Source: a virus. From it: a DNA stretch of 64,000 nucleotides. Both the position numbers and the translations under genes were made by a program. How positions within the stretch are numbered: the stretch's first letter is position 1; each line of letters begins with the position of its first letter. A model generated the notes under the pieces. It was not told the origin of the DNA and searched no databases. It saw only the letters and a program-made list of their open reading frames with translations. The stretch lies in IMG/VR virus record IMGVR_UViG_3300033145_000692, positions 1-64,000 of that record; one strand, 5' to 3'. Shown here piece by piece: positions 1 to 64,000 of this stretch.

Positions 1-404
1 GGCAGCCGTTCCTCGATCTTCGGTGACCTTAGGGCTCTCGCGTGGTTCACGTCGACCAAACCCTCACGCTGGGCGAAGACCAGGAAGCTCCGGAGAGCCG
101 CCAGCTTCCGCCCGATCGTGGCGGCGCAGTACTTCCGCTGATATAATGACTTCAGGAAGGCTCGCAGGTCTCCCATCGTGATCTGGTCCACGTCAACATT
201 ACCAAGGAAGTCAACAAGGTCTTGGAGGTCCTTCTGGTACGCCACGATGGTGTGCTTGGATGAGTTTCGCTCCACCCGTAGGTAATCACTGAAGTCATCA
301 CTGACTTTGGTGATACCTCTACAGGAGGGCTTGCTCTCCCCAAACAAGCTGAGCGTCGGTCGGGCTTCAAGTGCGAGTGCTGTGCTCATAGTCGACTTCT
401 TCAT
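1..404 (-). CDS. Xer-like tyrosine recombinase, N-terminal part (cut by window edge)
   Basis: The gene runs off the left edge, so only the first ~134 codons are visible. They read as the SAM-like core-binding domain of XerC/XerD-type phage integrases: a segment beginning FSDYLRVERNSSKHT, then ITMGDLRAFLKSLY, then ATIGRKLAALRSFLVF and a linker ending LRSPKIEERL. The catalytic R-H-R-Y domain lies outside the window. ATG at 404 opens the frame; an in-frame ATG at 389 is an alternative and neither has a strong Shine-Dalgarno site. An 11-base element (TTTGACAAGAT) occurs twice just upstream. In this family the enzyme would resolve genome multimers or integrate the phage; which applies cannot be decided without the C-terminus and an attachment site. 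Confidence 0.85.
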   Translation of the reverse strand, partial: MKKSTMSTALALEARPTLSLFGESKPSCRGITKVSDDFSDYLRVERNSSKHTIVAYQKDLQDLVDFLGNVDVDQITMGDLRAFLKSLYQRKYCAATIGRKLAALRSFLVFAQREGLVDVNHARALRSPKIEERL

Positions 405-501
405 TCGGGCATCTTGTCAAAGAATCTTGTCAAACAGCTTTATCAGTAAGAGAAAGCTGCCACTATGGGAGCTAGGCAACCAAGAACTGTTGTGATGGTC
501 A

Positions 502-777
502 TCATTTTGTCATCTTCTTCCGCTTAGCTGTTTTTCGCTTGGCTGTCTTCCGCTTGGCTGTCTTTACTGGCTTCGTCTCGGGTTCCTTGGCGACAGTCTT
601 CTTTCTTTTCGTCTTGACATCACAGGTCCAGTAGTTGGGTAAGTGTCCCCACCTCTCGGTCCTCTCCAAACCTTCCCGATCTTCCTCAGCTTCAGGCTTC
701 GTCTCATACGGACCACAGTCTTCCGACTCTGGCACCTCAGTGACCCACCATTCACTACCTCGTTTGACTGACTTCAC
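502..777 (-). CDS. Small protein with lysine-rich repeat tail
   Basis: A 91-residue protein whose first ~60 residues are acidic and aromatic (SEWWVTEVPESEDCGPYE) and whose last ~25 are strongly basic, built from three copies of TAKRK. The tail resembles low-complexity nucleic-acid-binding tails of histone-H1-like proteins, but there is no recognisable globular domain. The start overlaps the stop of the upstream gene by four bases (ATGA), suggesting translational coupling. The repeat is a 15-bp tandem duplication at DNA level. Function unknown; nucleic-acid binding is inference from charge only. Confidence 0.7.
   Translation of the reverse strand: MKSVKRGSEWWVTEVPESEDCGPYETKPEAEEDREGLERTERWGHLPNYWTCDVKTKRKKTVAKEPETKPVKTAKRKTAKRKTAKRKKMTK
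521..565 (-). repeat. Three 15-bp tandem copies encoding the TAKRK tail
   Basis: Three adjacent 15-base units (plus strand cgcttggctgtcttc, with small variations) sit at the 3' end of the 91-aa gene. The unit length is a multiple of three, so frame is kept and each copy adds KTAKR to the C-terminus. It is one of about a dozen short tandem duplications found at gene boundaries in this window. Confidence 0.9.
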
Positions 778-1178
778 GACTGTAACCTTTTTGTGTGCAT
801 CGACTCCGTGAGATTGTTTGCTACCCAGAGATTGGTGTACCCTTTGTCATGTAGGAAGCTTAGGATTTTCATAGCATCTTTATCGCAAACTTTCCTACTG
901 AAGGCGACACTCCTACCGGGGTAGGCGGCACAAGCTTCCTTATCGTTGAGACACCAGCAAGTGCAGAGTGCGAATTCATCCCCACCACGTTCCTCCGGCA
1001 GCAGGGCAAAGAGCCCATCCTCATCTTCTCGGAGTAATACCGGCTGCCTAACGTCCAGCCCAGAGGCTTCTTGAAGCCTACCAAGGACATGAGACAGCCG
1101 ATCAACTGCCATCCCCTGTCGTGACTCTTTTTCGCTTACAACTCTTCTTGCAAAGTCTCTCATCCTCATCGGATTCAT
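774..1178 (-). CDS. Hypothetical protein, 134 aa
   Basis: Not recognised. The N-terminus is basic (RMRDFARRVV) and the C-terminal half contains a cysteine-rich stretch (ALCTCWCLNDKEACAAY) that could bind metal, though the spacing matches no zinc motif I know. It overlaps the following 91-aa gene by four bases, so the two are probably co-translated. A sigma70-like promoter at 1248-1275 lies about 70 bases upstream and likely drives this pair and perhaps the recombinase beyond it. Confidence 0.65.
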   Translation of the reverse strand: MNPMRMRDFARRVVSEKESRQGMAVDRLSHVLGRLQEASGLDVRQPVLLREDEDGLFALLPEERGGDEFALCTCWCLNDKEACAAYPGRSVAFSRKVCDKDAMKILSFLHDKGYTNLWVANNLTESMHTKRLQS

Positions 1179-1247
1179 TGTATCTCGCTTCCAGGCAATG
1201 CCAGTGATAGACTACAGCGATGGGTAGCTCGCTTGTTTCATACTACA

Positions 1248-1275
1248 AGTCTACCACACTCTGAGTGGAAGTCAA
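1248..1275 (-). promoter_or_regulatory. Sigma70-like promoter
   Basis: On the minus strand TTGACT (1270-1275) is followed after 16 bases by TAGACT (1248-1253). The bases after the -10, TTGTAGTATGAAA, are almost identical to those after the better promoter at 12932-12960, and GTGTGG precedes the -10 here as at 3532-3560. This shared context makes a real promoter more likely than the hexamers alone. It faces the 134-aa gene at 1178. Confidence 0.6.
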
Positions 1276-1337
1276 GCACAAATTAGCCAAATGTCGAAAT
1301 AACCCAGCAGATGGCTCTGACGTTTTGAAGTATTCGA

Positions 1338-1640
1338 TCAAAGCATTTCCTCCGGTGGCGACCAGGCGAGAAGACTTGGGTAGACGTAGGACTCAAAGAG
1401 TTGGACCTTCTGCGTTTCGTTGGGGGTAACCTCGGGTGGGGCTTCGCCGGTGCCTTCACCACCATGTTCAATCAGTACGGCATGTGACAAGTCGCTGTCT
1501 ACTTGGTACAAGTGGTATTTATCCTTAACGCTCTCGAAGAATTCTCTTGCAGTTTTCTCGTCTGCCCAGGTATAGATGTGTCCGGTGCTATTCTGAACGA
1601 ACACAAAACTTCCACCAGAGACCATTCCAAAAGCAAACAT
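1338..1640 (-). CDS. Hypothetical protein, 100 aa
   Basis: Not recognised. The start at 1640 (protein begins MFAFGMVSGGSFVFV) is chosen because AGGAGG lies directly upstream; a longer frame to 1676 would overlap the preceding gene without a ribosome site. The N-terminus reads like two short beta strands followed by a helix (EKTAREFFESVKDKYH). No membrane segment or signal peptide is convincing. It follows the 145-aa gene with a two-base gap and probably shares its message. Confidence 0.65.
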   Translation of the reverse strand: MFAFGMVSGGSFVFVQNSTGHIYTWADEKTAREFFESVKDKYHLYQVDSDLSHAVLIEHGGEGTGEAPPEVTPNETQKVQLFESYVYPSLLAWSPPEEML

Positions 1641-1642
1641 AC

Positions 1643-2080
1643 TCAACCTCCTAATTCTTCCAAGATGTCTTTCCAATCGGTACGAATGTCATCTATTACG
1701 TGTGGCTTGTCACGGTATATGCCCATCTCAATCATGAGTGCTTCAACCTCTTTCTGATAAGGTCCATCCCATATTGGCTGTGGGTCTGGATCGACATCAT
1801 CTCCATGAATGAGAGTGGTAGCCCCTGGGAAGATGGTCTTGTACTGTGCAATCGCGGCTGCCTTCAACCTGTCCTCGGAGAAGAACTTGCCGATCTTCTC
1901 CCCGGCTTTGTACTTTGCTTTAGCTGGTAATACCGTCCGTCGATTGAACCGATCGGCTTCCGACTGGGTGATTTTATCTTCCAATTCGACCCGCTTGCTA
2001 CCACAGGTTATCCACCCATAATAGTGCTCCCATCCTGTCCCCCTGTCCCAGTAGTACACTTCACAGTAGACTATCAACAT
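1643..2080 (-). CDS. Hypothetical protein, 145 aa
   Basis: Not recognised. An aromatic N-terminus (MLIVYCEVYYWDRGTGWEHYYG) is followed by a charged middle and an acidic C-terminus ending KDILEELGG. Its start overlaps the end of the upstream GHKL-like gene by seven bases, placing it in the same operon from the promoter at 3532-3560. No catalytic motif was seen. Confidence 0.65.
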   Translation of the reverse strand: MLIVYCEVYYWDRGTGWEHYYGWITCGSKRVELEDKITQSEADRFNRRTVLPAKAKYKAGEKIGKFFSEDRLKAAAIAQYKTIFPGATTLIHGDDVDPDPQPIWDGPYQKEVEALMIEMGIYRDKPHVIDDIRTDWKDILEELGG

Positions 2081-3498
2081 GCCACCTCAACGAAGCAATC
2101 AATTATGAATTGCTGGAAATCCCGGCTGTTATCCGTTGCCCCGGTGATATAGTGGACGACTTCTTCCAGAGCTATCTTGAGCCCGAACTTACCCTCGGTG
2201 ACATCTTCCCTGATGTAGACGGTACCGTCCTCGTAGTATCCCATCGTCTCTGCCTCAGCGGACATCATGTCCCGGTAGCAGGATACGGGCGGCTTGTCCT
2301 TCCCCTGGGTCATCTCAATGTCTTCCAACCAGCCCCACACCCTGTCTACCGCCTTGACGGCTGCATCAGACGCCTGGGTAACCTTTCGACCTTTCATCTC
2401 ACCATCGGTCAGAACAGCCTCTGAAGTTTTCACGCCAAACCTCTGTGATAGGCCAAACCAATTGTCCGACTTGATTTCCTTGACGGCGAACCCTTTACGG
2501 GACACGAACTGATTCGTGTTGGATTGGTCTTCATTGCAAAGGATTGCCCCACCGGAGGCTAGGTCCCAGGCATCCTTCCAGGTCTGCTTCTCAGCCTCGT
2601 TTGGTGTGTCAAAGGAAGACAGGACGTAGTAGGAGTCGATGTTACCCTCGAACGTGTCAACACCTTCGATGAGTTGTCTGTAGATGGTCGCCAGTTGACG
2701 GACATTGGCTTTCCGAATCAACTTAGAGCACGCCGCACGTGTGCTGTACTCACTACTGTTCCGGCACTCGTCGATTGACAACTCATCAGGGGTGAAGTTG
2801 TAGTCAAACAGGCTAGGCGCGATACTATCGCTGATCTCACGAACCAGGACGCCGTTGCGGTAGATCATCGGAGTCTTCCGCTCAGTCAGGTTCCGATCCG
2901 CTTTGGGGAGAATTGAACTGTAAACCCGCTGTGGGTCCCTTGAGAAGTGTAGAAATCTCTTGGGAAGTTCACCATAGAACGTTTGCACCTCTTGGGTGAA
3001 CTCGATGAAGATTCGAGTGAAGTCGACTCTGGCTCGCACCCCAGCCTTATCGACTGGAATGACACATAGGTCACCACTCTCCATGGAATCGAGGAACTCA
3101 CCTCTTTCACGGATGGTACGATCCAAAGCGTTGGAGATAAACTCCCTGATCGCCATGGATGTTACATTCCAGTCAATCGACCCGAAGTCCAGACACCAAC
3201 CGCAGTCGATTGTTTTGGTCGAGGTACCACCGAACTTACACATCACATGCTTGATTGACTTCTCGACCAGACCATCACTGACGGTACGGGTTTCGGTGTA
3301 GAAGTGTAGGCGGGTTTTTCCGCAGTAGATGAAGAATTCCAAACCTGCACGTAGCAACACGTTGATGGCGTGCTTGGAACCCGAACCGAATTGACCAATA
3401 GTCCCTTTAACCCCACTGTCGCGGGTGGTGGACATCCCCAAAATGGTGTAGCCCTCTATAGGTGCTTCGCCGGGGTTCTGGATCATCAAGTACTGCAT
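2074..3498 (-). CDS. GHKL-type ATPase-like protein with permuted motifs and C-terminal EExxHY motif
   Basis: A 474-residue protein starting at 3498, where AAGGAG precedes the ATG; a longer frame to 3699 has no ribosome site. Residues ~34-44 read IGQFGSGSKHA, matching the glycine-rich lid (G2 box) of Hsp90/MutL/histidine-kinase ATPases, and residues 119-126 read EFISNALD, matching the N box. In ordinary GHKL proteins the N box comes first; here the order is reversed, suggesting circular permutation. Near residues 447-465 LEEVVHYITG followed by SRDFQQF resembles a degenerate metalloprotease-like helix. In the family, the GHKL fold binds ATP and closes over it; the role in this phage is unknown. 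A well-formed promoter lies directly upstream. Confidence 0.65.
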   Translation of the reverse strand: MQYLMIQNPGEAPIEGYTILGMSTTRDSGVKGTIGQFGSGSKHAINVLLRAGLEFFIYCGKTRLHFYTETRTVSDGLVEKSIKHVMCKFGGTSTKTIDCGWCLDFGSIDWNVTSMAIREFISNALDRTIRERGEFLDSMESGDLCVIPVDKAGVRARVDFTRIFIEFTQEVQTFYGELPKRFLHFSRDPQRVYSSILPKADRNLTERKTPMIYRNGVLVREISDSIAPSLFDYNFTPDELSIDECRNSSEYSTRAACSKLIRKANVRQLATIYRQLIEGVDTFEGNIDSYYVLSSFDTPNEAEKQTWKDAWDLASGGAILCNEDQSNTNQFVSRKGFAVKEIKSDNWFGLSQRFGVKTSEAVLTDGEMKGRKVTQASDAAVKAVDRVWGWLEDIEMTQGKDKPPVSCYRDMMSAEAETMGYYEDGTVYIREDVTEGKFGLKIALEEVVHYITGATDNSRDFQQFIIDCFVEVAC

Positions 3499-3531
3499 GT
3501 TGTGCTCCTTATTGTGTTGACTGTTACTACA

Positions 3532-3560
3532 ATCATACCACACAATTGGTGATTTGTCAA
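3532..3560 (-). promoter_or_regulatory. Sigma70-like promoter of the GHKL-like operon
   Basis: Minus-strand TTGACA (3555-3560), 17-base spacer, TATGAT (3532-3537); GTGTGG precedes the -10 and TTGTAGTA follows. It lies about 35 bases upstream of the start at 3498. Among the strongest consensus matches in the window. Confidence 0.8.
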
Positions 3561-3575
3561 ATGAAATCTTCAGAT

Positions 3576-4037
3576 TTAGTTGGCGAGGTCTTCCCAGGGA
3601 GTACCACAGGTTGCGCCAGGTACCGAGTATGCGACGGCACATGTCCGACCAGGGTACCACAGAGCTTGTACCGGGTTGATGGTCACCTCCAGATTCCACC
3701 TCTCACTGAAGGAAACGATATGTCTGATGTCGGTGTAACTCAGTCCATAAGGCTGAGACAGGTAGACGATCGGAAGGCATTTTTCACAGAATACCAATCG
3801 CCCATGGTCATCGGCTGGCGGTCTGTGGGGCATCATTGCAGGCTGTTTTGACTTCGACAGCAGGTCTCGGAGGTTGCCATGGTTCGTAATGTACAGACCC
3901 AGTACACGGCAGGCTTCCTCCCGAAGATTGCATACAACCTCCCCGGCGACTCTGACTGCCCTTGCTGCCCCCAACTCCAAGAGGTCTTGCGCAAGCTGCT
4001 TTTCTTTCTGTGTGGCGTTGCCGAGGATATTTGCCAT
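3576..4037 (-). CDS. Hypothetical protein, intact copy of duplicated family Y
   Basis: A 153-residue protein of unknown function. Its C-terminal half shares clear similarity with the broken gene at 4313-4792: both have PPxDDHGR, then YLSQPYGL, then a W-L/G-x-V/L segment and ALWYP or SLWYP followed by KTC or RTC. The N-terminal halves also match (NATQKEKQLA against NATKEEQALA). Conservation of YLSQPYG and the WYP motif suggests a structured domain, perhaps a small binding protein; no enzyme family is recognised. AAGGAACGTC precedes the ATG. Confidence 0.75.
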   Translation of the reverse strand: MANILGNATQKEKQLAQDLLELGAARAVRVAGEVVCNLREEACRVLGLYITNHGNLRDLLSKSKQPAMMPHRPPADDHGRLVFCEKCLPIVYLSQPYGLSYTDIRHIVSFSERWNLEVTINPVQALWYPGRTCAVAYSVPGATCGTPWEDLAN

Positions 4038-4045
4038 GACGTTCC

Positions 4046-4234
4046 TTATACAAAGATGTATTTTAGAACAAGATACCCACCACCAACGAAGAAGATCAAT
4101 CCAAACACGATGTGTGCGAGCATATTGATCTCGATATATTGATATGAGTCACCAACGGTATAGCACAATGTACCTATGACTGCACAGTATACGAATATAA
4201 ACGCTAGTACGAATTTGACGATGTTGTTCATCAT
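4046..4234 (-). CDS. Small membrane protein with two transmembrane segments
   Basis: A 62-residue protein with two hydrophobic stretches, FVLAFIFVYCAVIGTLCY and MLAHIVFGLIFFVGGGYLVL, separated by a short polar loop (GDSYQYIEIN). It begins ATGATG; the first ATG overlaps the TGA of a decayed upstream frame. The 31 bases around its start are identical to those around the start of the family-Y gene at 4792, so the two genes share a duplicated leader. An accessory phage membrane protein is likely; a holin role cannot be supported. Confidence 0.7.
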   Translation of the reverse strand: MMNNIVKFVLAFIFVYCAVIGTLCYTVGDSYQYIEINMLAHIVFGLIFFVGGGYLVLKYIFV

Positions 4235-4257
4235 GCTGCCTTTTGTAAGATGTCTAC
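4227..4257 (-). repeat. 31-bp direct repeat, copy 1
   Basis: Identical over 31 bases to 4785-4815. It spans the last codons of a gene-X frame, its TGA stop, and the ATGATG start of the next gene, so it marks the edge of an old tandem duplication. Confidence 0.9.
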
Positions 4258-4308
4258 ACGATCATGTCCAATGGGCACCAACCCAATTGGTCTATTAGGT
4301 TTGTCCCG
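4231..4308 (-). pseudogene. 3' remnant of a duplicated copy of gene X (4789-4965)
   Basis: The open frame from 4308 to the TGA at 4231 ends DRVDILQKAA, identical from VDILQKAA to the last residues of the 58-aa gene at 4789-4965, and the preceding residues (RPIGL against DPLVGL) also align. A TAA stops the frame upstream and no good start exists, so only the last ~25 codons of a once-duplicated gene remain. It lies between the broken family-Y gene and the small membrane-protein gene. Confidence 0.65.
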
Positions 4309-4312
4309 TTAC

Positions 4313-4792
4313 TCAATAAGGTACATACCCCCAGGGTGTATCCTTAGTTATCATACCCTTGGCGTAGTAAGTAATGCCACATGTTTTCGATGGGTACCAC
4401 AGAGAATGGGCCGGGTTGGAACCCACATCGAGACCCCACCGGTCACAGAAGTCTGCGATCTCCCTGAAGTCTCCACTAGCTAAACCGTATGGTTGTGACA
4501 GGTAACATATCGGCTTCCCTTTGAACCGAACCATCCTCCCATGGTCATCCCTAGGTGGGTGGTCAGGGATATCTCGACGTTCTAAAGATTTCACCGGGAA
4601 CAAATAGCCCAACGGATCAACAGTAAGGGTGATGCCACCATCGAAGTAGAACCCCTCTCGAAGCTTTCGTCATACAGCACTAGCGATAGATGCCGCGCTT
4701 CCCTTGTCAATTTTCAGAAGATGGTTGGCTAAGGCTTGTTCTTCTTTGGTGGCATTTGGAATAAAATTCGGGACCAGATATTTATTCATCAT
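4313..4792 (-). pseudogene. Family-Y gene interrupted by one in-frame TGA
   Basis: Read from ATGATG at 4792 in one frame to the stop at 4313, the sequence aligns with the intact paralogue at 3576-4037 along its whole length, except for a TGA at 4672-4670 (about codon 41). In the paralogue the matching place reads V-C-N-L-R-E (GTA TGC AAT); here it reads V-stop-R-K-L-R-E (GTA TGA CGA). Everything downstream remains open and conserved (YLSQPYGL, SLWYPSKTC). A TTG at 4612 could restart translation. Either a recent nonsense mutation, read-through, or a sequencing error; TGA is used as a normal stop elsewhere in this genome, so recoding is unlikely. Confidence 0.7.
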
Positions 4793-4815
4793 GCTGCCTT
4801 TTGTAAGATGTCTAC
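4785..4815 (-). repeat. 31-bp direct repeat, copy 2
   Basis: Second copy of the sequence at 4227-4257. Here it covers the final codons of the intact 58-aa gene X, its TGA, and the ATGATG start of the broken family-Y gene. Confidence 0.9.
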
Positions 4816-4965
4816 TCGGTTGTTACTTCGGAGACCCACTAGGGGGTCAATACGGTTTATCCAATGCCGGACTAAGATTGTTCGCCCATAGTACTTCCGG
4901 AAGCCATAACAACGGCTTCCCTGTACAACATCAACGTAGTCCACCCAATAGACGCCAGGGTCCAT
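4789..4965 (-). CDS. Hypothetical protein X, 58 aa
   Basis: A small basic protein beginning MDPGVYWVDYVDVVQGSRCY and ending RVDILQKAA. Its TGA overlaps the ATG of the next gene (ATGA), typical of translational coupling. A truncated copy of its C-terminus survives at 4231-4308, which supports it as a genuine coding unit that was duplicated together with family Y. No known domain; the aromatic, strand-like N-terminus hints at a small beta fold, which is only inference. Confidence 0.65.
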   Translation of the reverse strand: MDPGVYWVDYVDVVQGSRCYGFRKYYGRTILVRHWINRIDPLVGLRSNNRVDILQKAA

Positions 4966-5022
4966 CTCTGGCAGAGTCTGTTACCCAATGACTTCAATCT
5001 TGTCTCCCTCACTTAGTCTCAT

Positions 5023-5175
5023 TCAATGTCCTCTCACTGTAGCTATGGCAATTCCATCATCGACACGCATCGACCATAGTTGCCATTTTCGTTTCAGTAT
5101 GTCCGCAAGCTCGTTAATGGTGATCGGTGGGTCAAACTTTTCAACCGGTAAAGCCGGTCTGCCATTGGTCCACAT
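5023..5175 (-). CDS. Hypothetical protein, 50 aa
   Basis: A small frame from ATG at 5175 to TGA at 5023 with protein-like composition: PPITINELADILKRKWQLWS then VDDGIAIATV. An in-frame TAG lies just upstream, so no longer start is possible. The ribosome site (GGGAG) lies very close to the ATG, which lowers confidence. It sits in the gap between the 73-aa gene and gene X, with no other candidate in this interval. Confidence 0.5.
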   Translation of the reverse strand: MWTNGRPALPVEKFDPPITINELADILKRKWQLWSMRVDDGIAIATVRGH

Positions 5176-5200
5176 CTCCCGCGTGAACTATATGATGGCT

Positions 5201-5422
5201 TCACTCACCATCGGCTTCGACCTCATTTGGCTCAGGGTATGTCACGAGGACCTCGGCGTCGTTATCAACAACTACGAGAGACATGATAACGAACTCCTGC
5301 TCCAAAGCGGCACGTAACTGAGCTTCGGTTATTGGGGGCATGATCTTCCGTTCAGCGGTGTGGAGGAACACTTCGACCTTGGGATCATCATCGTGAAGTT
5401 GTAGCTTGACATGTTCGATCAT
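5201..5422 (-). CDS. Hypothetical protein, 73 aa
   Basis: The start at 5422 is supported by AAGGAG eight bases upstream; longer frames to 5509 overlap the previous gene. The protein (MIEHVKLQLHDDDPKVEVFL onward) alternates hydrophobic and charged residues, contains a short helix (ITEAQLRAALEQE), and ends in an acidic tail. Not recognised. Confidence 0.65.
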   Translation of the reverse strand: MIEHVKLQLHDDDPKVEVFLHTAERKIMPPITEAQLRAALEQEFVIMSLVVVDNDAEVLVTYPEPNEVEADGE

Positions 5423-5433
5423 CTTGTAGCTCC

Positions 5434-5676
5434 TTAGGTATACTGGTACGGAAAAATTTTCTTGTAGTATTCCCTGCCCGGGTGTGGTGGTACTGGCGTT
5501 TGCAGCCATTCCATTATGTCAAATGCCCCTGACCTTACCAACTCTTCAAAGCAGTCATCACAGATGTGCCCATAGTGGACGTTGTAACGATCACCTCGTA
5601 TGCTGTCACACCCAACTTTAACACATGGCATCCCACCCATCGTCTCCCCCTTGTCTTGTGCTGCCCCAGATTTCAA
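5434..5676 (-). CDS. Small putative zinc-binding protein
   Basis: An 80-residue protein with MPCVKVGC (C-x4-C) followed about 18 residues later by ICDDC (C-x2-C), the layout of a four-cysteine zinc knuckle, and a helix EELVRSGAFDIMEWL. The stop of the upstream gene overlaps the first ATG (ATGA), but an internal ATG at 5640 has a stronger ribosome site (GGGGGAG), so either start is possible. Proteins with a GDRYN...HICDDCFEEL-type knuckle are common as small unknown genes of large phages. Role unknown. Confidence 0.7.
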   Translation of the reverse strand: MKSGAAQDKGETMGGMPCVKVGCDSIRGDRYNVHYGHICDDCFEELVRSGAFDIMEWLQTPVPPHPGREYYKKIFPYQYT

Positions 5677-6065
5677 TCACCTCGGGCGTGTTGTAGTAGG
5701 CGGTCAGCAACGTCTCTTAGGCTGAGAAGCTTCTCCCACTTCATGTAGTGGGTGGTGCCACCGACGAAATCCTTTCGACCATTGCATCTCTTGAACATGA
5801 AGCCGATGTCTCTGGAGAAGCTGGATATTTCAAACTTGACACAGAACGTTTGGGTGTGCATCACTGTCACCCCGGGTCCTACCTCCTCGCCTTTGTTGGT
5901 CCACATGTCATACTCTGAACGATCCAAGCCAATGTGCTCGGCAAGTACCCGTATGACTCGGCGAGCTAACCTATGCCATCTGTCCTTGGCAGTCTCATCG
6001 TTGTTAAGTTCACCACATTTCGCAGTGAAGATGAATTCCTTCAGACTTCTGTTTGCAATGGGCAT
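5673..6065 (-). CDS. Hypothetical protein, 130 aa
   Basis: Not recognised. A helical N-terminal half (KDRWHRLARRVIRVLAEHIG) is followed by a strand-rich middle (VTVMHTQTFCVKFEIS) and a C-terminal helix (SLRDVADRLLQHARGD). It overlaps the upstream gene by 25 bases and the downstream zinc-knuckle gene by four, so all are likely co-translated. Confidence 0.65.
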   Translation of the reverse strand: MPIANRSLKEFIFTAKCGELNNDETAKDRWHRLARRVIRVLAEHIGLDRSEYDMWTNKGEEVGPGVTVMHTQTFCVKFEISSFSRDIGFMFKRCNGRKDFVGGTTHYMKWEKLLSLRDVADRLLQHARGD

Positions 6066-6547
6066 ACAGTCTCCAGTTTGTTGACCAGTTTGTTGGTGGC
6101 TTTTTCAATGTCCCGGTGACGCTCGGCTGCTTTGGTCCAGGCGTCCTCGTCATCGACATTGAAGTAGTGGAGCATCCACCCGTGTTTCTGGGAGAATTGT
6201 ACTCCGGTGTCCTCACGGTGTCGACATGACTTCTTCGTCCACCTGTGTCTGGATATACCTCCAGTACATGTTGAAGTCTGGTGGACACGTTTGGTCAATA
6301 TGATCTGCTTGGGGACGTACGCCTCGGGATACTTCACACCCCTCTCATCTACTTGATCACCCCTATGGGAGAGAAAGATCAGTACCTTGTAGGGACCATC
6401 TTTCTCATCGGAACCCTGAAGCCCACTGGGTCCAAACCTTTTGAACGCTTCGGTGTAATCGTCCTCCATCCCAATAGGGACTTCACCAGCGTACTTGAAT
6501 ATCCTGTGACCGTAGACTGGTATGCTGACGTAGTAGTGATTCTTCAT
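6041..6547 (-). CDS. Hypothetical protein, 168 aa
   Basis: Not recognised. It starts MKNHYYVSIPVYGHRIFKYAG and carries a basic central segment (RHRWTKKSCRHRED) and a C-terminal helix (RHRDIEKATNKLVNKLE). The start overlaps the stop of the 101-aa gene by four bases. No catalytic or membrane motif was seen. Confidence 0.65.
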   Translation of the reverse strand: MKNHYYVSIPVYGHRIFKYAGEVPIGMEDDYTEAFKRFGPSGLQGSDEKDGPYKVLIFLSHRGDQVDERGVKYPEAYVPKQIILTKRVHQTSTCTGGISRHRWTKKSCRHREDTGVQFSQKHGWMLHYFNVDDEDAWTKAAERHRDIEKATNKLVNKLETVCPLQTEV

Positions 6548-6849
6548 ACATGCACTGCTTTCAGCATCGGGTCAAGTTTTATCGTGCTCCCGTTTGGATA
6601 CCGGAAGTAGTTGTACATCTCGGGACGCGAGCCTCCGTTGACATCTTTCTTTACGAACCGATCTGAATGCCAACGCCACTCACGTTTCTGGACACCATTG
6701 AACAGTCTAGTGTCAAGACCGAAGCAGCCACCCCCACTGGAGTTTATCCCCTGGGCTTCAGCTTCTTCCCAAAGCACCAGCGCCCTCAAGTCAAAGTCCA
6801 TCATCGCAATTTTTCCTTGGATGGACTCTTGTATGGTTGCAGTTGACAT
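6544..6849 (-). CDS. Hypothetical protein, 101 aa
   Basis: Not recognised. GAGGAAAGACC precedes the ATG at 6849, a good ribosome site. The protein has an N-terminal helix (ATIQESIQGKIAMMDFDLRA) and a glycine-rich turn (SSGGGCFG). It overlaps the next gene by four bases. The small cluster 5.0-7.5 kb looks like one operon of accessory genes. Confidence 0.65.
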   Translation of the reverse strand: MSTATIQESIQGKIAMMDFDLRALVLWEEAEAQGINSSGGGCFGLDTRLFNGVQKREWRWHSDRFVKKDVNGGSRPEMYNYFRYPNGSTIKLDPMLKAVHV

Positions 6850-6858
6850 GGTCTTTCC

Positions 6859-7497
6859 TCAGTGGTTAATGGTCACGACGCCACGTCGCGCACAATGTTC
6901 GCATCGGCAAGGTGCTTCGGTTCGTTCGCCAGTTGGGGAACCATCGGCAGTTCCGTGCCACCGGTAGGTGTCCTCAGCGCCCATCAAACAGTACTTACCC
7001 TGCCACACTCCGGCAATCATTTCCCCTTCATCTTGATTTGCCCTTTCGGTACGATTGACGTAGCGTCTGAAACTTTCACGAACATCGGAGTCACTGAGTC
7101 CGACATCCCAAGTCCAATGGGAGAACCACGTGCAAGACCATACTTCCCACCTGAGAAACGTGGCTGTTACCCGGAGGTCTCCGATATTCTTCCCGGCGTA
7201 CTTCTCGCTGGCGAGTTGCTTAGCCCACCATACCCCATTGACTTCGTTGACGATGGCACCTGGGCGGCGAGGCTCTTTTGCCATCTCGAACCACTCGGTA
7301 CCATTCCACTTCCGCCCCTCTGGTAGGTCTTTTGTCCAGCCGAGACCAAGACCCATCTCTTGATCTTCTACTGTCATGTCTTGAGACCATCGTGATCTCA
7401 CCTTGATAATTGGGTAAGCAATCTCACCTTTGAGTAGGTCCATCCACAACATGATACCTGGTTCACCATAGGTCGCTTCGAGTTCAGTTTGGTTCAT
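6859..7497 (-). CDS. Hypothetical protein with C-terminal CxCxxC cluster, 212 aa
   Basis: A tryptophan-rich protein (for example KWNGTEWFEMA and SCTWFSHWTWDVG) whose last residues read CRCEHCARRGVVTINH, a tight cysteine-histidine group that could bind a metal. No family is recognised. It is separated from the next gene by nine bases and from the upstream gene by about forty. Confidence 0.65.
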   Translation of the reverse strand: MNQTELEATYGEPGIMLWMDLLKGEIAYPIIKVRSRWSQDMTVEDQEMGLGLGWTKDLPEGRKWNGTEWFEMAKEPRRPGAIVNEVNGVWWAKQLASEKYAGKNIGDLRVTATFLRWEVWSCTWFSHWTWDVGLSDSDVRESFRRYVNRTERANQDEGEMIAGVWQGKYCLMGAEDTYRWHGTADGSPTGERTEAPCRCEHCARRGVVTINH

Positions 7498-7536
7498 GTT
7501 GTACTTCTTGATAGGCTGCGCACTTGTTGTTATGAT

Positions 7537-7833
7537 CTACACAAACGTCTCGTTGTCATTAGGTCCTTCGCTCGCCCTAGTATGGAGGTCATCCGACCCA
7601 TTTGGATCATCACACCCACAACTGTCGCATCCACACACTTCACAGTATGTCGACTGGTAATTGGCGTTGGCGTCTTCCGTCAACTGTCCACATTCGTCGG
7701 TGTTGTCGCAGTCAGCCTCTTCAATGGCCTCGATCAGTTGACGGGCATAGTATTGACGATTGTTCACGTTGGTGAGAGGTCGCATAAGCTCCCATATCTC
7801 ATTTGCTACTGTAACTCCTGAAGACCAACTCAT
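7537..7833 (-). CDS. Hypothetical protein, paralogue of the 7833-8087 gene
   Basis: 98 residues. The first half (IWELMRPL, then ARQLIEAIEEADCDNTDEC) aligns with the neighbouring gene product (LWSEIYPI, then AQRIVDNFVEAGCPDIHEC), so the two arose by tandem duplication. The C-terminus has a run of cysteines (YCEVCGCDSCGCDD) absent from the partner and suggestive of metal binding. It starts inside the partner's stop codon (TAATG). Confidence 0.7.
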   Translation of the reverse strand: MSWSSGVTVANEIWELMRPLTNVNNRQYYARQLIEAIEEADCDNTDECGQLTEDANANYQSTYCEVCGCDSCGCDDPNGSDDLHTRASEGPNDNETFV

Positions 7834-8087
7834 TACAGTCCCCCCGTTTCAGTAGGTTCAACGGACTCATCGAACTCGTCATAGATGGCGAATTCAACTT
7901 CGTTGATGTCCAAGACGCTCATCCTTGCAGAGTCAAACAACTTGACACACTCATGGATGTCTGGGCAACCGGCTTCGACGAAGTTGTCAACTATCCGCTG
8001 TGCCACTTCCGACCGACTCGCCATCGGGATGATGGGGTATATTTCGGACCAAAGCTTCCCTGCCAATATACTTAGTTCAGACCGCAT
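7833..8087 (-). CDS. Hypothetical protein, paralogue of the 7537-7833 gene
   Basis: 84 residues from ATG at 8087, which has AAAGGAG in place; a TTG at 8105 in the same frame is weaker. It overlaps the end of the sigma-factor gene by 11 bases. It shares with its downstream paralogue a helical domain carrying the A-x-Q-x-I/L...EAxC...EC pattern, but ends in an acidic tail instead of a cysteine cluster. Function unknown. Confidence 0.7.
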   Translation of the reverse strand: MRSELSILAGKLWSEIYPIIPMASRSEVAQRIVDNFVEAGCPDIHECVKLFDSARMSVLDINEVEFAIYDEFDESVEPTETGGL

Positions 8088-8718
8088 CACAGACTCCTTT
8101 GTCAAACATTGTTAAGGCTGATGCTAACTTTCGCCGTGCTATTTTACACCGGTGTGACAGTGTTGAAATCTGTATGCCGGTTTCGTCGGAGACTTCTCTG
8201 AGAGTGTTGCTACTCAGGTAGACCTTCTCAACCGCCTCGCGATGTTTGGTCGAGAGTTTTGTGACAGCCCTCCGTATAAGACTGCACTTTTCCCTTAGAA
8301 TCGAATCATCTACAGGTGCAGGTGGTTTCACACCTGTTAGCAGATTGACAGATGGCTCGCCTACCTCTTTTGGTATCTCATGGATCGGGTGGTGTTTCTT
8401 GACCTGCCCGCCTCTCTTTATACATCCCTTGGAGATGCAAATGCTGTTGGTAACATTGGTGGCGATACGGTACAACCATGTGGAGAACTGACCCTTATTG
8501 ATGTCGAAGCTGTTTTTTGGTCGTTCCAAGATTCTGAGCCACGTAGCCTGGGTAACGTCGTCAATACCGATGATTGCAGCACGTCGATTCAACAACAAGA
8601 ACCCCCTGAGAGAAGTATTGTACCTTTGGTGGAGTACCCCTAGTGATCTACTACCGATGCTGCCGCCTTCGCCCACATGCCCCATCAATTCTTCGTCTGT
8701 GAGTTGTTCGATATCCAT
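8077..8718 (-). CDS. ECF-type RNA polymerase sigma factor
   Basis: 213 residues from 8718 (AGGAG upstream). Region 2 lies at about residues 25-110: LHQRYNTSLRGFL, DDVTQATWLRILER and GQFSTWLYRIATNV match sigma 2.1-2.4, which bind core polymerase and the -10 element. Region 4 lies at about 155-205: LSTKHREAVEKVYL, then the helix-turn-helix TLREVSDETGIQISTLSHR, which reads the -35 element. Region 3 is missing, as in ECF sigma factors. It has its own consensus promoter and an upstream terminator, so it is transcribed separately from the genes to its right. It probably redirects host polymerase to a phage gene class. Confidence 0.85.
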   Translation of the reverse strand: MDIEQLTDEELMGHVGEGGSIGSRSLGVLHQRYNTSLRGFLLLNRRAAIIGIDDVTQATWLRILERPKNSFDINKGQFSTWLYRIATNVTNSICISKGCIKRGGQVKKHHPIHEIPKEVGEPSVNLLTGVKPPAPVDDSILREKCSLIRRAVTKLSTKHREAVEKVYLSSNTLREVSDETGIQISTLSHRCKIARRKLASALTMFDKGVCDAV

Positions 8719-8751
8719 TGAAGCTCCTGGTACTTTCAGGTTGATATCACA

Positions 8752-8780
8752 AGTATAGCATAAAAAATGGAGGTTGTCAA
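8752..8780 (-). promoter_or_regulatory. Sigma70-like promoter of the sigma-factor gene
   Basis: Minus-strand TTGACA (8775-8780), exactly 17 bases, TATACT (8752-8757), with TATGC just before the -10. It sits between a terminator and the start at 8718, leaving a leader of about 25 bases. It looks like a host-type early promoter. Confidence 0.85.
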
Positions 8781-8791
8781 GTAGAAATACA

Positions 8792-8822
8792 TAAAAAAGC
8801 CCTAGGACCAAAGTCCTAGGGC
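8792..8822 (-). terminator. Rho-independent terminator, minus strand
   Basis: A perfect 10-bp stem (8799-8808 with 8813-8822, GCCCTAGGAC) around a four-base loop, followed on the minus strand by six T residues. It ends the operon coming from the right, just after the 69-aa gene and just before the sigma-factor promoter. Confidence 0.9.
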
Positions 8823-8830
8823 AAAAGTGT

Positions 8831-9040
8831 TCAGATGGGTAATAGGCTGGCTTCAAAAGCAGCATCCTCTTCTACCCCACGGTTGTCATCGGGTGCATCG
8901 TGCATACGCCCGTCAATGTCGAGGTCGAGCAGTCTGATGTGGTCACCAGGGTCACCAGGGCGTCCCATTTCTGCCACAACGGCTATGATGACTTTGAGAG
9001 CCTCAAATTCCACTTCGATGCCAGTGTTGAGATCGTTCAT
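8831..9040 (-). CDS. Hypothetical acidic protein, 69 aa
   Basis: Start at 9040 chosen for the GAGGAA site upstream and the four-base overlap with the preceding gene. The protein (MNDLNTGIEVEFEALKVII onward) is acidic with a DIDGRMHDAPDDN stretch. Not recognised. It is the last gene before the terminator at 8792-8822. Confidence 0.6.
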   Translation of the reverse strand: MNDLNTGIEVEFEALKVIIAVVAEMGRPGDPGDHIRLLDLDIDGRMHDAPDDNRGVEEDAAFEASLLPI

Positions 9041-9243
9041 ACAAATTCCTCGTCTGTTAGTGTGTAGGCAGTGATACGACAACGTGTTTCCATCCTTGAA
9101 CTCATCCGTGATATTGCAGAGGCTGGTTCCTGTCGAGAAGTCCAAACGCTGGCTTTGGATTTGGTGACCCACCGGGAACTTGAGTCCTGATTTTGGCGGA
9201 AGTACTTTCCGGAGCCATTGTCGAGAAGCATGTAGACTTTCAT
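9037..9243 (-). CDS. Hypothetical protein, 68 aa
   Basis: A small basic protein beginning MKVYMLLDNGSGKYFR and continuing RWVTKSKASVWTSRQEP, which reads as a small beta-rich fold of the kind often found in phage accessory operons. Start and stop both overlap neighbours (TGATG and ATGA). Function unknown. Confidence 0.6.
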   Translation of the reverse strand: MKVYMLLDNGSGKYFRQNQDSSSRWVTKSKASVWTSRQEPASAISRMSSRMETRCRITAYTLTDEEFV

Positions 9244-9812
9244 CAGATTAGCACCTTATGTTTGATTCTCACCAGTCGGATAACTTCGAGTGCATCTTCC
9301 ACAGCTTCGTGGGTGACGATGCCTCCTCTCCCAGCCCGTTTCATACAGGTGAGCATGTCAGGCACTGTGAGGTCATTAGGCTCCCAATAGAGCATCCCAG
9401 GGTTGATGGCGCGATGTCTCACCCTTACACCTGTATCCCACCCAGGAAGCTTTTTCAGGAACTGGAGGTCAAAGCTTCCGAAGTTCTTCCCTGCCGGTGT
9501 GAAAGCTCCTGTCCTTGCGTATCCAAGCCCGATAAGCCAGAGTCTGAAAGCCCCTGCCGCCTGATTCGGCAACATGATGGGGACACCGGTCTTACCAGTG
9601 GCGATAGTCCTCAGAATCTCCACGTTGTGCGGCATCGACAAGGCGTAAGGCTCGCCGATAACCGGTGTGTTCTTCACGTAGCAGTTGAACACCTCCAATT
9701 GATCGACTGGTGTTTCCCAATTCTCATAGACTGCGCCGATTTCGAGTATCTGACAGACCTCTGGATTGAGACCAGTTGTCTCGATGTCGATTGAAACGTA
9801 TGGTGGATTCAT
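9243..9812 (-). CDS. DEDDh 3'-5' exonuclease
   Basis: 189 residues from 9812 (AAAGGAC upstream). Exo I is SIDIETTGL near residue 8, the middle acidic motif lies in NFGSFDLQFL, and Exo III is HEAVEDALEV near the C-terminus, giving the D-E-D-D plus histidine set of the DnaQ/RNase T/oligoribonuclease superfamily. Such enzymes remove nucleotides from 3' ends of DNA or RNA with two metal ions. No polymerase domain is attached; a second DEDDh exonuclease is at 51704-52327. Proofreading, RNA turnover or end processing are all possible. Confidence 0.85.
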   Translation of the reverse strand: MNPPYVSIDIETTGLNPEVCQILEIGAVYENWETPVDQLEVFNCYVKNTPVIGEPYALSMPHNVEILRTIATGKTGVPIMLPNQAAGAFRLWLIGLGYARTGAFTPAGKNFGSFDLQFLKKLPGWDTGVRVRHRAINPGMLYWEPNDLTVPDMLTCMKRAGRGGIVTHEAVEDALEVIRLVRIKHKVLI

Positions 9813-9813
9813 A

Positions 9814-10002
9814 TTAGTCCTTTTCACTCCATCCAAGTTGATCGAGACCATAGTCTCTGATTGTCCGATTTGCTTCAACATCACCAAACTCGTTGGCGAT
9901 CAGACGTAGTTCGAGTGAGATGATGTGGTGAGTGTGCTCCCTGATGTCGAGATACTGAATCTCGTCTTCAATGGAGGCACGGCGGTCAGCTAAAGATGCC
10001 AT
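9814..10002 (-). CDS. Hypothetical protein, 62 aa
   Basis: A helical, charged small protein (SLADRRASIEDEIQYLDIRE, then IISLELRLIANEFGD). It begins in the stop of the thymidylate-synthase-like gene (shared base 10002) and ends two bases before the exonuclease start, so it belongs to the same message. Not recognised. Confidence 0.55.
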   Translation of the reverse strand: MASLADRRASIEDEIQYLDIREHTHHIISLELRLIANEFGDVEANRTIRDYGLDQLGWSEKD

Positions 10003-10847
10003 CAGTCTCTCCCCATTTTCGCGACCTTCTCCATGATAGACTGACGAGCACCTTCCATAATATCTCGCACATCCTCATGTCGATAGCTTCGCTGGCTGAA
10101 TGGTCTCTTGTGATAAGCGTTCAAGAAACGATCATTGAACTCTCGCAGGTTGGAGCCATAGATGTGGTAGCTGTCTGCGATATGACAGTAGCGACCAACC
10201 CTGACTTCCTCACCAGTGATCTTCGACACTTTTCTGGCAATCAATTTCTGCATCGCCACGAGTGCGAAGATGTTCATGAACGCCGCCTTGTAGGCGTCAT
10301 TGGATCGGAACCGCACGTTCATACTGAGAGTTGGTACGCCATCTATTGGCAGGATGCGGCACCAAAGGCTTTGCAAGCACGCCGGGTCATAGCAGTTGTT
10401 ATCCTCCCAGACCTTCCAGGTGATCGCTTGAGCGCGGCGTGTATGTGGGGATTTCGCTAGCTTCTCAGCCATTAGGTCGATCTGATTAACCTGGTGTGGC
10501 GGACCTACCATTGAGTACTTGAACAACCTTTGATGGTAGGTGTACTCCCAACGTTGGTCAGTGTCATCCAATGGGTCTCGAATCAAGTGATCCTTGATAC
10601 CCTCTGTGACCTCCATGACGTACTCTTGCAGGTCCTCGAAGCCACCAGGCATGTCTCGGTGGATCATTGGTTCTGAGAGCGGGTCATGGATTGTGAGCAA
10701 CATGGTGGCGTCGATACTGGGTGGGTCACCAGGTTTGTCGTATTCGGTCTCAACGCCACATCCGTTGTCATAGAGTTTGATCAGGGATTTCTCCCATGTC
10801 TCGGCGATGCCGATGCCCTCAACATTCAATACTGGAATACCATTCAT
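10002..10847 (-). CDS. Thymidylate synthase-family enzyme
   Basis: 281 residues from 10847, where the ATG overlaps the upstream TGA. The catalytic cysteine is in DPACLQSLWCRI (residue ~157), followed by the phosphate-binding RFRSNDAYKA (~180-189), the pyrimidine-contacting asparagine in MNIFALV (~192), and DSYHIYG (~225-231). This is the motif order of ThyA. In the family, Asn at this place favours dUMP, while dCMP hydroxymethylases have Asp, so dUMP methylation is the better guess; hydroxymethylation of dUMP remains possible because the sequence is divergent and has no usual PCH motif. It fits the dCMP deaminase at 13729-14283, which would supply dUMP. Confidence 0.8.
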   Translation of the reverse strand: MNGIPVLNVEGIGIAETWEKSLIKLYDNGCGVETEYDKPGDPPSIDATMLLTIHDPLSEPMIHRDMPGGFEDLQEYVMEVTEGIKDHLIRDPLDDTDQRWEYTYHQRLFKYSMVGPPHQVNQIDLMAEKLAKSPHTRRAQAITWKVWEDNNCYDPACLQSLWCRILPIDGVPTLSMNVRFRSNDAYKAAFMNIFALVAMQKLIARKVSKITGEEVRVGRYCHIADSYHIYGSNLREFNDRFLNAYHKRPFSQRSYRHEDVRDIMEGARQSIMEKVAKMGRD

Positions 10848-11206
10848 GTGATAGTGTCCTTTCCCAACCATTGTCGGTCGAAATCTTGACAAGCTGTTTC
10901 TGGTGTAACACCGATGCCGTCCACATCACCACATTTACAATGCCAGTCCTCACCATTATAGGCGATTTCGACAGACATACTGGTTGAAGGTCGGATGATG
11001 TTACCGGCTTGTGTGGTCATCCGTTGCTGACCCTTCAATAGGTTTTCAGCCTGTAGCATTGTGAAGCGGGCGGCTTCCGACTTAAATCCTGCTTCGTCTA
11101 CCTGATGCTGAGCGGTTTCAAGACTAAGCTCCAATTTCTTACACTCGCACTCCGAGTTGAGAACTAGGAATTTTCGCGTCAGTTCTTCAACAAGTACATC
11201 TAGCAT
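10844..11206 (-). CDS. Hypothetical coiled-coil-like protein, 120 aa
   Basis: Start at 11206 chosen for GGAG upstream and overlap with the previous gene end. The first ~80 residues are strongly helical with heptad-like spacing (LVEELTRKFLVLNSECECKK, then LELSLETAQHQVDEAGF); the C-terminal part contains WHCKCGDVDGIG, a possible small metal site. It overlaps the next gene by four bases. Function unknown. Confidence 0.6.
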   Translation of the reverse strand: MLDVLVEELTRKFLVLNSECECKKLELSLETAQHQVDEAGFKSEAARFTMLQAENLLKGQQRMTTQAGNIIRPSTSMSVEIAYNGEDWHCKCGDVDGIGVTPETACQDFDRQWLGKDTIT

Positions 11207-11634
11207 CTTACAATCTCCAGTAAACGTGGGTTGATTTTCGTGGCAACCCAAATTGGTACCTCTGAGAAGGCTGAGTATCCATGACAAGAATGAGCCCCCT
11301 TCAACATTGCACGTGCCTCCAAATCACGTATCTGGTTTACCTTGCCACGTCCTTCGATTGACATAAGTTGCTGCCAGAGCTTCTCACTGGTTTCGCAACC
11401 CTTTTGAGCCGCTTTCAAGGTGCGGTATAGACCACGCTTGTTCGCGAATCCCCAGTACTCTGTACGGTCAACTGGTGAGCGGATACATCTGACACACGCG
11501 AAGAACCCACCTGGAACCTCAACATCGTAGACCTCATCCCTCCAACTAATCCGGTATTGGTTGGTCTCGTCACGCCACTCCTTGTAGTGTTTGACGGTCT
11601 TCCCTTTGACACGGTGTTTACGTTTGAACTTCAT
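11200..11634 (-). CDS. Hypothetical protein, 144 aa
   Basis: Not recognised. A basic N-terminus (MKFKRKHRVKGKTVKHYKEW) is followed by a strand-rich middle with FFACVRCIRSP and a helical C-terminus. It is the first gene after the terminator at 11654-11686. The basic start suggests nucleic-acid contact, which is inference only. Confidence 0.65.
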   Translation of the reverse strand: MKFKRKHRVKGKTVKHYKEWRDETNQYRISWRDEVYDVEVPGGFFACVRCIRSPVDRTEYWGFANKRGLYRTLKAAQKGCETSEKLWQQLMSIEGRGKVNQIRDLEARAMLKGAHSCHGYSAFSEVPIWVATKINPRLLEIVRC

Positions 11635-11653
11635 TGTGATCCTCTACTTGGTA

Positions 11654-11686
11654 GAAAACCTGATAGGTCCCTGTGGACCTACCAGG
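11654..11686 (-). terminator. Probable Rho-independent terminator, minus strand
   Basis: On the minus strand CCTGGTAGGTCC pairs with GGACCTATCAGG with one mismatch around a loop of four bases, and TTTTCT follows. It lies between the FmdB-like gene and the 144-aa gene and would end the short operon that starts at the promoter 12932-12960. Confidence 0.75.
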
Positions 11687-11700
11687 TATCAATGACCAAC

Positions 11701-11925
11701 TCACTGTCCGTTACCAACACCCTTTCGCCTGCGCTGACCTCTCATGTGTCGCGGAGCCATTAACGAGTATCGCATGTGGAGTTGTGCTGGACGGCTCCCG
11801 AACATGACCTTTTTGAGTGACAGTGCATCACACTCGGGGCATTTTTTCGGGTGGGATTCTTTCAACCCCATCAGCTTTTCAAGGATGTGACCACACTTGC
11901 CACATTTGAACTCATACATCGGCAT
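11701..11925 (-). CDS. FmdB-type zinc ribbon protein
   Basis: 74 residues opening MPMYEFKCGKCGHILEKLM, with a second pair KKCPECDA near residue 30: the CxxC...CPxC ribbon of FmdB family small proteins. The C-terminal third is basic (HMRGQRRRKGVG). In the family the ribbon is thought to bind nucleic acid or act in regulation. It lies at the end of the methyltransferase operon, immediately before a terminator. Confidence 0.75.
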   Translation of the reverse strand: MPMYEFKCGKCGHILEKLMGLKESHPKKCPECDALSLKKVMFGSRPAQLHMRYSLMAPRHMRGQRRRKGVGNGQ

Positions 11926-12179
11926 TACTTGCCCTCCGGAAGGACCCCTGTGACAACCACAGTGTTCTTCAGGTTTTTGATCAACACTGGGCGACCGAAG
12001 TCGTTCACACCAGACACTCGAACACCGGCCGAGGTATCACGAACTGCCTGGACTACCAGACGTTTCAGCCACAGCTTACTACCACGTCGGACGGCATAGA
12101 TGATGGTATCGTTGGAATTGATGGGGTTCCCCAAAAAATCCACCACACTAATGGGGGCACTTTCAATCGGTTCAGACAT
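11925..12179 (-). CDS. Hypothetical protein, 84 aa
   Basis: A strand-rich small protein (ISVVDFLGNPINSNDTIIYA, then VVQAVRDTSAGVRVSGV and VVVTGVLP), with the pattern of a small beta-barrel. Not recognised. It starts 20 bases after the methyltransferase stop and its last base is the first base of the FmdB-like gene. Confidence 0.6.
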   Translation of the reverse strand: MSEPIESAPISVVDFLGNPINSNDTIIYAVRRGSKLWLKRLVVQAVRDTSAGVRVSGVNDFGRPVLIKNLKNTVVVTGVLPEGK

Positions 12180-12199
12180 GATTACTCCTGGTGGGTTGG

Positions 12200-12925
12200 T
12201 TAAGCGTTAAGTATCTTGAGCCCATGCTCTTCCGCAATCCGTTCACAATAGTTCCTACTGATGTCCATCGTGGTACACTTCCTGCCGATCTCTCCACAAA
12301 CTCGGAGCGTCGTACCAGTGCCAGCAAAGGGGTCAACAACATGGTCGTCATCTTCTGTGCAGGATAGGATGCAGCGTTCGACTAACCCTTCATTGAGTTG
12401 TGTCTTGTGCCATGTCCGTCTTTGCTTAGAGTTGCCTGTGACTCTTGTGAAATTGAACACATCGCCTGGCACCCTTCCACGTGGGTCTGCCCGTATGTCG
12501 CCCATCCTTTGACGCTCTGATTCCACCCTGATCTGCTCTGGGTAGAACATCGAGTTCTCATGGCGGAACCTCCATAGTGGGCGATGGTTGTTGCCGAAGT
12601 CTTTTTGATTGTGTTGTCCAAACGTGAAAGTCTGGACGCAAGGCTTGAAGTCCAAGTCCTCATAAGTATCCAATAGCCTCCCTGCTATGATACCCATCTC
12701 GACCATCCATTTGGCGTTAAAGCTGACCCATGTGGTGTCAGCTAGACCTACAAAGGTTCTCATCCACTCCCCCAGGAGTGCGACATACACATCTGAAGGG
12801 AGCTTATCGGTGTAGCCGTCATACTTCAACCCGATATTGTCCGGAGGGTCTGCAAAGATGCAGTCGATGTGATCCCCTAGCCCAGGTAGGATATCAAGGC
12901 AGTCGCCATGGAAAAGTCTTTTCAT
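12200..12925 (-). CDS. DNA methyltransferase, N6-adenine/N4-cytosine class
   Basis: 241 residues. Motif IV is FADPPDN near residues 25-30, and motif I is VDPFAGTGTT near residues 200-210, so the order IV then I marks the beta class of amino-methyltransferases. The enzyme would transfer methyl from S-adenosylmethionine to an exocyclic amino group of DNA. DPPD in place of the usual DPPY is a variant. No restriction gene is adjacent, so it is probably a solitary methylase that protects phage DNA. The ATG at 12925 lies only about seven bases below the promoter's -10, so the message may be leaderless; no Shine-Dalgarno site is visible. Confidence 0.85.
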   Translation of the reverse strand: MKRLFHGDCLDILPGLGDHIDCIFADPPDNIGLKYDGYTDKLPSDVYVALLGEWMRTFVGLADTTWVSFNAKWMVEMGIIAGRLLDTYEDLDFKPCVQTFTFGQHNQKDFGNNHRPLWRFRHENSMFYPEQIRVESERQRMGDIRADPRGRVPGDVFNFTRVTGNSKQRRTWHKTQLNEGLVERCILSCTEDDDHVVDPFAGTGTTLRVCGEIGRKCTTMDISRNYCERIAEEHGLKILNA

Positions 12926-12931
12926 ACTACA

Positions 12932-12960
12932 AGTATACCACAAAGGTTGATGGTTGTCAA
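12932..12960 (-). promoter_or_regulatory. Sigma70-like promoter of the methyltransferase
   Basis: Minus-strand TTGACA (12955-12960), 17-base spacer, TATACT (12932-12937), preceded by TGTGG and followed by TGTAGTATG in which the ATG is the methyltransferase start. The same downstream bases recur at 1248-1275. Strong consensus. Confidence 0.85.
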
Positions 12961-12969
12961 GTTGGAAAT

Positions 12970-13368
12970 TCAACGATTGTCGCCATCCCCCTTCAGAGTA
13001 CCCCTCTCTTGACGGCTGGCTAATTTATCAAGATTCTCTTGCGCGACATCTTCCAAGTCAATTCCAATATCGTAAGCAAGTGCCGCTACATACCAGCAAA
13101 TATCACCTATTTCGGAGGCAATAGCGGCTTTCCGCTCTGGTGTCAAGATTCCATCATCATCCCTCAAGATTTTCTTAACCTGGTTAGCGACCTGTCCTGT
13201 GTGACTGGCTAACATTAGTGTATCCCTTCGAGTCGCCGGGCATTTGACATCGGCAATCTTCTCAGCTAATTCGCCAACTTCCCCACTGAGACCTAATGCA
13301 GGGTAAGTAATCTTGTCCTTGTAGATAGCAGTCTTGATAGCAGCTGCTTGGTATTCATTGAGATTCAA
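12970..13368 (-). CDS. MazG-like nucleotide pyrophosphohydrolase
   Basis: 132 residues with the MazG metal-binding pattern: ExxE in LSGEVGELAEKI (residues ~28-40) and ExxD in SEIGDICWYVAALA (~84-97). In the family, two helices place these acids around Mg2+ to hydrolyse NTPs or dNTPs to monophosphate and pyrophosphate; phage MazG proteins are linked to cleaning the nucleotide pool or to lowering ppGpp. The stop is ten bases from the methyltransferase promoter, so this gene ends its operon. Confidence 0.85.
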   Translation of the reverse strand: MNLNEYQAAAIKTAIYKDKITYPALGLSGEVGELAEKIADVKCPATRRDTLMLASHTGQVANQVKKILRDDDGILTPERKAAIASEIGDICWYVAALAYDIGIDLEDVAQENLDKLASRQERGTLKGDGDNR

Positions 13369-13729
13369 TTTGAAGCTCCTTTCTCTTTGTGATTATAGCT
13401 TGCCTAGCTTCTTCAATGGTATCAAAATGACCAAGACGGTATCTCTCGCCATCAATTTGAAATTCAGCGTTGAATTTATCACCATGGGGTGAAACACCTT
13501 TCACACTTGTTTGGGAATTTCCTTGCGCCGAGTCAATATGTCGTGGACCTTTAATATGCTTCCAACATACACCCAACCTGATATCCCCAATATGTCCCCG
13601 TGATAATCCATAACCATTCTTGGTACTTCCAGTCCATTCTCAGCAGTCATCAAAACCCTTCTTGTCAACTCTTGACCAGAAGAATGTAATGTCACTTTCT
13701 GTCAACTCTGGTATAGGCAAATGTTTCAC
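13355..13729 (-). pseudogene. Decayed HNH-AP2 homing-endonuclease gene with in-frame TGA
   Basis: A GTG at 13729, sharing its G with the TAG of the dCMP deaminase gene, opens a frame that reads LPIPELTESDITFFWSRVDK and then DDC, a stop, EWTG. The intact HNH protein at 51195-51707 has LPDFSRGDIKRFWSKVD and ECWAW at this place, so the TGA (13642-13640, codon 30) replaces a TGG tryptophan codon. Downstream the frame stays open through an AP2-like DNA-binding domain (KGVSPHGDKFNAEF, then YRLGHFDTIEEARQAI). The HNH core with its histidines and asparagine is missing, so even read-through would not give an active nuclease. The 3' part could still make a 73-aa AP2 protein from an internal start at 13576. 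Confidence 0.75.
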
Positions 13730-14283
13730 TAGGGTGTCCAAAGCTCCCCATTGAAGAGAACCTCAAAGACAAGATCGGGGTCTTCGCCAAAGACTTCGCC
13801 ATCCTCGAAAAGTTTCCCGTCGTAGTACACCCGCTCGACACCACCCTCTTGCAACATCATGTCCCCAATGTCGATTGACTCTTGCCAGCGGGCAGGTGTT
13901 CGATCGAACGTGGAGATGTGACCGACCACCCTCTTGATGCCAGCACCGATGATCGCTCTGGCACAGTCAGCACAGGAAAACCAGGGTGCATACATAGTCG
14001 CACCTAAGGTTGTGATACCTCTCAAAGCAGCCAAGAGAATACAGTCTCGCTCAGCGTGTTCGATATAGAGATACTTGTTAGGTCGGACGGTACGTCGTCG
14101 CTCGGTTACCTTTACCCCTTTCGGGAAGTGATTGACTCCGAAGACAATCTGACCTGAGTTGTTAGCCGGTACCAGGACGGCACCACACTGAGTACTCAGA
14201 TCGTCACTAAAGTCGCGAGCGTTCCGATAGGCTGTGCGAAGCCAGTCTCGCGTGTCGAAATCCTGGTAAGTTTTATCACCCAT
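13729..14283 (-). CDS. dCMP deaminase
   Basis: 184 residues from ATG at 14283, overlapping the previous stop. The zinc-dependent deaminase signature is complete: HAE in YIEHAERDCIL (residues ~76-78) and the cysteine pair in PWFSCADCARAII (~104 and 107). The protein resembles ComEB/dCMP deaminases, with STQCGAVLV near the N-terminus. The reaction makes dUMP from dCMP, feeding the thymidylate-synthase-like enzyme at 10002-10847 and, indirectly, dTTP synthesis. Confidence 0.9.
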   Translation of the reverse strand: MGDKTYQDFDTRDWLRTAYRNARDFSDDLSTQCGAVLVPANNSGQIVFGVNHFPKGVKVTERRRTVRPNKYLYIEHAERDCILLAALRGITTLGATMYAPWFSCADCARAIIGAGIKRVVGHISTFDRTPARWQESIDIGDMMLQEGGVERVYYDGKLFEDGEVFGEDPDLVFEVLFNGELWTP

Positions 14284-14579
14284 CAAAGAACCTCCACTGT
14301 GATCCGTAACTTGGTCTGACGTGTCTTGACAGGGACACCTTCCTCCGGTCGCATCCCTTGAGATCGCATCTTGTCGAGCGTGTCAAATATCTCGTCGAAT
14401 TCCTCGTCAGTCGGGAAGCCAAGTTCATCGGTGATCTTGGTCTCCAATCTTGGTTGCTCGCCAATGCGATTGGGGTCTGCATCCGGATCAATGATGAGGA
14501 CATGCTTTGAGTTTTGTTCGTCGGCAAAGTAAGCTAGGGTGAAGTCACCCTCGATAACAAATTGTGTCGTCTCAGCCAT
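14283..14579 (-). CDS. Hypothetical protein, 98 aa
   Basis: An acidic protein (DPDADPNRIGEQPRLETKI, then GFPTDEEFDEIFDTLDKM). Not recognised. It lies between the reductase and dCMP deaminase genes and overlaps the latter by one base. Its ribosome site (AAGGAG) comes from the edge of the decamer repeat at 14591-14630. Confidence 0.6.
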   Translation of the reverse strand: MAETTQFVIEGDFTLAYFADEQNSKHVLIIDPDADPNRIGEQPRLETKITDELGFPTDEEFDEIFDTLDKMRSQGMRPEEGVPVKTRQTKLRITVEVL

Positions 14580-14590
14580 GGTAGTTCTCC

Positions 14591-14630
14591 TTAGGGTTAC
14601 TTAGGGTTACTTAGGGTTACTTAGGGTTAC
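14591..14630 (-). repeat. Four perfect 10-bp tandem copies after the reductase gene
   Basis: TTAGGGTTAC (plus strand) repeated four times without a mismatch. The first copy on the minus strand supplies the reductase stop codon TAA, and the last runs into the AAGGAG ribosome site of the next gene. The hexamer TTAGGG recalls eukaryotic telomeres, but the period here is ten and the context is a gene junction, so this is a local slippage-type duplication. Confidence 0.95.
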
Positions 14631-17600
14631 TTGACAGGACATGATCCACCTTGGCATTCAAGCGAATCAACCATATCAATCTCTCGATCATCGGTGATCT
14701 GCGTAATTGGTTTGACTACCTCCATCAGTTCCATATACTGCGTTGGTGTGATTTTCTCAAGTGGTGCCTGGCGGAATCCATGGTCCATCGCGTGCATGAA
14801 GCTACAGGTCTTCACACTCGAAGCGTAGTTGAGCGCTAACCACTCTTGTATTTGGTCAACCTCCTTGCGTTGGAAGTAGTGACTACAACTGACTGACTGG
14901 TCCGACCAGTAAGTTTGAAGGAACCTCTGTACTTCCAGTTCATCAAGTACACTTACCTTGTCCTCCGTTACAGCTTTCGGTCCATAGTCCATTGGGAACG
15001 AAACAACCATGGTGTCAAGATTGTGAGAACCATCAAGGTTCAACTCCGGCTCGATGTGGTAGTTGTGCTGTCGGCAGATTTCAATGAGTGGGTCGTTCGC
15101 TGCGAATCGTATCCGACGTATCAGGTAACGACTGAATGCGGCGTGCATCCCAGGTGTACACCCATATGGCAACAGACTGACAGTGTTGTGACTTTTGAAA
15201 GCCCCATTGTAATACCAGTGTTCATTCTCCACTTCGATATCATACGTAGATACCATAGAGTGAGGGGTAACACCTTTTACAAGACCCACATGCGGACTAT
15301 TCTTACCAGGGCGGTCAGTGGTATAGGGACCAGTAACACCTATCGCTTTGACAGAATGGCTCAGAACCCTTTCAAGACTCTCCGAGGTACTGCGAGCACA
15401 AGCTGTCAATACCCACATATTCTTTTCACTTTGAAAATTCTCCCCCTTAGTGTTATGAGAGAGTCCCATTACCAGACCTATCGCCAAACCCACCTGTTGA
15501 ACTTCACGGAGAAATTCCTCATTTGCCTGTGTGATGCAAAAAGTCCAGTAATCTGTAGACTCATAGACGCAACCATCTGAGTCAACAAGACCCGCAAAAT
15601 AAGCCAGCAAATGCTCAACTGAAGACTCTCGTACTACTCGAACAACATTTCCGCTCTTTTCCAAGTTGTTTGCAAGAAACCAGTGATAGAGCATCTTGGA
15701 AGCAAACGCTATTTCAAATGCCTCACGATTCGAGGCTGGGAGTATTTTCGCTTGCACACCAAATGCTTCTCCAATAATACTAGACACCCGTTCCAGGGTA
15801 TCCTTATGATCCTTGACAAACCTCACGCGGTATTTACCCTCTGAAAGACAACCATCACCTTGAAAGAACCCTAACAACCACGCAAGATCGGTTGTCATCT
15901 TTTTTGGTTGTTTGATACGTTTAGTATCACTTTTGGTGATAAGTTTGTCTTGGTCAATACTTGTGAAGGTTGATGCCGTCATCGAGGTATAGGACCCCTG
16001 GTTGAATTCCAAAATGTCCTCGGGTTGCAGGTGACAGGTTTTAACCCATCTCCCTACAGGTTTTAATCCTGCCATTCCATTGTATTTTCGATGTCTTTTT
16101 ACAAACCATGGATGATCAGCAGTTGAGAGGAGTCGGGTATTATATGACAAACTGATAGCATAAACCTGTTGAATGCCATTGTCATAGGTCCCTATAATCC
16201 TGTTGGATTCAGGTCCTTGCAATACTTCGTGGTCCCCTTGGAATTTACTCCACTCACCAGTGTGTCCCTCCATGAGTTCATCCAATTTGAGGATACCTCG
16301 ATTAGTGGTCGTAAGCTCAGAAGCCGGTCTACAACCTGAAGGTTTCACCGTCGTGAGCTTCACACTCGTCGGGACACCAAGCTGCTTACTATAGACCCCG
16401 TCGGCAGCCTCCAACGCACGGTAAGCTGAATCGACGATCGACTTGTTGTGCGCCCACGGAGCAGACATCCAACCACTCAGGCTGACTCCGACTCGGTAGT
16501 TTCGATGCACCACCTCTTCTGTCTTGGGGTATAGGTAATGGTAGTTGGCGATCGTCTTGGTTGCTTTGTACAACGGAATCAGAATCTTAATCCACTCATC
16601 CAGTCCAGAGATGTTGGGCAACAAGGTCTCTGCTAAGTTGCAGGACTCTCGATCTTCTAATGTGCTCTCCCCACAATTTTTGGAGTTGACCATCACCCAT
16701 CTGTGCCGTCCATAATCGTTAATACCTTCATCAAAACAGCCAAGGAAGAAATTGTGAAAATCATCAACAGTCCCGTTCCAAACGTCCTCATACCCGTCCT
16801 CAGTGATGGATACAATTCGATGATTGTGAGTTTCGGTGGCAGCACAGAGTAATTTCCATGAAGCAAATGGTGAAGATTTTCGACTTACCTCGGGGCTGAC
16901 ACCTTGATCTCGGCAAGCTTGCATCCATTCTTTCTTTTGTGGTTTCATACCCAGTTCCATTTTCAACTTGGTGAAGACATCAAGTTGTTGCCGACGGATA
17001 ACTTTTTGCTTCGAGTCAATAATCTTCCTGTTGGTTTCGCGAGCTTTTGATGTATCTCGTAGAGTATTGGCACACGAGAATCCACAACACGCATTCTCCC
17101 GTCTTCGGTGGTGAATCCAGAAAGATTTCCCACAGGCTTCACACTTTTTCACCACATCCACCGTGTTGTCTTTGATGCGTGCTTCATACCCAGAAGCTAA
17201 CATGTCTTGGTATACACGTATAGTCCGTGGGTCACCATCAGACACCACACCTGCAAGATTCCCACAAAGCATGGAGAATGCGAAATAACCATCAGCGATG
17301 TTACTTCGATAACCACTTCCCTGGAAATTCAACTCAGGGTGGGAAGATCTTTTCCATTCTTTAACTGAGAACCGTCGCCCAAGTTTTTTACAAAATGCAA
17401 CACCGAGAGCAATGATTTCATCATTGTTGAACCCTGAGAAATTAGGGTTACTTCCCCCCTTACTGTGTTGCGAAAGATGTTCAGTGGCGTCTCGAACACT
17501 CAGATTCGATAAGTCATTGTTCAACCTGTCACCATCTTTGTGGTGAACGTGTTTCCCAGTGAGATCAGGTTCACCATGAAACCTTGCAATTTCCTGGTGT

Positions 17601-19021
17601 TCATAGAACCTTCCATAACCTCCGAATGACATGTACGTATACAAGTCACCTCGGGAATTTCCATCACAATCTTCAGGGACATACCTGGTCATGATACGAA
17701 GACCAGTACCAATATCAAGTTGATCAACTCTTCGCATGACGCCATCACTACAGAGAAATTTGTGGTTCCCTGTTACTCGAAGTGATTGGTTATTGTCGAA
17801 AGTTACCTTATAGACTTTCTGTTGGTGCCCTGTAACACGTGGGTTGCGCATCATCCGAACAGTAACCTCATCGGAGTCACTGAGGCAATAGACAGGGGTA
17901 TCTCCATCCAGCTTGTTGATGGCAATTGCCCCCCTACCATCAGCAACAGCTACAAGAGTATCACCAGTCACGCACGGGTTGCAACCTACAACGCGAAAGT
18001 CAGGTCGGTAGTCCAACCCGTCAGCCAAACGACCCAACCTCTGACAATTCTCCAGGTTGAGCAGACCATAGCACTCCCCGTTCGCCCGGTAAGGTTCCCA
18101 GTACGCTTCGGGTAAGTCTTGAATCCTATGACAAGCGATGGTGTTGTTCGACATCCGCCTCCAGTTGGGCACCGTGTGTTTGTTCCAGTTCTTCGCCTGG
18201 ATGAAATCCAAATCCTGGTGATGTCCAATGGCGATTTGACTGGACCGTCGAACATTACCCGACACGACAATCGTACCAATAATGTTCATGATGTCCATAC
18301 AGTCGATCGGTCGAAGTTTTTCCCCCACCCTCTTATGGAGAATTTCAACGATCTGCATAATACCTTTCACCAGGGGTTCGGAACCACTGGCAATACCACC
18401 AAAACTATGGATGACTTTCCCGGCGGATCGAACACACTGTGTTGAGAATGCCAATGGCTTCCCGTCAATGAAGAATGCCTGTAGTACACGTCGCAACAGT
18501 TCGATCCATCCTTCACGGTTGTCTGGGACGATAAAGTCACAGTCGGGCGTCTCGGCGCGGACAACGGGAGGATCATATTTGACGCGAGGTAACTCATAGA
18601 CGTACTCTGGGAGGATGTTGAATCCAACACCTCCACCTAGCATCAACTCATCAAAAGCGAAGCAGAAAGATTCCAGATCGTTACAGACAACCAGCCAACA
18701 GTTCTGAAGGCTGTCAGCGCCCAGACGTTCAACGGTGTCAGTACCAAGTTGCCATATTGCACGCCCGCTCGGCAGTCCCTTCAGGTGAAACATGTTGTCA
18801 TAGAGGCTGGTCAGTTCGGAGTCTTTGAATAGTCCGCCGATTTCCACTAGACCGTTGCAAACTCTGGCACAGGTCTCATGCCACTCTTCCGTTCTCCCTA
18901 AGTCAGTGATCATCCTGGCGTAGGTTCGTTTGTATGTGACATACCCTACAGGCCCCCATGGCGGCACCATGTCTTCATACTGTTTGAGGAACGTCCTCGG
19001 TAGCCCTATCGAATAACTCAT
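14627..19021 (-). CDS. nrdJ: Class II (B12-dependent) ribonucleotide reductase with two inteins
   Basis: 1464 codons; removing both inteins leaves about 648 residues. LPSGRAIWQLGT (residues ~83-94), NCWLVV (~107), CNLAETLLPN (~794, the finger-loop cysteine) and TVKPSGT (split by intein 2) follow monomeric adenosylcobalamin-dependent ribonucleotide triphosphate reductases, and the C-terminus ends ECQGGSCPVK, the CxxxxC pair that re-reduces the active site. The enzyme makes deoxynucleotides from ribonucleotides using a B12-derived thiyl radical and needs neither oxygen nor a second subunit. Inteins occupy residues 350-782 (after NP, before CGE) and 897-1279 (inside PSG/T), both active-site motifs. 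It overlaps the upstream gene by four bases. Confidence 0.9.
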   Translation of the reverse strand: MSYSIGLPRTFLKQYEDMVPPWGPVGYVTYKRTYARMITDLGRTEEWHETCARVCNGLVEIGGLFKDSELTSLYDNMFHLKGLPSGRAIWQLGTDTVERLGADSLQNCWLVVCNDLESFCFAFDELMLGGGVGFNILPEYVYELPRVKYDPPVVRAETPDCDFIVPDNREGWIELLRRVLQAFFIDGKPLAFSTQCVRSAGKVIHSFGGIASGSEPLVKGIMQIVEILHKRVGEKLRPIDCMDIMNIIGTIVVSGNVRRSSQIAIGHHQDLDFIQAKNWNKHTVPNWRRMSNNTIACHRIQDLPEAYWEPYRANGECYGLLNLENCQRLGRLADGLDYRPDFRVVGCNPCVTGDTLVAVADGRGAIAINKLDGDTPVYCLSDSDEVTVRMMRNPRVTGHQQKVYKVTFDNNQSLRVTGNHKFLCSDGVMRRVDQLDIGTGLRIMTRYVPEDCDGNSRGDLYTYMSFGGYGRFYEHQEIARFHGEPDLTGKHVHHKDGDRLNNDLSNLSVRDATEHLSQHSKGGSNPNFSGFNNDEIIALGVAFCKKLGRRFSVKEWKRSSHPELNFQGSGYRSNIADGYFAFSMLCGNLAGVVSDGDPRTIRVYQDMLASGYEARIKDNTVDVVKKCEACGKSFWIHHRRRENACCGFSCANTLRDTSKARETNRKIIDSKQKVIRRQQLDVFTKLKMELGMKPQKKEWMQACRDQGVSPEVSRKSSPFASWKLLCAATETHNHRIVSITEDGYEDVWNGTVDDFHNFFLGCFDEGINDYGRHRWVMVNSKNCGESTLEDRESCNLAETLLPNISGLDEWIKILIPLYKATKTIANYHYLYPKTEEVVHRNYRVGVSLSGWMSAPWAHNKSIVDSAYRALEAADGVYSKQLGVPTSVKLTTVKPSGCRPASELTTTNRGILKLDELMEGHTGEWSKFQGDHEVLQGPESNRIIGTYDNGIQQVYAISLSYNTRLLSTADHPWFVKRHRKYNGMAGLKPVGRWVKTCHLQPEDILEFNQGSYTSMTASTFTSIDQDKLITKSDTKRIKQPKKMTTDLAWLLGFFQGDGCLSEGKYRVRFVKDHKDTLERVSSIIGEAFGVQAKILPASNREAFEIAFASKMLYHWFLANNLEKSGNVVRVVRESSVEHLLAYFAGLVDSDGCVYESTDYWTFCITQANEEFLREVQQVGLAIGLVMGLSHNTKGENFQSEKNMWVLTACARSTSESLERVLSHSVKAIGVTGPYTTDRPGKNSPHVGLVKGVTPHSMVSTYDIEVENEHWYYNGAFKSHNTVSLLPYGCTPGMHAAFSRYLIRRIRFAANDPLIEICRQHNYHIEPELNLDGSHNLDTMVVSFPMDYGPKAVTEDKVSVLDELEVQRFLQTYWSDQSVSCSHYFQRKEVDQIQEWLALNYASSVKTCSFMHAMDHGFRQAPLEKITPTQYMELMEVVKPITQITDDREIDMVDSLECQGGSCPVK
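15185..16333 (-). other. Intein 2 of the ribonucleotide reductase (LAGLIDADG type)
   Basis: About 383 residues (897-1279), starting with Cys in CRPASELTTTNRGI and ending KSHN before Thr of the host sequence TVSLLPYG. Two dodecapeptide motifs, WLLGFFQGDG and YFAGLVDSDG, mark a LAGLIDADG homing endonuclease. STADHPWF is the block B motif and VSTYDIEVENEHWYYNGAF is block F. All residues for splicing (Cys1, terminal His-Asn, Thr+1) are present, so it looks active. Confidence 0.9.
16676..17974 (-). other. Intein 1 of the ribonucleotide reductase (HNH type)
   Basis: About 433 residues (350-782), starting CVTGDTLVAVADG and ending VMVNSKN before CGESTLE. Block B is VTGNHKFL. The insert carries an HNH endonuclease (HVHHKDGDRLNNDLSNLSV) and a four-cysteine finger (CEAC then CCGFSC). 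Cys1, terminal Asn and Cys+1 are present. The residue before the terminal Asn is Lys and not His, a known but less common variant. Confidence 0.85.
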
Positions 19022-19389
19022 TTAGACTCCTTGAGTAGTTTGTTGACTGACAATGTCTTCAGAAAGTTCGTTAGCTGAGAGTTTGCCATCTGAGCATTGT
19101 CGAACAGAGCTTGCAATACTTCAGCGTCGGGTACTTTGCCGTCATAAGGTACATCACGAAACTGGTTTGGCCAGAACATGGTACGATCAATCAAGTTGAT
19201 GTCAATTGGATGATCGCCGTCAGGATCTGCCTGACATTTGAGTTCAACTAAATGGTTTATAATGGAGTAGAGATCATTGACATCTTGTGGAGTGATAGCC
19301 GCCCAGCCACCATCCGACTCTCTCCAACCATCCAACCACTTGGTTATCATCTTGGAGACAAATTTCCTCGAAGGACTGTATACTGTCAT
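19018..19389 (-). CDS. Hypothetical protein, 123 aa
   Basis: Not recognised. Mostly helical, with PQDVNDLYSIINHLVELKC and VLQALFDNAQMANSQLTNFL. It overlaps the cysteine desulfurase before it and the reductase after it by four bases each, so the three are translated from one message. A helper role for the reductase is possible but nothing in the sequence shows it. Confidence 0.65.
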   Translation of the reverse strand: MTVYSPSRKFVSKMITKWLDGWRESDGGWAAITPQDVNDLYSIINHLVELKCQADPDGDHPIDINLIDRTMFWPNQFRDVPYDGKVPDAEVLQALFDNAQMANSQLTNFLKTLSVNKLLKESK

Positions 19390-20564
19390 TTGGCATTCTC
19401 CCTGAACTCTCTCTGGATGCGTTCAACGTGGAAACACAGGTCGTCAATGTCTGACCAGTCATTCAAGAAGTTGAAGCTGGCGCGGACACTTCCACTAGGA
19501 CAATTGAGAAATCTGTGAAGAGGTCTTGCACAATGAGTGCCACCTCTCACAGAAATACCCACGTCGGCTAAGCAAGCAGCCACATCATGCGAATGGGCAT
19601 CCTCCACAACGAAACTGATGACGGGAGACCTACCATTGATACCTCCACCGAGAATTCTCACGTTGATGTCTGAAAGCTTCCTGTAGGCATAATCAGTTAT
19701 CCTCTCCTCACGAATTTTTCTCAGGTGACGTTCGGTAGGTTCACATTGGATATATTCCACTGCTGCCCCCAGACCGATTGCTTGGATGATCGGTGGCGTA
19801 CCTGATTCAAACATCCTTGCTTGGTCCACCCACTGAAACATTGGACGGATGTCTTGGAGAACCACATCAAGACCCGGCATCCCACCACCGAAAGACGAAG
19901 GTTGAATCTGGTCGAGCATTGTTTCCTTGATGTATAGGACTCCAATCCCAGTTGGTCCAAACATCTTGTGACCGCTGAACGCCATGAAATCGACGAACAT
20001 ATCCTCGACGTTATGGGGGTAGTGAGCGATACTCTGCGCCGCATCAGCCAACACCATAGCACCTACCTTATGAGCAGCCATGGTTAGTTTGGAGATATCA
20101 TTCCTGGTACCAAGGACATTAGAGACAACGGGCAATGCAACGATCTTGGTACGTGCATTGAGAAGTTCCAAGTAGGCTCTCTCGTCGATGTTACCGAAGT
20201 TGTCAATTGGGACCACCTTCAAGGTCGCACCCGTGCGATTGGCAAGGGCGATCCAAGGAACAAGGTTGGAATGGTGATCCATGACGGTCACCATGATCTC
20301 ATCGCCCTTCCCGAGTATCCATTTCAGACCACGGGCTACGATATTGATTGCCTCGGTAGCTCCACTGGTGAAGACAATCTCCTTCCTATCAGCACCAATA
20401 AAATTTGCCACTTTGAATCTGGCGTTCTCGAACGCTTTGGTAGTAGCCTCAGCTTCGTCATGGAAACTTCGGTGGACATTGCTGTATGTATCACAGGCAT
20501 CATCCATCACTTTCCTAACAGATTTGGCGCAAGGTGTGCTGGCGGCGTTATCGAGATAGATCAT
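19386..20564 (-). CDS. Cysteine desulfurase, SufS/NifS-like class V aminotransferase
   Basis: 392 residues, full length for the family. YLDNAAST opens the fold; TSGATEAIN (~66-74) and DHHSN (~96-100) bind PLP; DAAQS (~174) holds the ring nitrogen; FSGHKMFGPTG contains the Schiff-base lysine (K200); RGGTHCARPLH contains the persulfide cysteine (C345). The group II style SGHK and short active-site loop point to SufS/CsdA. The enzyme removes sulfur from cysteine as a persulfide for Fe-S clusters, tRNA thiolation or DNA phosphorothioation. No partner for any of these was found in the window, so the recipient is unknown. Full-length copies are uncommon in phages. Confidence 0.9.
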   Translation of the reverse strand: MIYLDNAASTPCAKSVRKVMDDACDTYSNVHRSFHDEAEATTKAFENARFKVANFIGADRKEIVFTSGATEAINIVARGLKWILGKGDEIMVTVMDHHSNLVPWIALANRTGATLKVVPIDNFGNIDERAYLELLNARTKIVALPVVSNVLGTRNDISKLTMAAHKVGAMVLADAAQSIAHYPHNVEDMFVDFMAFSGHKMFGPTGIGVLYIKETMLDQIQPSSFGGGMPGLDVVLQDIRPMFQWVDQARMFESGTPPIIQAIGLGAAVEYIQCEPTERHLRKIREERITDYAYRKLSDINVRILGGGINGRSPVISFVVEDAHSHDVAACLADVGISVRGGTHCARPLHRFLNCPSGSVRASFNFLNDWSDIDDLCFHVERIQREFRENAK

Positions 20565-20567
20565 ATC

Positions 20568-20786
20568 TTAATTCTGTTCCTTGGTGACCGCGCTTCTGAG
20601 CCCAAACGTGATGTAGGGAATCACTTCCCCTTCAACTTGTTTGTCGCCAACATCCTGGTAGTCGAGGGTCATACGTGCATCACCGACTTCGGGGTGATTA
20701 CCGTGGACCTCTTGGAGAATCTCAAGGAGTTTCTCAGGACGTAGCTTGGCCCCTAAGAGCCGCTTTGCTGCTACTTCATTGATCAT
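20568..20786 (-). CDS. Hypothetical protein, 72 aa
   Basis: A small helical protein (NEVAAKRLLGAKLRPEKLLE, then ILQEVHGNHPEVGDARMTL) with a strand-like end. It lies three bases before the desulfurase start and begins in the stop of the zinc-ribbon gene. Not recognised. Confidence 0.6.
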   Translation of the reverse strand: MINEVAAKRLLGAKLRPEKLLEILQEVHGNHPEVGDARMTLDYQDVGDKQVEGEVIPYITFGLRSAVTKEQN

Positions 20787-20980
20787 TACTCTTCTCCCAT
20801 ATAAGGTGTGTTGTGCAAACGCCCATCCTCCCAGTTATCCTGGATGTTGTCGGGTTTCCCATGTTGACCACATTCAGGACAAATCCACCCATTATCACCG
20901 TACTGGACACGGGTGTTACAGTGCCAGCAAAGCGGCACCTCCTTCTTTGACTTCTTTGACTTCTTTGACTTCTTCGACAT
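20786..20980 (-). CDS. Zinc ribbon protein with lysine-serine repeat N-terminus
   Basis: 64 residues: an N-terminal MSKKSKKSKKSKKEV run, then CWHCNTRVQYGDNGWICPECG, a two-CxxC zinc ribbon of rubredoxin type. The N-terminal repeat is read from the 9-bp tandem array at 20942-20977, which also codes, in another frame, for the C-terminus of the GNAT gene; the two genes overlap by 65 bases. The basic arm plus ribbon suggests nucleic-acid binding, by inference. Confidence 0.65.
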   Translation of the reverse strand: MSKKSKKSKKSKKEVPLCWHCNTRVQYGDNGWICPECGQHGKPDNIQDNWEDGRLHNTPYMGEE

Positions 20981-21470
20981 CTTTCACCTCTGGTTCAATC
21001 ACAAAACGAATTCCATCAAGAGATTCCCCGTTGATACAGAAGTACCCTGGCAAAATTACTCCACCAGCTTTCAGACCTACCTTGGAAATCCAATCAGTCA
21101 GACCGTTTGGATTCCCGGAATACCCAGCGTATACCCATGACTCCGGAATTGCCAAGTAGATCCGCACATCCGACTTGGACTGGATCAACATCGACTTGAC
21201 TGCTTCCAGAAGCATCTGAGACACACCCTGACGGCGGTACTGCTCCTTGACGCATAGCTTCTCGATAATTAGTCCATCCTGGTTGAGAACACACACTGCC
21301 ATCCCAACAGGTGGACCATCGAGACCATCCTTGACGAGGAAAACAACCTTGGTGTCATCATTCAACCAGTATAGCCAGTATTCTGGGGCCCAGACATCAT
21401 CAAAGCACTTCAAGTCGATGTCGTATAGAAGCCCCTTGTCACACCATTCAGCAGTGCCTATCACGAACAT
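20916..21470 (-). CDS. GNAT-family N-acetyltransferase
   Basis: 184 residues. The acetyl-CoA site is in IEKLCVKEQYRRQGVSQMLL (residues ~69-88), where RRQGVS matches the Q/R-x-x-G-x-G/A pyrophosphate loop; the preceding strand (VGMAVCVLN) and following helix fit the fold. The C-terminal tail (EVKDVEEVKEVKEVKEG) comes from a tandem repeat and is probably disordered. The substrate is unknown; phage GNATs can modify host proteins, toxins or antibiotics. Confidence 0.75.
   Translation of the reverse strand: MFVIGTAEWCDKGLLYDIDLKCFDDVWAPEYWLYWLNDDTKVVFLVKDGLDGPPVGMAVCVLNQDGLIIEKLCVKEQYRRQGVSQMLLEAVKSMLIQSKSDVRIYLAIPESWVYAGYSGNPNGLTDWISKVGLKAGGVILPGYFCINGESLDGIRFVIEPEVKDVEEVKEVKEVKEGGAALLAL
20942..20977 (-). 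repeat. Four 9-bp tandem copies read in two frames
   Basis: The unit CTTCTTTGA (plus strand) occurs three times perfectly and once with a single change. It forms KEV repeats at the end of the GNAT protein and KKS repeats at the start of the zinc-ribbon protein, so the duplication lengthened two proteins at once. Confidence 0.9.
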
Positions 21471-21473
21471 GGC

Positions 21474-22511
21474 TTATCCCTTGAAAAATGGGGTTCTGGT
21501 TGTCTCACTGTACCAATTCTCTTCCTTTGACCCATCAGACGCTAGCCCTGTGGCGATATCATTTAAGACTGCGACTCGCTCATCAGACTCTTCCCGTGGT
21601 AGGTCAGTGAAGACATGACCACTCGTTATGGCTTCCCAACAGTTCTTCACACGCGCTTCGAGTTCAAACTGGTAGGAGGACTTCACACGTGAACGGTGGT
21701 TGGCAACACGTAGCAGTGGGTACTCACCCTTGAGCACATCGCCGGTCGGTTTTGACACCAGTTCGTCGATACATACGATTGTCTCTTCTGAGCCAACCGT
21801 GTCGCCGAGCAGCCACCCATAGAGCGTACACTGAGAAGCGTAACTCTCGGAACAACTCTCCATGTAATCCCTGTTGATGATCATACCACGGAAGTCATGT
21901 TCCATGTACATTTTGTGGGACTTCATATGGGACGCACTCGTCTTGAGTTTCCCAGACTTATTCGGAATGGGGTCATAGGCATCACGACAAAGCATGTAGC
22001 CCTTCGTTGGGCTGGCGGCGTACTTCGAGCAGAAGGATTTTACTTTCCAATCCAAGATCACACTGATGCGACCTTCCCCGAGATCAAGTACGAAACGGCA
22101 ATCTGGCTTCCCAAGGAAAGGGGCACCACCAACTGTTCCTGTCAGCTTGCACTCGAACCTTGGGTCTTCAACCGATTGCTTGAGAAGTGCCAACAGTTCG
22201 TCATAGCTGCCGGTTTTCTTGTACTGCTCAAAACAGAAGAGACCGGCTTTCCATGCGAAGTCTCGGTTATGTTCTTCAACCTGGTCTTCAAAAAGTGTGG
22301 TCAATTCGTACACTGGATCAACGCCCTTGCCGAATAGCTCTTCGTGTAATGACGACTTTACATAGGCATCAAAGGCAGAGCCTACGCACATCGGACCTGT
22401 TTGAAGAAGCTTAGCCGGACGGCTGTCCGCTAGGTACTTCAAGACAAACTCTTCGGTGTCCGTCTCGAACAAGTTCTGTGACGAGTAGGACAGATAAGTT
22501 GGGATTCTCAA
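21474..22511 (-). CDS. PD-(D/E)XK nuclease, Cas4/RecB-like
   Basis: 345 residues. A VGSAFDAYVKSSL helix near residue 43 resembles the N-terminal histidine/acidic helix of RecB-type nucleases; the catalytic core is LGKPDCRFVLDLG followed by ISVILDWKVKS near residues 133-158, giving PD...DxK. A later helix (YASQCTLYGWLLG) supplies the usual Q-x-x-x-Y element. Proteins of this size and layout in phages are exonucleases that process DNA ends for recombination or packaging. I see no C-terminal iron-sulfur cysteine cluster. Confidence 0.75.
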   Translation of the reverse strand: MRIPTYLSYSSQNLFETDTEEFVLKYLADSRPAKLLQTGPMCVGSAFDAYVKSSLHEELFGKGVDPVYELTTLFEDQVEEHNRDFAWKAGLFCFEQYKKTGSYDELLALLKQSVEDPRFECKLTGTVGGAPFLGKPDCRFVLDLGEGRISVILDWKVKSFCSKYAASPTKGYMLCRDAYDPIPNKSGKLKTSASHMKSHKMYMEHDFRGMIINRDYMESCSESYASQCTLYGWLLGDTVGSEETIVCIDELVSKPTGDVLKGEYPLLRVANHRSRVKSSYQFELEARVKNCWEAITSGHVFTDLPREESDERVAVLNDIATGLASDGSKEENWYSETTRTPFFKG

Positions 22512-22777
22512 GTGATGATACCTCCCGATCGACCTTGGGCTAACCTCTCGGCAACGACTTCACCCATACAGAGCTTGCTCAGTTCGGTCAGGTCACGTGC
22601 ATTCTTTCCGACCCAGTAGGCGACCTGCTTAGCGTTGCCGAGCTTCTTTGCCGCCAATAGTGCATCGAGTCCGCCTTTGAGATTTTTGACTTTCTCGTCA
22701 AGCTTCGTGACGAACTCATCGTGGTTCATCTTGGATTTACCCTGCGTTGGTGTTGGTGTCTCCATTGGTGTCTCCAT
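22508..22777 (-). CDS. Hypothetical protein, 89 aa, with METP-repeat N-terminus
   Basis: The start at 22777 (METPMETPTPTQGK) has AAGGGG upstream; an internal ATG at 22729 (MNHDEFV) is an alternative that would leave out the repeat. The main body is helical and basic (DEKVKNLKGGLDALLAAKK, then VGKNARDLTELSKL). It overlaps the upstream gene by 41 bases, where the shared 12-bp repeat is read in two frames, and the nuclease gene by four. Not recognised. Confidence 0.6.
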   Translation of the reverse strand: METPMETPTPTQGKSKMNHDEFVTKLDEKVKNLKGGLDALLAAKKLGNAKQVAYWVGKNARDLTELSKLCMGEVVAERLAQGRSGGIIT

Positions 22778-23075
22778 CGGTGTCCCCTTGTGCTTGTTGA
22801 ATCTGGATAAGCAAGTCTTCGTAGTCTTCGTCCGAAAGTCCCTCATGGTGCATCATTATTCCGATGTCACAGAGAAACGGGGAGAAGAAATTGGTAACCC
22901 GGTGCATGATTCTGCCAGCGAGGTAGATCATCTGGGCTCGATCAAATCTACTTCGGTATATTATGAACTTGTTCAGGTCTGCCTTGAGACCTTCCAGTTC
23001 AATCTGATCTCCATCAACCATGTCCGGCGCACACCGTACTTGATCGCTTTCTGATGGTGTTAGTCGCTCAACCAT
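22737..23075 (-). CDS. Hypothetical protein, 112 aa
   Basis: Helical (GLKADLNKFIIYRSRFDRAQ, MIYLAGRIMHRVTNFFSPFL) with an acidic repeat tail ending DTNGDTNTNAG. It resembles its upstream neighbour in layout (helix pairs such as AGRIMHRVTN against AGILIRVAST), so the two may be distant paralogues. It overlaps that neighbour by eight bases. Not recognised. Confidence 0.65.
   Translation of the reverse strand: MVERLTPSESDQVRCAPDMVDGDQIELEGLKADLNKFIIYRSRFDRAQMIYLAGRIMHRVTNFFSPFLCDIGIMMHHEGLSDEDYEDLLIQIQQAQGDTDGDTNGDTNTNAG
22755..22787 (-). repeat. 12-bp tandem repeat at a gene junction
   Basis: Units GGTGTCTCCATT, GGTGTCTCCATC and a partial third copy. They encode the DTDGDTNGDTN end of the 112-aa protein and the METPMETP start of the 89-aa protein. 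Confidence 0.85.
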
Positions 23076-23367
23076 TTATGGTACCCTCCATCCCGGCGAA
23101 GACAGTGACTTCCTCATGTAACCCAGGCAGTGTCGCCTTGGATGGCATCTGATCCACTAAGTGCTGACAACACTCCACCTGAAGCGTTGAAGCCACACGG
23201 ATTAGAATCCCAGCGAACATCATAGCTCTCAGTGGGTCATCTGCACGAATGCAGGCAAGGAGTCCGTCAAAGGCATACTGCAACTGATCAAAGATTGTTG
23301 GCTGCATTTGGGGCTCGGGTTGGGGCTCGGGTTGGACATCTTGTACGTTGGTTTCGTCTCGCGGCAT
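23068..23367 (-). CDS. Hypothetical protein, 99 aa, with PEPQ repeat
   Basis: The N-terminus carries PEPQPEPQ, read from a 12-bp duplication (23310-23333); the rest is helical (FDQLQYAFDGLLACIRADDP, AMMFAGILIRVASTL). The helix AGILIRVAST parallels AGRIMHRVTN in the next gene. Not recognised. It begins at the last base of the P-loop gene and sits in a tight operon. Confidence 0.65.
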   Translation of the reverse strand: MPRDETNVQDVQPEPQPEPQMQPTIFDQLQYAFDGLLACIRADDPLRAMMFAGILIRVASTLQVECCQHLVDQMPSKATLPGLHEEVTVFAGMEGTING

Positions 23368-23903
23368 CAGCTTTCTCCTAAAAGTTTCATACAGAAATTG
23401 TAATCGTGATTATCCATCGGATTGATCGCCATATAGTCAATCAGATGTCTGTCGAGTGCATCCCAAACCATCTGATCGACCCTGACTGCATCCGCCCGAT
23501 TTTGCCACCTACCAAGAGTTTCATAGGGCGTGGCCCCACTACGTGTTACCAGAATGTTGAAGGTAGGGTACTCTTCGTCAAACTTCCGACAGATGTCCAC
23601 CAGTGGTTCGTATGCAGGTGAGTTATCCTCAAATGCGTAGATGCACTGGAGAAAGAGTGGAGAGTCGGTAACAACGCTTTTGACTCCAGCCGACAGTGGA
23701 AGATGTTCAGCCTCAAACTGCTGTCCGAATGTGTTGACATAGTCCCAAGGTTTCAAAGTTCTTCCAGCATACACATACTGTTTGACCACTTCCTGGACTA
23801 ACTCAACATTGAAAAACCCTCTTCGCAGGTCGGAGTAGATTCGTGCGGCGAGCGTGCTTTTACCAACCCCCGGACCTCCGTAGATGTTGATTCGTGGTTT
23901 CAT
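23367..23903 (-). CDS. P-loop NTPase, AAA_28/nucleotide-kinase-like
   Basis: 178 residues from 23903. The Walker A motif IYGGPGVGKSTLAARI lies at residues ~6-21; VVTDSPLFL (~75-83) fits the Walker B strand followed by the lid region of deoxynucleoside- or NadR-type kinases. Similar stand-alone P-loop proteins are frequent in phages and are usually annotated as AAA or kinase-like proteins without a proven substrate. It is co-translated with the Nudix gene (four-base overlap). Confidence 0.75.
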   Translation of the reverse strand: MKPRINIYGGPGVGKSTLAARIYSDLRRGFFNVELVQEVVKQYVYAGRTLKPWDYVNTFGQQFEAEHLPLSAGVKSVVTDSPLFLQCIYAFEDNSPAYEPLVDICRKFDEEYPTFNILVTRSGATPYETLGRWQNRADAVRVDQMVWDALDRHLIDYMAINPMDNHDYNFCMKLLGES

Positions 23904-24367
23904 CGTCCCCCCACTCGAAGGATATAGCTGAAACAGTTTCTGTCCTCGCTGATGAGCATTTGCCAAGGTGTGCGGGCGATGCAAAGTGGTATCACTGTTC
24001 GCAGTTCAGGTAGGACACGGCTTCCGACTTCCAGGGCTTGTCTTAATCCCACTACCATCGGAGGTTCGTTTCCATAGTAAATAGTCTTGAATGGACCCTT
24101 AAATGGGCAGAGTACAACGTGGACGATCCAGTCGGGACCATGCATGGTTCCAATGACTTCGCACATTGGTAGTTCAGCTTCAAAACCCGTTCCTTCTGCC
24201 AACTCGCGGATAGCCGCTCGTACAGGTGTCTCACCTGGTTCGACTCTCCCACCTGGAAGATTAAGCCTACCAGCTTGCCAGGAAGGGTTTTTCTTGTCAA
24301 TAAGAACCACCCAATCAATGTCTGGATTGTCAATCGACTCCGCGTAACATAGAACATACTCTACCAT
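23900..24367 (-). CDS. Nudix hydrolase-like protein with altered Nudix box
   Basis: 155 residues. The Nudix box lies in PGGRVEPGETPVRAAIRELA and continues EGTGF. Compared with the consensus G-x5-E-x7-R-E-U-x-E-E-x-G-U, the last glutamate of the EE pair is Gly, which in MutT-type enzymes is a Mg2+ ligand. The flanking strands (WVVLIDKKN, IVHVVLCPF) fit the fold. The enzyme would cleave a nucleoside diphosphate linked to another group; with the changed residue, activity may be reduced or altered, or the protein may only bind its ligand. Confidence 0.75.
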   Translation of the reverse strand: MVEYVLCYAESIDNPDIDWVVLIDKKNPSWQAGRLNLPGGRVEPGETPVRAAIRELAEGTGFEAELPMCEVIGTMHGPDWIVHVVLCPFKGPFKTIYYGNEPPMVVGLRQALEVGSRVLPELRTVIPLCIARTPWQMLISEDRNCFSYILRVGGR

Positions 24368-24783
24368 ACCACCTCCAATATGTGATCGTTGTCAATATGT
24401 AAATGTCCAATCCAAGGTGGGTAGTCGTGCATGGCTTCGTGGACCAGGACGAAGGCTCCCAGGTGGGTGTCACCTAAGAGGATCGCGCTGTCTATTGTGA
24501 CACCAGGACATAATGGGTGGTTCCAACCGTCGATACCTTCCGGAAGCTGCATCACCTTGACGCAAAAGGGTCCGATCCGCCGGTATCGACATATGGTGTA
24601 CTCCAGGACGCCTGCCATCTTTTCGTCTTTGCAGACCTCCAACCGTGCTTCCAGGTGGGTGAGAATACTGTCGAGCCACCCCTGCTCGACTACCCCACCA
24701 CCGGGCGTCAACGCCAACGCATACGGCAGCAGGAGGAATCCTAACAAACCCACCTGGAAGCACCACAACAATCGAACTTTCAT
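24361..24783 (-). CDS. Secreted HExxH metallopeptidase-like protein
   Basis: 140 residues. The N-terminus (MKVRLLWCFQVGLLGFLLLP, then YALALTPGG) is a clear Sec signal peptide with likely cleavage after ALA. VLVHEAMHDYP near residues 112-122 carries the HExxH zinc motif, followed by GHLHIDNDH with further histidines, a candidate third ligand. The mature protein of about 115 residues is small for a protease. A phage protein of this type could act in the periplasm or outside the cell on peptidoglycan-linked or surface proteins. It overlaps both neighbours. Confidence 0.65.
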   Translation of the reverse strand: MKVRLLWCFQVGLLGFLLLPYALALTPGGGVVEQGWLDSILTHLEARLEVCKDEKMAGVLEYTICRYRRIGPFCVKVMQLPEGIDGWNHPLCPGVTIDSAILLGDTHLGAFVLVHEAMHDYPPWIGHLHIDNDHILEVVW

Positions 24784-25111
24784 AGCTCACCAACTCCCTG
24801 TCCTGGTAAACACTTGTAGATACTCGTTGGTGTGTAGGTAATCTGCCCGATCTCACACTGGGCAATGACCACGGGACCCGCATTCAAGGTGTCACCATGT
24901 TCAACAACTATTTGGAGAGAAAACAAATCCTTGATGTATTCTTTCAGACATGTCGTTGGGTCACTGTCAAAGTCCTCTCGCACCTTTTCAATGGTGAGAC
25001 GGATTGCACCCTTGAGTTGAGCAATGGTCGGGACCCCATAGAACAACCCTCCCATATACAACCGACCTCTGTGCCAGTTACCTTGACTTTGAGAATCTGG
25101 ATGACTATCAT
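24780..25111 (-). CDS. Paralogue A of a four-gene tandem family, apparently frameshifted
   Basis: The body (YMGGLFYGVPTIAQLKGAI, then VVIAQCEIGQITYTP) aligns with the three next genes, sharing the FxG(V/Y)P motif, a helix after it and a late V/I-G-x-I strand. The ATG at 25111 overlaps the upstream TGA (ATGA) and begins MIVIQILKVKVTGT, which fits the first strand of the family, but that frame soon leaves the conserved body, which is read one base back. Translation could instead start from GTG at 25115 and give an N-terminus unlike the others. An indel, a sequencing error or programmed -1 frameshifting would explain this; no classical slippery heptamer is visible. Confidence 0.55.
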
Positions 25112-25431
25112 ACACACCTCAGAGTTTCTTCTCTGACCATGTAACAGTTAAGGCGGGTACACTGGATGGTTCCGATTCGTATACCGGCGACTTCGATATC
25201 TTCCTTAATGTGATTGAAAGCTGAGTTCACCACGACTTGCATAGCGATGCGGTAGTCTTCAGCTTCATCTTGCTCGTGTTCGAGCCCACCGGCTAACAAT
25301 CTTTTGATGTTTAACTCGATGGCGACTATGATATCTTCCTTGCTTGGAACTCCGACAAACATTCCCATCCACTCTCGGGAAGTTGCCTCAGGGGCGACGG
25401 TGATACAGTTGAATTGTTCCTCGTTAATCAT
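25108..25431 (-). CDS. Paralogue B of the four-gene tandem family
   Basis: 107 residues. It shares with its neighbours the core MGMFVGVPSKEDIIVAIELN, a tyrosine-starting helix (YRIAMQVVVNSAF) and a closing strand (GIRIGTIQCTRLNCYMV). The pattern strand, FxGxP turn, long helix, helix, strand looks like one small alpha/beta domain. No known family was recognised. It starts directly after the stop of paralogue C and overlaps paralogue A by four bases. Confidence 0.7.
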   Translation of the reverse strand: MINEEQFNCITVAPEATSREWMGMFVGVPSKEDIIVAIELNIKRLLAGGLEHEQDEAEDYRIAMQVVVNSAFNHIKEDIEVAGIRIGTIQCTRLNCYMVREETLRCV

Positions 25432-25719
25432 TCAAGTGACCTCAATCTGGATTACTTCTGGTGAATTCAAAACGTAAATCATGCCTACTTTCTCACCATA
25501 GGCTCTACACTCCATTTGAGTACCTTCTGGCAGCCCAAAGTCGGCGACAAGGGCACGGTACCTTCTGTGGAGTGGGTGTTGGCTCGACTCCTTGATCTCT
25601 TCATCGAGTAGTTGTAGTACCTTCTCGATGGATAGTGGTCCCATAATGAAGCGGTTCCACATGAAGTCACCTGTCATCAACTCGATGGTGATCTCGAAAA
25701 CTTGATGCTTAAAAATCAT
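25432..25719 (-). CDS. Paralogue C of the four-gene tandem family
   Basis: 95 residues from 25719 (GGAGCCC upstream). Core: ITIELMTGDFMWNRFIMGPL, helix SIEKVLQLLDEEIKES, then YRALVADFGLPEG and VGMIYVLNSP. It has GPL where the others have G-V/Y-P. It overlaps paralogue D by 11 bases. Function unknown. Confidence 0.7.
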   Translation of the reverse strand: MIFKHQVFEITIELMTGDFMWNRFIMGPLSIEKVLQLLDEEIKESSQHPLHRRYRALVADFGLPEGTQMECRAYGEKVGMIYVLNSPEVIQIEVT

Positions 25720-26062
25720 CCTGGGCTCCTTGTGTGTCACAGGCGTGTCCGATAACTTTCGCCCTGATATACCCAACTGTTGCACCGGCATAGGTGCAGA
25801 CTCTGACGGTATCCCTGTTTGCGTGGAATACTGGTTTGTTTGGTAACCTTTGGTCGCGAACCAGTTGGGAATAGTTCTGGTAGGTGTTCGTCAACAGCGT
25901 CTGTTGCCCTGGGTCATTCTTTAGTGCATCAGTGAGTATCTTAAGAGTCTCGGTGATAGCCGTCGTCACCTCGATCTCATCGGGGTACCCAATGAAGAAT
26001 TGACGCCAACTGCCACCGCCAGTAATACAGATGTTGATCTCGTAGATGTAGTACTTATCCAT
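25709..26062 (-). CDS. Paralogue D of the four-gene tandem family
   Basis: 117 residues, the longest and first-translated member: YYIYEINICITGGGSWRQFF, IGYPDEIEVTTAITETLKIL, YQNYSQLVRDQRLPNK and GATVGYIRAKVIG. The second half (helix, then V-x-V-x-T strand) is best preserved here. It starts eight bases inside the RNA ligase end, so all four may be expressed with the ligase. Function unknown. Confidence 0.7.
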   Translation of the reverse strand: MDKYYIYEINICITGGGSWRQFFIGYPDEIEVTTAITETLKILTDALKNDPGQQTLLTNTYQNYSQLVRDQRLPNKPVFHANRDTVRVCTYAGATVGYIRAKVIGHACDTQGAQDDF

Positions 26063-27158
26063 TGTCCCGTGCGCCCTTTCGATCCAGGTAGTCGGCTGAG
26101 ATGAACTTGACAATTGCACGTGACGGAGAGAGGTTTTCGCCGATCTTTCCGGTGTATCGCTCCTCGACAGGTCGAATGACAATACCCTCTCGACCCTTGA
26201 AGCCAACCTTCGGTGTGTTGACCAATGTCGAACCCATGGCATACTTCTCAAGCCTACCACTTACCAGGTGGTAGGGACCTCGGAACAGTAATGGTACTAT
26301 CGGAATTTCATAGTTCAGGCAGAGATTACTGGTGTCGTTCCAGTGGAGGTAGGAGCCATTCACCGATATGTCAAAAACTGCATACCCCTCGTCGCCGTTG
26401 GTACCATAGTTCAAATCTTGAACCTTGTTCCCATAGATTTCCCCAAAGATGATAACGTTGTGCTGCTCGTCACAAAGGTCGTTCAGAAGTCGTAGGACAC
26501 CTTTACGTTCCAGAGGCTTCCAGTACCGTTGGGCTTGCCGAAACTTACCCCAACGGACCTTGTGGCTACCAACTGCAAATACCCACTCATCATTTTCACG
26601 GATGACGCCAACACGGCTGTTTGATCCATGAATCTTCTCGGTCAAGACGATTTCTTCATCTTCTTCAAACACATTCGGATAACGCCAGAACTGTTGGATC
26701 GACGTGTATCGGTGGAAGTAAGGGTCCTCAGGTAGAGCCAGTTGATTGTGCCTTGGAGTGTTTGCGTCCCCGTGGTCGCCGAAATTGATATCGGGTGCCA
26801 CGTACTGACGTGCGCCATACACATCTGTGACATCGAGACCTATCGCCAACTCGTCTGGGCATAGTACTGGGAAACCGTAACTCGGGACTCCACGGAGTCG
26901 GCACGCTGCCACCAGACACTGGATTCGCTCCCCGTCCCAATCGGAGTGCTTCAAGTAGTTCTTGACACCAAGGTGTTCCGACATGTGAACCGGGAGAAGG
27001 ATACCTGGTGGGAAGTAGACCACCCGATCCCCTACCATGTATTCGCCTTTGGTGACGGCGCATGTTGCACCAAGAATCTGAACAATCTCCAGGCGGTCGC
27101 CATTGGGGTGTGGTTCCACGCTGGAGATTTCTTGGATGGTGATGGCAATGTCACTCAA
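26055..27158 (-). CDS. RNA ligase, Rnl5/DRB0094-like
   Basis: 367 residues. The N-terminal ~110 residues form an OB-like module (VEPHPNGDRLEIVQILG, KGEYMVGDRVVYFPPG), as in the Deinococcus DRB0094 ligase group. The nucleotidyltransferase part has motif I TEKIHGSN (Lys ~175), motif III near FGEIYG, motif IV GREGIVIRP and motif V AIVKFIS. In this family the lysine is adenylated by ATP and nicked RNA ends are sealed. In phages such ligases repair tRNAs cut by host defence nucleases; the tRNA genes in this window are consistent with that, but the link is inference. Confidence 0.85.
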   Translation of the reverse strand: MSDIAITIQEISSVEPHPNGDRLEIVQILGATCAVTKGEYMVGDRVVYFPPGILLPVHMSEHLGVKNYLKHSDWDGERIQCLVAACRLRGVPSYGFPVLCPDELAIGLDVTDVYGARQYVAPDINFGDHGDANTPRHNQLALPEDPYFHRYTSIQQFWRYPNVFEEDEEIVLTEKIHGSNSRVGVIRENDEWVFAVGSHKVRWGKFRQAQRYWKPLERKGVLRLLNDLCDEQHNVIIFGEIYGNKVQDLNYGTNGDEGYAVFDISVNGSYLHWNDTSNLCLNYEIPIVPLLFRGPYHLVSGRLEKYAMGSTLVNTPKVGFKGREGIVIRPVEERYTGKIGENLSPSRAIVKFISADYLDRKGARDNG

Positions 27159-27480
27159 CGTCTACCTCAATTTCTACCCGGACACCCGGGTTCAGAATGA
27201 TGCGAGCCGGTACCCGGAAGAAATGGGACCCGTTCCCTTTGGCGAATGTCTCAATCTTGTATGCGCCTATCAGAAGGTTGTTGTGTCCCCAGACCTTCAG
27301 GACGGCTGGAACGCCCACTATGGCATGGACCGTCTCAGACTCTTGTTCCGAGATGGGGTCTGGCTGGGACGCCCTGGAGACCCCTTCTGGGGCGTCTGAG
27401 GAGGTCTCTAGTGGAGTCTCCAGTGGAGTCTTACCACAGGGGTTTTCTCCTAATGTGTCACAGACATGGTTCTTAAACAT
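27151..27480 (-). CDS. Hypothetical protein, 109 aa, with ETPL repeat
   Basis: Start at 27480 (MFKNHVCDTLGENPC). The N-terminal third includes TPLETPLETS from a 12-bp duplication (27404-27427). The C-terminal two thirds look like a beta-sandwich (VHAIVGVPAVLKVWGHNNLL, then IGAYKIETFA and RIILNPGVRVEIEVDVE). Not recognised. It overlaps neighbours by eight bases on both sides. Confidence 0.6.
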   Translation of the reverse strand: MFKNHVCDTLGENPCGKTPLETPLETSSDAPEGVSRASQPDPISEQESETVHAIVGVPAVLKVWGHNNLLIGAYKIETFAKGNGSHFFRVPARIILNPGVRVEIEVDVE

Positions 27481-27670
27481 CACTTTCGCCCTCTTGTATG
27501 AGAGGCTGCTTGAACAGTTGACGGGTAAAGATTGCATCCTGGCTAACCCCAGCCTCGATTGCAAGCCGGACCTCTTTGACCACGTTGATACAGCAGTGCT
27601 TCAACTTCTTTCCACTCCCACAGGGACATGGCTTGTTACGCTTGACGGGGATTGTCTTGTTCAGGTGCAT
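27473..27670 (-). CDS. SEC-C motif zinc-binding protein
   Basis: 65 residues from ATG at 27670. KRNKPCPCGSGKKLKHCC (residues ~10-27) is a textbook SEC-C motif, the zinc-binding tail of SecA also found in many small proteins, where CxC and the later CC bind one Zn2+. The C-terminal helix is charged. In SecA the motif contacts SecB and phospholipid; in stand-alone proteins its partner is usually unknown. Confidence 0.85.
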   Translation of the reverse strand: MHLNKTIPVKRNKPCPCGSGKKLKHCCINVVKEVRLAIEAGVSQDAIFTRQLFKQPLIQEGESDV

Positions 27671-28089
27671 CAAAAATCCTTCACGAAAGAGCCAAAGTTC
27701 TCAGTGATTAACGCTTCCTTGATTTCGTCAGTGGTAACGTTGATGCTGCCATAGTACTCACCAGGGTATTCGTTTCGATCAGCGATGAGTTCAAGAAAAT
27801 GCTCCCAATCGTAGGTGATATATTTCTGATAGCAGTCATCCTCCCCAGCAACCAATTCCCCAATAATACCAAAGTCACCACTTCGGATTGCTACCTTTGA
27901 ATGCTCCTTGATGCAGTGTCTCGACCAGACATCAAAACGGTCTTTGAGAGGAAACTGTTTGTCTATAACAAACTTCCTGAAGATCGTCTGGAGATTAGCC
28001 TCCAGACGATCGTACTCTTCCCCCAGGTTGTCAAGCTTGTTCCCTAACAACCTGACGGCGTTACTTAGCGCCCAAGCTTTCCTATTCAT
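27670..28089 (-). CDS. Hypothetical protein, 139 aa
   Basis: Helical N-terminal half (NAVRLLGNKLDNLGEEYDRL, QTIFRKFVIDKQF) and mixed C-terminal half (YYGSINVTTDEIKEALI). Not recognised. It overlaps the DNA ligase gene by four bases and the SEC-C gene by one. Confidence 0.65.
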   Translation of the reverse strand: MNRKAWALSNAVRLLGNKLDNLGEEYDRLEANLQTIFRKFVIDKQFPLKDRFDVWSRHCIKEHSKVAIRSGDFGIIGELVAGEDDCYQKYITYDWEHFLELIADRNEYPGEYYGSINVTTDEIKEALITENFGSFVKDF

Positions 28090-29210
28090 TCAACGTCTCG
28101 CTTTCGCATGTAGGATGCCTCTTTTGGAACTCCATCATCGGACAGTTCGCGGAACTTGAATGTCACCTGCTGACCTACCTGGAAGTGCCTGCCCTGCGTT
28201 CCGCTTGGCATGTCTTCACCCGGGTGCTCATTAGCATAGTGTCGATCACCCTCGGTGGCAAACTCACGTTCGATATCGGTGAGACCAGATAGTTCCAATC
28301 GCTTCCCCTTGTACTCGGTAATGAGTGCCCCAATCCGACCCAGGTGTTTCGATCCCTTGTTCGTCTGACGCCCGCAGGTGAATCCTGTGACGACTCCCTC
28401 ATCATCGAGAGTCGGCTTGAACTTGAGTAGGTCGTTTACACGCTTCGGCGTCCACTTTCCGTTGGCAGCCCGGATGATGACACCTTCACCACCCTTGGCT
28501 AACACACTGTTCGTGAAGTCGGTGAGGGCACGGCGGGCTATCACCTCCTTGGTCGGGAGTCGTATCTGCTTATGCAGGAAGACCACATCAGGGTCATAGT
28601 CCTTGAGACGGTGGAGGTAGCCCAATTCCTCCTTGAAGGTCGCAGACTCATGGATGTCCCACAGGACACTTTCGTCGCCATACGCAAGATTCTTGTAGGC
28701 TTCATCGTTGTACCACTTCAGGAAGCTCTTGGTGACATCACAGTAAAAGTTTGAGTTCTTGATCAACCCAGGCTGAAGAAATCTGACTGGACTCGGTGCC
28801 GAGTAGATCGCATACGTGATCTGGTCAAACCTGGGATCGGGCGAGTCACCGGCGCAAATTGAGCGACACGTCTGGAAGTTCCCACGTCCTGCCCAGAGTT
28901 CCCCATCAAGGATGAAATTGGGGAGCTTGTCGAGGTACCAGTCGGGAGCCATAATGGGGTTGCCATACCTGGACCACAGTCCCGTGGCTACCGGCTTCAC
29001 CTTCGGCTTGGCTTCCAGCGTCTTCGGGTTGATGACACTCGCCCAGGGGACCTCCCTGGTGTCCATCCCGCGAGTCACGCCTCCGTCCCAGATGCACCGG
29101 GTGCCATCTAGCTTCTCACTGACGTACTTGCCAGCCACGGTCTGTTTGTCATTGTCTGGTTTGAAAACCTTGGCAAGTTGCAAGAATTCACGTCTGATGA
29201 CTTTTGGCAT
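28086..29210 (-). CDS. ATP-dependent DNA ligase
   Basis: 374 residues. Motif I is VSEKLDGTRCIWDG (Lys ~33), motif III LDGELWAGRG, motif IV GEGVIIRA, motif V LLKFKP, followed by a C-terminal OB fold ending VTFKFRELSDDGVPKEASY. This is the minimal two-domain layout of T7-like phage DNA ligases, which adenylate the lysine with ATP and seal nicks in duplex DNA. It would join Okazaki fragments made with the PolA-type polymerase and the primase. The promoter-like element at 29251-29281 lies 41 bases upstream. Confidence 0.9.
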   Translation of the reverse strand: MPKVIRREFLQLAKVFKPDNDKQTVAGKYVSEKLDGTRCIWDGGVTRGMDTREVPWASVINPKTLEAKPKVKPVATGLWSRYGNPIMAPDWYLDKLPNFILDGELWAGRGNFQTCRSICAGDSPDPRFDQITYAIYSAPSPVRFLQPGLIKNSNFYCDVTKSFLKWYNDEAYKNLAYGDESVLWDIHESATFKEELGYLHRLKDYDPDVVFLHKQIRLPTKEVIARRALTDFTNSVLAKGGEGVIIRAANGKWTPKRVNDLLKFKPTLDDEGVVTGFTCGRQTNKGSKHLGRIGALITEYKGKRLELSGLTDIEREFATEGDRHYANEHPGEDMPSGTQGRHFQVGQQVTFKFRELSDDGVPKEASYMRKRDVE

Positions 29211-29250
29211 GACTGTACCTTTCGAGTGTGCAAGAAAACGTTCCTATGTG

Positions 29251-29281
29251 AATATATAGCTTTGCCAATGATGTTGTCCAA
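29251..29281 (-). promoter_or_regulatory. Putative promoter, second phage class, upstream of DNA ligase
   Basis: Minus-strand TTGGACAA (29274-29281), then AAAGCTATATATTCA with TATATT at 29251-29256, then CATAGGAAC. The same layout with the same spacing (18 bases between TGGACA and TATATT) occurs at 45902-45932. The conserved flanks beyond the hexamers set these two apart from the TTGACA-N17-TATACT promoters. Confidence 0.6.
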
Positions 29282-29878
29282 CTACTTCTGACTGTTTCGG
29301 ATGTAATTCAAAGAACCTTCGACAAAGGACCTCGTGTCGTAACAATTGTAAGGATTCCAAGGGCGTGGAACAAGAATCGCCCTCCCACCAGCCCCCTCGA
29401 AAGCTAGTGTGTTACCATGGTAGTCGTCGATCAAAAGGGTGTTCTTGTTGGCGAGGAGATACTTCTTAGTAGTGAAGACGTACTGATTCTGTATCCAGTC
29501 TGGGAGATGCTTCTGCATCCACTTGAGCTTACCACTGGTGCAAGAGACGTTGTTGGTCAGTGTTGAACAGATGAAGACATTGTCTCTACCAACAATGTCA
29601 ACACAGTGGTCGAGCAATGTATCGTGGAGATCAGAGGTGGTCATGTCCTCCCAAAGGGTATCGTCGAGCATACCCCATATTTGCCAAGGAACCCAGTTGT
29701 TGATCGTTGGGTGTTTGAGATTCATGGCTGCTACAATATCATATCCGCACTCCACCGGAAACTCACATGGTGGGCACCCAAGGAAACGCATTGCACAGGC
29801 AGTGAAATTGTTGAACACATCGTCCAGGTCAACCATGATTCGCGTGATCCTCGAAATGTATCTAAGATTTGAAATCAT
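29282..29878 (-). CDS. 5'(3')-deoxyribonucleotidase-like HAD phosphatase
   Basis: About 198 residues. IMVDLDDVFNNFT near the N-terminus is the HAD DxDx(V/T) motif with the nucleophilic aspartate, and LLIDDYHGN (~150) is motif III with the acidic pair; the intervening VFICSTL fits motif II. This is the layout of NT5C-type nucleotidases, which remove phosphate from deoxynucleoside monophosphates. The start is uncertain: ATG at 29878 overlaps the sigma-like gene, and ATG at 29836 (MVDLDDV) is closer to the motif. Confidence 0.75.
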   Translation of the reverse strand: MISNLRYISRITRIMVDLDDVFNNFTACAMRFLGCPPCEFPVECGYDIVAAMNLKHPTINNWVPWQIWGMLDDTLWEDMTTSDLHDTLLDHCVDIVGRDNVFICSTLTNNVSCTSGKLKWMQKHLPDWIQNQYVFTTKKYLLANKNTLLIDDYHGNTLAFEGAGGRAILVPRPWNPYNCYDTRSFVEGSLNYIRNSQK

Positions 29879-30665
29879 AGTCTTGCTCTCTGCAAAATCT
29901 CTCATGGAGTTTAATCCTGGTTCTCTGCACAGTCGACGTTGACAATCCCATAGCCTCTCCTATCTGACTGTCGGTGTATGCCTCCATTCTCATCGTGATT
30001 ATCTTCCTTTCCACAGGTGTCCTAGCAGTCGAGAGAATGCCCTGGAAACTTTCTGCAAACTCCAATGAGACATCTTTAGCCATATCCAACATGAAAGTGC
30101 TGATCGGAATTTTTCTCGTAATGTCACCATCTGAGTTTGTGACTGACCTTCGTCGCCTAAGGGTCAAGGGCTCTGAAGAATCACACTCATACAGTTCGCG
30201 AACTACACGGTAGATCGCAACATAGAGATATGGTGGCACTTTGAGTTCTGGTCCATCATTACCCCACTGGTCTAATGTCGCTTGGAGCTTCTCATCACTG
30301 GACTGGCGAAACTTGTGGACAAGCGTGTGGACAGCACTGGTTAGTGAAAGCAGTCCAGCGGAAAACAAGTCGTCAGACAGATAGATAGCACAACGTCGTG
30401 ATCGAATCAGCCGGGTGATCACCTCGGTGATTAAACGAGTGTTGCAGACAATGAAGTGATTGATATCATCAGTACCTCCCTTTACTGCCTTCTCAAATAG
30501 TTTACCCTGGATCTCAGGTGGAGGACACGTACACCATTTGCTGTTAGCATAATCAACCGCATCACCACATATCCCTTCAATCCCAGAGGTTAAACACTTT
30601 CCAATGAAGATGGTAAGATTTCGATCTTGCCACGGAACTTGCCATGGAACTTGATTGTTCATCAT
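29862..30665 (-). CDS. Sigma factor-like protein (second sigma)
   Basis: 267 residues. The segment NTRLITEVITRLIRSRRCAI, then DDLFSAGLLSLTSAVHTLVH (residues ~80-125), resembles sigma region 2, and the C-terminus PVERKIITMRMEAYTDSQIG followed by EAMGLSTSTVQRTRIKLHER is a region-4-type helix-turn-helix. Region 2.4 is not convincing and 60-70 residues separate the two, so this may be a full sigma70-type factor or a phage-specific one that reads a non-host promoter. The N-terminus has a short duplication (VPWQVPWQ). With the ECF-like gene at 8077-8718 the phage carries two sigma-like proteins. Confidence 0.7.
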   Translation of the reverse strand: MMNNQVPWQVPWQDRNLTIFIGKCLTSGIEGICGDAVDYANSKWCTCPPPEIQGKLFEKAVKGGTDDINHFIVCNTRLITEVITRLIRSRRCAIYLSDDLFSAGLLSLTSAVHTLVHKFRQSSDEKLQATLDQWGNDGPELKVPPYLYVAIYRVVRELYECDSSEPLTLRRRRSVTNSDGDITRKIPISTFMLDMAKDVSLEFAESFQGILSTARTPVERKIITMRMEAYTDSQIGEAMGLSTSTVQRTRIKLHERFCREQDYDFKS

Positions 30666-30670
30666 TCATC

Positions 30671-31171
30671 CTAAGAGGTGAAAATCCATAGTTGCTTTCC
30701 ATAGAAGCCCTGGGCTTCACAGTTTTTGAGAGAGAACTGAAACTCTTGACCATCTGGATCAAGAATCCTACCATGGTCGTAGGCGACAGCGTGGTGACAT
30801 GACTCACCCTTACCCTCTAAGACACCATGTGTGTTGGCAATCAATTCATGGAACGCTTTGCGACGCTCGCTAACCCGCCAGTCACGGGCGTGGAGTGTGT
30901 ATGTGTACCGACCACATTCCGAGCGAGTACACGGGAAGAGTTGGTAAGGTACCGGATAGACTTCAAACCGTATTGCAAGTTCGACCAACTCTTGTTGATG
31001 AAAACCTCTTCGACACATTGGCTCATTCAACTCTGGAAACACTATAGCTCCGCCACCATGTCCAACCAGTCTAACAGCATCCTCAACTGGGATGTCGAGT
31101 GCCATTGCCCACGAGGTTATTGCGCAGGACCATCTGTTTGGCTTCACTTGCAGTTTCATCAGTTTCATCAT
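30671..31171 (-). CDS. Papain-like cysteine peptidase (C39-like)
   Basis: 166 residues from 31171 (AGGGG upstream). LQVKPNRWSCAITSWAMAL (residues ~7-25) matches the catalytic-cysteine helix of C39-like papain folds, and SCHHAVAYDHGRILDPDG near residue 125 gives the catalytic histidine strand and the Asp/Asn turn. The protein could be a protease or a papain-fold hydrolase acting on another amide. No signal peptide. The first ~29 codons, including the catalytic cysteine, overlap the upstream gene in another frame. It ends just before the sigma-like gene. Confidence 0.7.
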   Translation of the reverse strand: MMKLMKLQVKPNRWSCAITSWAMALDIPVEDAVRLVGHGGGAIVFPELNEPMCRRGFHQQELVELAIRFEVYPVPYQLFPCTRSECGRYTYTLHARDWRVSERRKAFHELIANTHGVLEGKGESCHHAVAYDHGRILDPDGQEFQFSLKNCEAQGFYGKQLWIFTS

Positions 31172-31334
31172 TGTCAAACCCCTGCTTGGATAGAATTTCA
31201 TTGAGTTCTTTGTCCCTTCTGGTATCAGATGTGAATGAGTCAAGAGCACATTGTATAGCCCTCCTCAATTCAGGGACAGTAGAGCCATAGGCTGCTGCTA
31301 ACCGTTTCAACTCACTCACTGAAGGCTTCAGCAT
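31083..31334 (-). CDS. Hypothetical protein, 83 aa, overlapping the peptidase start
   Basis: From ATG at 31334 (MLKPSVSELKRLAAAYGSTV) the protein is helical and ends with NDETDETASEAKQM and a short tail. The last 89 bases lie inside the peptidase gene in another frame. The repeat cagtttcat (plus strand, 31151-31168) gives DETDET here and MKLMKL in the peptidase. Not recognised. It overlaps the nuclease gene by 23 bases. Confidence 0.55.
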   Translation of the reverse strand: MLKPSVSELKRLAAAYGSTVPELRRAIQCALDSFTSDTRRDKELNEILSKQGFDNDETDETASEAKQMVLRNNLVGNGTRHPS

Positions 31335-31725
31335 CAAGTTCGTCGAGCATTGTGTCGATGTCATTTTGAGTAGGTACCCTCCAAGAAGATTTCCAATAGT
31401 CTTTCCAGTTGGGCGGTGCAAAGAGTTTGTCGTATTCAAATTGGGTTGCAGCCGTCAGAATCCAGATGCCAATCCCTTTGTTATCCCAATGTGGCCACTT
31501 AATGCGTTGAGCCTTCGTAAAGCTGTACTTCTTCGGATGCTTCACATCAACCCAACGCTCGCCGATACCACTTTTGAACAGGTAGAGGTCAGGGATACCC
31601 CTCTGGAAAGCATTCCCGTGCATCACCTCGACGACCCACCCATGGGTCTCAAGGAACTCCTTCAAGTCCTTCTGGATGTACCACTCCGCGCCATGTGTTG
31701 CTTTCTTGATGATGTTACCCATCAC
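31312..31725 (-). CDS. VRR-NUC-type endonuclease, PD-(D/E)XK superfamily
   Basis: 137 residues. RGIPDLYLFKSG then ERWVDVKHPKKYSFTKAQ carries the PD...DxK catalytic triad with a following Q-containing helix, and an N-terminal E in GAEWYIQKDLKEFL. The layout matches small VRR-NUC/Holliday-resolvase-like phage nucleases that cut branched or flapped DNA. It begins ATGATG; either ATG may be used. It could resolve recombination intermediates before packaging. Confidence 0.75.
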   Translation of the reverse strand: MMGNIIKKATHGAEWYIQKDLKEFLETHGWVVEVMHGNAFQRGIPDLYLFKSGIGERWVDVKHPKKYSFTKAQRIKWPHWDNKGIGIWILTAATQFEYDKLFAPPNWKDYWKSSWRVPTQNDIDTMLDELDAEAFSE

Positions 31726-31775
31726 ACCGCCTTACTGTGGACAAACTTGTAAATGAAACTGTACATGTTTGATCC

Positions 31776-32102
31776 CTAAACAACGAACTTACCGTCAGCC
31801 CAAATGAGCTTGCGAACGTCATGTGGAATTTCAGTACTGGTGATAATCACCATGATGCGAACCTTGTCAACCATTAGCAGACTCTCTGCCCGGCGTATAG
31901 CCCGCGACAATGCCCGTTTCCGAGCTTGCCTACCATTGGTGATCACTTGCTCCTCAACTTGACCCTTCCACCAAAGGTGCCCGACAGTCATCGTTTGAGT
32001 GAGGTGTTTATAGGATGGTTTCGACCAGTACCAACACTCCCACATCTCTTTCTTGGGGTCCCAGATCTCTACGTTGTACTGAAGCACTTCCCAGTCTTTC
32101 AT
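31776..32102 (-). CDS. Hypothetical protein, 108 aa
   Basis: Start at 32102 (MKDWEVLQYNVEIWDPKKEM) overlaps the upstream stop (TGATG). Tryptophan-rich N-terminal half and a basic helix ARKRALSRAIRRAESLLMV, then strands VRIMVIITST and KLIWADGKFVV. Not recognised. It is the last gene after the three sulfotransferase-like genes. Confidence 0.6.
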   Translation of the reverse strand: MKDWEVLQYNVEIWDPKKEMWECWYWSKPSYKHLTQTMTVGHLWWKGQVEEQVITNGRQARKRALSRAIRRAESLLMVDKVRIMVIITSTEIPHDVRKLIWADGKFVV

Positions 32103-32632
32103 CACGTACTCCTTGGGATTGTGTAACCGTGGTTGCAAATGGTGTCGCTGTACCTATCAACAACGAGGTCGATTAACTCGGGTGTGTAGTAGTCGGCAAA
32201 GTCTCGACCTGCCCGCTTCTCAGATACATTCCTCCATGGAATCTCAGCGGGTGGAAACCCGATCTCCACCATCAGTTGGTTGAAATCCTCCTGGAGGTTT
32301 TCGTAACGAAGAGTATGCGTGCAGAGGTGTTGCCCAAAGAACAGCCCGCTCTGCATGTAGTGGTTAGGCTCGGCTACCCTCTGTCTCAACCATGTAGGAA
32401 AATGGTAGTCATGCTTCGTCTTGAACATCTCAAGGTAGTACCATGAAACAAACAAATCAAACGGGTCCCTCACTGTTGAGAAGACGATCCAACCCGCTGG
32501 TAATTCCTTGTACTGATGGTGGCTCATCTCAGCCTCAAAGCCACGTCTATTGACAAGCACCTTGCTGGTTGCCTGTGAAGCCGTCCGTGGGTGAGCGATA
32601 AACGCCACCTCTTTTTCACCATGGATGTACAT
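32102..32632 (-). CDS. Sulfotransferase-like protein 1 of a tandem trio
   Basis: 176 residues. FIAHPRTASQATSKVL is the 5'-phosphosulfate loop of PAPS-dependent sulfotransferases (compare P-K/R-T-A-S/G-x-T/S), and TVRDPFDLFVSWYY is the 3'-phosphate motif RxPxDxxxSxY/W. A later RYENLQEDF is shared by all three genes. In the family the enzyme moves sulfate from PAPS to a hydroxyl or amine of sugar, peptide or small molecule. The protein is short (usual 250-300 residues) and its acceptor is unknown. It begins inside the stop of gene 2 (TAATG). Confidence 0.75.
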   Translation of the reverse strand: MYIHGEKEVAFIAHPRTASQATSKVLVNRRGFEAEMSHHQYKELPAGWIVFSTVRDPFDLFVSWYYLEMFKTKHDYHFPTWLRQRVAEPNHYMQSGLFFGQHLCTHTLRYENLQEDFNQLMVEIGFPPAEIPWRNVSEKRAGRDFADYYTPELIDLVVDRYSDTICNHGYTIPRST

Positions 32633-33147
32633 TACAGTATTTCGTACCCGTTGTCTAAGATGTCTCTCTCGAACAGACTCACTACATGTGCAGTTAGTTC
32701 AGGAGTGTAACAGTCGGCGAAGTTGCGACCTTCGCGCCTCTCGGAAACATTAGTTCGTTTGATCTCTGTTTGTGGCAATCCGACCTTCTCCGTGAACTTG
32801 TCAAAATCCTCTTGTAGATTCTCGAAATGGAGAACGTCAGTCGAGAACTTCAAACCAAAGAACAAGTCGTTGATATAACTGTACGGGCTGGGTCGCTGTA
32901 TGACATGGGCAGCCCATTTCTCGAACGTCACTCCGAGTTTCTCAGGCTGTGCATAGTACCAGGACACAAACAAATCGAACGGGTTCCGAATCACGGAGAA
33001 AGTTGTCTTCCGACACCATATCTCCTTGAACTGGTGATGTGAACCTATCTTCTCGAATCCCATATCAAGAAGGGTGTAACTCATAGCAAGTGATGCCGTC
33101 TTTGGGTGGGCGATGAACGCCACATTCTTTTCTTCGTGAATGTACAT
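32632..33147 (-). CDS. Sulfotransferase-like protein 2 of a tandem trio
   Basis: 171 residues. FIAHPKTASLAMSYTL is the closest of the three to the canonical 5'-phosphosulfate loop (PKTAS), and VIRNPFDLFVSWYYA is the 3'-phosphate motif. It shares HHQFKEI, FENLQEDF and ...NVSERREGR with its neighbours. No signal peptide or membrane segment. Linked by one-base overlaps on both sides to the other two copies. Confidence 0.75.
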   Translation of the reverse strand: MYIHEEKNVAFIAHPKTASLAMSYTLLDMGFEKIGSHHQFKEIWCRKTTFSVIRNPFDLFVSWYYAQPEKLGVTFEKWAAHVIQRPSPYSYINDLFFGLKFSTDVLHFENLQEDFDKFTEKVGLPQTEIKRTNVSERREGRNFADCYTPELTAHVVSLFERDILDNGYEIL

Positions 33148-33665
33148 TATGAACTCCTTGTCCAGTAATTGTGCTGTTCGATTTCGTCTCCGAAGAAACG
33201 TCCAACCATGTCGAGTGTGGCATCATTGTAGATACCCATAAAGTCCCGACCCATACGCCACTCTGAAACATTCATTCGTTTGATCTTTGTCTGTGGGAGC
33301 CCAACCTTTTTCATCAACTGGTCGAATTCCTCTTGGAGATTCTCGTAATGAAGGATGTCAGTACAGAGGTGTTGCCCAAAGAACAGTCCATGTGAAATGT
33401 AGTGAGGTGGATTGTTGAGAAAAATTCTCAACCAGTATTCAAAAGACCAATGTTCCTCACGTCTCCTGAAGTAGTACCACGACACCAACATGTCAAATGG
33501 ATTCCGAACCACCGAGAAAGTTGTCTCAAGACAAGAGGACTCCCTGAACTGGTGGTGTGACCCATCCTGTACAAAGCCACTCCCAAGGAGTGTCGCAGCC
33601 ATCGCAACTGACGCCGTTCTCGGGTGGGCTATAAAAGCCACCTTCTTTTCTCCATGGATGTACAT
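33147..33665 (-). CDS. Sulfotransferase-like protein 3 of a tandem trio
   Basis: 172 residues from ATG at 33665, which shares its first base with the last base of the polymerase stop (TAATG). FIAHPRTASVAMAATL and VVRNPFDMLVSWYYF are the two cofactor motifs; the DILHYENLQEEF segment matches the others. All three genes open with MYIHxEKxVAFIAHP, which shows recent tandem duplication with later divergence of the C-terminal thirds, where the acceptor would bind. Confidence 0.75.
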   Translation of the reverse strand: MYIHGEKKVAFIAHPRTASVAMAATLLGSGFVQDGSHHQFRESSCLETTFSVVRNPFDMLVSWYYFRRREEHWSFEYWLRIFLNNPPHYISHGLFFGQHLCTDILHYENLQEEFDQLMKKVGLPQTKIKRMNVSEWRMGRDFMGIYNDATLDMVGRFFGDEIEQHNYWTRSS

Positions 33666-36184
33666 TATTCCATCTCCGGGGCACACATCTTGACAGTAAC
33701 AGAGCCGCCCTTCTTCTCAGCCCAGTTTGCCTGTGCTTCATTCCATGTCATCCCGATCAATGGAACCTGCGGGCGATAATGTTCCACCACCTCACGTACC
33801 TTTTCAGTCACTTGTGAGACATACTCAGGATCAGTAACGCACATGACCTCGTCATGGACGTTGAGAGGGGCAACTTTCAACTCGGACACACCAACTGGTT
33901 GAAGGTCCCAGATTGCACGTTGGGCATGTTTGGTGATCTGACCACCAGGAGATTGAATCTCGTGGTTGGCGGCGGCACGCATGTTCGCTTGCTGCAACCC
34001 AAAGGCAGCCCCATACAATGCACTGGAGACCGCTCCACCCGCCGTCTGAACCCTGTCACGACGCCAAACCTTCACCGGATGGTTTTTCCAGCCCTTGGGC
34101 AAGGCATTCGCCATCTTAAACATCTCGTGGCAGATTTGATTCTCCAATGTGAAGAACCTCTTGAAGCCAAGGAAGGATTCAACACAATCCTTAGGCTGCC
34201 GCCACACCACCTGTGACCCAACGCCTCCGGGTTGTCGCATAGAGCAGAAGTCATCAAATGTCTTCTCACGTGCTTTCCCCACGCCGGGGTACCGCTTGTC
34301 GAATTCCTCGAAAGCCCCTTTGGCATTCTCTTCCTTGACACCTAGGTTTCTCACCAGGGTCTCCCAGGTACCACCATAGATCATGGCGAACACACCGGAC
34401 TTCCCCTTCAAGTACATATCGTTCTCAGTACCTGAACTGGCTAGGACCTCACCATAGGTGTGTCCTGGGAAGATCGCCATGCCGAACAGACCATGAATCT
34501 TCTGGCGAACCAAACCCTTATCGTCACACTCATCACATTCCCCCATTCTATCTTCACCAACCTTTGTCCCGTTGCAGAATGGACACTCGATCTTTTTGAC
34601 CAGGTCTCCCCGCAACGCTGGATCATTGTAGACCGCGTCTGCCAGTGTCACCTCGAATGAGTCAAAGTCACCACCACAGAGGATCGTGTCTCCCCAGTTA
34701 AGTGGGAAGCAGCGGCGAACCGCTTTGGTCGCTTTGATCCCCTGTGCATTGAGCCCTGAGGTACCAGCCATTCGAGAGGACTTGGTACCCACAACAACGA
34801 AGTCTGCATGGAACCTGCCAGCTACCAGCAGCTTGTCGTAGAGTTCAACCTCCTTGGCAGCGATCTTGATGTCAAGGATTTCTTTGGCGCGGTACGCAGC
34901 CGGATGGTTGCCCATCTCCTCTTCACAACGGTCCCATGACGCCAGCATCTGTCCAACCCCATTGCAGCGGGAGCAGCCCTTACCTGAACACTTCTCACAC
35001 TCTTCATCTTCCTCAATGTGCCATTCACGTATGGAGGTCAGGTTGGCTTTCTTCGTGGACCATCCCGTGGTGTCTTCGATCGACATAATCTCGATCTCAT
35101 CCATCACCTCTTCCATGTAGATGCGTACGGAAACTGGTTTGTTCGTATTGATTGGGCTGTTGTCAACCTTAGCTTGGGCAGTTTCACGGAGACCTATCAT
35201 ACCCTGTTTATCAATCTCGAAACCGTGCCATCTCACCACGGGTACCATGGTTGCTAAAATGGAATCGTCATCACCTGGTGGTGGGCACTTGAAGTGCTTG
35301 TACAACGCGCGTGTGTACACGATATCATCCTTGGCATACTCACGGGCGTCAGCGTTGTTTTCCCAATGGTCGATGAAGAGTTTGATCTGGGCTGGCCAGG
35401 TATGACCAACAAGCTTATTCTCTTCCTTCTTTGGGTCCCACTCCCAGACTTCCCAATTCTTCTCAGGTGTGGAAAGAGCCCTCGCGAAAGGCGCATAGCC
35501 AAGCTCCTTCGGATACCAAGCTTTGGGAGGCTCCACGTCTTCATAATGGAACTTCGGCATGAAACCCATGGCGTGTTCGGCGAGGAACTTCAGACCGCCC
35601 GCAGGGGCGAACCTTAAGACAACGTCCTTGAACTCGTCATCAAACACACCCTCATGCTCCCGGTCCACTACGGACCATTTGGGGGCTTCTGGGTCGACTT
35701 TCTTGGCAAAGTAGATTCCATCTAACTCGACCCGCTTCTCCAGTTCTTCACTCAGCGCATACGCCAACGCAGTCGGAACCTTCCGAATGTTGATATTCTT
35801 ACGAGCCATCAAGCTTTGGTATTCACCCTTCCGAGAGACCAACATCAGGTCGATAGCACTGGCGAACTTGATGGCAGGACCATCTCTGGCTTCCATCTCG
35901 CGATCAGCGATCTCTTCAATGTGGTACTTGGGTGTCCAGTGGTTGGGGCAGAGAGCCCAGATGGTGTACAGTTTCGCCAACTGGAAAACATCGAACGTCA
36001 GATTAAAACCAACGATACAATGTTCGAGCCAACTCTCGATCAGGTTAAGAGTCTTCCAGATAGGTTCGGACCAGATGTCGTACATGTTGATAGGTCCGTC
36101 GTCCAATGCAAACTGGATCAGCACTGGCATAGAGTATAGTCCTACAGTCTCAGTATCCACGAACAATTTAGAAGGTTCAGACAT
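33665..36184 (-). CDS. Family A DNA polymerase with zinc-knuckle insertions
   Basis: 839 residues. A 3'-5' exonuclease domain comes first: FVDTET (D10, E12), FNLTFD (60-65) and YAKDDIVYT (283-291). Polymerase motif A is GGDFDSFEVTLAD (504-516), motif B KSGVFAMIYGG (595-605), motif C NVHDEV (775-780). This is the main replicative polymerase candidate. Two cysteine-rich inserts are unusual: CEKCSGKGCSRC (397-407), and CPFCNGT...CDEC (534-553) directly after motif A, both with the CxxCxG spacing of DnaJ-type zinc centres. No 5'-3' exonuclease domain is present. GGAAG precedes the ATG; a 15-bp triple repeat lies 50 bases upstream. Confidence 0.9.
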   Translation of the reverse strand: MSEPSKLFVDTETVGLYSMPVLIQFALDDGPINMYDIWSEPIWKTLNLIESWLEHCIVGFNLTFDVFQLAKLYTIWALCPNHWTPKYHIEEIADREMEARDGPAIKFASAIDLMLVSRKGEYQSLMARKNINIRKVPTALAYALSEELEKRVELDGIYFAKKVDPEAPKWSVVDREHEGVFDDEFKDVVLRFAPAGGLKFLAEHAMGFMPKFHYEDVEPPKAWYPKELGYAPFARALSTPEKNWEVWEWDPKKEENKLVGHTWPAQIKLFIDHWENNADAREYAKDDIVYTRALYKHFKCPPPGDDDSILATMVPVVRWHGFEIDKQGMIGLRETAQAKVDNSPINTNKPVSVRIYMEEVMDEIEIMSIEDTTGWSTKKANLTSIREWHIEEDEECEKCSGKGCSRCNGVGQMLASWDRCEEEMGNHPAAYRAKEILDIKIAAKEVELYDKLLVAGRFHADFVVVGTKSSRMAGTSGLNAQGIKATKAVRRCFPLNWGDTILCGGDFDSFEVTLADAVYNDPALRGDLVKKIECPFCNGTKVGEDRMGECDECDDKGLVRQKIHGLFGMAIFPGHTYGEVLASSGTENDMYLKGKSGVFAMIYGGTWETLVRNLGVKEENAKGAFEEFDKRYPGVGKAREKTFDDFCSMRQPGGVGSQVVWRQPKDCVESFLGFKRFFTLENQICHEMFKMANALPKGWKNHPVKVWRRDRVQTAGGAVSSALYGAAFGLQQANMRAAANHEIQSPGGQITKHAQRAIWDLQPVGVSELKVAPLNVHDEVMCVTDPEYVSQVTEKVREVVEHYRPQVPLIGMTWNEAQANWAEKKGGSVTVKMCAPEME

Positions 36185-36233
36185 GCTTCCAAGATTTCCC
36201 TTGAATGATTCTCGTGATGTGTATGTGGTTCAC

Positions 36234-36278
36234 TTGACAGAAAGTTCCTTGACAGAAAGTTCCTTGACAGAAAGTTCC
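36234..36278. repeat. Three perfect 15-bp tandem copies upstream of the polymerase
   Basis: TTGACAGAAAGTTCC (plus strand) three times in a row between the polymerase start and tRNA-Thr. Each copy contains a TTGACA hexamer on the plus strand, but no matching -10 was found. The surrounding 36185-36369 contains no gene. Confidence 0.95.
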
Positions 36279-36369
36279 TTGTACATCGACCTTACTCCAG
36301 AAGCGGGTAAGGTCTTTCCCTGTCAACTCAGGTATCTTTCTCACCTTACAATTCCCTTTGAAGTAAAAG

Positions 36370-36442
36370 AGCCGGTGGAGGGACTCAAACCCCCGACATG
36401 AGCTTTACAAAAGCCCCGCTCTATCAACTGAGCTACACCGGC
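36370..36442 (-). tRNA. tRNA-Thr (anticodon TGT)
   Basis: 73 bases fold as a standard cloverleaf: acceptor GCCGGTG/CACCGGC, D-stem GCTC/GAGC, anticodon stem GGGCT/AGCTC with loop TTTGTAA, T-arm GGGGG/CCCTC with loop TTTGAGT, discriminator T. Anticodon TGT reads ACA and ACG/ACU by wobble. The CCA end is not encoded. The first base overlaps the stop codon of the small upstream gene. Confidence 0.95.
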
Positions 36443-36621
36443 TAATGACCGAGCCCAACTCCCACTCGATCATTGTTGGCAAGGGTCCCTGGGGTACATC
36501 GCATGAGTTCGCCCGACGTTACCAACGTAGGCTCTACCTTCTGGTTACCCTGGTCACCAGTCATGCGGTCTACAGGTTCAGCGCAGTACTGCGCACACCC
36601 GCTCGACCCTTGCTTGAACAC
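36442..36621 (-). CDS. Possible small protein, 59 aa, ending at tRNA-Thr
   Basis: A GTG at 36621, two bases after the upstream stop, opens a frame with protein-like composition (GSSGCAQYCAEPVDRMTGDQ, then TLVTSGELMRC and NDRVGVGLGH). The last base of its TAG is the first base of tRNA-Thr. No strong ribosome site, so translation would depend on coupling. The C-x3-C and later C could bind metal. Moderate to low confidence. Confidence 0.45.
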   Translation of the reverse strand: MFKQGSSGCAQYCAEPVDRMTGDQGNQKVEPTLVTSGELMRCTPGTLANNDRVGVGLGH

Positions 36622-36622
36622 A

Positions 36623-36943
36623 TTAGAACACGTCGTAAGACCAACTCGAATCACTAGCTTTGATATTCGCTGACAAGAGTGGTCTGGTGATCACCGATTG
36701 ACCATTGTCGAGTCGAATCCTTATGGAATCATACTGACCAAATTCTCCCTCGATCCGTCCCAAGCTGCCAGTTTCAATGAGAGGGTCACCGGTGTCGATC
36801 TCCACCCCCGCCATTATTTGGTTTTGAACAATAAACTGGTACATGAACTGCTCGCTCTCAACCATCAGGATTGTGAACGGATCTAGTTTACTGATCTGTA
36901 TCTTCCCACCGGAAGGGACTCTCGCCGCTGCTTCTGAATTCAT
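36623..36943 (-). CDS. Hypothetical protein, about 106 aa
   Basis: Strand-rich (LDPFTILMVESEQFMYQFIV, then LGRIEGEFGQYDSIRIRLDN). The start is uncertain: ATG at 36943 overlaps the ParB-like gene by 56 bases, while ATG at 36865 (MVESEQF) would avoid overlap but remove a strand. Not recognised. Confidence 0.55.
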   Translation of the reverse strand: MNSEAAARVPSGGKIQISKLDPFTILMVESEQFMYQFIVQNQIMAGVEIDTGDPLIETGSLGRIEGEFGQYDSIRIRLDNGQSVITRPLLSANIKASDSSWSYDVF

Positions 36944-37718
36944 ATTCTGGTGCATGTTTCTTGATATCCTTTTTGATCTCAGCATCACTCAGGTAACCTG
37001 CTGCCCATGCCATCAGACGAGGTGGGAGCCCATTGATACCAGCGTTCAACATCACCGCTGCCATCTTACTCAACTGCGCTTTGGTTTTCTTATACCGAAA
37101 CTTTCTGGTGACAGGTACCCCACGGCGGGTCTTTTTTCCAGCCTTCTTCTCCTTGAACTTGATGATCTTATCAGCGGCGGCAACTTGCTTGTCTTCTGGT
37201 AGCTGACAGATCGCTTCGATATTCACTGCCGACAACAAGCCAAGTGCTGCCTTTATCTGCACCTTCTCAGGAAGCTTCAATAGACGAAGACGGATATGAA
37301 CCCATCTGGTTGGTCTCTTCAACTCCTTTGAAGCTGAACGAAGTGGTACCCCCTCTGGATAGAGTGCCTCGACTGCCTTTGCTTCCTCAAGCATGTTGAG
37401 GTCTTTACGCTCCAGATTCTCAGTGAGGTTGAGCAGTCTCGCCTGGTGCTCATCCAAACCTTTGAAGACAATCGCTGGAATAGTTTCCCACCTCAACAAG
37501 GACTCTACCGCTTTGAATCGCCGGTGCCCAGCCAACAATCTGAATCGCCCTTCCCACGGTTGGACGGCTATGGGGAACTGCAAACCGATCTCTTTGATTG
37601 AGTCTGCCAGTTCAATAATTGACTGAATCGTGAAAGCACCTCGACAGTTGAAACGCTCATCATATAGGATATCCTCAAGAGGAATCTCATAGGCATCATA
37701 CTGTTCAAGGCGCTTCAT
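36888..37718 (-). CDS. ParB-like protein 1
   Basis: 276 residues. LEDILYDERFNCRG opens a ParB/Sulfiredoxin-type domain; IKEIGLQFPIAVQP, LLAGHRRFKAVESL (ParB box II) and NLTENLERKDLN follow, then a KorB-like helical region with PTRWVHIRLRLLKL as a helix-turn-helix. ParB proteins bind CTP and a centromere-like DNA site; in phages they may act in partition, as regulators or as nucleases. No ParA-like ATPase lies next to it, so plasmid-style partition is not supported. A GTG four codons upstream is an alternative start. Confidence 0.8.
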   Translation of the reverse strand: MKRLEQYDAYEIPLEDILYDERFNCRGAFTIQSIIELADSIKEIGLQFPIAVQPWEGRFRLLAGHRRFKAVESLLRWETIPAIVFKGLDEHQARLLNLTENLERKDLNMLEEAKAVEALYPEGVPLRSASKELKRPTRWVHIRLRLLKLPEKVQIKAALGLLSAVNIEAICQLPEDKQVAAADKIIKFKEKKAGKKTRRGVPVTRKFRYKKTKAQLSKMAAVMLNAGINGLPPRLMAWAAGYLSDAEIKKDIKKHAPEYEFRSSGESPFRWEDTDQ

Positions 37719-37720
37719 GT

Positions 37721-38344
37721 CTACGTCCACATATACTGTCTCACGGCAGCCAGACGTTGGAGCATCTCATCAGACTGATCCTCCATATTCTGTTCCAACT
37801 CACTGGCTTCCTTTGTCAACGCGCGGTACTTGTCTTCCTGTCCATCTGTTTCAAAATGGAAGACCATCTGTCGGAGATTATTTTGAGGAGGATCAAGTTC
37901 CCTATGGTCGATCAAAGGTGAACACTCGCGGATGAGTTTCCAGATATTGTTGGTGGCTTCCTGGTACTCTTTCTGGTAGGTGATGTTCCACCAGTCCCAG
38001 ATTTCCTTCATCTCATCCATGACATACTTGCCACCAATCTTCTTGGGACCTTCCTCACCAAACCAGAGGACATGTCCAGGTGAGCATTCATTCTCAATGA
38101 ACTGCCCAAGAATCTCCATTGACATGTGCAGCAGAAGTTCCCGGCGATCACACCAAGAATGACAAAGCGTTCGTGGCTTGACCGTGGAGTATCTGTTCCA
38201 ACAGAAATTCTTTACCCACTGCCATATCGGACCAAGTCTGTAATCGTATGGAATCCGATAGTACACATCCATGACCTTGTCTTCTAAGGTCTCAGTCATC
38301 TGTCTAACCTTGGTCTTAATCACGTCAATCTCCAAAAAAATCAT
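37721..38344 (-). CDS. Hypothetical protein, about 207 aa
   Basis: An aromatic protein (YYRIPYDYRLGPIWQWVKNF, then EIWDWWNITYQKEYQEATN) with a helical C-terminus (EASELEQNMEDQSDEMLQRL). Similar aromatic proteins of unknown function are common in large phages. Its N-terminus carries a 20-bp duplication (MEIDMIFLEIDVI), so the true start may be ATG at 38344, or an internal ATG further in (MTETLEDK). Not recognised. Confidence 0.65.
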   Translation of the reverse strand: MIFLEIDVIKTKVRQMTETLEDKVMDVYYRIPYDYRLGPIWQWVKNFCWNRYSTVKPRTLCHSWCDRRELLLHMSMEILGQFIENECSPGHVLWFGEEGPKKIGGKYVMDEMKEIWDWWNITYQKEYQEATNNIWKLIRECSPLIDHRELDPPQNNLRQMVFHFETDGQEDKYRALTKEASELEQNMEDQSDEMLQRLAAVRQYMWT

Positions 38345-38374
38345 GTCAATCTCCAAAGTGTTGTGTTACACAAG

Positions 38375-38447
38375 CTGTAGTGGCAGGACTTGAACCTGCA
38401 ACCCTCTCCTTAACAGGGAGTTGCTCTACCAATTGAGCTACACTACA
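38375..38447 (-). tRNA. tRNA-Asn (anticodon GTT)
   Basis: 73 bases: acceptor TGTAGTG/CACTACA, D-stem GCTC/GAGC, anticodon stem ACTCC/GGAGA with loop CTGTTAA, T-arm GCAGG/CCTGC with loop TTCAAGT, discriminator G. The first base of the anticodon stem is mismatched (A-A). The stop codon of the SemiSWEET-like gene lies inside its 5' end. Confidence 0.95.
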
Positions 38448-38707
38448 ATAGTTCTCCTCGGAAACGCCCAATACCTGAGCATCACCGAGATGCAGATCAG
38501 GTTGAGGATGTAGTTCGTCAACAACCATGGCACCGCTCCAAACTCTCCGATGGTGGCTATAACGTAGCAAACCTCACCGGTGAACCAGAGCAACAACGTC
38601 CAGATGGATAGACCACGTGCGTGTCCTTGGCAGTAGCATTGGACAGCTTGTGGCATCCCACTAAAGGCTAAACACAGAGAACCTATCCATCCGATCGCTG
38701 TTATCAC
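38438..38707 (-). CDS. SemiSWEET/PQ-loop small membrane protein
   Basis: 89 residues with three transmembrane helices: IGWIGSLCLAFSGMPQAVQC, LSIWTLLLWFTGEVCYVIAT and WLLTNYILNLICISVMLRYW. The first ends in the PQ motif (GMPQAVQ), followed by the G-x-S turn before helix two, as in bacterial SemiSWEET transporters, which dimerise to move sugars. A transport role in a phage is unproven; such proteins are occasionally found in phage genomes. The TAG stop is at bases 8-10 of the adjacent tRNA-Asn. Confidence 0.8.
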   Translation of the reverse strand: MITAIGWIGSLCLAFSGMPQAVQCYCQGHARGLSIWTLLLWFTGEVCYVIATIGEFGAVPWLLTNYILNLICISVMLRYWAFPRRTIVV

Positions 38708-38709
38708 AA

Positions 38710-38886
38710 CTACTCTCCTAAGGTGATCGGTTCGTCACCGGGTTGCTTGCGAAGGTCTTCCGCAAAGGAATGAGCACTTCGACACACTGGTGTGCCTGAC
38801 ACCTTTCCTGGGTTATCACGATGAGTCTCAGTAGACCCACCATACATGTCGTCAAAGTCGAGTTTCTTGTCGCCGTCATCAGCCAT
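38710..38886 (-). CDS. Hypothetical protein, 58 aa
   Basis: An ATG at 38886 with TGAGG in place opens a 58-codon frame: MADDGDKKLDFDDMYGGSTE, then KVSGTPVCRSAHSFAEDLRK. It fills the gap between the phosphoesterase and the SemiSWEET-like gene exactly (gaps of two bases on each side), which supports it as real. Acidic start, no recognised domain. Confidence 0.7.
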   Translation of the reverse strand: MADDGDKKLDFDDMYGGSTETHRDNPGKVSGTPVCRSAHSFAEDLRKQPGDEPITLGE

Positions 38887-38888
38887 GG

Positions 38889-40196
38889 TTATACCTCAAT
38901 CAGGTAACGTTGTGGTCCAAGAGCTTCCCGTTCCGCATCCTTTAGTCGGATGTCCATTCGCCAGGTGATACCGTACTTTGGGTTTACACCGTGACACCAC
39001 TGGAATGGGTCCGAGTAAGCAGACAAGCTTTCGTAGGCGTATGCATCCGTTGCCAACCATGGTCCATTCATGATCATTTCGGTGTCAAGACTTCCAACCA
39101 TACCCTTTTGATGGAAGTGCCCAACACAATAGTAGCGAATGCGTGGACCCTCCTGTAACGGGGCAAGACCTTGCAGTCTCATCTGACGCCGCTGGAGCCC
39201 ATACCATGGAATTCCGAGCGCGGAACGGATATCATCGCCGTGTGTGATGTTGAAGCCGACGCCATTGATATCGAGATTGACACTGAAGCTGTTCGGAATC
39301 AGGAAATTGACATTCTCGATGTCCTCACAGTAGATGGAAGCAAACTTGGCAACCAGGAAATCCCAATTGTTCTGAGCCCCATGGTAGTCCTTCTTTTGTG
39401 AACGTCTGCCGTGGTTACCTGGGACATAAACTACGTTGACAACCGGGAAGTGCGCCGCCAGGTCACGGTACATCAGGGAGTGTAGCTTACCAATTGCAAG
39501 GCAGTTTTGCATCATGTTCCGGTAGTAGGAACGTTCGGCGGCTCCGTGAATCTCGCCACTGGTGAAATCACCATAAGCCAACACGTTCAACACTGGGAAA
39601 CTGAACCGGCTTGACAATGTGTCCTGTGTCCATTGGATCGTCGAGTCGACAAGACGCTCAGCACGACAACAACTGATCGGAAAATCATACCGCTCCAATC
39701 CACCACATTCGGTCGGATCAACTATCTGATCGTGGTGACCATCAGAGAGATGGAGTACAACATGTTCTTCAATCAAACCTGCCTTTTTGGTGTACTTCCG
39801 CGCCATGGGAAGTGGTTTGATCGGAATGACCTTGTCAGTCAAGACCTCAGCCATCGAAGTGAAAAGTCCCTCAGTCTTCGCATTGGACTTAGCTTGCTTC
39901 CTCGCACGGTTTCGTTCGTCTGTCAGGTGAACGACTTTACCTTCCAACTCTTGTATGCGTCTGTCGGTGGGATCGTGATCCTTGGCAGGTTTGTGCTGTC
40001 CACCAGCTTGTTTAGGTGCCGGGGCACCATTGGGCCATTCAATATCTTTGTAAAGCCGTCCCGTAGCAATGTCACTGACGAGAGACCGACTGATGCCATA
40101 CCTCTTGGCAATACCAGTCTGTTTCATCCCATTAGTAATTTCTTTCTTAACTTCCATGGCTAGACTATCCGAAAGTATCCGTTTGTTTTTGTCCAT
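38889..40196 (-). CDS. Calcineurin-like metallophosphoesterase with N-terminal helix-turn-helix
   Basis: 435 residues from 40196 (GGAGG upstream). Residues ~15-45 form a resolvase-style helix-turn-helix (MKQTGIAKRYGISRSLVSDI). The enzyme part has all five motifs: HLSDGHHDQ, YGDFTSG, VPGNHGRRSQ, ITHGDD and VGHFHQKG, which bind two metals for phosphoester cleavage. The DNA-binding head suggests a DNA substrate, making it a phage nuclease or phosphatase of Mre11/SbcD-like chemistry without the partner ATPase. A coiled segment (IQELEGKVVHLTDERNRARK) links the two parts. Confidence 0.85.
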   Translation of the reverse strand: MDKNKRILSDSLAMEVKKEITNGMKQTGIAKRYGISRSLVSDIATGRLYKDIEWPNGAPAPKQAGGQHKPAKDHDPTDRRIQELEGKVVHLTDERNRARKQAKSNAKTEGLFTSMAEVLTDKVIPIKPLPMARKYTKKAGLIEEHVVLHLSDGHHDQIVDPTECGGLERYDFPISCCRAERLVDSTIQWTQDTLSSRFSFPVLNVLAYGDFTSGEIHGAAERSYYRNMMQNCLAIGKLHSLMYRDLAAHFPVVNVVYVPGNHGRRSQKKDYHGAQNNWDFLVAKFASIYCEDIENVNFLIPNSFSVNLDINGVGFNITHGDDIRSALGIPWYGLQRRQMRLQGLAPLQEGPRIRYYCVGHFHQKGMVGSLDTEMIMNGPWLATDAYAYESLSAYSDPFQWCHGVNPKYGITWRMDIRLKDAEREALGPQRYLIEV

Positions 40197-40213
40197 GTTT
40201 CGTCCTCCGTTAA

Positions 40214-40244
40214 GACAGCCCATAGGATTCACCTACAGGCTGTC
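40214..40244 (-). other. Strong hairpin upstream of the phosphoesterase
   Basis: On the minus strand GACAGCC...GGCTGTC encloses a further imperfect stem (TGTAGG/CCTATG) and a five-base loop. There is no T-run after it, so it is more likely a regulatory or processing hairpin in the phosphoesterase leader than a terminator. Confidence 0.6.
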
Positions 40245-40261
40245 GGTGTCATTGTCGTTTG

Positions 40262-41353
40262 TCAAATTGATGGGAGATGGTCGTATACCGGCCCTGATTG
40301 GATTTCGATCTCAATAATCCCGCTTTCAATAGGGTCAATCACCTCGATGATATTCCCGTCAGCGTCTCGGATGATTACCGTCCCGTCATCTTCGATTGTG
40401 ATGTTCTCAGTGTCGTCGATTACAGGTGGGTCAAGCGGTGGCATAGGTGGTGCTATGGTAGGAATCTCTTGCAACACAACACCAAGCAAATCCTGAATCA
40501 TTTCGAGAAGCTCATCCAAATCCACTTCGATAATCACCACCTCAGGCTCAGGGGGTAGTTCACCCCATACCTCATCTAGGTCTCCGGTGTCACGATCCTC
40601 AACAATGCGGTTGTACATGTCACCACGCCACGGAACGATCTTGTCTGGTAGAGGTACTTCACGGTCGAACGCCCACATGCAATCATGAATCTTCGACCAA
40701 TGGTAGATGGCTCGCGTTGTCTCAATTACAGTAAGGCGAGGAGCACTACCCATAACCAGAAGTCCCACAATGTCATAGGTATCCTCGTCTACAACGGGAC
40801 CTCCGGAGCAACCAGGGTAAGCCGTGATGTCGACGTTGTCGAGCCAACGGGGTACGAGTACCATACGAGAATCGTTAAACAGGCGATCTACAAAGGAAAC
40901 TTGCCCGAAGGACACCAGACGTTCATTCAATTTATCAAAAGGTGTCCCACAGTGAACCACCCTTTGACCAACCTTTATCTGATTGAAGCCTCGATAGAAC
41001 CTGGTGGTACCATCAAATTCACCGCCGCTGACCACTTCCAACAATGCACAATCGGCTGCAAGCATCTCATCACTTGATCTAAGTACACGGGCAACAGCAC
41101 GTTTATCCCCTTGGATCACGTCGATGTCACTGAAGGTACCATTGCGATTCATGAAGGTATTGGCTACATGAGCAGCAGTCCAGATGAAAGTAGTCACCCG
41201 GTCCCCATCCGTTCGGGTAAAGAGTACCCCGGAGCCGTGTCCACTCCCATCAGTGAGAACGACCGTATTCTCCTGCAACTGTTCTGGGGCAGTTAGTTCT
41301 GCAAAGCACGGCGTGCTCGCGAACATCAGTATCAAGACAAACAAGTACTTCAT
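40262..41353 (-). CDS. Secreted trypsin-like serine protease
   Basis: 363 residues from 41353 (GGAG upstream). Residues 1-18 (MKYLFVLILMFASTPCFA) are a Sec signal peptide with a clean AxA-like site. The catalytic triad of the S1/HtrA type is visible: WTAAHVAN (H62), MLAADCALLEV (D101) and PGCSGGPVV (S183). The C-terminal ~110 residues are acidic and proline-rich (PTIAPPMPPLDPPVIDD) and then repetitive (DGTVIIRDADGNIIEVI). No PDZ domain. A protease exported by a phage-infected cell could act on host envelope proteins or on neighbouring cells; this is inference. Confidence 0.85.
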   Translation of the reverse strand: MKYLFVLILMFASTPCFAELTAPEQLQENTVVLTDGSGHGSGVLFTRTDGDRVTTFIWTAAHVANTFMNRNGTFSDIDVIQGDKRAVARVLRSSDEMLAADCALLEVVSGGEFDGTTRFYRGFNQIKVGQRVVHCGTPFDKLNERLVSFGQVSFVDRLFNDSRMVLVPRWLDNVDITAYPGCSGGPVVDEDTYDIVGLLVMGSAPRLTVIETTRAIYHWSKIHDCMWAFDREVPLPDKIVPWRGDMYNRIVEDRDTGDLDEVWGELPPEPEVVIIEVDLDELLEMIQDLLGVVLQEIPTIAPPMPPLDPPVIDDTENITIEDDGTVIIRDADGNIIEVIDPIESGIIEIEIQSGPVYDHLPSI

Positions 41354-41372
41354 CGTGTTCTCCATTGGAAGT

Positions 41373-41681
41373 TTAGTATGTGTCCCAATCAATGGTTTCA
41401 AGTGGGACGTCCAAGTCGATCTCGACATCGAGATCAGAATCATCAAGTGATGGAAAGTACTCTAGAAAACTTTCGGCTACGATGTAAACCATCACTTCCA
41501 CATCTCTCTCGCTGATGGCTTCGATGATGGCAATGTTGTCATACTGCTCGTATGCCATAGCGTACTCATCGAAGCCTTCCAAACCAACATTCAACGCCTT
41601 CCGTAGTTGGGTGTAGGGGTTGTCAAGTTGTGAAATCCACTCTTGACTGAACGTCAAATAGAGTCGTATCCTTGACATCAT
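41373..41681 (-). CDS. Hypothetical protein, 102 aa
   Basis: Start at 41681, where ATGATG overlaps the helicase stop (ATGA). N-terminal helix LRKALNVGLEGFDEYAMAYE and very acidic C-terminus (DDSDLDVEIDLDVPLETIDW). Not recognised. It lies between the helicase and the secreted protease. Confidence 0.65.
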   Translation of the reverse strand: MMSRIRLYLTFSQEWISQLDNPYTQLRKALNVGLEGFDEYAMAYEQYDNIAIIEAISERDVEVMVYIVAESFLEYFPSLDDSDLDVEIDLDVPLETIDWDTY

Positions 41682-44671
41682 GTTACTTCCCCTTCCATAC
41701 CAGTTTCCCAATCAATGCCACTAGTGATCTTACCCATGGTCATCAATTCGAGCTTACGGTTTTCCCTGATGATGTCGACCACACGTTCATCTGTTGGCAG
41801 ATGGATGAGGTCGACGATAACACACCCAAGATTTTCATCCATACCCTTACGGTGAATCCTGTCTTCACTTTGGACACGGTACTCACCTTTGAACGAATTC
41901 GACCAATAGACTGCCATCCGTGCCTCGCATAAGGTCAGAGACATACCACCCGATTCTGGATGGGCAACAAAAGCGACTCTCGGATTGTTCTCCAAATCAC
42001 CCCAGAAATCTAGAGCTTCCACCTCGGTGATGGTGGTTCCGTCCTCCAATGTTACTTGGAAACCACGTCCATCACATCTCACTACTGCCCAGCCATCATT
42101 ATGGCAGATGCGGACACAGCGATCAACACTCCCTGTGAAACCTGCAAAGATCACGATCCTTCCAGTCTCTTCACACTCCTCAAGAAGACTTCGGAGAGCG
42201 GGTTCCTTCGGGCAGGCTACTTCTCTGATGATCCGTTTGGTCTTCTTCATCTGTCCAGAGCCTTTACACTTTGGACATTTGACCCGCCTCTTCTCCAGCT
42301 TCGATACCAACTCCTCGGACAGCAAGCTGATATCCTGGTAGACCTTGTGCTCAATCTCAGGATTGAACCATTCGTCAACCTCCCCGCAAGCATTCTCACA
42401 ATGGTTGCAGGCTTTGGTACCATCCTCAATGTCACGGTACTGGAATCCGTCGGACAACTCCCTGAGAAGAGTCATGCCGATCATGGCGTTCTGCGCCGAC
42501 TCGATGATAGTCTTGCCGACCCTCAGTAGTGAAGCCTTGGGCTTGCACATCACCTTCCGGTAACGCTTATCTGGGAGTGTGAGGCAATCCTTCTTATGCT
42601 TGATCAGTGCAAGACCCTTGAGCCTCTCGAACATGTAGGCGACTTCGTTCTTAGTTGGCACGAACTTGTGGTACTCATAGTTGTCATCAGATAGTGCAAG
42701 CATCGGATCAGGATCATGTGGACCATCTTCATAGAGGTCCCCACATGTGTTGCACTTATCATCGTTGTCCCGCCAACCATAAGTCTTCCAAAAGGTGCCA
42801 GTATCGAAAGTCTTTTGGACTTGGAAGGCAAGTCTCTTCTCTAGGGCTTTCACACTACCCTCTTTCAAATAACCTGGCCAAGCAATCTCGGCTTGACTCC
42901 ACCAATCAGTCGGACGTTTTGGGGATGGCGTCCCAGACATGAGGATTACGTATCCGCTCCACATGTACTTGGAGCGAATCAAATCGGCTAGCATCAGAGC
43001 CGCCTTTGACCTCTGACTGGATGGAGTCTTACATCGTGAAGACTCATCGAAGATGACGCCATTTGGTACCGGATCACCTGGACTCCTCTCGTCCATGATT
43101 CTCACGAGTCGCTCGTAAGTCATGAAATCAACAGTGGCACAGGTTTCGTCAAAACCCCACTTCTTGAACTCGCGTTGGATGTTCGGAAGGGATGTCTTCG
43201 GACCCACCCAATACCAGTGTGGGACGTTGGCTCGCTCGATCACTTCCTGTGCAGATAGGGTGTTGTGAGTCACAATGAACTCATCCGTGACATACAACTG
43301 ATTGTCTGCTTCAACGGCGATACAGATACACTCCTCTTCGCCTATTGACTCGACAGTCGTGATGGCGCGCGTCGGTTCATACTTTGTGGGTACCACATAC
43401 GTATCCAGCTTCCGGCTCAACTTGAAAGGTTGAATTGAAGAGTGGAATGAAGCAATGATGGTGTACGCCAACCGACCCTTCAACTTTTTACCTTTGTAGG
43501 TATACGTTGGGATTTTCTCAGTGGTGTTACAGGTTCCACCAAGGGATTGAACGAGTGTCACAAACACATCGCGTAGCTCGGGCGCAGTTGTTGAGAATTC
43601 AACGCAACCGGATTTTGGTGCATGTCCATCCGAATCACATAACCCTTGTAAAAGTTCAATACGTTTCTGAACTGTATTGAACAAATACCCATCAGGTAGA
43701 AACTTTTCAAATGACCGGCAACCCTTCAAACCAGATCGCTTGATGAAATTGTTGACTGTAACGTCCTTGATACCATAAGTCATACAACGATACCATCTGA
43801 GGGGGGTATCCATCAATAAGTTCAGGCGCTTAACAGTCTCGTCATCTGGTATCGAAACTCTCATTGGTGCTGATTGAGTCAAACATCCGTTACCTAAAAT
43901 ATATCCCAACAGATATGGTGGAATCTCAGAAGGGACATCACCATACTCGACAGGAACAACCATCGGAATGTAATGTTTGTTGTGCCCGCATGGTTGTTGA
44001 AGCCCTCGTGAAATAATTTCCTGTAATTCCAAAGTCTCATAAGGTAGACCTCGAAACTTTCGACTCGTTGTCCGAACATTCCAGAGGTGGTCTCCACCAC
44101 AGACTGTTGATGAACCATCAGTAAAAGTCACACGGAACATTTCCATTTTACCACGAGGAAACACACCTTTAACCCGGGTCGTACCACCATCTGGATTGAT
44201 AACCTCATCACCAACTTTTACGTCACCAAATGTAGTCCAACCGGTGGGAGTAGCTATTTTAGTGTATTTACACTGAGCCTTGCCGGTGCCCATTTCGGCG
44301 CCAAAAATCTGGAAATGGTAGGTCAGACCGTGATCGGTCATGTCCTTCTGGTGTTCCATCAATGGGCGCTCATACGAGTGGTGTTCAAGTGGTCGGTCAA
44401 ACCATTCAAAGACATTCTCGCCCATCAGATAGTGGAGATTGAACTGATTCCTGAAGCTGTCATCAATCGACCAAATCTTCTTTGGTTTCTTATCATAGCC
44501 ATGCCACTTGGCACCAGCGAATGCCTTAATCTCATCCTTAAAGGCGAACGCCGACTTCAAGAAGAAGATTCGATCGTCCTTGAACTCCAAGGTTGCAGGG
44601 CTGCGAAGTTTGGTACCCTTCTCAGTTCGGTATTCAAGCTTGCATTGTATGATCTTTCTCTCTTCAGACAT
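41678..44671 (-). CDS. SNF2-type helicase interrupted by a class 3 intein
   Basis: 997 residues from ATG at 44671 (GGGGAAAG upstream), of which residues 132-470 are an intein. After splicing the Walker A reads AEMGTGKTLSAQEV. FDESSRCK is motif II, MSGTPSPKRP motif III, and VQSEDRIHRKGM motif VI, the SNF2/SWI2 superfamily 2 pattern. An N-terminal ~110-residue domain resembles HARP-type domains (HGYDKKPKKIWSID). Three cysteine pairs (CNTCG, CNHCENACG, CPKCKGSG) suggest structural zinc. It probably translocates on DNA during replication or repair. It overlaps both neighbours by eight and four bases. Confidence 0.9.
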   Translation of the reverse strand: MSEERKIIQCKLEYRTEKGTKLRSPATLEFKDDRIFFLKSAFAFKDEIKAFAGAKWHGYDKKPKKIWSIDDSFRNQFNLHYLMGENVFEWFDRPLEHHSYERPLMEHQKDMTDHGLTYHFQIFGAEMGTGKAQCKYTKIATPTGWTTFGDVKVGDEVINPDGGTTRVKGVFPRGKMEMFRVTFTDGSSTVCGGDHLWNVRTTSRKFRGLPYETLELQEIISRGLQQPCGHNKHYIPMVVPVEYGDVPSEIPPYLLGYILGNGCLTQSAPMRVSIPDDETVKRLNLLMDTPLRWYRCMTYGIKDVTVNNFIKRSGLKGCRSFEKFLPDGYLFNTVQKRIELLQGLCDSDGHAPKSGCVEFSTTAPELRDVFVTLVQSLGGTCNTTEKIPTYTYKGKKLKGRLAYTIIASFHSSIQPFKLSRKLDTYVVPTKYEPTRAITTVESIGEEECICIAVEADNQLYVTDEFIVTHNTLSAQEVIERANVPHWYWVGPKTSLPNIQREFKKWGFDETCATVDFMTYERLVRIMDERSPGDPVPNGVIFDESSRCKTPSSQRSKAALMLADLIRSKYMWSGYVILMSGTPSPKRPTDWWSQAEIAWPGYLKEGSVKALEKRLAFQVQKTFDTGTFWKTYGWRDNDDKCNTCGDLYEDGPHDPDPMLALSDDNYEYHKFVPTKNEVAYMFERLKGLALIKHKKDCLTLPDKRYRKVMCKPKASLLRVGKTIIESAQNAMIGMTLLRELSDGFQYRDIEDGTKACNHCENACGEVDEWFNPEIEHKVYQDISLLSEELVSKLEKRRVKCPKCKGSGQMKKTKRIIREVACPKEPALRSLLEECEETGRIVIFAGFTGSVDRCVRICHNDGWAVVRCDGRGFQVTLEDGTTITEVEALDFWGDLENNPRVAFVAHPESGGMSLTLCEARMAVYWSNSFKGEYRVQSEDRIHRKGMDENLGCVIVDLIHLPTDERVVDIIRENRKLELMTMGKITSGIDWETGMEGEVT
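43262..44278 (-). other. Class 3 intein in the helicase Walker A (LAGLIDADG)
   Basis: About 339 residues inserted between GK and T of Walker A. It starts with Ala (AQCKYTKIATPTGW), so no nucleophile is at position 1. The class 3 hallmark WCT triplet is present: Trp in GGDHLWNV (block B), Cys in ECICIAVEADNQLYVTD (block F), Thr in IVTHN (block G), with Thr at +1. LLGYILGNGCL and LLQGLCDSDG are the two LAGLIDADG motifs, so the homing endonuclease looks intact. Confidence 0.85.
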
Positions 44672-44879
44672 TTTTCTTTCCCCAGATAACTTGATGCCAA
44701 ATTCTCTCATGCAAGAAGAAGAAGCCGACCTTAAACGCGAAACAGATGCTTGTCAATTCGATGCTTGTCTTCACACTGTCTGTGTATATGTAAGTAATGA
44801 GAAGTGTTAGAACGAATGAGAACGATTCCCAAGTGAAGCCTTTGAAGACTGAGCGGTGTATACAACTACTGTCTCTCAC
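44664..44879 (-). CDS. DUF2061-family membrane protein
   Basis: 71 residues from a GTG overlapping the upstream TGA. RSVFKGFTWESFSFVLTLLI and a second hydrophobic segment ending FKVGFFFLHERIWHQVIWGK match the DUF2061 pattern: basic-helix start, two membrane helices, then K...LHE-R-x-W. Function of the family is unknown. It is one of several small membrane proteins in the window. Confidence 0.8.
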   Translation of the reverse strand: MRDSSCIHRSVFKGFTWESFSFVLTLLITYIYTDSVKTSIELTSICFAFKVGFFFLHERIWHQVIWGKKNV

Positions 44880-45394
44880 CGTTGGTCCTCCAGCAAGAGT
44901 GTATTGCCGGGACCTTCCCGCCTCCTACAAGCTGTCCACACATCCAAACAAGCTGCTTCAAAGATCGACAATATCTTGTTAAAGAGTTCACGAACCGCGG
45001 GTTGAGCTTCTATTCGACAACCGGAAAGTACCGCGCGTCTCCACTGTGACAACGACCCACTGATGACTGCTGCTTGAATACCACGTGCCACAGTATCTGC
45101 AACTACGAATGGCATCTTGGAACAACACGTCAACACGTCTAACATCTCTCTGTCATCAATTGCTACGAGTACAGAGAAGGAGACATGGGTTAGTAGGTTG
45201 GGTGGCAGGCTGACAGGTGCATCTTCATCCTGTATTGCAGCCAAGCAACTGAGAAACCGTTCAGTGTCTGTCAACTGCTTGTGTGAAGCATCCGCCCCAG
45301 CACTGATTGTGTAGCCAAACATCTCGTGTGACATCCCAAGAAACTTGGTGAAGTCGATCGACGGCTGCTGGATCAAAATTGCGTGTGATGGCAT
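44876..45394 (-). CDS. Hypothetical protein, faint ThyX-like resemblance
   Basis: 172 residues. SLPPNLLTHVSFSVLV and ISGSLSQWRRAVLSGCRIEA followed by QPAVREL recall, respectively, the EHxxFTF strand and the G-N-x-R-x-W...AQxEIR helix of flavin-dependent thymidylate synthases. The RHRxxS flavin motif is missing, so if related it is not an active ThyX. I would treat it as unrecognised with this hint. AGGTGAGG precedes the ATG. Confidence 0.5.
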   Translation of the reverse strand: MPSHAILIQQPSIDFTKFLGMSHEMFGYTISAGADASHKQLTDTERFLSCLAAIQDEDAPVSLPPNLLTHVSFSVLVAIDDREMLDVLTCCSKMPFVVADTVARGIQAAVISGSLSQWRRAVLSGCRIEAQPAVRELFNKILSIFEAACLDVWTACRRREGPGNTLLLEDQR

Positions 45395-45423
45395 ACCTCA
45401 CCTTTCTTTGTCTGTTGTAGAAT

Positions 45424-45488
45424 GAGAAACGGGAGGGAATCGAACCCCCATGGTCACTACTTCCACCACGCCCAGTGCCGTCCTCAAA
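45424..45488 (-). other. tRNA-like remnant
   Basis: Immediately after tRNA-Met the minus strand has a complete T-arm (GGGGG TTCGATT CCCTC) and a partial acceptor pairing (TGAGGACG with CGTTTCTCA, one bulge), but only about 65 bases in total and no separate D-arm and anticodon arm can both be drawn. Probably a decayed tRNA; a functional armless tRNA cannot be excluded. Confidence 0.5.
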
Positions 45489-45560
45489 TTGTGGAGGGTG
45501 GAATCGAACCACCGACAATGGGCGTATGGAACCCATGAGATACCACTTCTCAACCCCACA
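45489..45560 (-). tRNA. tRNA-Met (anticodon CAT)
   Basis: 72 bases: acceptor TGTGGGG/CTCCACA (one G-T pair), D-stem GAGA/TCTC, anticodon stem TGGGT/GCCCA with loop TCCATAC, T-arm GGTGG/CCACC with loop TTCGATT, discriminator A. Position 33 is C and not the usual T. Alternatively ATGGG/CCCAT pairs around a nine-base loop, which would place three G-C pairs next to the loop as in initiator tRNAs. Initiator or elongator cannot be settled by eye. Confidence 0.8.
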
Positions 45561-45593
45561 ATAACGACGTGGACGTTCCACGCCGTGTAAACG

Positions 45594-45725
45594 CTACGAA
45601 CCGAGGATTGAAAGGATCGCCTCGGTAATCTGGTCACTCCAAGTACCACCACCAATGAGGGCAGCAGCAGCGAGTGCGATAATCCACACCCACTTGTTCT
45701 TTGCCAATTCCTTGACTTTGTCCAT
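45594..45725 (-). CDS. Small single-pass membrane protein, 43 aa
   Basis: An ATG at 45725 with GAAAGG upstream gives MDKVKELAKNKWVWIIALAA, then AALIGGGTWSDQITEAILSI and LGS. A basic start, one hydrophobic helix and a short amphipathic tail. It is the first gene after the putative promoter at 45902-45932 and precedes tRNA-Met by 33 bases. A small phage membrane peptide; holin or other role unknown. Confidence 0.65.
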   Translation of the reverse strand: MDKVKELAKNKWVWIIALAAAALIGGGTWSDQITEAILSILGS

Positions 45726-45814
45726 GATGGACCTTTCGTTGTAAAGAGAAACCACCCCCGACAGTCCCCTTCATCCAGAAACATTGTCTGAATTGAGACC
45801 CAAGCACACCTACT

Positions 45815-45845
45815 GTCAGTTCCTGGGGTCAGTTCCTGGGGTCAG
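45815..45845. repeat. 13-bp tandem duplication
   Basis: GTCAGTTCCTGGG twice plus a five-base start of a third copy, in the non-coding leader between the putative promoter and the 43-aa gene. The interval 45726-45944 otherwise contains only the promoter. Confidence 0.9.
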
Positions 45846-45901
45846 AATTACAATGGGATTTGCCACTGTAACCCGGGTGGCTGGTAAATTGTTCCCTATT
45901 G

Positions 45902-45932
45902 AATATATGGCTTTCAACAGAGGTTTGTCCAA
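45902..45932 (-). promoter_or_regulatory. Putative promoter, second phage class, upstream of tRNA/43-aa gene
   Basis: Minus-strand TTGGACAA (45925-45932), then AAAGCCATATATTCA with TATATT at 45902-45907, then ATAGGGAAC. It matches 29251-29281 in the -35, the AAAGCYATATATTCA block and the TAGG-AAC block at the same distances. It faces a long leader, the 43-aa gene and tRNA-Met. Confidence 0.6.
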
Positions 45933-45944
45933 CAAATTCCGAAA

Positions 45945-46667
45945 TTAACGTGCTCTTTCGTCACCCTTGGTGTCTTCAACCTTCTCCGTACCACTGTCAG
46001 AGGGGTTCAAAAACCTCTCCATTTCGCGGAGTACCTGCTCGCGGCTGGGGAGACTGTTGAATGGCGTGCTGCACTTCACCACGACTGGTGCGTGCCACGA
46101 CCACTTCTTCTTCTCGACCAACTTGACATTCAGTCGGCACGGGAGGGGTCCGTGCGGTTCCACATTCAGATTTCGCTTCTTTATATCCTCAGCCGTCGTG
46201 GTGAGGAAGGGGAAGATTTTCTTCGACTCGGAGCGAGTCGACTTAGTCCCACAGAAGTACTCCAAGAAACGACCGGTGGTTCGCTCATAGACGAGGAAGC
46301 TCGTCCCATACATACAACCACTGTTCTGCTCCGAACTGGCGGCGGCGATCCGTCCAAATTCTTCCGACTCCATATCATAGTTCGTGATGATGGCATCAGT
46401 GTCGCTCAAATCAAGAGCTTTCGGGCGTCGTGCGAGCGGAATCAGATCGACAGTCTTACCGAGATCGGTAATCTGATCGTCTCCTTCGGGAATACCCCAG
46501 TGACCGGGCGCGATGAGTTCCTTGTTGATCGCCGAGCCTTTGGAATAGAGTTGGAGCCGACCGAGGAAATCGCCACCCTTTGCCAGATCGTCAAAACCGT
46601 CATCCGAACCGAGTTGCACGGAGGGTAGATTCTCGAAAGCGGGTACCAAAGCTGTTTTGTCACTCAT
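45945..46667 (-). CDS. Hypothetical protein, 240 aa
   Basis: Residues 25-110 (GFDDLAKGGDFLGRLQLYSK, then PGHWGIPEGDDQITDLGKTV) and FGRIAAASSEQNSGCMYGTS form a beta-rich domain often seen as an uncharacterised core gene next to phage replication genes. I do not recognise an enzyme motif. The charged C-terminal tail (GTEKVEDTKGDERAR) and the position beside ParB and primase genes would fit a DNA-associated protein such as a single-strand binder, but this is inference. Confidence 0.65.
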   Translation of the reverse strand: MSDKTALVPAFENLPSVQLGSDDGFDDLAKGGDFLGRLQLYSKGSAINKELIAPGHWGIPEGDDQITDLGKTVDLIPLARRPKALDLSDTDAIITNYDMESEEFGRIAAASSEQNSGCMYGTSFLVYERTTGRFLEYFCGTKSTRSESKKIFPFLTTTAEDIKKRNLNVEPHGPLPCRLNVKLVEKKKWSWHAPVVVKCSTPFNSLPSREQVLREMERFLNPSDSGTEKVEDTKGDERAR

Positions 46668-46722
46668 TGAAAATTCCTTGTGTTGAAAATGATGGTTGTT
46701 CCGAACGAGAATGCTGTGTCTG

Positions 46723-47604
46723 TCAATCTCCTTTCACCCACCGTTTGCGGGCTTTCTTACGGGCGGCATCTTCCTGTTTCTTCTGACTCTCGGGGTCAAG
46801 ATGAAGAACCCATTCCAATGCAGCTTTCCAACCTTCCATGGCGTTACTGTAATCACCTATGGTCAATAGGAGAGGTGCTTCAACACCTTTTTCAAACTCT
46901 TCCCTGACATCCTTCAATGACCTCAAGTATGGTTGGACTTGAAAATCCCTCGTGAAGAAATCCTCAAGTTTCCCCTGCTTCACTGCCTCTTTGAATTGCT
47001 TGACTACACCTGCCGCTAAGACTTTGAACTCCATCTCACCCATCAGCTTCGCTTCATCAATGAAATTGACCCTCAACCTGGGAGGTATCTTCGATAACAT
47101 GTAGGCGTTACCCAGGTTAATCTCACCACGGTCGACTGCTCTCTGTGTTGATGTGTCAAGTCTGAGGAGTCCGAGTTGTTGACTTACCCAACCTGGTTTC
47201 TTGTTGACCAAGCTAGCCAATTCTATCAGTGTGATGTCAGGTCTGACCTTCTGAATCCGCCTGATCTGATTGGCGAATTCAATTGGTTTGGTTTCTGGTC
47301 GGATGGCATTTGCTTGAATCTGTAACGCAAGTACATCGTCATCCGACACATGGTGTTTGATGATACAGGGGACAGATGGTAGTCCGACCTCCCTGGCACA
47401 TGTTGTCCGCCACAGCCCATCAATGACCTCGAAATGATCCGACTGCCGTTGACTTGGTCTGACTGATATCGAGTTGAGAAACCCTATCTCTTTGATGGAC
47501 TCAAACAGTTCAAGGTATTCCACTGATTCAGTTGCGACCGGTCTGAGCAGCACCTGTGGATCAACAAGCTGATCGGTAGGTATTTCATGGAACTGGTCAT
47601 TCAT
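46723..47604 (-). CDS. ParB-like protein 2
   Basis: 293 residues. LFESIKEIGFLNSISVRPS, FEVIDGLWRTTCAREVGLP (in place of GxRR) and ALQIQANAIRPETKPIEFAN follow the ParB domain; ITLIELASLVNKKPGWVSQQ is a KorB-type helix-turn-helix. Box II is changed from GHRR to DGLWR, so CTPase activity is doubtful. It lies directly beside the inverted-repeat region at 47632-47949, which it might bind. No ParA is nearby. Confidence 0.8.
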   Translation of the reverse strand: MNDQFHEIPTDQLVDPQVLLRPVATESVEYLELFESIKEIGFLNSISVRPSQRQSDHFEVIDGLWRTTCAREVGLPSVPCIIKHHVSDDDVLALQIQANAIRPETKPIEFANQIRRIQKVRPDITLIELASLVNKKPGWVSQQLGLLRLDTSTQRAVDRGEINLGNAYMLSKIPPRLRVNFIDEAKLMGEMEFKVLAAGVVKQFKEAVKQGKLEDFFTRDFQVQPYLRSLKDVREEFEKGVEAPLLLTIGDYSNAMEGWKAALEWVLHLDPESQKKQEDAARKKARKRWVKGD

Positions 47605-47631
47605 CAGGTGCCACTATCTGAGTTTCGTCCG

Positions 47632-47657
47632 CTATGTACAAAGGTAGTAAGAGCATT
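47632..47657 (+). repeat. 26-bp inverted repeat, left arm
   Basis: CTATGTACAAAGGTAGTAAG followed by AGCATT; its exact reverse complement is at 47924-47949. Confidence 0.95.
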
Positions 47658-47923
47658 TGTGTGGTTGAATAATCACACAAATGGAAAAACCGTCAGAAAA
47701 GTCAAAATAACTCAAACCGGACCATCCGAGCAATGAGAAGGCGGATATGTGACTTTCAAAAATTTTCACATGTGCTTAAAATGGATATAGAGGTCGTTAT
47801 TCGTTACTTTTCGACCTAAGTACCTGGTGTACAAGGTGGTTACGAAAGGGAGGTTGAGTAACCATTTGCTGGTTGAACCCTTTTTTTGACAAAATCGGAA
47901 CTTCCGAGATTTTTTAGAGCCTC

Positions 47924-47949
47924 AATGCTCTTACTACCTTTGTACATAG
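47924..47949 (-). repeat. 26-bp inverted repeat, right arm
   Basis: Exact reverse complement of 47632-47657; ends about 40 bases before the primase-helicase start. Confidence 0.95.
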
Positions 47950-47987
47950 GGGGACATTTTCCCTTTAACCTTTAGCATGGAGTTCGT

Positions 47988-50723
47988 ATGTCGACCAAGT
48001 TCATCACAGAAGCTGTCGTTGCCTTCCTCACAGCCAGGCGCGGCGAGCACCCAGGGCAAGACCTGCTCGATCACTACCTGAAATATGGTACCGCCATGGA
48101 GACACAGGTCAATGTCGCTGCCGGTCCCCGGGGAGAACCAGTCGATGGCAAGCGTGCCACCTGGACAGATGGGATCAACGAGTGGTGGAACATCAGGATA
48201 CCTAAGAACTCCTATGATGATCCGAAGTTCAAGGATTACCGACTCTCGTGGCCACTGGAGGAGCACGCCGAGGGTATCGGCACCACGGGTTGGGATTGGA
48301 AGGAACGTTGCAGCCGTTGGCTTGGCTTCGACTTCGATGCTCTTACTGGGCACGCCGCCGGTGTTGGTATCGACGAGGATGCCCTTGTGGATGTCCAGAG
48401 GGCTGCTGAGGCTCTCCCATTCGTTGAGGTTCGTCAGTCGACTGGTGGGAAAGGAATCCATCTCTACGTCTACGTGGACGCTATCCCGACCTCTAACCAC
48501 ACCGAACACGCCGCTCTCGCGAGATGTGTCCTCGGGATGATGTCTTCTGAGACCGGCTTCGACTTCGCCTCGCAGATCGACTGCTGTGGTGGTGTGATGT
48601 GGATTTGGCACAAGAAGCTGACCTTGGAGAATCAAGGACTCTCGTTGCTCAAGTCGGCTGAGAAGACCTTGACTCTCGATGACCTCCCCTCCAACTGGAT
48701 GGATCACGTTGAAGTTGTACGTGGTAAAAGAGCTAAGGTCCGAATCGGTGGTATCAAAGATGAGGACATTGATCCGTTTGATCTGTTGGCTTCAGCCCGT
48801 AGAATGACCCCTCTCGATGACATCCACAAAGAAATCATTGACGAACTTGCACGCTCAGGCTTCTCTACAGTCTGGGTCCCTGATCACCATCTGTTGCAGA
48901 CGCACACCTGTGCCCTCAAAGAGTTGATGGAAGATGATAGCAAGGCTGAAGAGTTCAAAATCCGTGGCTATTATGACACGACCTCTGAGGGAACCGATCG
49001 GGCAAGTCCCAATTGTTTTATGTTCCCACTACCAAGTGGCGCATTCAAAGTCTATCGGTTCTCCCAAGGGGTATCCGAATCTCCCACCTGGCAACAGGAT
49101 GGCGAGGGGTGGACTACATGCTTCTACAACCACGACCCTGATCTGAAGACAGCGTCTCGTGCCCTTGGTGGGGCTGAGCTTCCTGATAACAAGGGGTTTC
49201 AGTTTGAGTACGCTGAGAGTGCGATTAAAGTCGCCAAGTCCCTCGGTCAAGATGTTGTGCTTGACAAGAAGTTTCTCAGTCGTGAGACGATACTTCGACC
49301 TAACAAAGATGGACGCCTGGTGGCTCGCATCAAAGCTGACAAAGGTGACCCGAAACCGGATTCAAGTTGGGTTGCTGGACGTGGTGGTTGGTGGGAGAAA
49401 GTCTTCGGCATCAAGACGGAACCCAATGTTGACTCCACTGGTACTGCCGAATTTGATGATCGTCTACGAACGTTGGTGACCTCTCAGTGTGAGTCGGCTG
49501 GATGGTACGTTCAAGCTACCAATGGCTTATGGCAAAGGCGTCCGCAGAGCGAGTGTAAAAACTGGCTCCAAAGCAAGGGCATCGCGAAACCTGATGCCGA
49601 TATAGTTCTTGGTAACTGTATCGACAAGCCATGGGAATTAGTGAGTATGCCTTTTAAGAACGAGTACCCGGGTGACCGCCAGTGGAACTTCAACACGCCA
49701 AGATTCGTCTACGAACCTGCTGATCTTGGAGACAGCGAAGTGCCAGTACATCCACACTGGAACAAAGTTCTTCAACACTGCTTCTGTGACCTTGACGCCG
49801 AACTCAAAGAACTTACCTGGGCTCAAGAGGCTAACATCCGAAACGGGTATCAGTTTGGTTTAGCATGGATCGCTTGTTGCTTCCGTGACCCATTTGAACC
49901 CCTGCCATTCCTATTCTTCTTTGGGAATCAGAACAGTGGGAAGTCGATTCTCCATGAAGCTCTATCCACGTTGGTCACAGGGGGTGTTGTCAGTGCTGAC
50001 CGTGCCCTTACGAACAACAACCAGTTCAATGGTGAGTTGGCAAATGGAGTCCTGGCGATTGTGGAGGAAAAGAACATCGCTGGAAGCTCTACGGCGTACA
50101 ATCGAATCAAGGAGTGGGTGACCAGTAAGACATTATGGATTCGTAAAATGCGAATGGACGCCTACCCACAACCCAACACTTTGCATTTCATGATGATGGC
50201 AAACGAACAGGAAGCTTGTCCGGTCGTTGGAGGTGACACTCGAATCATGGTGATTGAAGTTCCTGACCTCCTCCCAGACCAGGAAATACCTAAGATTGAA
50301 CTTCTAAAACTGCTGAAGACTGAGGCTCCTCACTTCATGCGAACCCTAATGAACGTTGAGCTTCCACAGGTCCATGGTCGTCTACGTCTTCCGGTTGTTG
50401 ACACCTACAAGCGTCAGCAGTCACAGGATATGAGTCGATCCCTCTTGGAGACATTCATTGGCGATAACTGTCACTATGCTCCGGGTGAAAAGATTCTATT
50501 TAGTGAATTCCATGAGAAGTTCATCCGTTCTCTTGAGAACGAAGAGCGGTTCGAGTGGAGTAAAACCAAAGTAACCCGTGGTCTGCCTTCAGACCATCAG
50601 AGTGGTGCTTCTGGTGGTAGCAATCAGCGACATGTGTCAAACATCTCGTGGAAAGCTCCGAAGAACACCGACGCTACCCCGTTAGTTTGCATCAATGGCC
50701 GTTTGAAGTTGAGGGAGAATTAA
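47988..50723 (+). CDS. Primase-helicase: AEP primase plus SF3/D5-type helicase
   Basis: 911 residues; GGAG precedes the ATG. WLGFDFDALTG (D115, D117) and RQSTGGKGIHLYVYV (S151, H158) are the DxD and SxH motifs of archaeo-eukaryotic primases. The C-terminal part has Walker A FFGNQNSGKSILHE (~643), Walker B LAIVEEKN and the SF3 motif C MMMANEQEAC, the D5-like helicase layout. The fused enzyme would unwind the template and make primers for the family-A polymerase. It is the first gene of the only plus-strand block and lies next to the inverted-repeat region, a natural place for initiation of replication. Confidence 0.9.
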   Translation: MSTKFITEAVVAFLTARRGEHPGQDLLDHYLKYGTAMETQVNVAAGPRGEPVDGKRATWTDGINEWWNIRIPKNSYDDPKFKDYRLSWPLEEHAEGIGTTGWDWKERCSRWLGFDFDALTGHAAGVGIDEDALVDVQRAAEALPFVEVRQSTGGKGIHLYVYVDAIPTSNHTEHAALARCVLGMMSSETGFDFASQIDCCGGVMWIWHKKLTLENQGLSLLKSAEKTLTLDDLPSNWMDHVEVVRGKRAKVRIGGIKDEDIDPFDLLASARRMTPLDDIHKEIIDELARSGFSTVWVPDHHLLQTHTCALKELMEDDSKAEEFKIRGYYDTTSEGTDRASPNCFMFPLPSGAFKVYRFSQGVSESPTWQQDGEGWTTCFYNHDPDLKTASRALGGAELPDNKGFQFEYAESAIKVAKSLGQDVVLDKKFLSRETILRPNKDGRLVARIKADKGDPKPDSSWVAGRGGWWEKVFGIKTEPNVDSTGTAEFDDRLRTLVTSQCESAGWYVQATNGLWQRRPQSECKNWLQSKGIAKPDADIVLGNCIDKPWELVSMPFKNEYPGDRQWNFNTPRFVYEPADLGDSEVPVHPHWNKVLQHCFCDLDAELKELTWAQEANIRNGYQFGLAWIACCFRDPFEPLPFLFFFGNQNSGKSILHEALSTLVTGGVVSADRALTNNNQFNGELANGVLAIVEEKNIAGSSTAYNRIKEWVTSKTLWIRKMRMDAYPQPNTLHFMMMANEQEACPVVGGDTRIMVIEVPDLLPDQEIPKIELLKLLKTEAPHFMRTLMNVELPQVHGRLRLPVVDTYKRQQSQDMSRSLLETFIGDNCHYAPGEKILFSEFHEKFIRSLENEERFEWSKTKVTRGLPSDHQSGASGGSNQRHVSNISWKAPKNTDATPLVCINGRLKLREN

Positions 50724-50725
50724 GC

Positions 50726-51205
50726 ATGAGTATGAAGTACGCCGAAGGCGATATCAACAGTGACGCAAAAGGTTCTGGTGCCCGCGCCAACCAAGGGAAG
50801 ATCGACATGACTCTGGTGCCAATAATGTTGCTCGGGGGAGTCACCCGTGTGTTCATGGGTGGCAAATTGAAGTACGCCGAATTCAACTGGGCTAAAGGGA
50901 TGGCTTGGGGTACAGCGATGGCTTGCACATTGCGGCACCTATTCAAGTGGTGGTTCCTTCGTGAGGAAATCGACCCGGAGAGTGGTGAACACCATCTCGA
51001 CCATGTCCTCGCCAATGTCTTCATGATGAAGCATTACACCAAGGCATACCCTGAGGGTGACAACCGCCCGCCCGAGTCTGCAATGTTCGGGGTGTGGATG
51101 GATGACTTCTGTCAAACCTTCGATGAGGAAGCCTACCTGGACCGGAACCCTGATATCAAGAAGGCTGTTGAACTCAAAAGAGCGGGAGACAGGGATGGCT
51201 CTTAA
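50726..51205 (+). CDS. dATP/dGTP diphosphohydrolase-like protein (MazZ/DUF5664 type)
   Basis: 159 residues from 50726, two bases after the primase-helicase stop. GGVTRVFMGGKLKYAEFNWA (residues ~33-52), then LRHLFKWW and PESGEHHLDHVLANVFMM fit the all-alpha pyrophosphohydrolases that include phage MazZ, with the metal-binding glutamate, histidine and aspartate on two helices. In phages with 2-aminoadenine DNA, MazZ removes dATP and dGTP; no PurZ was seen here, so a general dNTP clean-up role is the safer reading. Confidence 0.75.
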   Translation: MSMKYAEGDINSDAKGSGARANQGKIDMTLVPIMLLGGVTRVFMGGKLKYAEFNWAKGMAWGTAMACTLRHLFKWWFLREEIDPESGEHHLDHVLANVFMMKHYTKAYPEGDNRPPESAMFGVWMDDFCQTFDEEAYLDRNPDIKKAVELKRAGDRDGS

Positions 51206-51707
51206 ACGTCTACCAGATTTCAGCAGGGGAGACATCAAACGTTTCTGGTCCAAAGTGGATAGGAAGCATAAAAGCGAGTGTTGGGCTTGGAAGGCTTCCG
51301 GAGATATTGACAAGCGAGGTCAGTTCAGGTATTGTAGAAACGGCAAGTCTCAGTACTTGAAAGCCCCTCGTGTTGCTTGGATGTTATTACGTGGTTATGA
51401 CCCTTACCCTGCTTTGGTTCTCCATAACTGCAACAATCCAAACTGCTGTAACCCACATCACTGTCGGCTCGGTGATGATGCTGACAACCGTAGAGATAGT
51501 GAAGAAGCTGGAACCCATTGTCATGGGACTCAACACGGTATGGCGAAGCTCACAGAAGATGATGTTAAGGAGATTCGACGTGCCCTATCGGAAGGTACAA
51601 CTGGTGTGGAGCTTGCTGAGCGTTACCAAGTGTACCCGACCCTTATTAGTAAAATCAAGAATAGACATCTCTGGAAACATATCCCCGAGGAGGTATGCAA
51701 CAAATGA
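51195..51707 (+). CDS. Free-standing HNH homing endonuclease
   Basis: 170 residues, overlapping the previous gene by 11 bases. IKRFWSKVDRKHKSECWAW is the typical N-terminus; APRVAWMLLRGYDPYPALVL, HNCNNPNCCNPHHCRLG and DNRRD form the HNH core with a four-cysteine zinc centre; the C-terminus has a helix-turn-helix (TGVELAERYQVYPTLISKI). Such genes copy themselves into intein-less or intergenic sites by cutting DNA. The decayed gene at 13355-13729 is a relative. Confidence 0.9.
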   Translation: MALKRLPDFSRGDIKRFWSKVDRKHKSECWAWKASGDIDKRGQFRYCRNGKSQYLKAPRVAWMLLRGYDPYPALVLHNCNNPNCCNPHHCRLGDDADNRRDSEEAGTHCHGTQHGMAKLTEDDVKEIRRALSEGTTGVELAERYQVYPTLISKIKNRHLWKHIPEEVCNK

Positions 51708-52327
51708 CCCCACAGATTCATAACGGACTCGTCCATCTCAATGGGTGCCTACTGGCGTCCATTGACTTTGAGACTACAGGTCTCCGAGCAGGGTATCACG
51801 AGATCATTCAGATCGCTGTCGTGCCTCTCAATGCGGACCTGCGACCTGCGACCAACTTGCGACCATTCTATCACAACATTGCTCCGGAATTCCCAGAGAG
51901 AGCAGATAGGAAATCAGGTAAGGTACATGGACTCGATCTCGATTGGCTAATGATGAACGCACCTTCACATGACAAGGTTGCCGATATGTTGGTTGAGTGG
52001 AGTGAGAGTCTCGATCTTCCAGTGAATAGGTCGATTGTACCTCTTGCCCACAACTGGGCGTTTGAAGCTGCACACGGTAAGGCATGGTTAGGCGATGATC
52101 TGTTTGGTCACCTGTTCCATTCCCATGCCCGCGATGGTATGCTTCTCGCAGTGTCGATAAATGATCGAGCAGCTTTCCTAGGACTGCCAATACCATTCTC
52201 GTATGTTGGGCTGAATGCACTGTGTGACAAGTTCAAGATTGTAAACGAAAATGCACACGAGGCACTCAGTGACGCGAGGGCTGAAGCTGAAGTCTATCGG
52301 TCCCTCCTACACTATGAGGTATTTTGA
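51704..52327 (+). CDS. DEDDh 3'-5' exonuclease 2
   Basis: 207 residues from ATG at 51704 (GGAGG upstream; the ATG at 51695 is too close to it). ASIDFETTGL is Exo I, LAHNWAFEAAHG the middle motif, HEALSDARAEAEVYRSL Exo III with histidine and aspartate. DnaQ-like fold. It differs clearly from the enzyme at 9243-9812, so the two were acquired or diverged separately. It is placed with the primase-helicase, so replication or end processing is likely. Confidence 0.85.
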   Translation: MTPQIHNGLVHLNGCLLASIDFETTGLRAGYHEIIQIAVVPLNADLRPATNLRPFYHNIAPEFPERADRKSGKVHGLDLDWLMMNAPSHDKVADMLVEWSESLDLPVNRSIVPLAHNWAFEAAHGKAWLGDDLFGHLFHSHARDGMLLAVSINDRAAFLGLPIPFSYVGLNALCDKFKIVNENAHEALSDARAEAEVYRSLLHYEVF

Positions 52328-53076
52328 TGTCCTTCTACACCCCAGGCAAGCCGTTCTCTCTTGCGAATTGGAACAGTTTGATTGATGCTGTCAATGCGCT
52401 ATTACAGGACCCACCCGATGGCTGTGATCCCATTGACCCAATAGACAACGTCACCGACCCACACAGGTGGGCGGTCGATGACATAGAAGTCGTACGTAAT
52501 AAGCTCATCGAAACCTGCCCCGACATCAGCTTCTCTGAGGAGACAGTGATGTGGAAACAAGGGATCATTGATGAGATTGAGTCCGTCTTCGGAGATGTGT
52601 GGTGTGACTGTTGTGATGATGAGTTCCTCAATAGTGAACATGGGACAACACTTCAACTGTTCGCAATCGAACCTCAAGTCTATGCGGCTTTCTGTAATCC
52701 CAAACCACTGATGTACCCATTGAGTGGTTTGGTCAGTGGATTGCATCCAGGTAAAGAAGGGATCATTGGACGGTCTTGGAGATTCTATCTGACCACATCT
52801 TTTGACAGTCCTGACTGGATGTACTTGGCGGATCATGGTTCACCGGGTGGTTACTCAGGAGGTGGCCTTGACTGTAAAGGTGTGGTGACCTACAGTGAGG
52901 GATACATGGTCGACCCCGCGTGGGGTGTCTATCTCCCCTGCTCTGCATGCAACCAAGCGTGTCTAGACATCATCGCATTCTACGAAGCGAATTGGCTCCC
53001 GACTGCCCCGACTCTGTATGGGACGATATTGTTCAACACCCTCAATGCGGAGTGCGCCGATTGTGACAAACTCTAA
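52327..53076 (+). CDS. Hypothetical protein, 249 aa, with C-terminal cysteine module
   Basis: Begins in the stop of the exonuclease gene (TGATG). SFYTPGKPFSLANWNSLIDA starts a helix typical of phage structural N-termini; a DCCDD group and later YLPCSACNQACLDII with AECADCDKL provide paired cysteines similar to the modules in the three following genes. Not recognised. The Asp/Gly-rich region (HGSPGGYSGGGLDC) may be a surface loop. Confidence 0.6.
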   Translation: MSFYTPGKPFSLANWNSLIDAVNALLQDPPDGCDPIDPIDNVTDPHRWAVDDIEVVRNKLIETCPDISFSEETVMWKQGIIDEIESVFGDVWCDCCDDEFLNSEHGTTLQLFAIEPQVYAAFCNPKPLMYPLSGLVSGLHPGKEGIIGRSWRFYLTTSFDSPDWMYLADHGSPGGYSGGGLDCKGVVTYSEGYMVDPAWGVYLPCSACNQACLDIIAFYEANWLPTAPTLYGTILFNTLNAECADCDKL

Positions 53077-53587
53077 CATCAGCATCCTACCATGCAAAAC
53101 CCGTCTGGAAGGAGTCAAGGGTAGTGACATCATCTTCCTACTATGCCACTGCAAGGAACACCCTTCGTACAAGCAACGTGTAACTGATGACATCTGCAAC
53201 AAATGTCACCTCCGAGTAGGGACCGATCAACCTGAGGATCGAATCATGGTAAGCAAGCCTGAGCCGCCCAGGAAGGGGTCAGGAGAGCCTCCGACGATCA
53301 CCCCTGATGGAACACTCATCTACGTCCAGAGGGGCTGGCAGCCACCACCATGCCCGCCTGGATACCGGAGGCGGTCAAATAACCTGAAGACACCGGATGC
53401 CTGGGTTCTGGAGCCACTGAAGCCTCTATGCGACCACCTCAGACTGGTGATTGGTGAGCAAGGTGCTTGCCTATGTCGCCGCGTCGTACCGACCTGTGTT
53501 TACCAGGGACGATCGTTGAAGGTGACCTCTCAGACCTGCCAGACGTGCCAGACGTGTAAGGAGCCAGGGTATGTCAAGACCCCATAG
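53063..53587 (+). CDS. Cysteine-module protein 1 (two modules), 174 aa
   Basis: From GTG at 53063, overlapping the previous gene by 14 bases. Two copies of a module with the pattern PC-x(2-3)-R-L ... C-x-C ... C-x2-C: ILPCKTRLEGVKGSD to DICNKC, and KPLCDHLRLVIGEQG to the QTCQTCQTC end. Between them lies DGTLIYVQRGWQPPPCPPGY followed by RRRSNNLKTPDAWVL, which recurs in the next gene. The final QTCQTCQTC comes from a 9-bp triple repeat (53531-53557). Cysteine spacing suggests zinc. Function unknown. Confidence 0.65.
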   Translation: MTNSNISILPCKTRLEGVKGSDIIFLLCHCKEHPSYKQRVTDDICNKCHLRVGTDQPEDRIMVSKPEPPRKGSGEPPTITPDGTLIYVQRGWQPPPCPPGYRRRSNNLKTPDAWVLEPLKPLCDHLRLVIGEQGACLCRRVVPTCVYQGRSLKVTSQTCQTCQTCKEPGYVKTP

Positions 53588-53846
53588 AATGTCTGACGGG
53601 ACACTTGTCTATATCAAGAAGGGGTGGGAGCCACCCGCAGTACCGGAAGGGTATCGCCGGAAATCGAACAACCTCAAGAGTCCAGATGCTTGGATTCTGA
53701 TCCCTGTGCTGCCGCCATGTGAAACCAGGGAGTCGACGGAGGAGATGGGTAGATGTGGTGCTATCAAGATCATGTACCATTGCCGAGGTGCTAGGATTCA
53801 CGATCTAACAACTTGCCACAAATGCACAAGGAGAAAACATGAGTAA
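53571..53846 (+). CDS. Cysteine-module protein 2, 91 aa
   Basis: AAGGAG precedes the ATG at 53571. DGTLVYIKKGWEPPAVPEGY and RRKSNNLKSPDAWILIP duplicate the linker of protein 1; the module LPPCETREST...CGAIKIMYHC...TCHKC follows. It overlaps its neighbours by 17 and 8 bases. The GW-x-PP and SNNL-K-x-PDAW motifs are distinctive and could be used to find relatives. Function unknown. Confidence 0.65.
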   Translation: MSRPHRMSDGTLVYIKKGWEPPAVPEGYRRKSNNLKSPDAWILIPVLPPCETRESTEEMGRCGAIKIMYHCRGARIHDLTTCHKCTRRKHE

Positions 53847-54351
53847 TTGCAAAGACTGTCCCGACACACAGATCACCTTTGGGAAGAATCGAACTGTCGA
53901 GACCAACCATCCTCTCTTCAGGGTCTTTTGCGTGGGTGGGGATGGACTTCCATCATTTGGCGAGTTGAGACTTTCAATACCAGTAGGGTATGATCGAGTT
54001 GAGATCGACTCAGAAGGTGTGATAGTATACAAAAAAGAAGACCTCGACGACTGGGAGTCGCCAAGGTCCATTGATGGTTTTGAACGTGACTCAGAAAACC
54101 CCCATGTCTTCAGACCTCTATGGGTACCCTGTAAGTCACGGCTGTATAGTGTCATTGTCAGAGAAAAATGTCAGTGTGTTGATGTACTCGCCGAATGTAT
54201 GCACAACCTACCCGAAAAAGAAGTCGATCGGTTTGTCGAGTATGAAGACTGTGAAAAGTGCCCATACCTCCGACCATACCAGAGGTCAAAGCCTGTGAAG
54301 AAGACTGTTAGCAGTCTTCGGGTTCCAAATCTTCCCCGTAGTGCCATGTGA
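53839..54351 (+). CDS. Cysteine-module protein 3, 170 aa
   Basis: AAGGAG precedes the ATG. An N-terminal SNCKDCPDTQI pair, a strand-rich middle (LRLSIPVGYDRVEIDSEGVI), then the module WVPCKSRLYSVIVREKCQC to EDCEKCPYL. The loop PVGYDRVEIDSEGVIVY parallels PPGYRRRSNNLKTPDAWVL in proteins 1 and 2. The 3' end overlaps the convergent SprT-like gene by 44 bases, where a perfect 8-bp hairpin (54300-54319) lies. Confidence 0.65.
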   Translation: MSNCKDCPDTQITFGKNRTVETNHPLFRVFCVGGDGLPSFGELRLSIPVGYDRVEIDSEGVIVYKKEDLDDWESPRSIDGFERDSENPHVFRPLWVPCKSRLYSVIVREKCQCVDVLAECMHNLPEKEVDRFVEYEDCEKCPYLRPYQRSKPVKKTVSSLRVPNLPRSAM

Positions 54352-54634
54352 GATATGTGCGATACAGTCTGGCATAAGCCAAACCCCATTCGGCTCCATG
54401 GTCATCAACATCGTTACCGTGCCAAGTCAGAGCGTGAGCCCATTCATGTAGGAGAGTATCGAGTCGAAGGTTGAAGCACTGCTTCTTCTGGATTCTGATC
54501 TCGAAACCGTGATTGACGTATTCGCACTCACCTTGCATTTTAATATCCAACTGACGCACCCGTACTTTTCTCAACGGGTACTCACGCCTTAACCAACACA
54601 GGATTTTTCTCCATTTGGTTTTCTTCGTAAGCAT
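54308..54634 (-). CDS. SprT-like metalloprotease
   Basis: 108 residues from 54634 (AGGGG upstream). LDTLLHEWAHALTWH (H63, E64, H67) is HExxH, and DDHGAEWG (H79) supplies the third zinc ligand, the pattern of SprT/Spartan domains, which degrade proteins crosslinked to DNA. It is shorter than the usual ~160 residues, without the C-terminal zinc ribbon. It is transcribed against the plus-strand block and overlaps its last gene. Confidence 0.8.
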   Translation of the reverse strand: MLTKKTKWRKILCWLRREYPLRKVRVRQLDIKMQGECEYVNHGFEIRIQKKQCFNLRLDTLLHEWAHALTWHGNDVDDHGAEWGLAYARLYRTYLTWHYGEDLEPEDC

Positions 54635-54649
54635 GATCAGTCCCCTATG

Positions 54650-54686
54650 ACACCCACCTTGGCTCCGTGCCAGGGTGGGTGTTTTC
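54650..54686 (+). terminator. Rho-independent terminator closing the plus-strand block
   Basis: ACACCCACCTTGG pairs with CCAGGGTGGGTGT (G-T pairs allowed, one small irregularity) around CTCCGTG, followed by TTTC on the plus strand. On the minus strand no T-run follows, so it mainly stops rightward transcription before the tail genes. Confidence 0.8.
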
Positions 54687-54697
54687 ATTTGGTCAGG

Positions 54698-57487
54698 TTA
54701 CTCATTAAGAAAGGCAGTTCCAGCACCCATCTTCTCACCTTCGGAATCATACTGGAAGTCGAAGACCTTACCGTCTTCCTCCTCACTATTACCCCATTTA
54801 GCGATGTCACAATCGACTATCAACTTTTCATCATCATCAACCTTCTTGAAGAAGGTTATCAATGGGGCTGACTCCTCAGTTTCACTATCTCTGATCATTG
54901 TTGTTCGGAGGTCAATCTTAAAAACTCCATCAATCGTTGGAATGTCTGAAATGTATTGATCCTCAAGATACCCCGTTCTGAGATCAGGATTGGGATTAGC
55001 CTGGGTAGACAACTCGGCATAGGTGTCTGAGAAGACCACCGCCTGTGCTGCAAAGTCGGCATCAGTTGGAGAGGAGTCTCCCCAGTCAGCGTGACCTATA
55101 AAGATAACGTTAGGACCACCAACCCATACGACACCATCACCCCAGTTGTCTAGGTCTATAACCCCAATCGGAAGGGCACCATGGGCACCAGCACCAATAC
55201 CATCGCCACCGGCGTACCCTTGTTCCTCCTCCCAGTCTGTCGGAAACTTATCCCCTGTCGACAAAGCCGATGGCCAGAAGTGGAGGTACTCCACCATAGT
55301 CCCTGACTTGACAGGTGTTAGACAGGTGAAGTCGATCGTATTATCAACCGAGTTGTAACTGGCTGATTCAACAATCGCTTTGATGGAACCTGTTGCAATG
55401 TGTTCACCACTGAAGTCCAAGGTGATGGTGTCAAACGTTTCCAGGTTAAGCTTATTTAGATAGGACTTGAAACTGACCTTCTTCCATGTATTGGACTTCC
55501 GTATCAGCCAAAACGTCGCCGCCTTCAAGACGATGTCCGGTTGACTGAAACAGTAGAAATCGAACTCCTCAGTCTGGGTTCCATACTTCTTCACATTGTG
55601 GCGAAGGATGATCTTCTGTTCTTCATTTTCAGCCCAACTCACTCTCCATTTGATAACCATTTTGGTTACCAAATCTTCAGTTGGAGTCAACTCTATTTGA
55701 AGACCTTCCCCGGCATCTACATCACTGTCTGTGATGGTGTTGTCACTGGTGGGGTCCTCTGGGAGGTACTTAATGTAGAATGTCCCATTGGACAGCCACA
55801 ATGCACACCTCGCCTGGAAAGCAATATCCTGAAGAACATCAAGGGTGTTCTTCCGATCGAGGATCGGAAAATTCATCGGGAAGAGATCAAGCTTGGTCCG
55901 AATCGCCGTGAAACTCGTTGAGTCGAATGACAAGTCGGTGAAATTGTTGATGATGTATTCGAGGATATCGACCGTGTGTGGACCTACATCCGACTCGAAC
56001 GTAACGTACAGATCATCTTCCCAACCCTGGTCGGGGATGCTGCTCAAAAGATTAGTCACAATGATCTGAACAGCCGTGATAGGTCCATAATTCACCGTCT
56101 CAACCCGATAGAGTTCGGATGGTAGGTTCACGAGCTTCCTATCACTCTTGAACTTCTTGTAGGCTTTTACTGACAGCACTGTCCCAGAGATAGTACTGGC
56201 GACATACGTGAACTCTTCATCATCATAGAGACTGACCTGCGTCCCAGCTTCTTCCCAATGGTGTTGTAGAATATGCTCAGGTTTTGTTGTCTTGTTCTCA
56301 GGTGTTTCCAACTCTGTGATGGTCATTTGACTGCGGACTGATCTGCCCCATGAGGTAAAGCATGGTAGATCAGTCTCAAGCCAGAGATTCTCTGGACCTA
56401 TCTTCGGAGTGCATTTTACATGATAGGCAGCTTCCAATCGTTCGTATTCCTGGCTGATCACCAGAGCCTTCTCTTCGTTCTCCTCATGGAGACGATCGGT
56501 AACATGAAAGTTCACACCATCGAAGTACCCAGAAAAAATACCTGAGCCTATCCGAAGTTTGAGACCGATACCCTGTTGAAAATCCTCACCACCTAAGATA
56601 CGCACAGGATTGCAACCCAGTGCGTCTCCACCTGCCTGGTCAATAGCCTGTTGGACTGTCAACTCCCTTTGAAGTTGTTGACACTCCTCTGCCAACACCT
56701 TCCGATAAAGATCATAACCTATCTGCGAGTATAAATCATTAGATTGCTGTTCAAGACTTTCGGCTTGGCCCACCTCGCCGCACTGAAGCATACCATCTGC
56801 TGCCCTATTTAGATGATTCACTTGGAACATCTGTTTAGCGACATTCAAATCCACCTGGGAACCATTACCACCAAGTGGGGAATTCAAGTGGGCATCTTCC
56901 CCACTGATGATCCCGATCCCACATTGTGTTGTACCAGTGAGTGCCCTATTAAATTGGAGGCAGGGTGAATCTTGTACTGTCCCAAAGATCATTGGCCAAG
57001 TTTTTCCAATCAAATCCTTCGGAATCCAATCGAAATCACCTTCTTCCGTTGAGAAACCTATCTCCTTGTCTTCAAGTTGCGAGATGACTGTGAAGGAGAC
57101 GCTTCGGTCTCTCTCACTCCAAGTGATGGGCGAACTGATTTTACCTGCGAAAACGAGGAACTTGTCATCAGTTCCCAACCCTTCAAACCACTGATATACC
57201 CTGGCGCTCCTTTTGTGAATGTCATAGGTGTCGAGGATTGTTTTGATGGTGCCATCTGTGTCATCCAGTACAAGTGATATTTCTTGGGACGAGTTATTCT
57301 CACTGACATTGATCACATTGTCCAAGTCACTGACCTCAAGAATCCTGCCAGGAATACTTCCTACATCCCGGTCGGCATACTGAGACCCTTGTGTATCTTG
57401 CACCCAGTCTATTTCTATGATTGTCACAGGCTCGTTCCCGAGCTTGGTAGCGATTTTCGCTAGGGCATTTGCAGACAGATTTCTCAT
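54698..57487 (-). CDS. Large tail protein (baseplate hub/tip-like)
   Basis: 929 residues, strand-rich. VTIIEIDWVQDTQGSQYADR at the start is the pattern of phage tail assembly proteins in which a coordinate frame domain is followed by beta domains (ISLVLDDTDGTIKTILDTYD). A helical segment (LAEECQQLQRELTVQQAIDQ) and long sandwich regions follow. Its start overlaps the 131-aa tail gene by four bases. I assign it to the tail tip or hub by size, composition and neighbours; no enzyme motif (lysozyme or peptidase) was found. Confidence 0.65.
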   Translation of the reverse strand: MRNLSANALAKIATKLGNEPVTIIEIDWVQDTQGSQYADRDVGSIPGRILEVSDLDNVINVSENNSSQEISLVLDDTDGTIKTILDTYDIHKRSARVYQWFEGLGTDDKFLVFAGKISSPITWSERDRSVSFTVISQLEDKEIGFSTEEGDFDWIPKDLIGKTWPMIFGTVQDSPCLQFNRALTGTTQCGIGIISGEDAHLNSPLGGNGSQVDLNVAKQMFQVNHLNRAADGMLQCGEVGQAESLEQQSNDLYSQIGYDLYRKVLAEECQQLQRELTVQQAIDQAGGDALGCNPVRILGGEDFQQGIGLKLRIGSGIFSGYFDGVNFHVTDRLHEENEEKALVISQEYERLEAAYHVKCTPKIGPENLWLETDLPCFTSWGRSVRSQMTITELETPENKTTKPEHILQHHWEEAGTQVSLYDDEEFTYVASTISGTVLSVKAYKKFKSDRKLVNLPSELYRVETVNYGPITAVQIIVTNLLSSIPDQGWEDDLYVTFESDVGPHTVDILEYIINNFTDLSFDSTSFTAIRTKLDLFPMNFPILDRKNTLDVLQDIAFQARCALWLSNGTFYIKYLPEDPTSDNTITDSDVDAGEGLQIELTPTEDLVTKMVIKWRVSWAENEEQKIILRHNVKKYGTQTEEFDFYCFSQPDIVLKAATFWLIRKSNTWKKVSFKSYLNKLNLETFDTITLDFSGEHIATGSIKAIVESASYNSVDNTIDFTCLTPVKSGTMVEYLHFWPSALSTGDKFPTDWEEEQGYAGGDGIGAGAHGALPIGVIDLDNWGDGVVWVGGPNVIFIGHADWGDSSPTDADFAAQAVVFSDTYAELSTQANPNPDLRTGYLEDQYISDIPTIDGVFKIDLRTTMIRDSETEESAPLITFFKKVDDDEKLIVDCDIAKWGNSEEEDGKVFDFQYDSEGEKMGAGTAFLNE

Positions 57488-57879
57488 ATCTCATCTCCCT
57501 CAAACTCAATAGTGATCACCTGTGACTCTCCGCGAGGCATAGGTGAAATTGCCGGGGCTGCCCGGCTTGGTGTGTCAAACTCAAATGGATTATTCACCAG
57601 GTGTCCAATCCACACACGATCATTGTGGTCCGTTACCTTAATCGTTGAAGCAAAGTAGGATTGGATGAAAGCTCGGACTTCCAAACCTTTGTTCCGAGTC
57701 AACTTGAAAGTCCACTGGAGCTTCTTACCCTGCTTCCTTTTAACGTAAGTGTACAACGTGCCGTCCATGGCTCTCTTGGCTGACAAGTCAACCCTGAGTG
57801 ACTCACTGTCACCAAAGATTGGGTTGGGTAGGATCGAACTGGTCTGTAACTGTGGGAACGGAGCTTGAAAATAGAACAT
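57484..57879 (-). CDS. Tail protein, 131 aa
   Basis: LQWTFKLTRNKGLEVRAFIQ, then DHNDRVWIGHLVNNP and SQVITIEFEGDEI match in order a region of the 575-aa protein at 62202-63929 (LVLTFSGLLRVEAYELQTFI, then DWEHRYWRGVI and FTASFDFEGEL). This shared domain, a beta structure with one helix, resembles minor tail proteins that sit between the tail tube and the tip. GGAGG precedes the ATG. Confidence 0.7.
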   Translation of the reverse strand: MFYFQAPFPQLQTSSILPNPIFGDSESLRVDLSAKRAMDGTLYTYVKRKQGKKLQWTFKLTRNKGLEVRAFIQSYFASTIKVTDHNDRVWIGHLVNNPFEFDTPSRAAPAISPMPRGESQVITIEFEGDEI

Positions 57880-57882
57880 AGG

Positions 57883-57996
57883 CTACGCCTCCGTAAATTT
57901 GTGGAATAATTCCTTAATCCTAGCGATACACACCCAACAATTTGGTCCATACACATTGATGATTGTCGGGTGTGTATCATCTAGATTATTTAGGAT
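57883..57996 (-). CDS. Possible small tail-region ORF with a non-standard start
   Basis: Between the 89-aa and 131-aa genes an open frame reads LNNLDDTHPTIINVYGPNCW, then VCIARIKELFHKFTEA, ending at a TAG four bases before the next ATG, the usual spacing here. It has no ATG, GTG or TTG: an ATC at 57996 follows AAAGGA at ribosome-site distance. Either a rare ATC start, read-through of the upstream TAA, or chance. Confidence 0.3.
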   Translation of the reverse strand: MLNNLDDTHPTIINVYGPNCWVCIARIKELFHKFTEA

Positions 57997-58005
57997 GCTT
58001 TTCCT

Positions 58006-58275
58006 TTAGCCAACAAATTCTTCACGTGGAATCTGAGTCGTCGCTGCCTTGGACGCCTCCGAGGTCTCCCAGAGGTATACTTCGTTGTTAAGCCACCGGG
58101 CAATTACCTTCTTAGCCCACACGCTAGGAGCAAATTTCGCAATCATTGGATGCCCTTCTTCTAGGGGGTCTCCATCCCACTCTGGGTCTAAGATCTGTGG
58201 GCATGGGTACTTTCCATTAAGAGCAACAACAAAACGGACTGCTTTTTCGTCGGGGATATTCAACGGGATAATCAT
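58006..58275 (-). CDS. Hypothetical tail-region protein, 89 aa
   Basis: Begins MIIPLNIPDEKAVRFVVALN, a short beta/alpha unit, and ends with a helix (TSEASKAATTQIPREEFVG). Not recognised. Lies within the tail block between the fibre-associated small gene and the 131-aa gene. Confidence 0.65.
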   Translation of the reverse strand: MIIPLNIPDEKAVRFVVALNGKYPCPQILDPEWDGDPLEEGHPMIAKFAPSVWAKKVIARWLNNEVYLWETSEASKAATTQIPREEFVG

Positions 58276-58305
58276 TTTGTCTCCTTGTGGTAGAATTACA
58301 GTGCG

Positions 58306-58425
58306 CTAAAATCGGCCGGCGTTACGGATCGTGAGTTTATCCAGGTAGTCAGCCCACGCGGCGCTATTGGAACCAGACGCAACAAGAAGCTGGTTGTCAG
58401 CAGTGGGGTCGCCATAATCGTTCAT
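58306..58425 (-). CDS. Small protein, 39 aa, next to the tail fibre
   Basis: ATG at 58425 with AAGGAG in place: MNDYGDPTADNQLLVASGSN, then SAAWADYLDKLTIRNAGRF. The style (short Asn/Ser-rich, ASGSNSAAW) is like the attachment ends of phage fibres, for example LPSTGGTENYVLV of the neighbouring fibre. Good ribosome site and exact fit between genes support it. Confidence 0.65.
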   Translation of the reverse strand: MNDYGDPTADNQLLVASGSNSAAWADYLDKLTIRNAGRF

Positions 58426-58490
58426 AACTTTTCTCCTTCAAAGGGGTGTACCCTGAAGATCAGGGAGAAATTGTAAATAAGCCAGATCCC

Positions 58491-61091
58491 TTATTTGACC
58501 GTTTCTTGCCGGCTGCCAAGGGTGTCAATTTGGTAATGGACTCCGATCATCTCAACAAAGGGATCGTTGGCTGGTTCTGTCCCAGTACCTGTGATCCTCT
58601 TCACACGAATTTTCAAAAGGGCTCCTATTTTGTAGTTTGTCCCTGTGATTGCCCCAACAGTGAGGCGGTGATGCATCTTATCCGCCTCTGAAGCAATAAT
58701 ATCCTCTTCGTCAGATAAATTGGCCTCGGCCGCCATCACCTCAGCCCCATCACCGATCGAATAGAATACTTGGTATTTCACCTTCCGTGCTGTCCCGTCA
58801 TTTGCGCCATCCGTTATGAAATGAACATGGACCTGGAGGTCAGTCCCCTCTTTCCAATCATGCAAAATTTCGGCGGTCGCTAGATCGGCATAGTCATCAA
58901 TAGCAAATGTGTACGAATTCAAATTCGTAGAATAAGAGTCCCAAGAAGGTGTATTTGATGCTGGGACTTTTGCCCCTGCAAGGGGTATGAATATGTCATT
59001 CCATACAACTTCCGCGAGTTCAAGTGTCTTTTCCGTACCACAATCAAGAATGATATCAGACGGAGCAATAGCACCTGAATCTATGATGAAATCAGTTCCA
59101 TCATAGTAGGCAAGAACATCTTTCCCTGCACCAAATACCAGATTCTGATTGTCAGCCGGAAGCCATACATGCCCACTGCTGTCGACCCAGATTCTTTCAA
59201 CCCCATCGCCATCCGCAATGATGATGTTATTGGCTAGGTCGGCAGCCAGTCCAGCGACATTCGCGCCAATGATCGTGTTACTGTCACCGGTGGCAATGCT
59301 ACGCCCGGTGTTATACCCAATCCCAGTGTTATTGCTACCGGTAGTCAGGTCGCGCAATGCGTACGACGCGATTCCAGTGTTGTAATTACCCTCGGTAAGC
59401 ACTGGCATCGTAAATGCACCAAGTCCGATATTGGATGATCCAAGAGTAACTGCATATAGTGCAGATTTTCCTATTGCAGTATTCGCATTAGCCAACGTAC
59501 TCTTGAACAGTGAGAGGTACCCGATGGCTACATTATTATCACCTTCGGTGTTAGATTTCAGGGCGTCCGATCCAATTGCTACATTCACTGACCCTGTAGT
59601 GTTATAGAACAGAGCTTGAACGCCAATTCCTACATTCCGTTCGCCCGACGTATTGTAATAGAGTGCTGCCTGACCAATCGCAAAGTTGCTCCAGCCTGTG
59701 GTGTTGAAATACAAAGCCGCTCTTCCAAATGCGGTATTCTGGTAACCAGTCGTGTTGCTGAAAAGCGATGTGTACCCAATACAGATGTTCTTGTAGCCCG
59801 TCGTGTTGTTATACAGCGAGTTCCGACCGAGTCCAACATTGTAGCTTCCAGACGTGTTGGTACGTCCAGCAGTCTCCCCAATATAGAGATTGGTGAGTCC
59901 GCCTGTTGAGCGGATATCAATTGTTCTTTCGGTATTGGCGTCTATGAGATAAAGCAACGGATCAGAGTTGGCTGTGATCTCCTTGGCTGACACCGAGTCG
60001 ATCATTCCATCGAATGTTGAACCAGGGGTGAATGTAAGATCCAGGTTCGTAGTCGCTGTGGCCTTAAAGCTGATATAGTAGGTACCGTTACCTACTGTTT
60101 CACGTTCACCTGTAAGACCACCAAGCGTGAGTGTGACCACACCAACTGTGCGGCTTGACATAACAAACTGAACGTGGTACGTTTCCCCATCTGTAACCGC
60201 AATTGATTGAAGTAACGTGGGGATATTTCCAGTGGCGTGCAACGCTTTTCCGGAGGCGTCCCATGACCATCCGGTACCAGCAGTCCAGCTTGACAGGTCG
60301 GAAGCGAAATCACCGTTGGTGAGAAGTTCGGTTCCTAACACAGCATTATCATTACCGGAACCTTTAACATTCAACTGACCACCTGTTAGAGTTGCGGTTC
60401 CAACACCCATCTTGCCGGTCGTGGACAAGTCCTCATCATCGAAACTGATTGCGCCAGTGTCACTGGTGATGGTCACAGCCGTCAATTGATCAGCCGAGAC
60501 TGTCCCGATAGCACTTAGATTGCCTGAGGAATCCAGTTCCATTAACTCAGTCCAGGTGATTGTCGCAACCGCTGCTAGGGAAAAATTCCATGTGAAGGAA
60601 TTCTGATGGTATCCCATCGAGAACTTAAATCGTCTACCTAAGTCTGTTCGCACTGATTCCCATGTCTTAGTTACACGATCCCAATAGGCATTGTGAGTTA
60701 GGTATGTCTGGTAGTGGTAGTTATTATCCTTATCTCTGGAAGTACCCCCAAGAATTGAGAATCCACCGGCAGCACCCTCACCAATCCTTAAAATAGCATC
60801 TAAATCACCAATTTGACAATCCCAGGTTGTATCAACACCAGAAGAGTTAATACTGATTGCGCCAGTGTCACTGGTGATCGCCGCGCCGTCAATCGTAATG
60901 TTGTCAACAATGAGTGACGTGAGACCGGCTAGATCCGATGACCACACACCGTTCCCGCTTACATCGGCAACGAGAACATAATTCTCAGTGCCCCCGGTCG
61001 AAGGGAGATTCCACCCACCAACATCAAGAGGCTCACCTGAAGCAAGCAGTTCGAGTTGACCGGCATTGATAGTTAGAGGTTTACGAGCCAT
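58491..61091 (-). CDS. Tail fibre with repeated head domain
   Basis: 866 residues. An N-terminal adaptor motif (ARKPLTINAGQLELLASGEP) is followed by alternating beta segments (ITSDTGAIS twice). Residues ~275-370 look like a carbohydrate-binding jelly roll (ELLTNGDFASDLSSW). Residues ~395-620 hold more than ten repeats of about 20 residues of the form G-x-N-x-x-I/F-G-x-x-A/S-L-x-x-N-T-T-G, like the left-handed helix of YadA-type trimeric adhesins. The C-terminal ~150 residues form another domain without repeats and could be the receptor tip. No intramolecular chaperone is obvious. Confidence 0.85.
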   Translation of the reverse strand: MARKPLTINAGQLELLASGEPLDVGGWNLPSTGGTENYVLVADVSGNGVWSSDLAGLTSLIVDNITIDGAAITSDTGAISINSSGVDTTWDCQIGDLDAILRIGEGAAGGFSILGGTSRDKDNNYHYQTYLTHNAYWDRVTKTWESVRTDLGRRFKFSMGYHQNSFTWNFSLAAVATITWTELMELDSSGNLSAIGTVSADQLTAVTITSDTGAISFDDEDLSTTGKMGVGTATLTGGQLNVKGSGNDNAVLGTELLTNGDFASDLSSWTAGTGWSWDASGKALHATGNIPTLLQSIAVTDGETYHVQFVMSSRTVGVVTLTLGGLTGERETVGNGTYYISFKATATTNLDLTFTPGSTFDGMIDSVSAKEITANSDPLLYLIDANTERTIDIRSTGGLTNLYIGETAGRTNTSGSYNVGLGRNSLYNNTTGYKNICIGYTSLFSNTTGYQNTAFGRAALYFNTTGWSNFAIGQAALYYNTSGERNVGIGVQALFYNTTGSVNVAIGSDALKSNTEGDNNVAIGYLSLFKSTLANANTAIGKSALYAVTLGSSNIGLGAFTMPVLTEGNYNTGIASYALRDLTTGSNNTGIGYNTGRSIATGDSNTIIGANVAGLAADLANNIIIADGDGVERIWVDSSGHVWLPADNQNLVFGAGKDVLAYYDGTDFIIDSGAIAPSDIILDCGTEKTLELAEVVWNDIFIPLAGAKVPASNTPSWDSYSTNLNSYTFAIDDYADLATAEILHDWKEGTDLQVHVHFITDGANDGTARKVKYQVFYSIGDGAEVMAAEANLSDEEDIIASEADKMHHRLTVGAITGTNYKIGALLKIRVKRITGTGTEPANDPFVEMIGVHYQIDTLGSRQETVK

Positions 61092-61121
61092 GGTTCTCTC
61101 TCCCCAAACGTATGTATTGAA

Positions 61122-61148
61122 ACCTGCCCCTGACGCTCAGGAGCAGGT
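61122..61148 (-). terminator. Strong hairpin downstream of the 160-aa gene
   Basis: ACCTGCTCCTGA pairs with TCAGGGGCAGGT (11 of 12 pairs) around a GCG loop; on the minus strand only TTTC follows. It lies between the 160-aa gene and the tail-fibre gene, so it may partially end or stabilise transcripts. A weak terminator or a processing hairpin. Confidence 0.55.
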
Positions 61149-61159
61149 GTTGCTGACAT

Positions 61160-61212
61160 TACAACTTGATGATCTACAACTTGATGATCTACAACTTGAT
61201 CTACAACTTGAT
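61160..61212 (-). repeat. Fourfold duplication of a gene's last codons
   Basis: On the minus strand ATCAAGTTGTAG, the final I-K-L-stop of the 160-aa gene, is followed by further copies of the same sequence at 12-15 base spacing, the last ending TAA. Only the first is read; the rest lie after the stop. Confidence 0.9.
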
Positions 61213-61683
61213 CGGGTCCATGATCGAGATTTCCAGTTCGGTAGTGCTGAGAGCTTTACCAACCTGAACCGAATACTCACCACCGGCAGTCGGAGAGGTA
61301 TCCGTGATGCGACCGGCTGTCGCAGCACTCAGGTAGTACACAGAGCCAGTCGTGAGACCACCTGTATCACCTGTGACAGCGTCCCACTGACCTGTCGTCG
61401 CCGAGAGCACACCATCGGACTGAACCATCCCAGCAGTGGCTGCGGCGATGGAGGGGTCCTTCACCAAAGCGACCATATCCATGGTACCTGCCGCATTGGC
61501 TTGAGCCTTATCACAAGTGTCGGCTCCGTCAATATAGACAGCCTCACCAATGACAGCAGGGGAACCATTGTTATTGGTCAATTCAATCAGGTCTACTTCG
61601 GCGAGATCGGCATCGACAGTGTCACCTGCTTGGAGGCGTTCAATCCTACCTGCCACCATCACAAGGGTTTTTCGTGTTGCCAT
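61201..61683 (-). CDS. Small structural-type protein, duplicated domain, copy 1
   Basis: 160 residues. The N-terminal RKTLVMVAGRIERLQAGDTV resembles the adaptor motif of the fibre and of the 162-aa protein. The remainder (VDLIELTNNNGSPAVIGEAV, then TTGQWDAVTGDTGGLTTGSV and YYLSAATAGRITDTSP) aligns closely with the 162-aa gene and with the C-terminal ~150 residues of the 575-aa protein. A beta-rich decoration or fibre-base protein is likely; the exact role is unknown. Confidence 0.7.
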   Translation of the reverse strand: MATRKTLVMVAGRIERLQAGDTVDADLAEVDLIELTNNNGSPAVIGEAVYIDGADTCDKAQANAAGTMDMVALVKDPSIAAATAGMVQSDGVLSATTGQWDAVTGDTGGLTTGSVYYLSAATAGRITDTSPTAGGEYSVQVGKALSTTELEISIMDPIKL

Positions 61684-61700
61684 AGGGCATTCCTTTATGG

Positions 61701-62189
61701 TTAGAGTTTGACCGCATTCAGAATGGTGATTTCCATGTCCGTGGTACTGACAGCCTTACCAACGCGGATAACAAACTCACCATCGCCTGTTGGGGCTGTT
61801 TGTGTCAGATTTCCGGCGGTGGTCTCATCCAGGTAATAGACAGCACCGGCCGTTAGACCACCTGTCTCGCCAGTAACGGCATCCCACTGCCCGGTGGTAG
61901 CCGTCAGGACACCATCGGTCTGGATATTACCGCTGGATTGGTAGACAATTGAAGTCACTGCAACCAGTCCTAGAACCTCAACTGTTCCCACAGCATCAGC
62001 TTTTGCATTGTCAACCTTACCAGCAGACTTTACATAGACAGGGGCGCCAATAACGATGGCAGCCGCACCGGTATCGTTTTCCAACGATACAACATCAACT
62101 TCGCCGGTGACAGCAGAGTCGAGCACATCACCCGATTGAATCTGTTGGATCTGACCATCGACGATAACAAGTGGTTTTCTCAATGCCAT
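61701..62189 (-). CDS. Small structural-type protein, duplicated domain, copy 2
   Basis: 162 residues with the same layout as copy 1: RKPLVIVDGQIQQIQSGDVL, ATTGQWDAVTGETGGLTAGA, VYYLDETTAGNLTQTAPTGD, EFVIRVGKAVSTTDMEITIL. Identity is high in TTGQWDAVTG and VGKA-STT, so the duplication is fairly recent. Placed directly after the 575-aa gene that carries a third version. Confidence 0.7.
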   Translation of the reverse strand: MALRKPLVIVDGQIQQIQSGDVLDSAVTGEVDVVSLENDTGAAAIVIGAPVYVKSAGKVDNAKADAVGTVEVLGLVAVTSIVYQSSGNIQTDGVLTATTGQWDAVTGETGGLTAGAVYYLDETTAGNLTQTAPTGDGEFVIRVGKAVSTTDMEITILNAVKL

Positions 62190-62201
62190 TTTATGGTTCC
62201 T

Positions 62202-63929
62202 TTACAAAAGAATTGGCAGTTCGATCTCAATGTCGAGAGTCCTGACATTTACTGCCCGACCCACACGGACTACAAATTGACCGACTGTAGTCGGAGCCGT
62301 AGTCGTAATTCTCCCAGCAGTTGCTGAGTCAAGGAAGTAGGTAGCCCCGGGGGATAACTCCAAGGTACCAGCAATAGTAGTCCAATCCAAACGTTCGACC
62401 ATCCCTTCCGTGAGGTATTGACAAGTCTCGCCCGACAGACAATCAACCTGGACGAAACCAACAACTTCAGTTGTTAATTGCGAGTCAGCTTTCGCCAAGT
62501 CAACTGAACCGGCACCCGTGATATAGACAGGCTGTCCATCATCAAGGTCAACAGCGGCGATTGCTGTGTAGTAGTCTGTGGCACTTGGCATGGTTGGTAG
62601 AATCGGATCACTGGGGACATAATAGCCATCGGCACGCTCCGAGCGTGTTGATGAATATCGAAGGGCAATCGGAACGATCTGCGGATTCCAAATTGGATCG
62701 AGTTCACCTTCAAAGTCAAAGCTTGCTGTGAAGGAGTCAAACCGATCCTCAACAAGAGGTTCACTCGGTGAGGTTATCACACCTCTCCAGTAACGATGTT
62801 CCCAGTCGATCAATCCAATCTCTTGACCCAGGTGATCACTGATGAATGTTTGCAGTTCGTATGCTTCCACTCTCAGCAGACCTGAGAACGTCAACACAAG
62901 AGTCTGGATTTTTGGCCAGATTGGGTCAGCGAAAACAATCAATGTTCCACCACGGGTCTCACGTAGCACACGGTTGAAAGCCAACCGATCCTTGTTCCCA
63001 AGGTTGGGCGTCTTCAAAGCAACCGAATCAGTCACTACACCAATTGATGGGTACACCAACTGGAATGGTACCTCGATACCCACCATAGGACCGTCGATAG
63101 CAGTAGGTGGTGGGTCGGGTGCATTTGAATCAGTGCTCTCGCCAACGAATGGAGAGTACTGCCATCGAGATGAACCCTTCTCAAGTATATAAGTTGCTGA
63201 CTGTATTACCCCAAGTGCAGACGAAGATTCCCTCGTGGCGCGGACAACTGAGTACGTCGCTGTCTGTCCAAGATTCAACGTTGAATCATCTGTTGAAAAC
63301 CCAACGTCACCTGTTGAGGCTTGAGCAAAAACGATGATACTCTCAGCCTCTGGACCAAGCGTGAGGCTTGCCCAGACACTTTGACCAAGTGACATCGCAC
63401 TGGTAGCGACACCTGGTATAGCTGTCGCAAGAACCTTGAAAACACTGGCGGTCTGTCTGAAGTCAATCCGTGAAGACTGTGACCTTGACTGGTCACCAGC
63501 ATTTACCACCGAATGTCGCAGACCAGTTTCCGTTGTGACAAACTCAAAGGTGTCGAAGTCCCAAACTTCTTCAGTAGTCGTCAGGTCAGACTCAGCCGAC
63601 ACCCTAATTGGTTTAGTGGCTATTGCAGTCTGACCAAATTCGATAGTCGACGAAGTAGAAGCAAATTGAAACTGACTTCTAGCAGTTTGACTCAGTGACA
63701 GGATGTTATCTGCTGATCGGTTGAGTATGGTGTAAGCAGTAGCATCACTTCCAATTGAAAGTGTAGAAGTGGCCTGAACAACTGGGTAAAGGACTTCAAC
63801 CCGCTGCCTGGTTACATAGATATTTCCTGCTTCTTCTACAAGGGCTTCAACTCTTTGACGAGATACCTGAATTTCAGGGGCTTCTAAAACCAGAGCTTCT
63901 ACTCTCTGACGGGAAACATAAATAGCCAT
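62202..63929 (-). CDS. Multi-domain tail protein, 575 aa
   Basis: Begins with three ~15-residue repeats (VSRQRVEALV, VSRQRVEALV, VTRQRVEVLY). Residues ~50-270 contain six beta repeats marked by LSQTA, FGQTA, FRQTA, LGQSV, FAQAS, LGQTA. Residues ~340-410 match the 131-aa tail protein. The last ~150 residues (VYITGAGSVDLAKADSQ, FLDSATAGRITTTAP, VVRVGRAVNV) match the 160- and 162-aa proteins. A mosaic tail or baseplate protein joining several modules used singly elsewhere in the block. Confidence 0.75.
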   Translation of the reverse strand: MAIYVSRQRVEALVLEAPEIQVSRQRVEALVEEAGNIYVTRQRVEVLYPVVQATSTLSIGSDATAYTILNRSADNILSLSQTARSQFQFASTSSTIEFGQTAIATKPIRVSAESDLTTTEEVWDFDTFEFVTTETGLRHSVVNAGDQSRSQSSRIDFRQTASVFKVLATAIPGVATSAMSLGQSVWASLTLGPEAESIIVFAQASTGDVGFSTDDSTLNLGQTATYSVVRATRESSSALGVIQSATYILEKGSSRWQYSPFVGESTDSNAPDPPPTAIDGPMVGIEVPFQLVYPSIGVVTDSVALKTPNLGNKDRLAFNRVLRETRGGTLIVFADPIWPKIQTLVLTFSGLLRVEAYELQTFISDHLGQEIGLIDWEHRYWRGVITSPSEPLVEDRFDSFTASFDFEGELDPIWNPQIVPIALRYSSTRSERADGYYVPSDPILPTMPSATDYYTAIAAVDLDDGQPVYITGAGSVDLAKADSQLTTEVVGFVQVDCLSGETCQYLTEGMVERLDWTTIAGTLELSPGATYFLDSATAGRITTTAPTTVGQFVVRVGRAVNVRTLDIEIELPILL

Positions 63930-63946
63930 AACAGCGTCTCCCTCAA

Positions 63947-64000
63947 TTACGGAGTGTCAGCGCGAATTCCAAATTGTGCGGCGTCAAGGTCAGCCGGGAC
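63947..64000 (-). CDS. C-terminus of a gene cut by the window edge
   Basis: The frame VPADLDAAQFGIRADTP ends at TAA (63947-63949) 18 bases before the start of the 575-aa gene, with GAGGGAG between as that gene's ribosome site. Only 17 codons are visible, so nothing can be said of its function except that it continues the structural block. Confidence 0.6.
   Translation of the reverse strand, partial: VPADLDAAQFGIRADTP

Follow-up and report, generated by a model that had tools for sequence, protein, structure and literature searches.

What would a bacterial virus do with three tandem sulfotransferase-like genes that directly follow its DNA polymerase gene? The question arises from a 64,000-base window, bases 1-64000 of the 100,907-base (101-kb) IMG/VR virus record IMGVR_UViG_3300033145_000692, which is an uncultivated phage. 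The answer that we favor, and hold to be reasonably probable, is that the trio encodes small soluble PAPS-dependent sulfotransferases that use host PAPS to modify host-derived cytoplasmic acceptors during the replication phase. Phage sulfotransferases, tandem ones included, are already known and are common in viral contigs; the replication-module setting is unusual and, together with the triplication, is the point of interest here. The genes of this setting, in the direction of transcription, are listed below.

33665..36184 (-), family-A DNA polymerase (DNA_pol_A, 1.4e-13), directly upstream of the trio and joined to copy 3 by a TAATG overlap
33147..33665 (-), sulfotransferase copy 3, 172 aa (PHROG 3347, 8.7e-9), first of the three to be transcribed, with an overlap onto the stop codon of the polymerase gene
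32632..33147 (-), sulfotransferase copy 2, 171 aa (PHROG 3347, 3.1e-10), key residues present
32102..32632 (-), sulfotransferase copy 1, 176 aa (PHROG 3347, 2.9e-11), AF2 pLDDT 94.1
31312..31725 (-), nuclease-like gene, 137 aa (PHROG 93 endonuclease, 0.0034), downstream of the trio in the replication module
28086..29210 (-), ATP-dependent DNA ligase (PHROG 114, 1.8e-33), replication module, syntenic

All three sulfotransferase ORFs are complete, and TAATG stop/start overlaps link the polymerase to copy 3, copy 3 to copy 2, and copy 2 to copy 1. A preliminary description of this DNA had reported the three genes in tandem, with coordinates that prove exact. It placed the start of copy 3 at the ATG at 33665, which is most likely the correct start rather than the GTG upstream at 33686. 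The nuclease-like gene, a sigma-factor-like protein, a nucleotidase, and the DNA ligase lie 3' of the trio. No fourth sulfotransferase copy was found in the 100,907-base record.

The three ORFs are sulfotransferase-superfamily proteins. PHROG 3347 matches each of them significantly, at the E values listed. The comparison with the Pfam Sulfotransfer families, which had been suggested as a check, gave matches below the gathering score only (14-20 bits for Sulfotransfer_1/2 against a cut-off of 22; 9.8e-4 for copy 2 with Sulfotransfer_2). The curated cut-off is a detection threshold that contains no structural criterion, and the Pfam seeds of this superfamily capture divergent members poorly (PMC11625862). 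A profile built from an alignment of 97 relatives matches the PDB sulfotransferases SULT7A1 (1.6e-5), SULT2A8, HS2ST, and HS6ST. The galactose-3-O-sulfotransferase family, PF06990, had no match to the trio at E<=1 in the Pfam search.

The PAPS 5'-loop and 3'-phosphate motifs are present in each copy exactly as first described: HPRTAS, HPKTAS, and HPRTAS for the former and VRDPFDLFVSWYY, IRNPFDLFVSWYY, and VRNPFDMLVSWYY for the latter. The features of the superfamily are the PSB lysine or arginine, the PB arginine, the PB serine, and a histidine or glutamate as catalytic base (PMC11625862). In copy 3 numbering, the 5'-PSB residue at position 16 is R, K, and R in the trio and K or R in 97/97 aligned sequences. 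The 3'-PB Arg54 is likewise found in all 97, the PB-helix Ser62 in 94, and His37 in 93, and all three copies carry each of these residues. His37, which aligns by profile with the 'TH' of SULT7A1, is the candidate catalytic base and would act as such in the trio.

The PAPS-binding alpha/beta fold is present in the AlphaFold (AF2) models predicted for copies 1 and 3, the latter with a pLDDT of 90.7. SULT-type structures are the best Foldseek matches of both models, at a significant E value for copy 3 (SULT1A3, 7.9e-5) and marginal ones for copy 1 (0.005-0.02). The TM-scores to PDB entries are mostly 0.4-0.6; moderate values of this kind might be expected when a small core is compared with larger enzymes. 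Foldseek also matches glycopeptide sulfotransferases and phage sulfotransferases, and a BFVD search returns annotated phage and giant-virus sulfotransferases with query-normalised TM values of up to 0.74. A fold without a PAPS pocket, or loss of the catalytic base from every copy, had been named beforehand as evidence against the assignment; the models resemble SULT-type sulfotransferases, and the candidate His37 is kept throughout. Incidental similarity was considered separately and is ruled out by the profile, the fold, and the residues.

The copies share 49-53% identity with one another (BLASTP, E below 1e-47). In amino acid sequence, the first ~64 residues are 59-70% identical and the remainder 41-46%. 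The earlier phrase 'nearly identical starts, divergent ends' is thus apt in relative terms, but the starts are not near-identical and are alike in protein more than in DNA (60-73% nucleotide identity). Between whole genes, dN is 0.41-0.48 and dS is ~2 or saturated. The saturation of dS in genes whose proteins are conserved indicates that the trio is old and has been maintained under long purifying selection. Recent duplication and gene conversion of the 5' ends are both ruled out, as synonymous sites in the N-terminal part are saturated or nearly so. Divergence is greater in the C-terminal, acceptor-side parts than in the PAPS-binding part; this suggests that the copies differ in their acceptors, and the earlier proposal of several acceptors is plausible.

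The phage belongs to a group without cultured relatives. In a search for a cultured relative or host, tblastn with the polymerase, a conserved 345-aa protein, the capsid protein, and the sulfotransferase returned nothing or remote matches, and a search of genome contigs found distant bacterial homologues and nothing nearer. The 345-aa protein (21474-22511, -) is without a Pfam, PHROG, or phage-collection match; its ORF retrieved 55 viral contigs of the group at 33-69% identity, and it is a good marker for this uncultivated group. As for structural genes, an ORF at L083:11229-12686 (record 74728-76185, -) can be aligned with major capsid proteins of Streptomyces phages, but in two separate pieces, as though its product contained an insertion. 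A 929-aa protein without a PHROG match (54698-57487, -) is encoded near a tail-spike-like gene (58491-61091).

The two nearest kin each carry exactly one sulfotransferase gene, directly behind the polymerase. These are G001 (IMG/VR 3300033153_004977, 26.7 kb), which is syntenic and has a 75% identical polymerase, and G002 (IMG/VR 3300028840_005768, 106 kb), in which the polymerase is 69% identical. Their single genes occupy the same place as the trio and are 37-47% identical to its copies, with 35-40% for some pairs; that of G001 is closest to copy 3 (47%). The nuclease-like gene is syntenic in both, at 74% identity in G001 and 64% in G002. The polymerase at 33665-36184 contains cysteine-rich zinc-ribbon-like inserts (CEKCSGKGCSRCNG; CPFCN...CDECDDKG), which are partly conserved in G001. 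Several related HNH-type endonuclease genes occur at L084:14084-16650 (+) and at 51057-51707 (+) of the window, and genes related to them are found immediately upstream of the polymerase in G001.

Fifty group members, one of the two nearest kin included, were searched for the polymerase and the sulfotransferase. The polymerase was found in 49 and a sulfotransferase match in 11, two of which are less clearly of the same sort (G044 is weak, and G045 resembles the ordinary marine type); many group records are fragments, in which a missing sulfotransferase gene is not proof of absence. Most of the genes are located within the replication module or close to it, away from recognised structural genes. 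In G039 the gene follows the ligase, in G029 and G040 two tandem copies each are located between an exonuclease and ParB, and in others it is found elsewhere near these replication genes. The closeness of sulfotransferase and polymerase across the group has a combined p of 6e-5 with G000, G001, and G024 excluded, a post hoc value that leans on G002. These positions and this distribution mark the gene as accessory and as a repeated occupant of the replication module. The present phage encodes two different ParB-like proteins (36888-37730, -, and 46723-47604, -).

The trio is a lineage-specific expansion. A tree of the trio with 79 viral loci fetched by sulfotransferase similarity places the trio and the G001 gene in a separate clade on a long branch (SH-aLRT 100). 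When group members are included in the tree, G002, G039, and G036 are placed close to this clade. The three copies then group together weakly (63/81), and the AU test does not reject the alternative in which copy 3 pairs with G001 (p 0.32).

The record has no member of the APS kinase, ATP-sulfurylase, or PAPS reductase families, all of which were detected in control genomes. The PAPS-synthesis genes that the preliminary description proposed to look for elsewhere in the genome were thus not found in the record, and the phage would depend on PAPS made by the host. Inspected by eye, the trio shows neither a signal peptide nor a membrane segment, which points to a cytosolic acceptor.

Other metabolic genes of the phage are recorded here in their own right. 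A SufS/CsdA-like cysteine desulfurase is encoded at 19386-20564 (-) (SufS model 1.7e-114, below its cut-off; Aminotran_5 1.3e-113), and a NifU_N scaffold-like protein of the same phage at G000 90489-90842 (+), near a radical SAM gene (91378-92397). The two are possibly a phage-borne Fe-S or sulfur-transfer pair. An adenosylcobalamin-dependent ribonucleotide reductase ORF of 1464 aa (14627-19021, -) is interrupted by one or more inteins with HNH endonuclease domains. A thymidylate-synthase-family protein (10002-10892, -) has the methanogen-type model TIGR03283 as its nearest match (1.4e-30, below cut-off) and may be a methylase or a hydroxymethylase.

From the gene overlaps, the residues, and the distribution in the group, we infer an activity, a timing, and an acceptor for the trio. 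The copies, which would be duplications of one gene at this site, would be translationally coupled to one another and to the phage DNA polymerase and, because of this coupling, would probably be made in the replication phase. With the conserved histidine as base, they would transfer the sulfonyl group of host PAPS to a hydroxyl (or amino) function on acceptors in the host cytoplasm. The acceptors would most likely be host-derived, for example a small metabolite or a precursor of an envelope glycan or glycolipid, and would be altered during takeover. The sporadic occurrence of the gene in the group and its location apart from structural genes favor an acceptor of host origin. Homologues are present in 11/50 members, for the most part within or close to the replication module, a pattern that suits an accessory gene directed at the host better than a core replication factor.

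A narrower proposal is that the trio specifically sulfates precursors of host surface polysaccharide or LPS and thereby blocks superinfection or masks receptors, a role already suggested for viral sulfotransferases that are linked to glycans. LPS sulfotransferases are known from bacteria, LpsS among them (PMC12445080), and the genes around the sulfotransferases in the 79 viral loci include many for glycosyltransferases, epimerases, NeuB, UDP-galactopyranose mutase, and FkbM methyltransferases. However, no glycosyltransferase or nucleotide-sugar gene was detected at E<=1e-3 among the scanned ORFs of the 101-kb record; these contain no epimerase, NeuB, UDP-galactopyranose mutase, or FkbM methyltransferase, and no glycosyltransferase family 2 (GT2) gene was found in the record. 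The gene also lies mostly in or near the replication module in other group members. Host glycans are possible acceptors, in a record without a detected sugar gene, and the specific surface role is rather unlikely. Sulfation of a virion protein or fibre, on tyrosine or glycan, was raised as a general possibility by the preliminary description and could be accommodated by the tail-spike-like genes of the record; it is poorly supported, since the coupling of the trio to the polymerase and the location of the gene apart from recognised structural genes, here and in the group members examined, speak against it, and we consider it quite improbable.

The direct adjacency of sulfotransferase and polymerase in three genomes raises the prospect that the trio acts on nucleotides or DNA, for example by forming an ester on a hydroxymethyl pyrimidine, either protectively or to yield an activated intermediate for DNA hypermodification. 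The thymidylate-synthase-family protein and the P-loop kinase, GNAT, and radical SAM genes of the record would suit such chemistry, but the thymidylate synthase homologue may be ordinary, and most group members are without the sulfotransferase gene. To our knowledge, there is no described precedent for sulfotransferases acting on phage nucleotides or DNA, and we give this proposal very little weight; if true, it would add a new type of chemistry to phage biology, for DNA modification or for activation. Catalytically dead relatives that bind only PAP or PAPS might be suspected from the high divergence from characterised enzymes, yet the catalytic positions are all kept in the three copies and in nearly all relatives, which makes inactivity slightly less probable still.

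The view that phage sulfotransferases are rarely described, with which this locus was first presented, is not supported. Adjacent copies, at least two and up to five, occur in 33 of the 79 loci, which are partly redundant, and a PHROG family exists. Sulfotransferases are reported as phage auxiliary genes of unclear function in glacier viruses (PMC8290583), in an underground estuary, with nucleotide or protein modification suspected (PMC10829341), and in OM43 phages, where the acceptors are explicitly stated to be unknown (PMC10580990). A phrase search of the literature outside subscription papers found no biochemical characterisation of phage sulfotransferases. In the present group the sulfotransferase is detached from glycan gene clusters and tied instead to the replication module; the common view that such phage enzymes serve to decorate glycans may therefore not apply everywhere. 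Searches for acceptors are made feasible by the small size and divergence of the three copies and by the single-copy relatives, which can serve as references.

Among known systems, PHROG 3347 ('Galactose-3-O-sulfotransferase') resembles all copies through a significant profile match over most of the protein, whereas the substrate in its name is without any support for the trio. The cytosolic SULTs (PF00685) and the glycopeptide sulfotransferases Teg12 and StaL share the core fold, the PAPS loops, and the histidine aligned with the SULT 'TH' base; in contrast to the 171-176 residues of the trio, they comprise ~220-300 and are 10-17% identical to it. The gene for gp5.1 of Roseophage SIO1 was checked for a place beside the polymerase and is not adjacent. 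SIO1 gp5.1 and the sulfotransferases of P-SSM7, ACG-2014f, RSL1, and other viral contigs belong to the same superfamily, are similarly small, and are often in tandem. These viral enzymes are often found with glycan genes, and their tandem neighbours often come from different clades, whereas the trio and the G001 gene form one.
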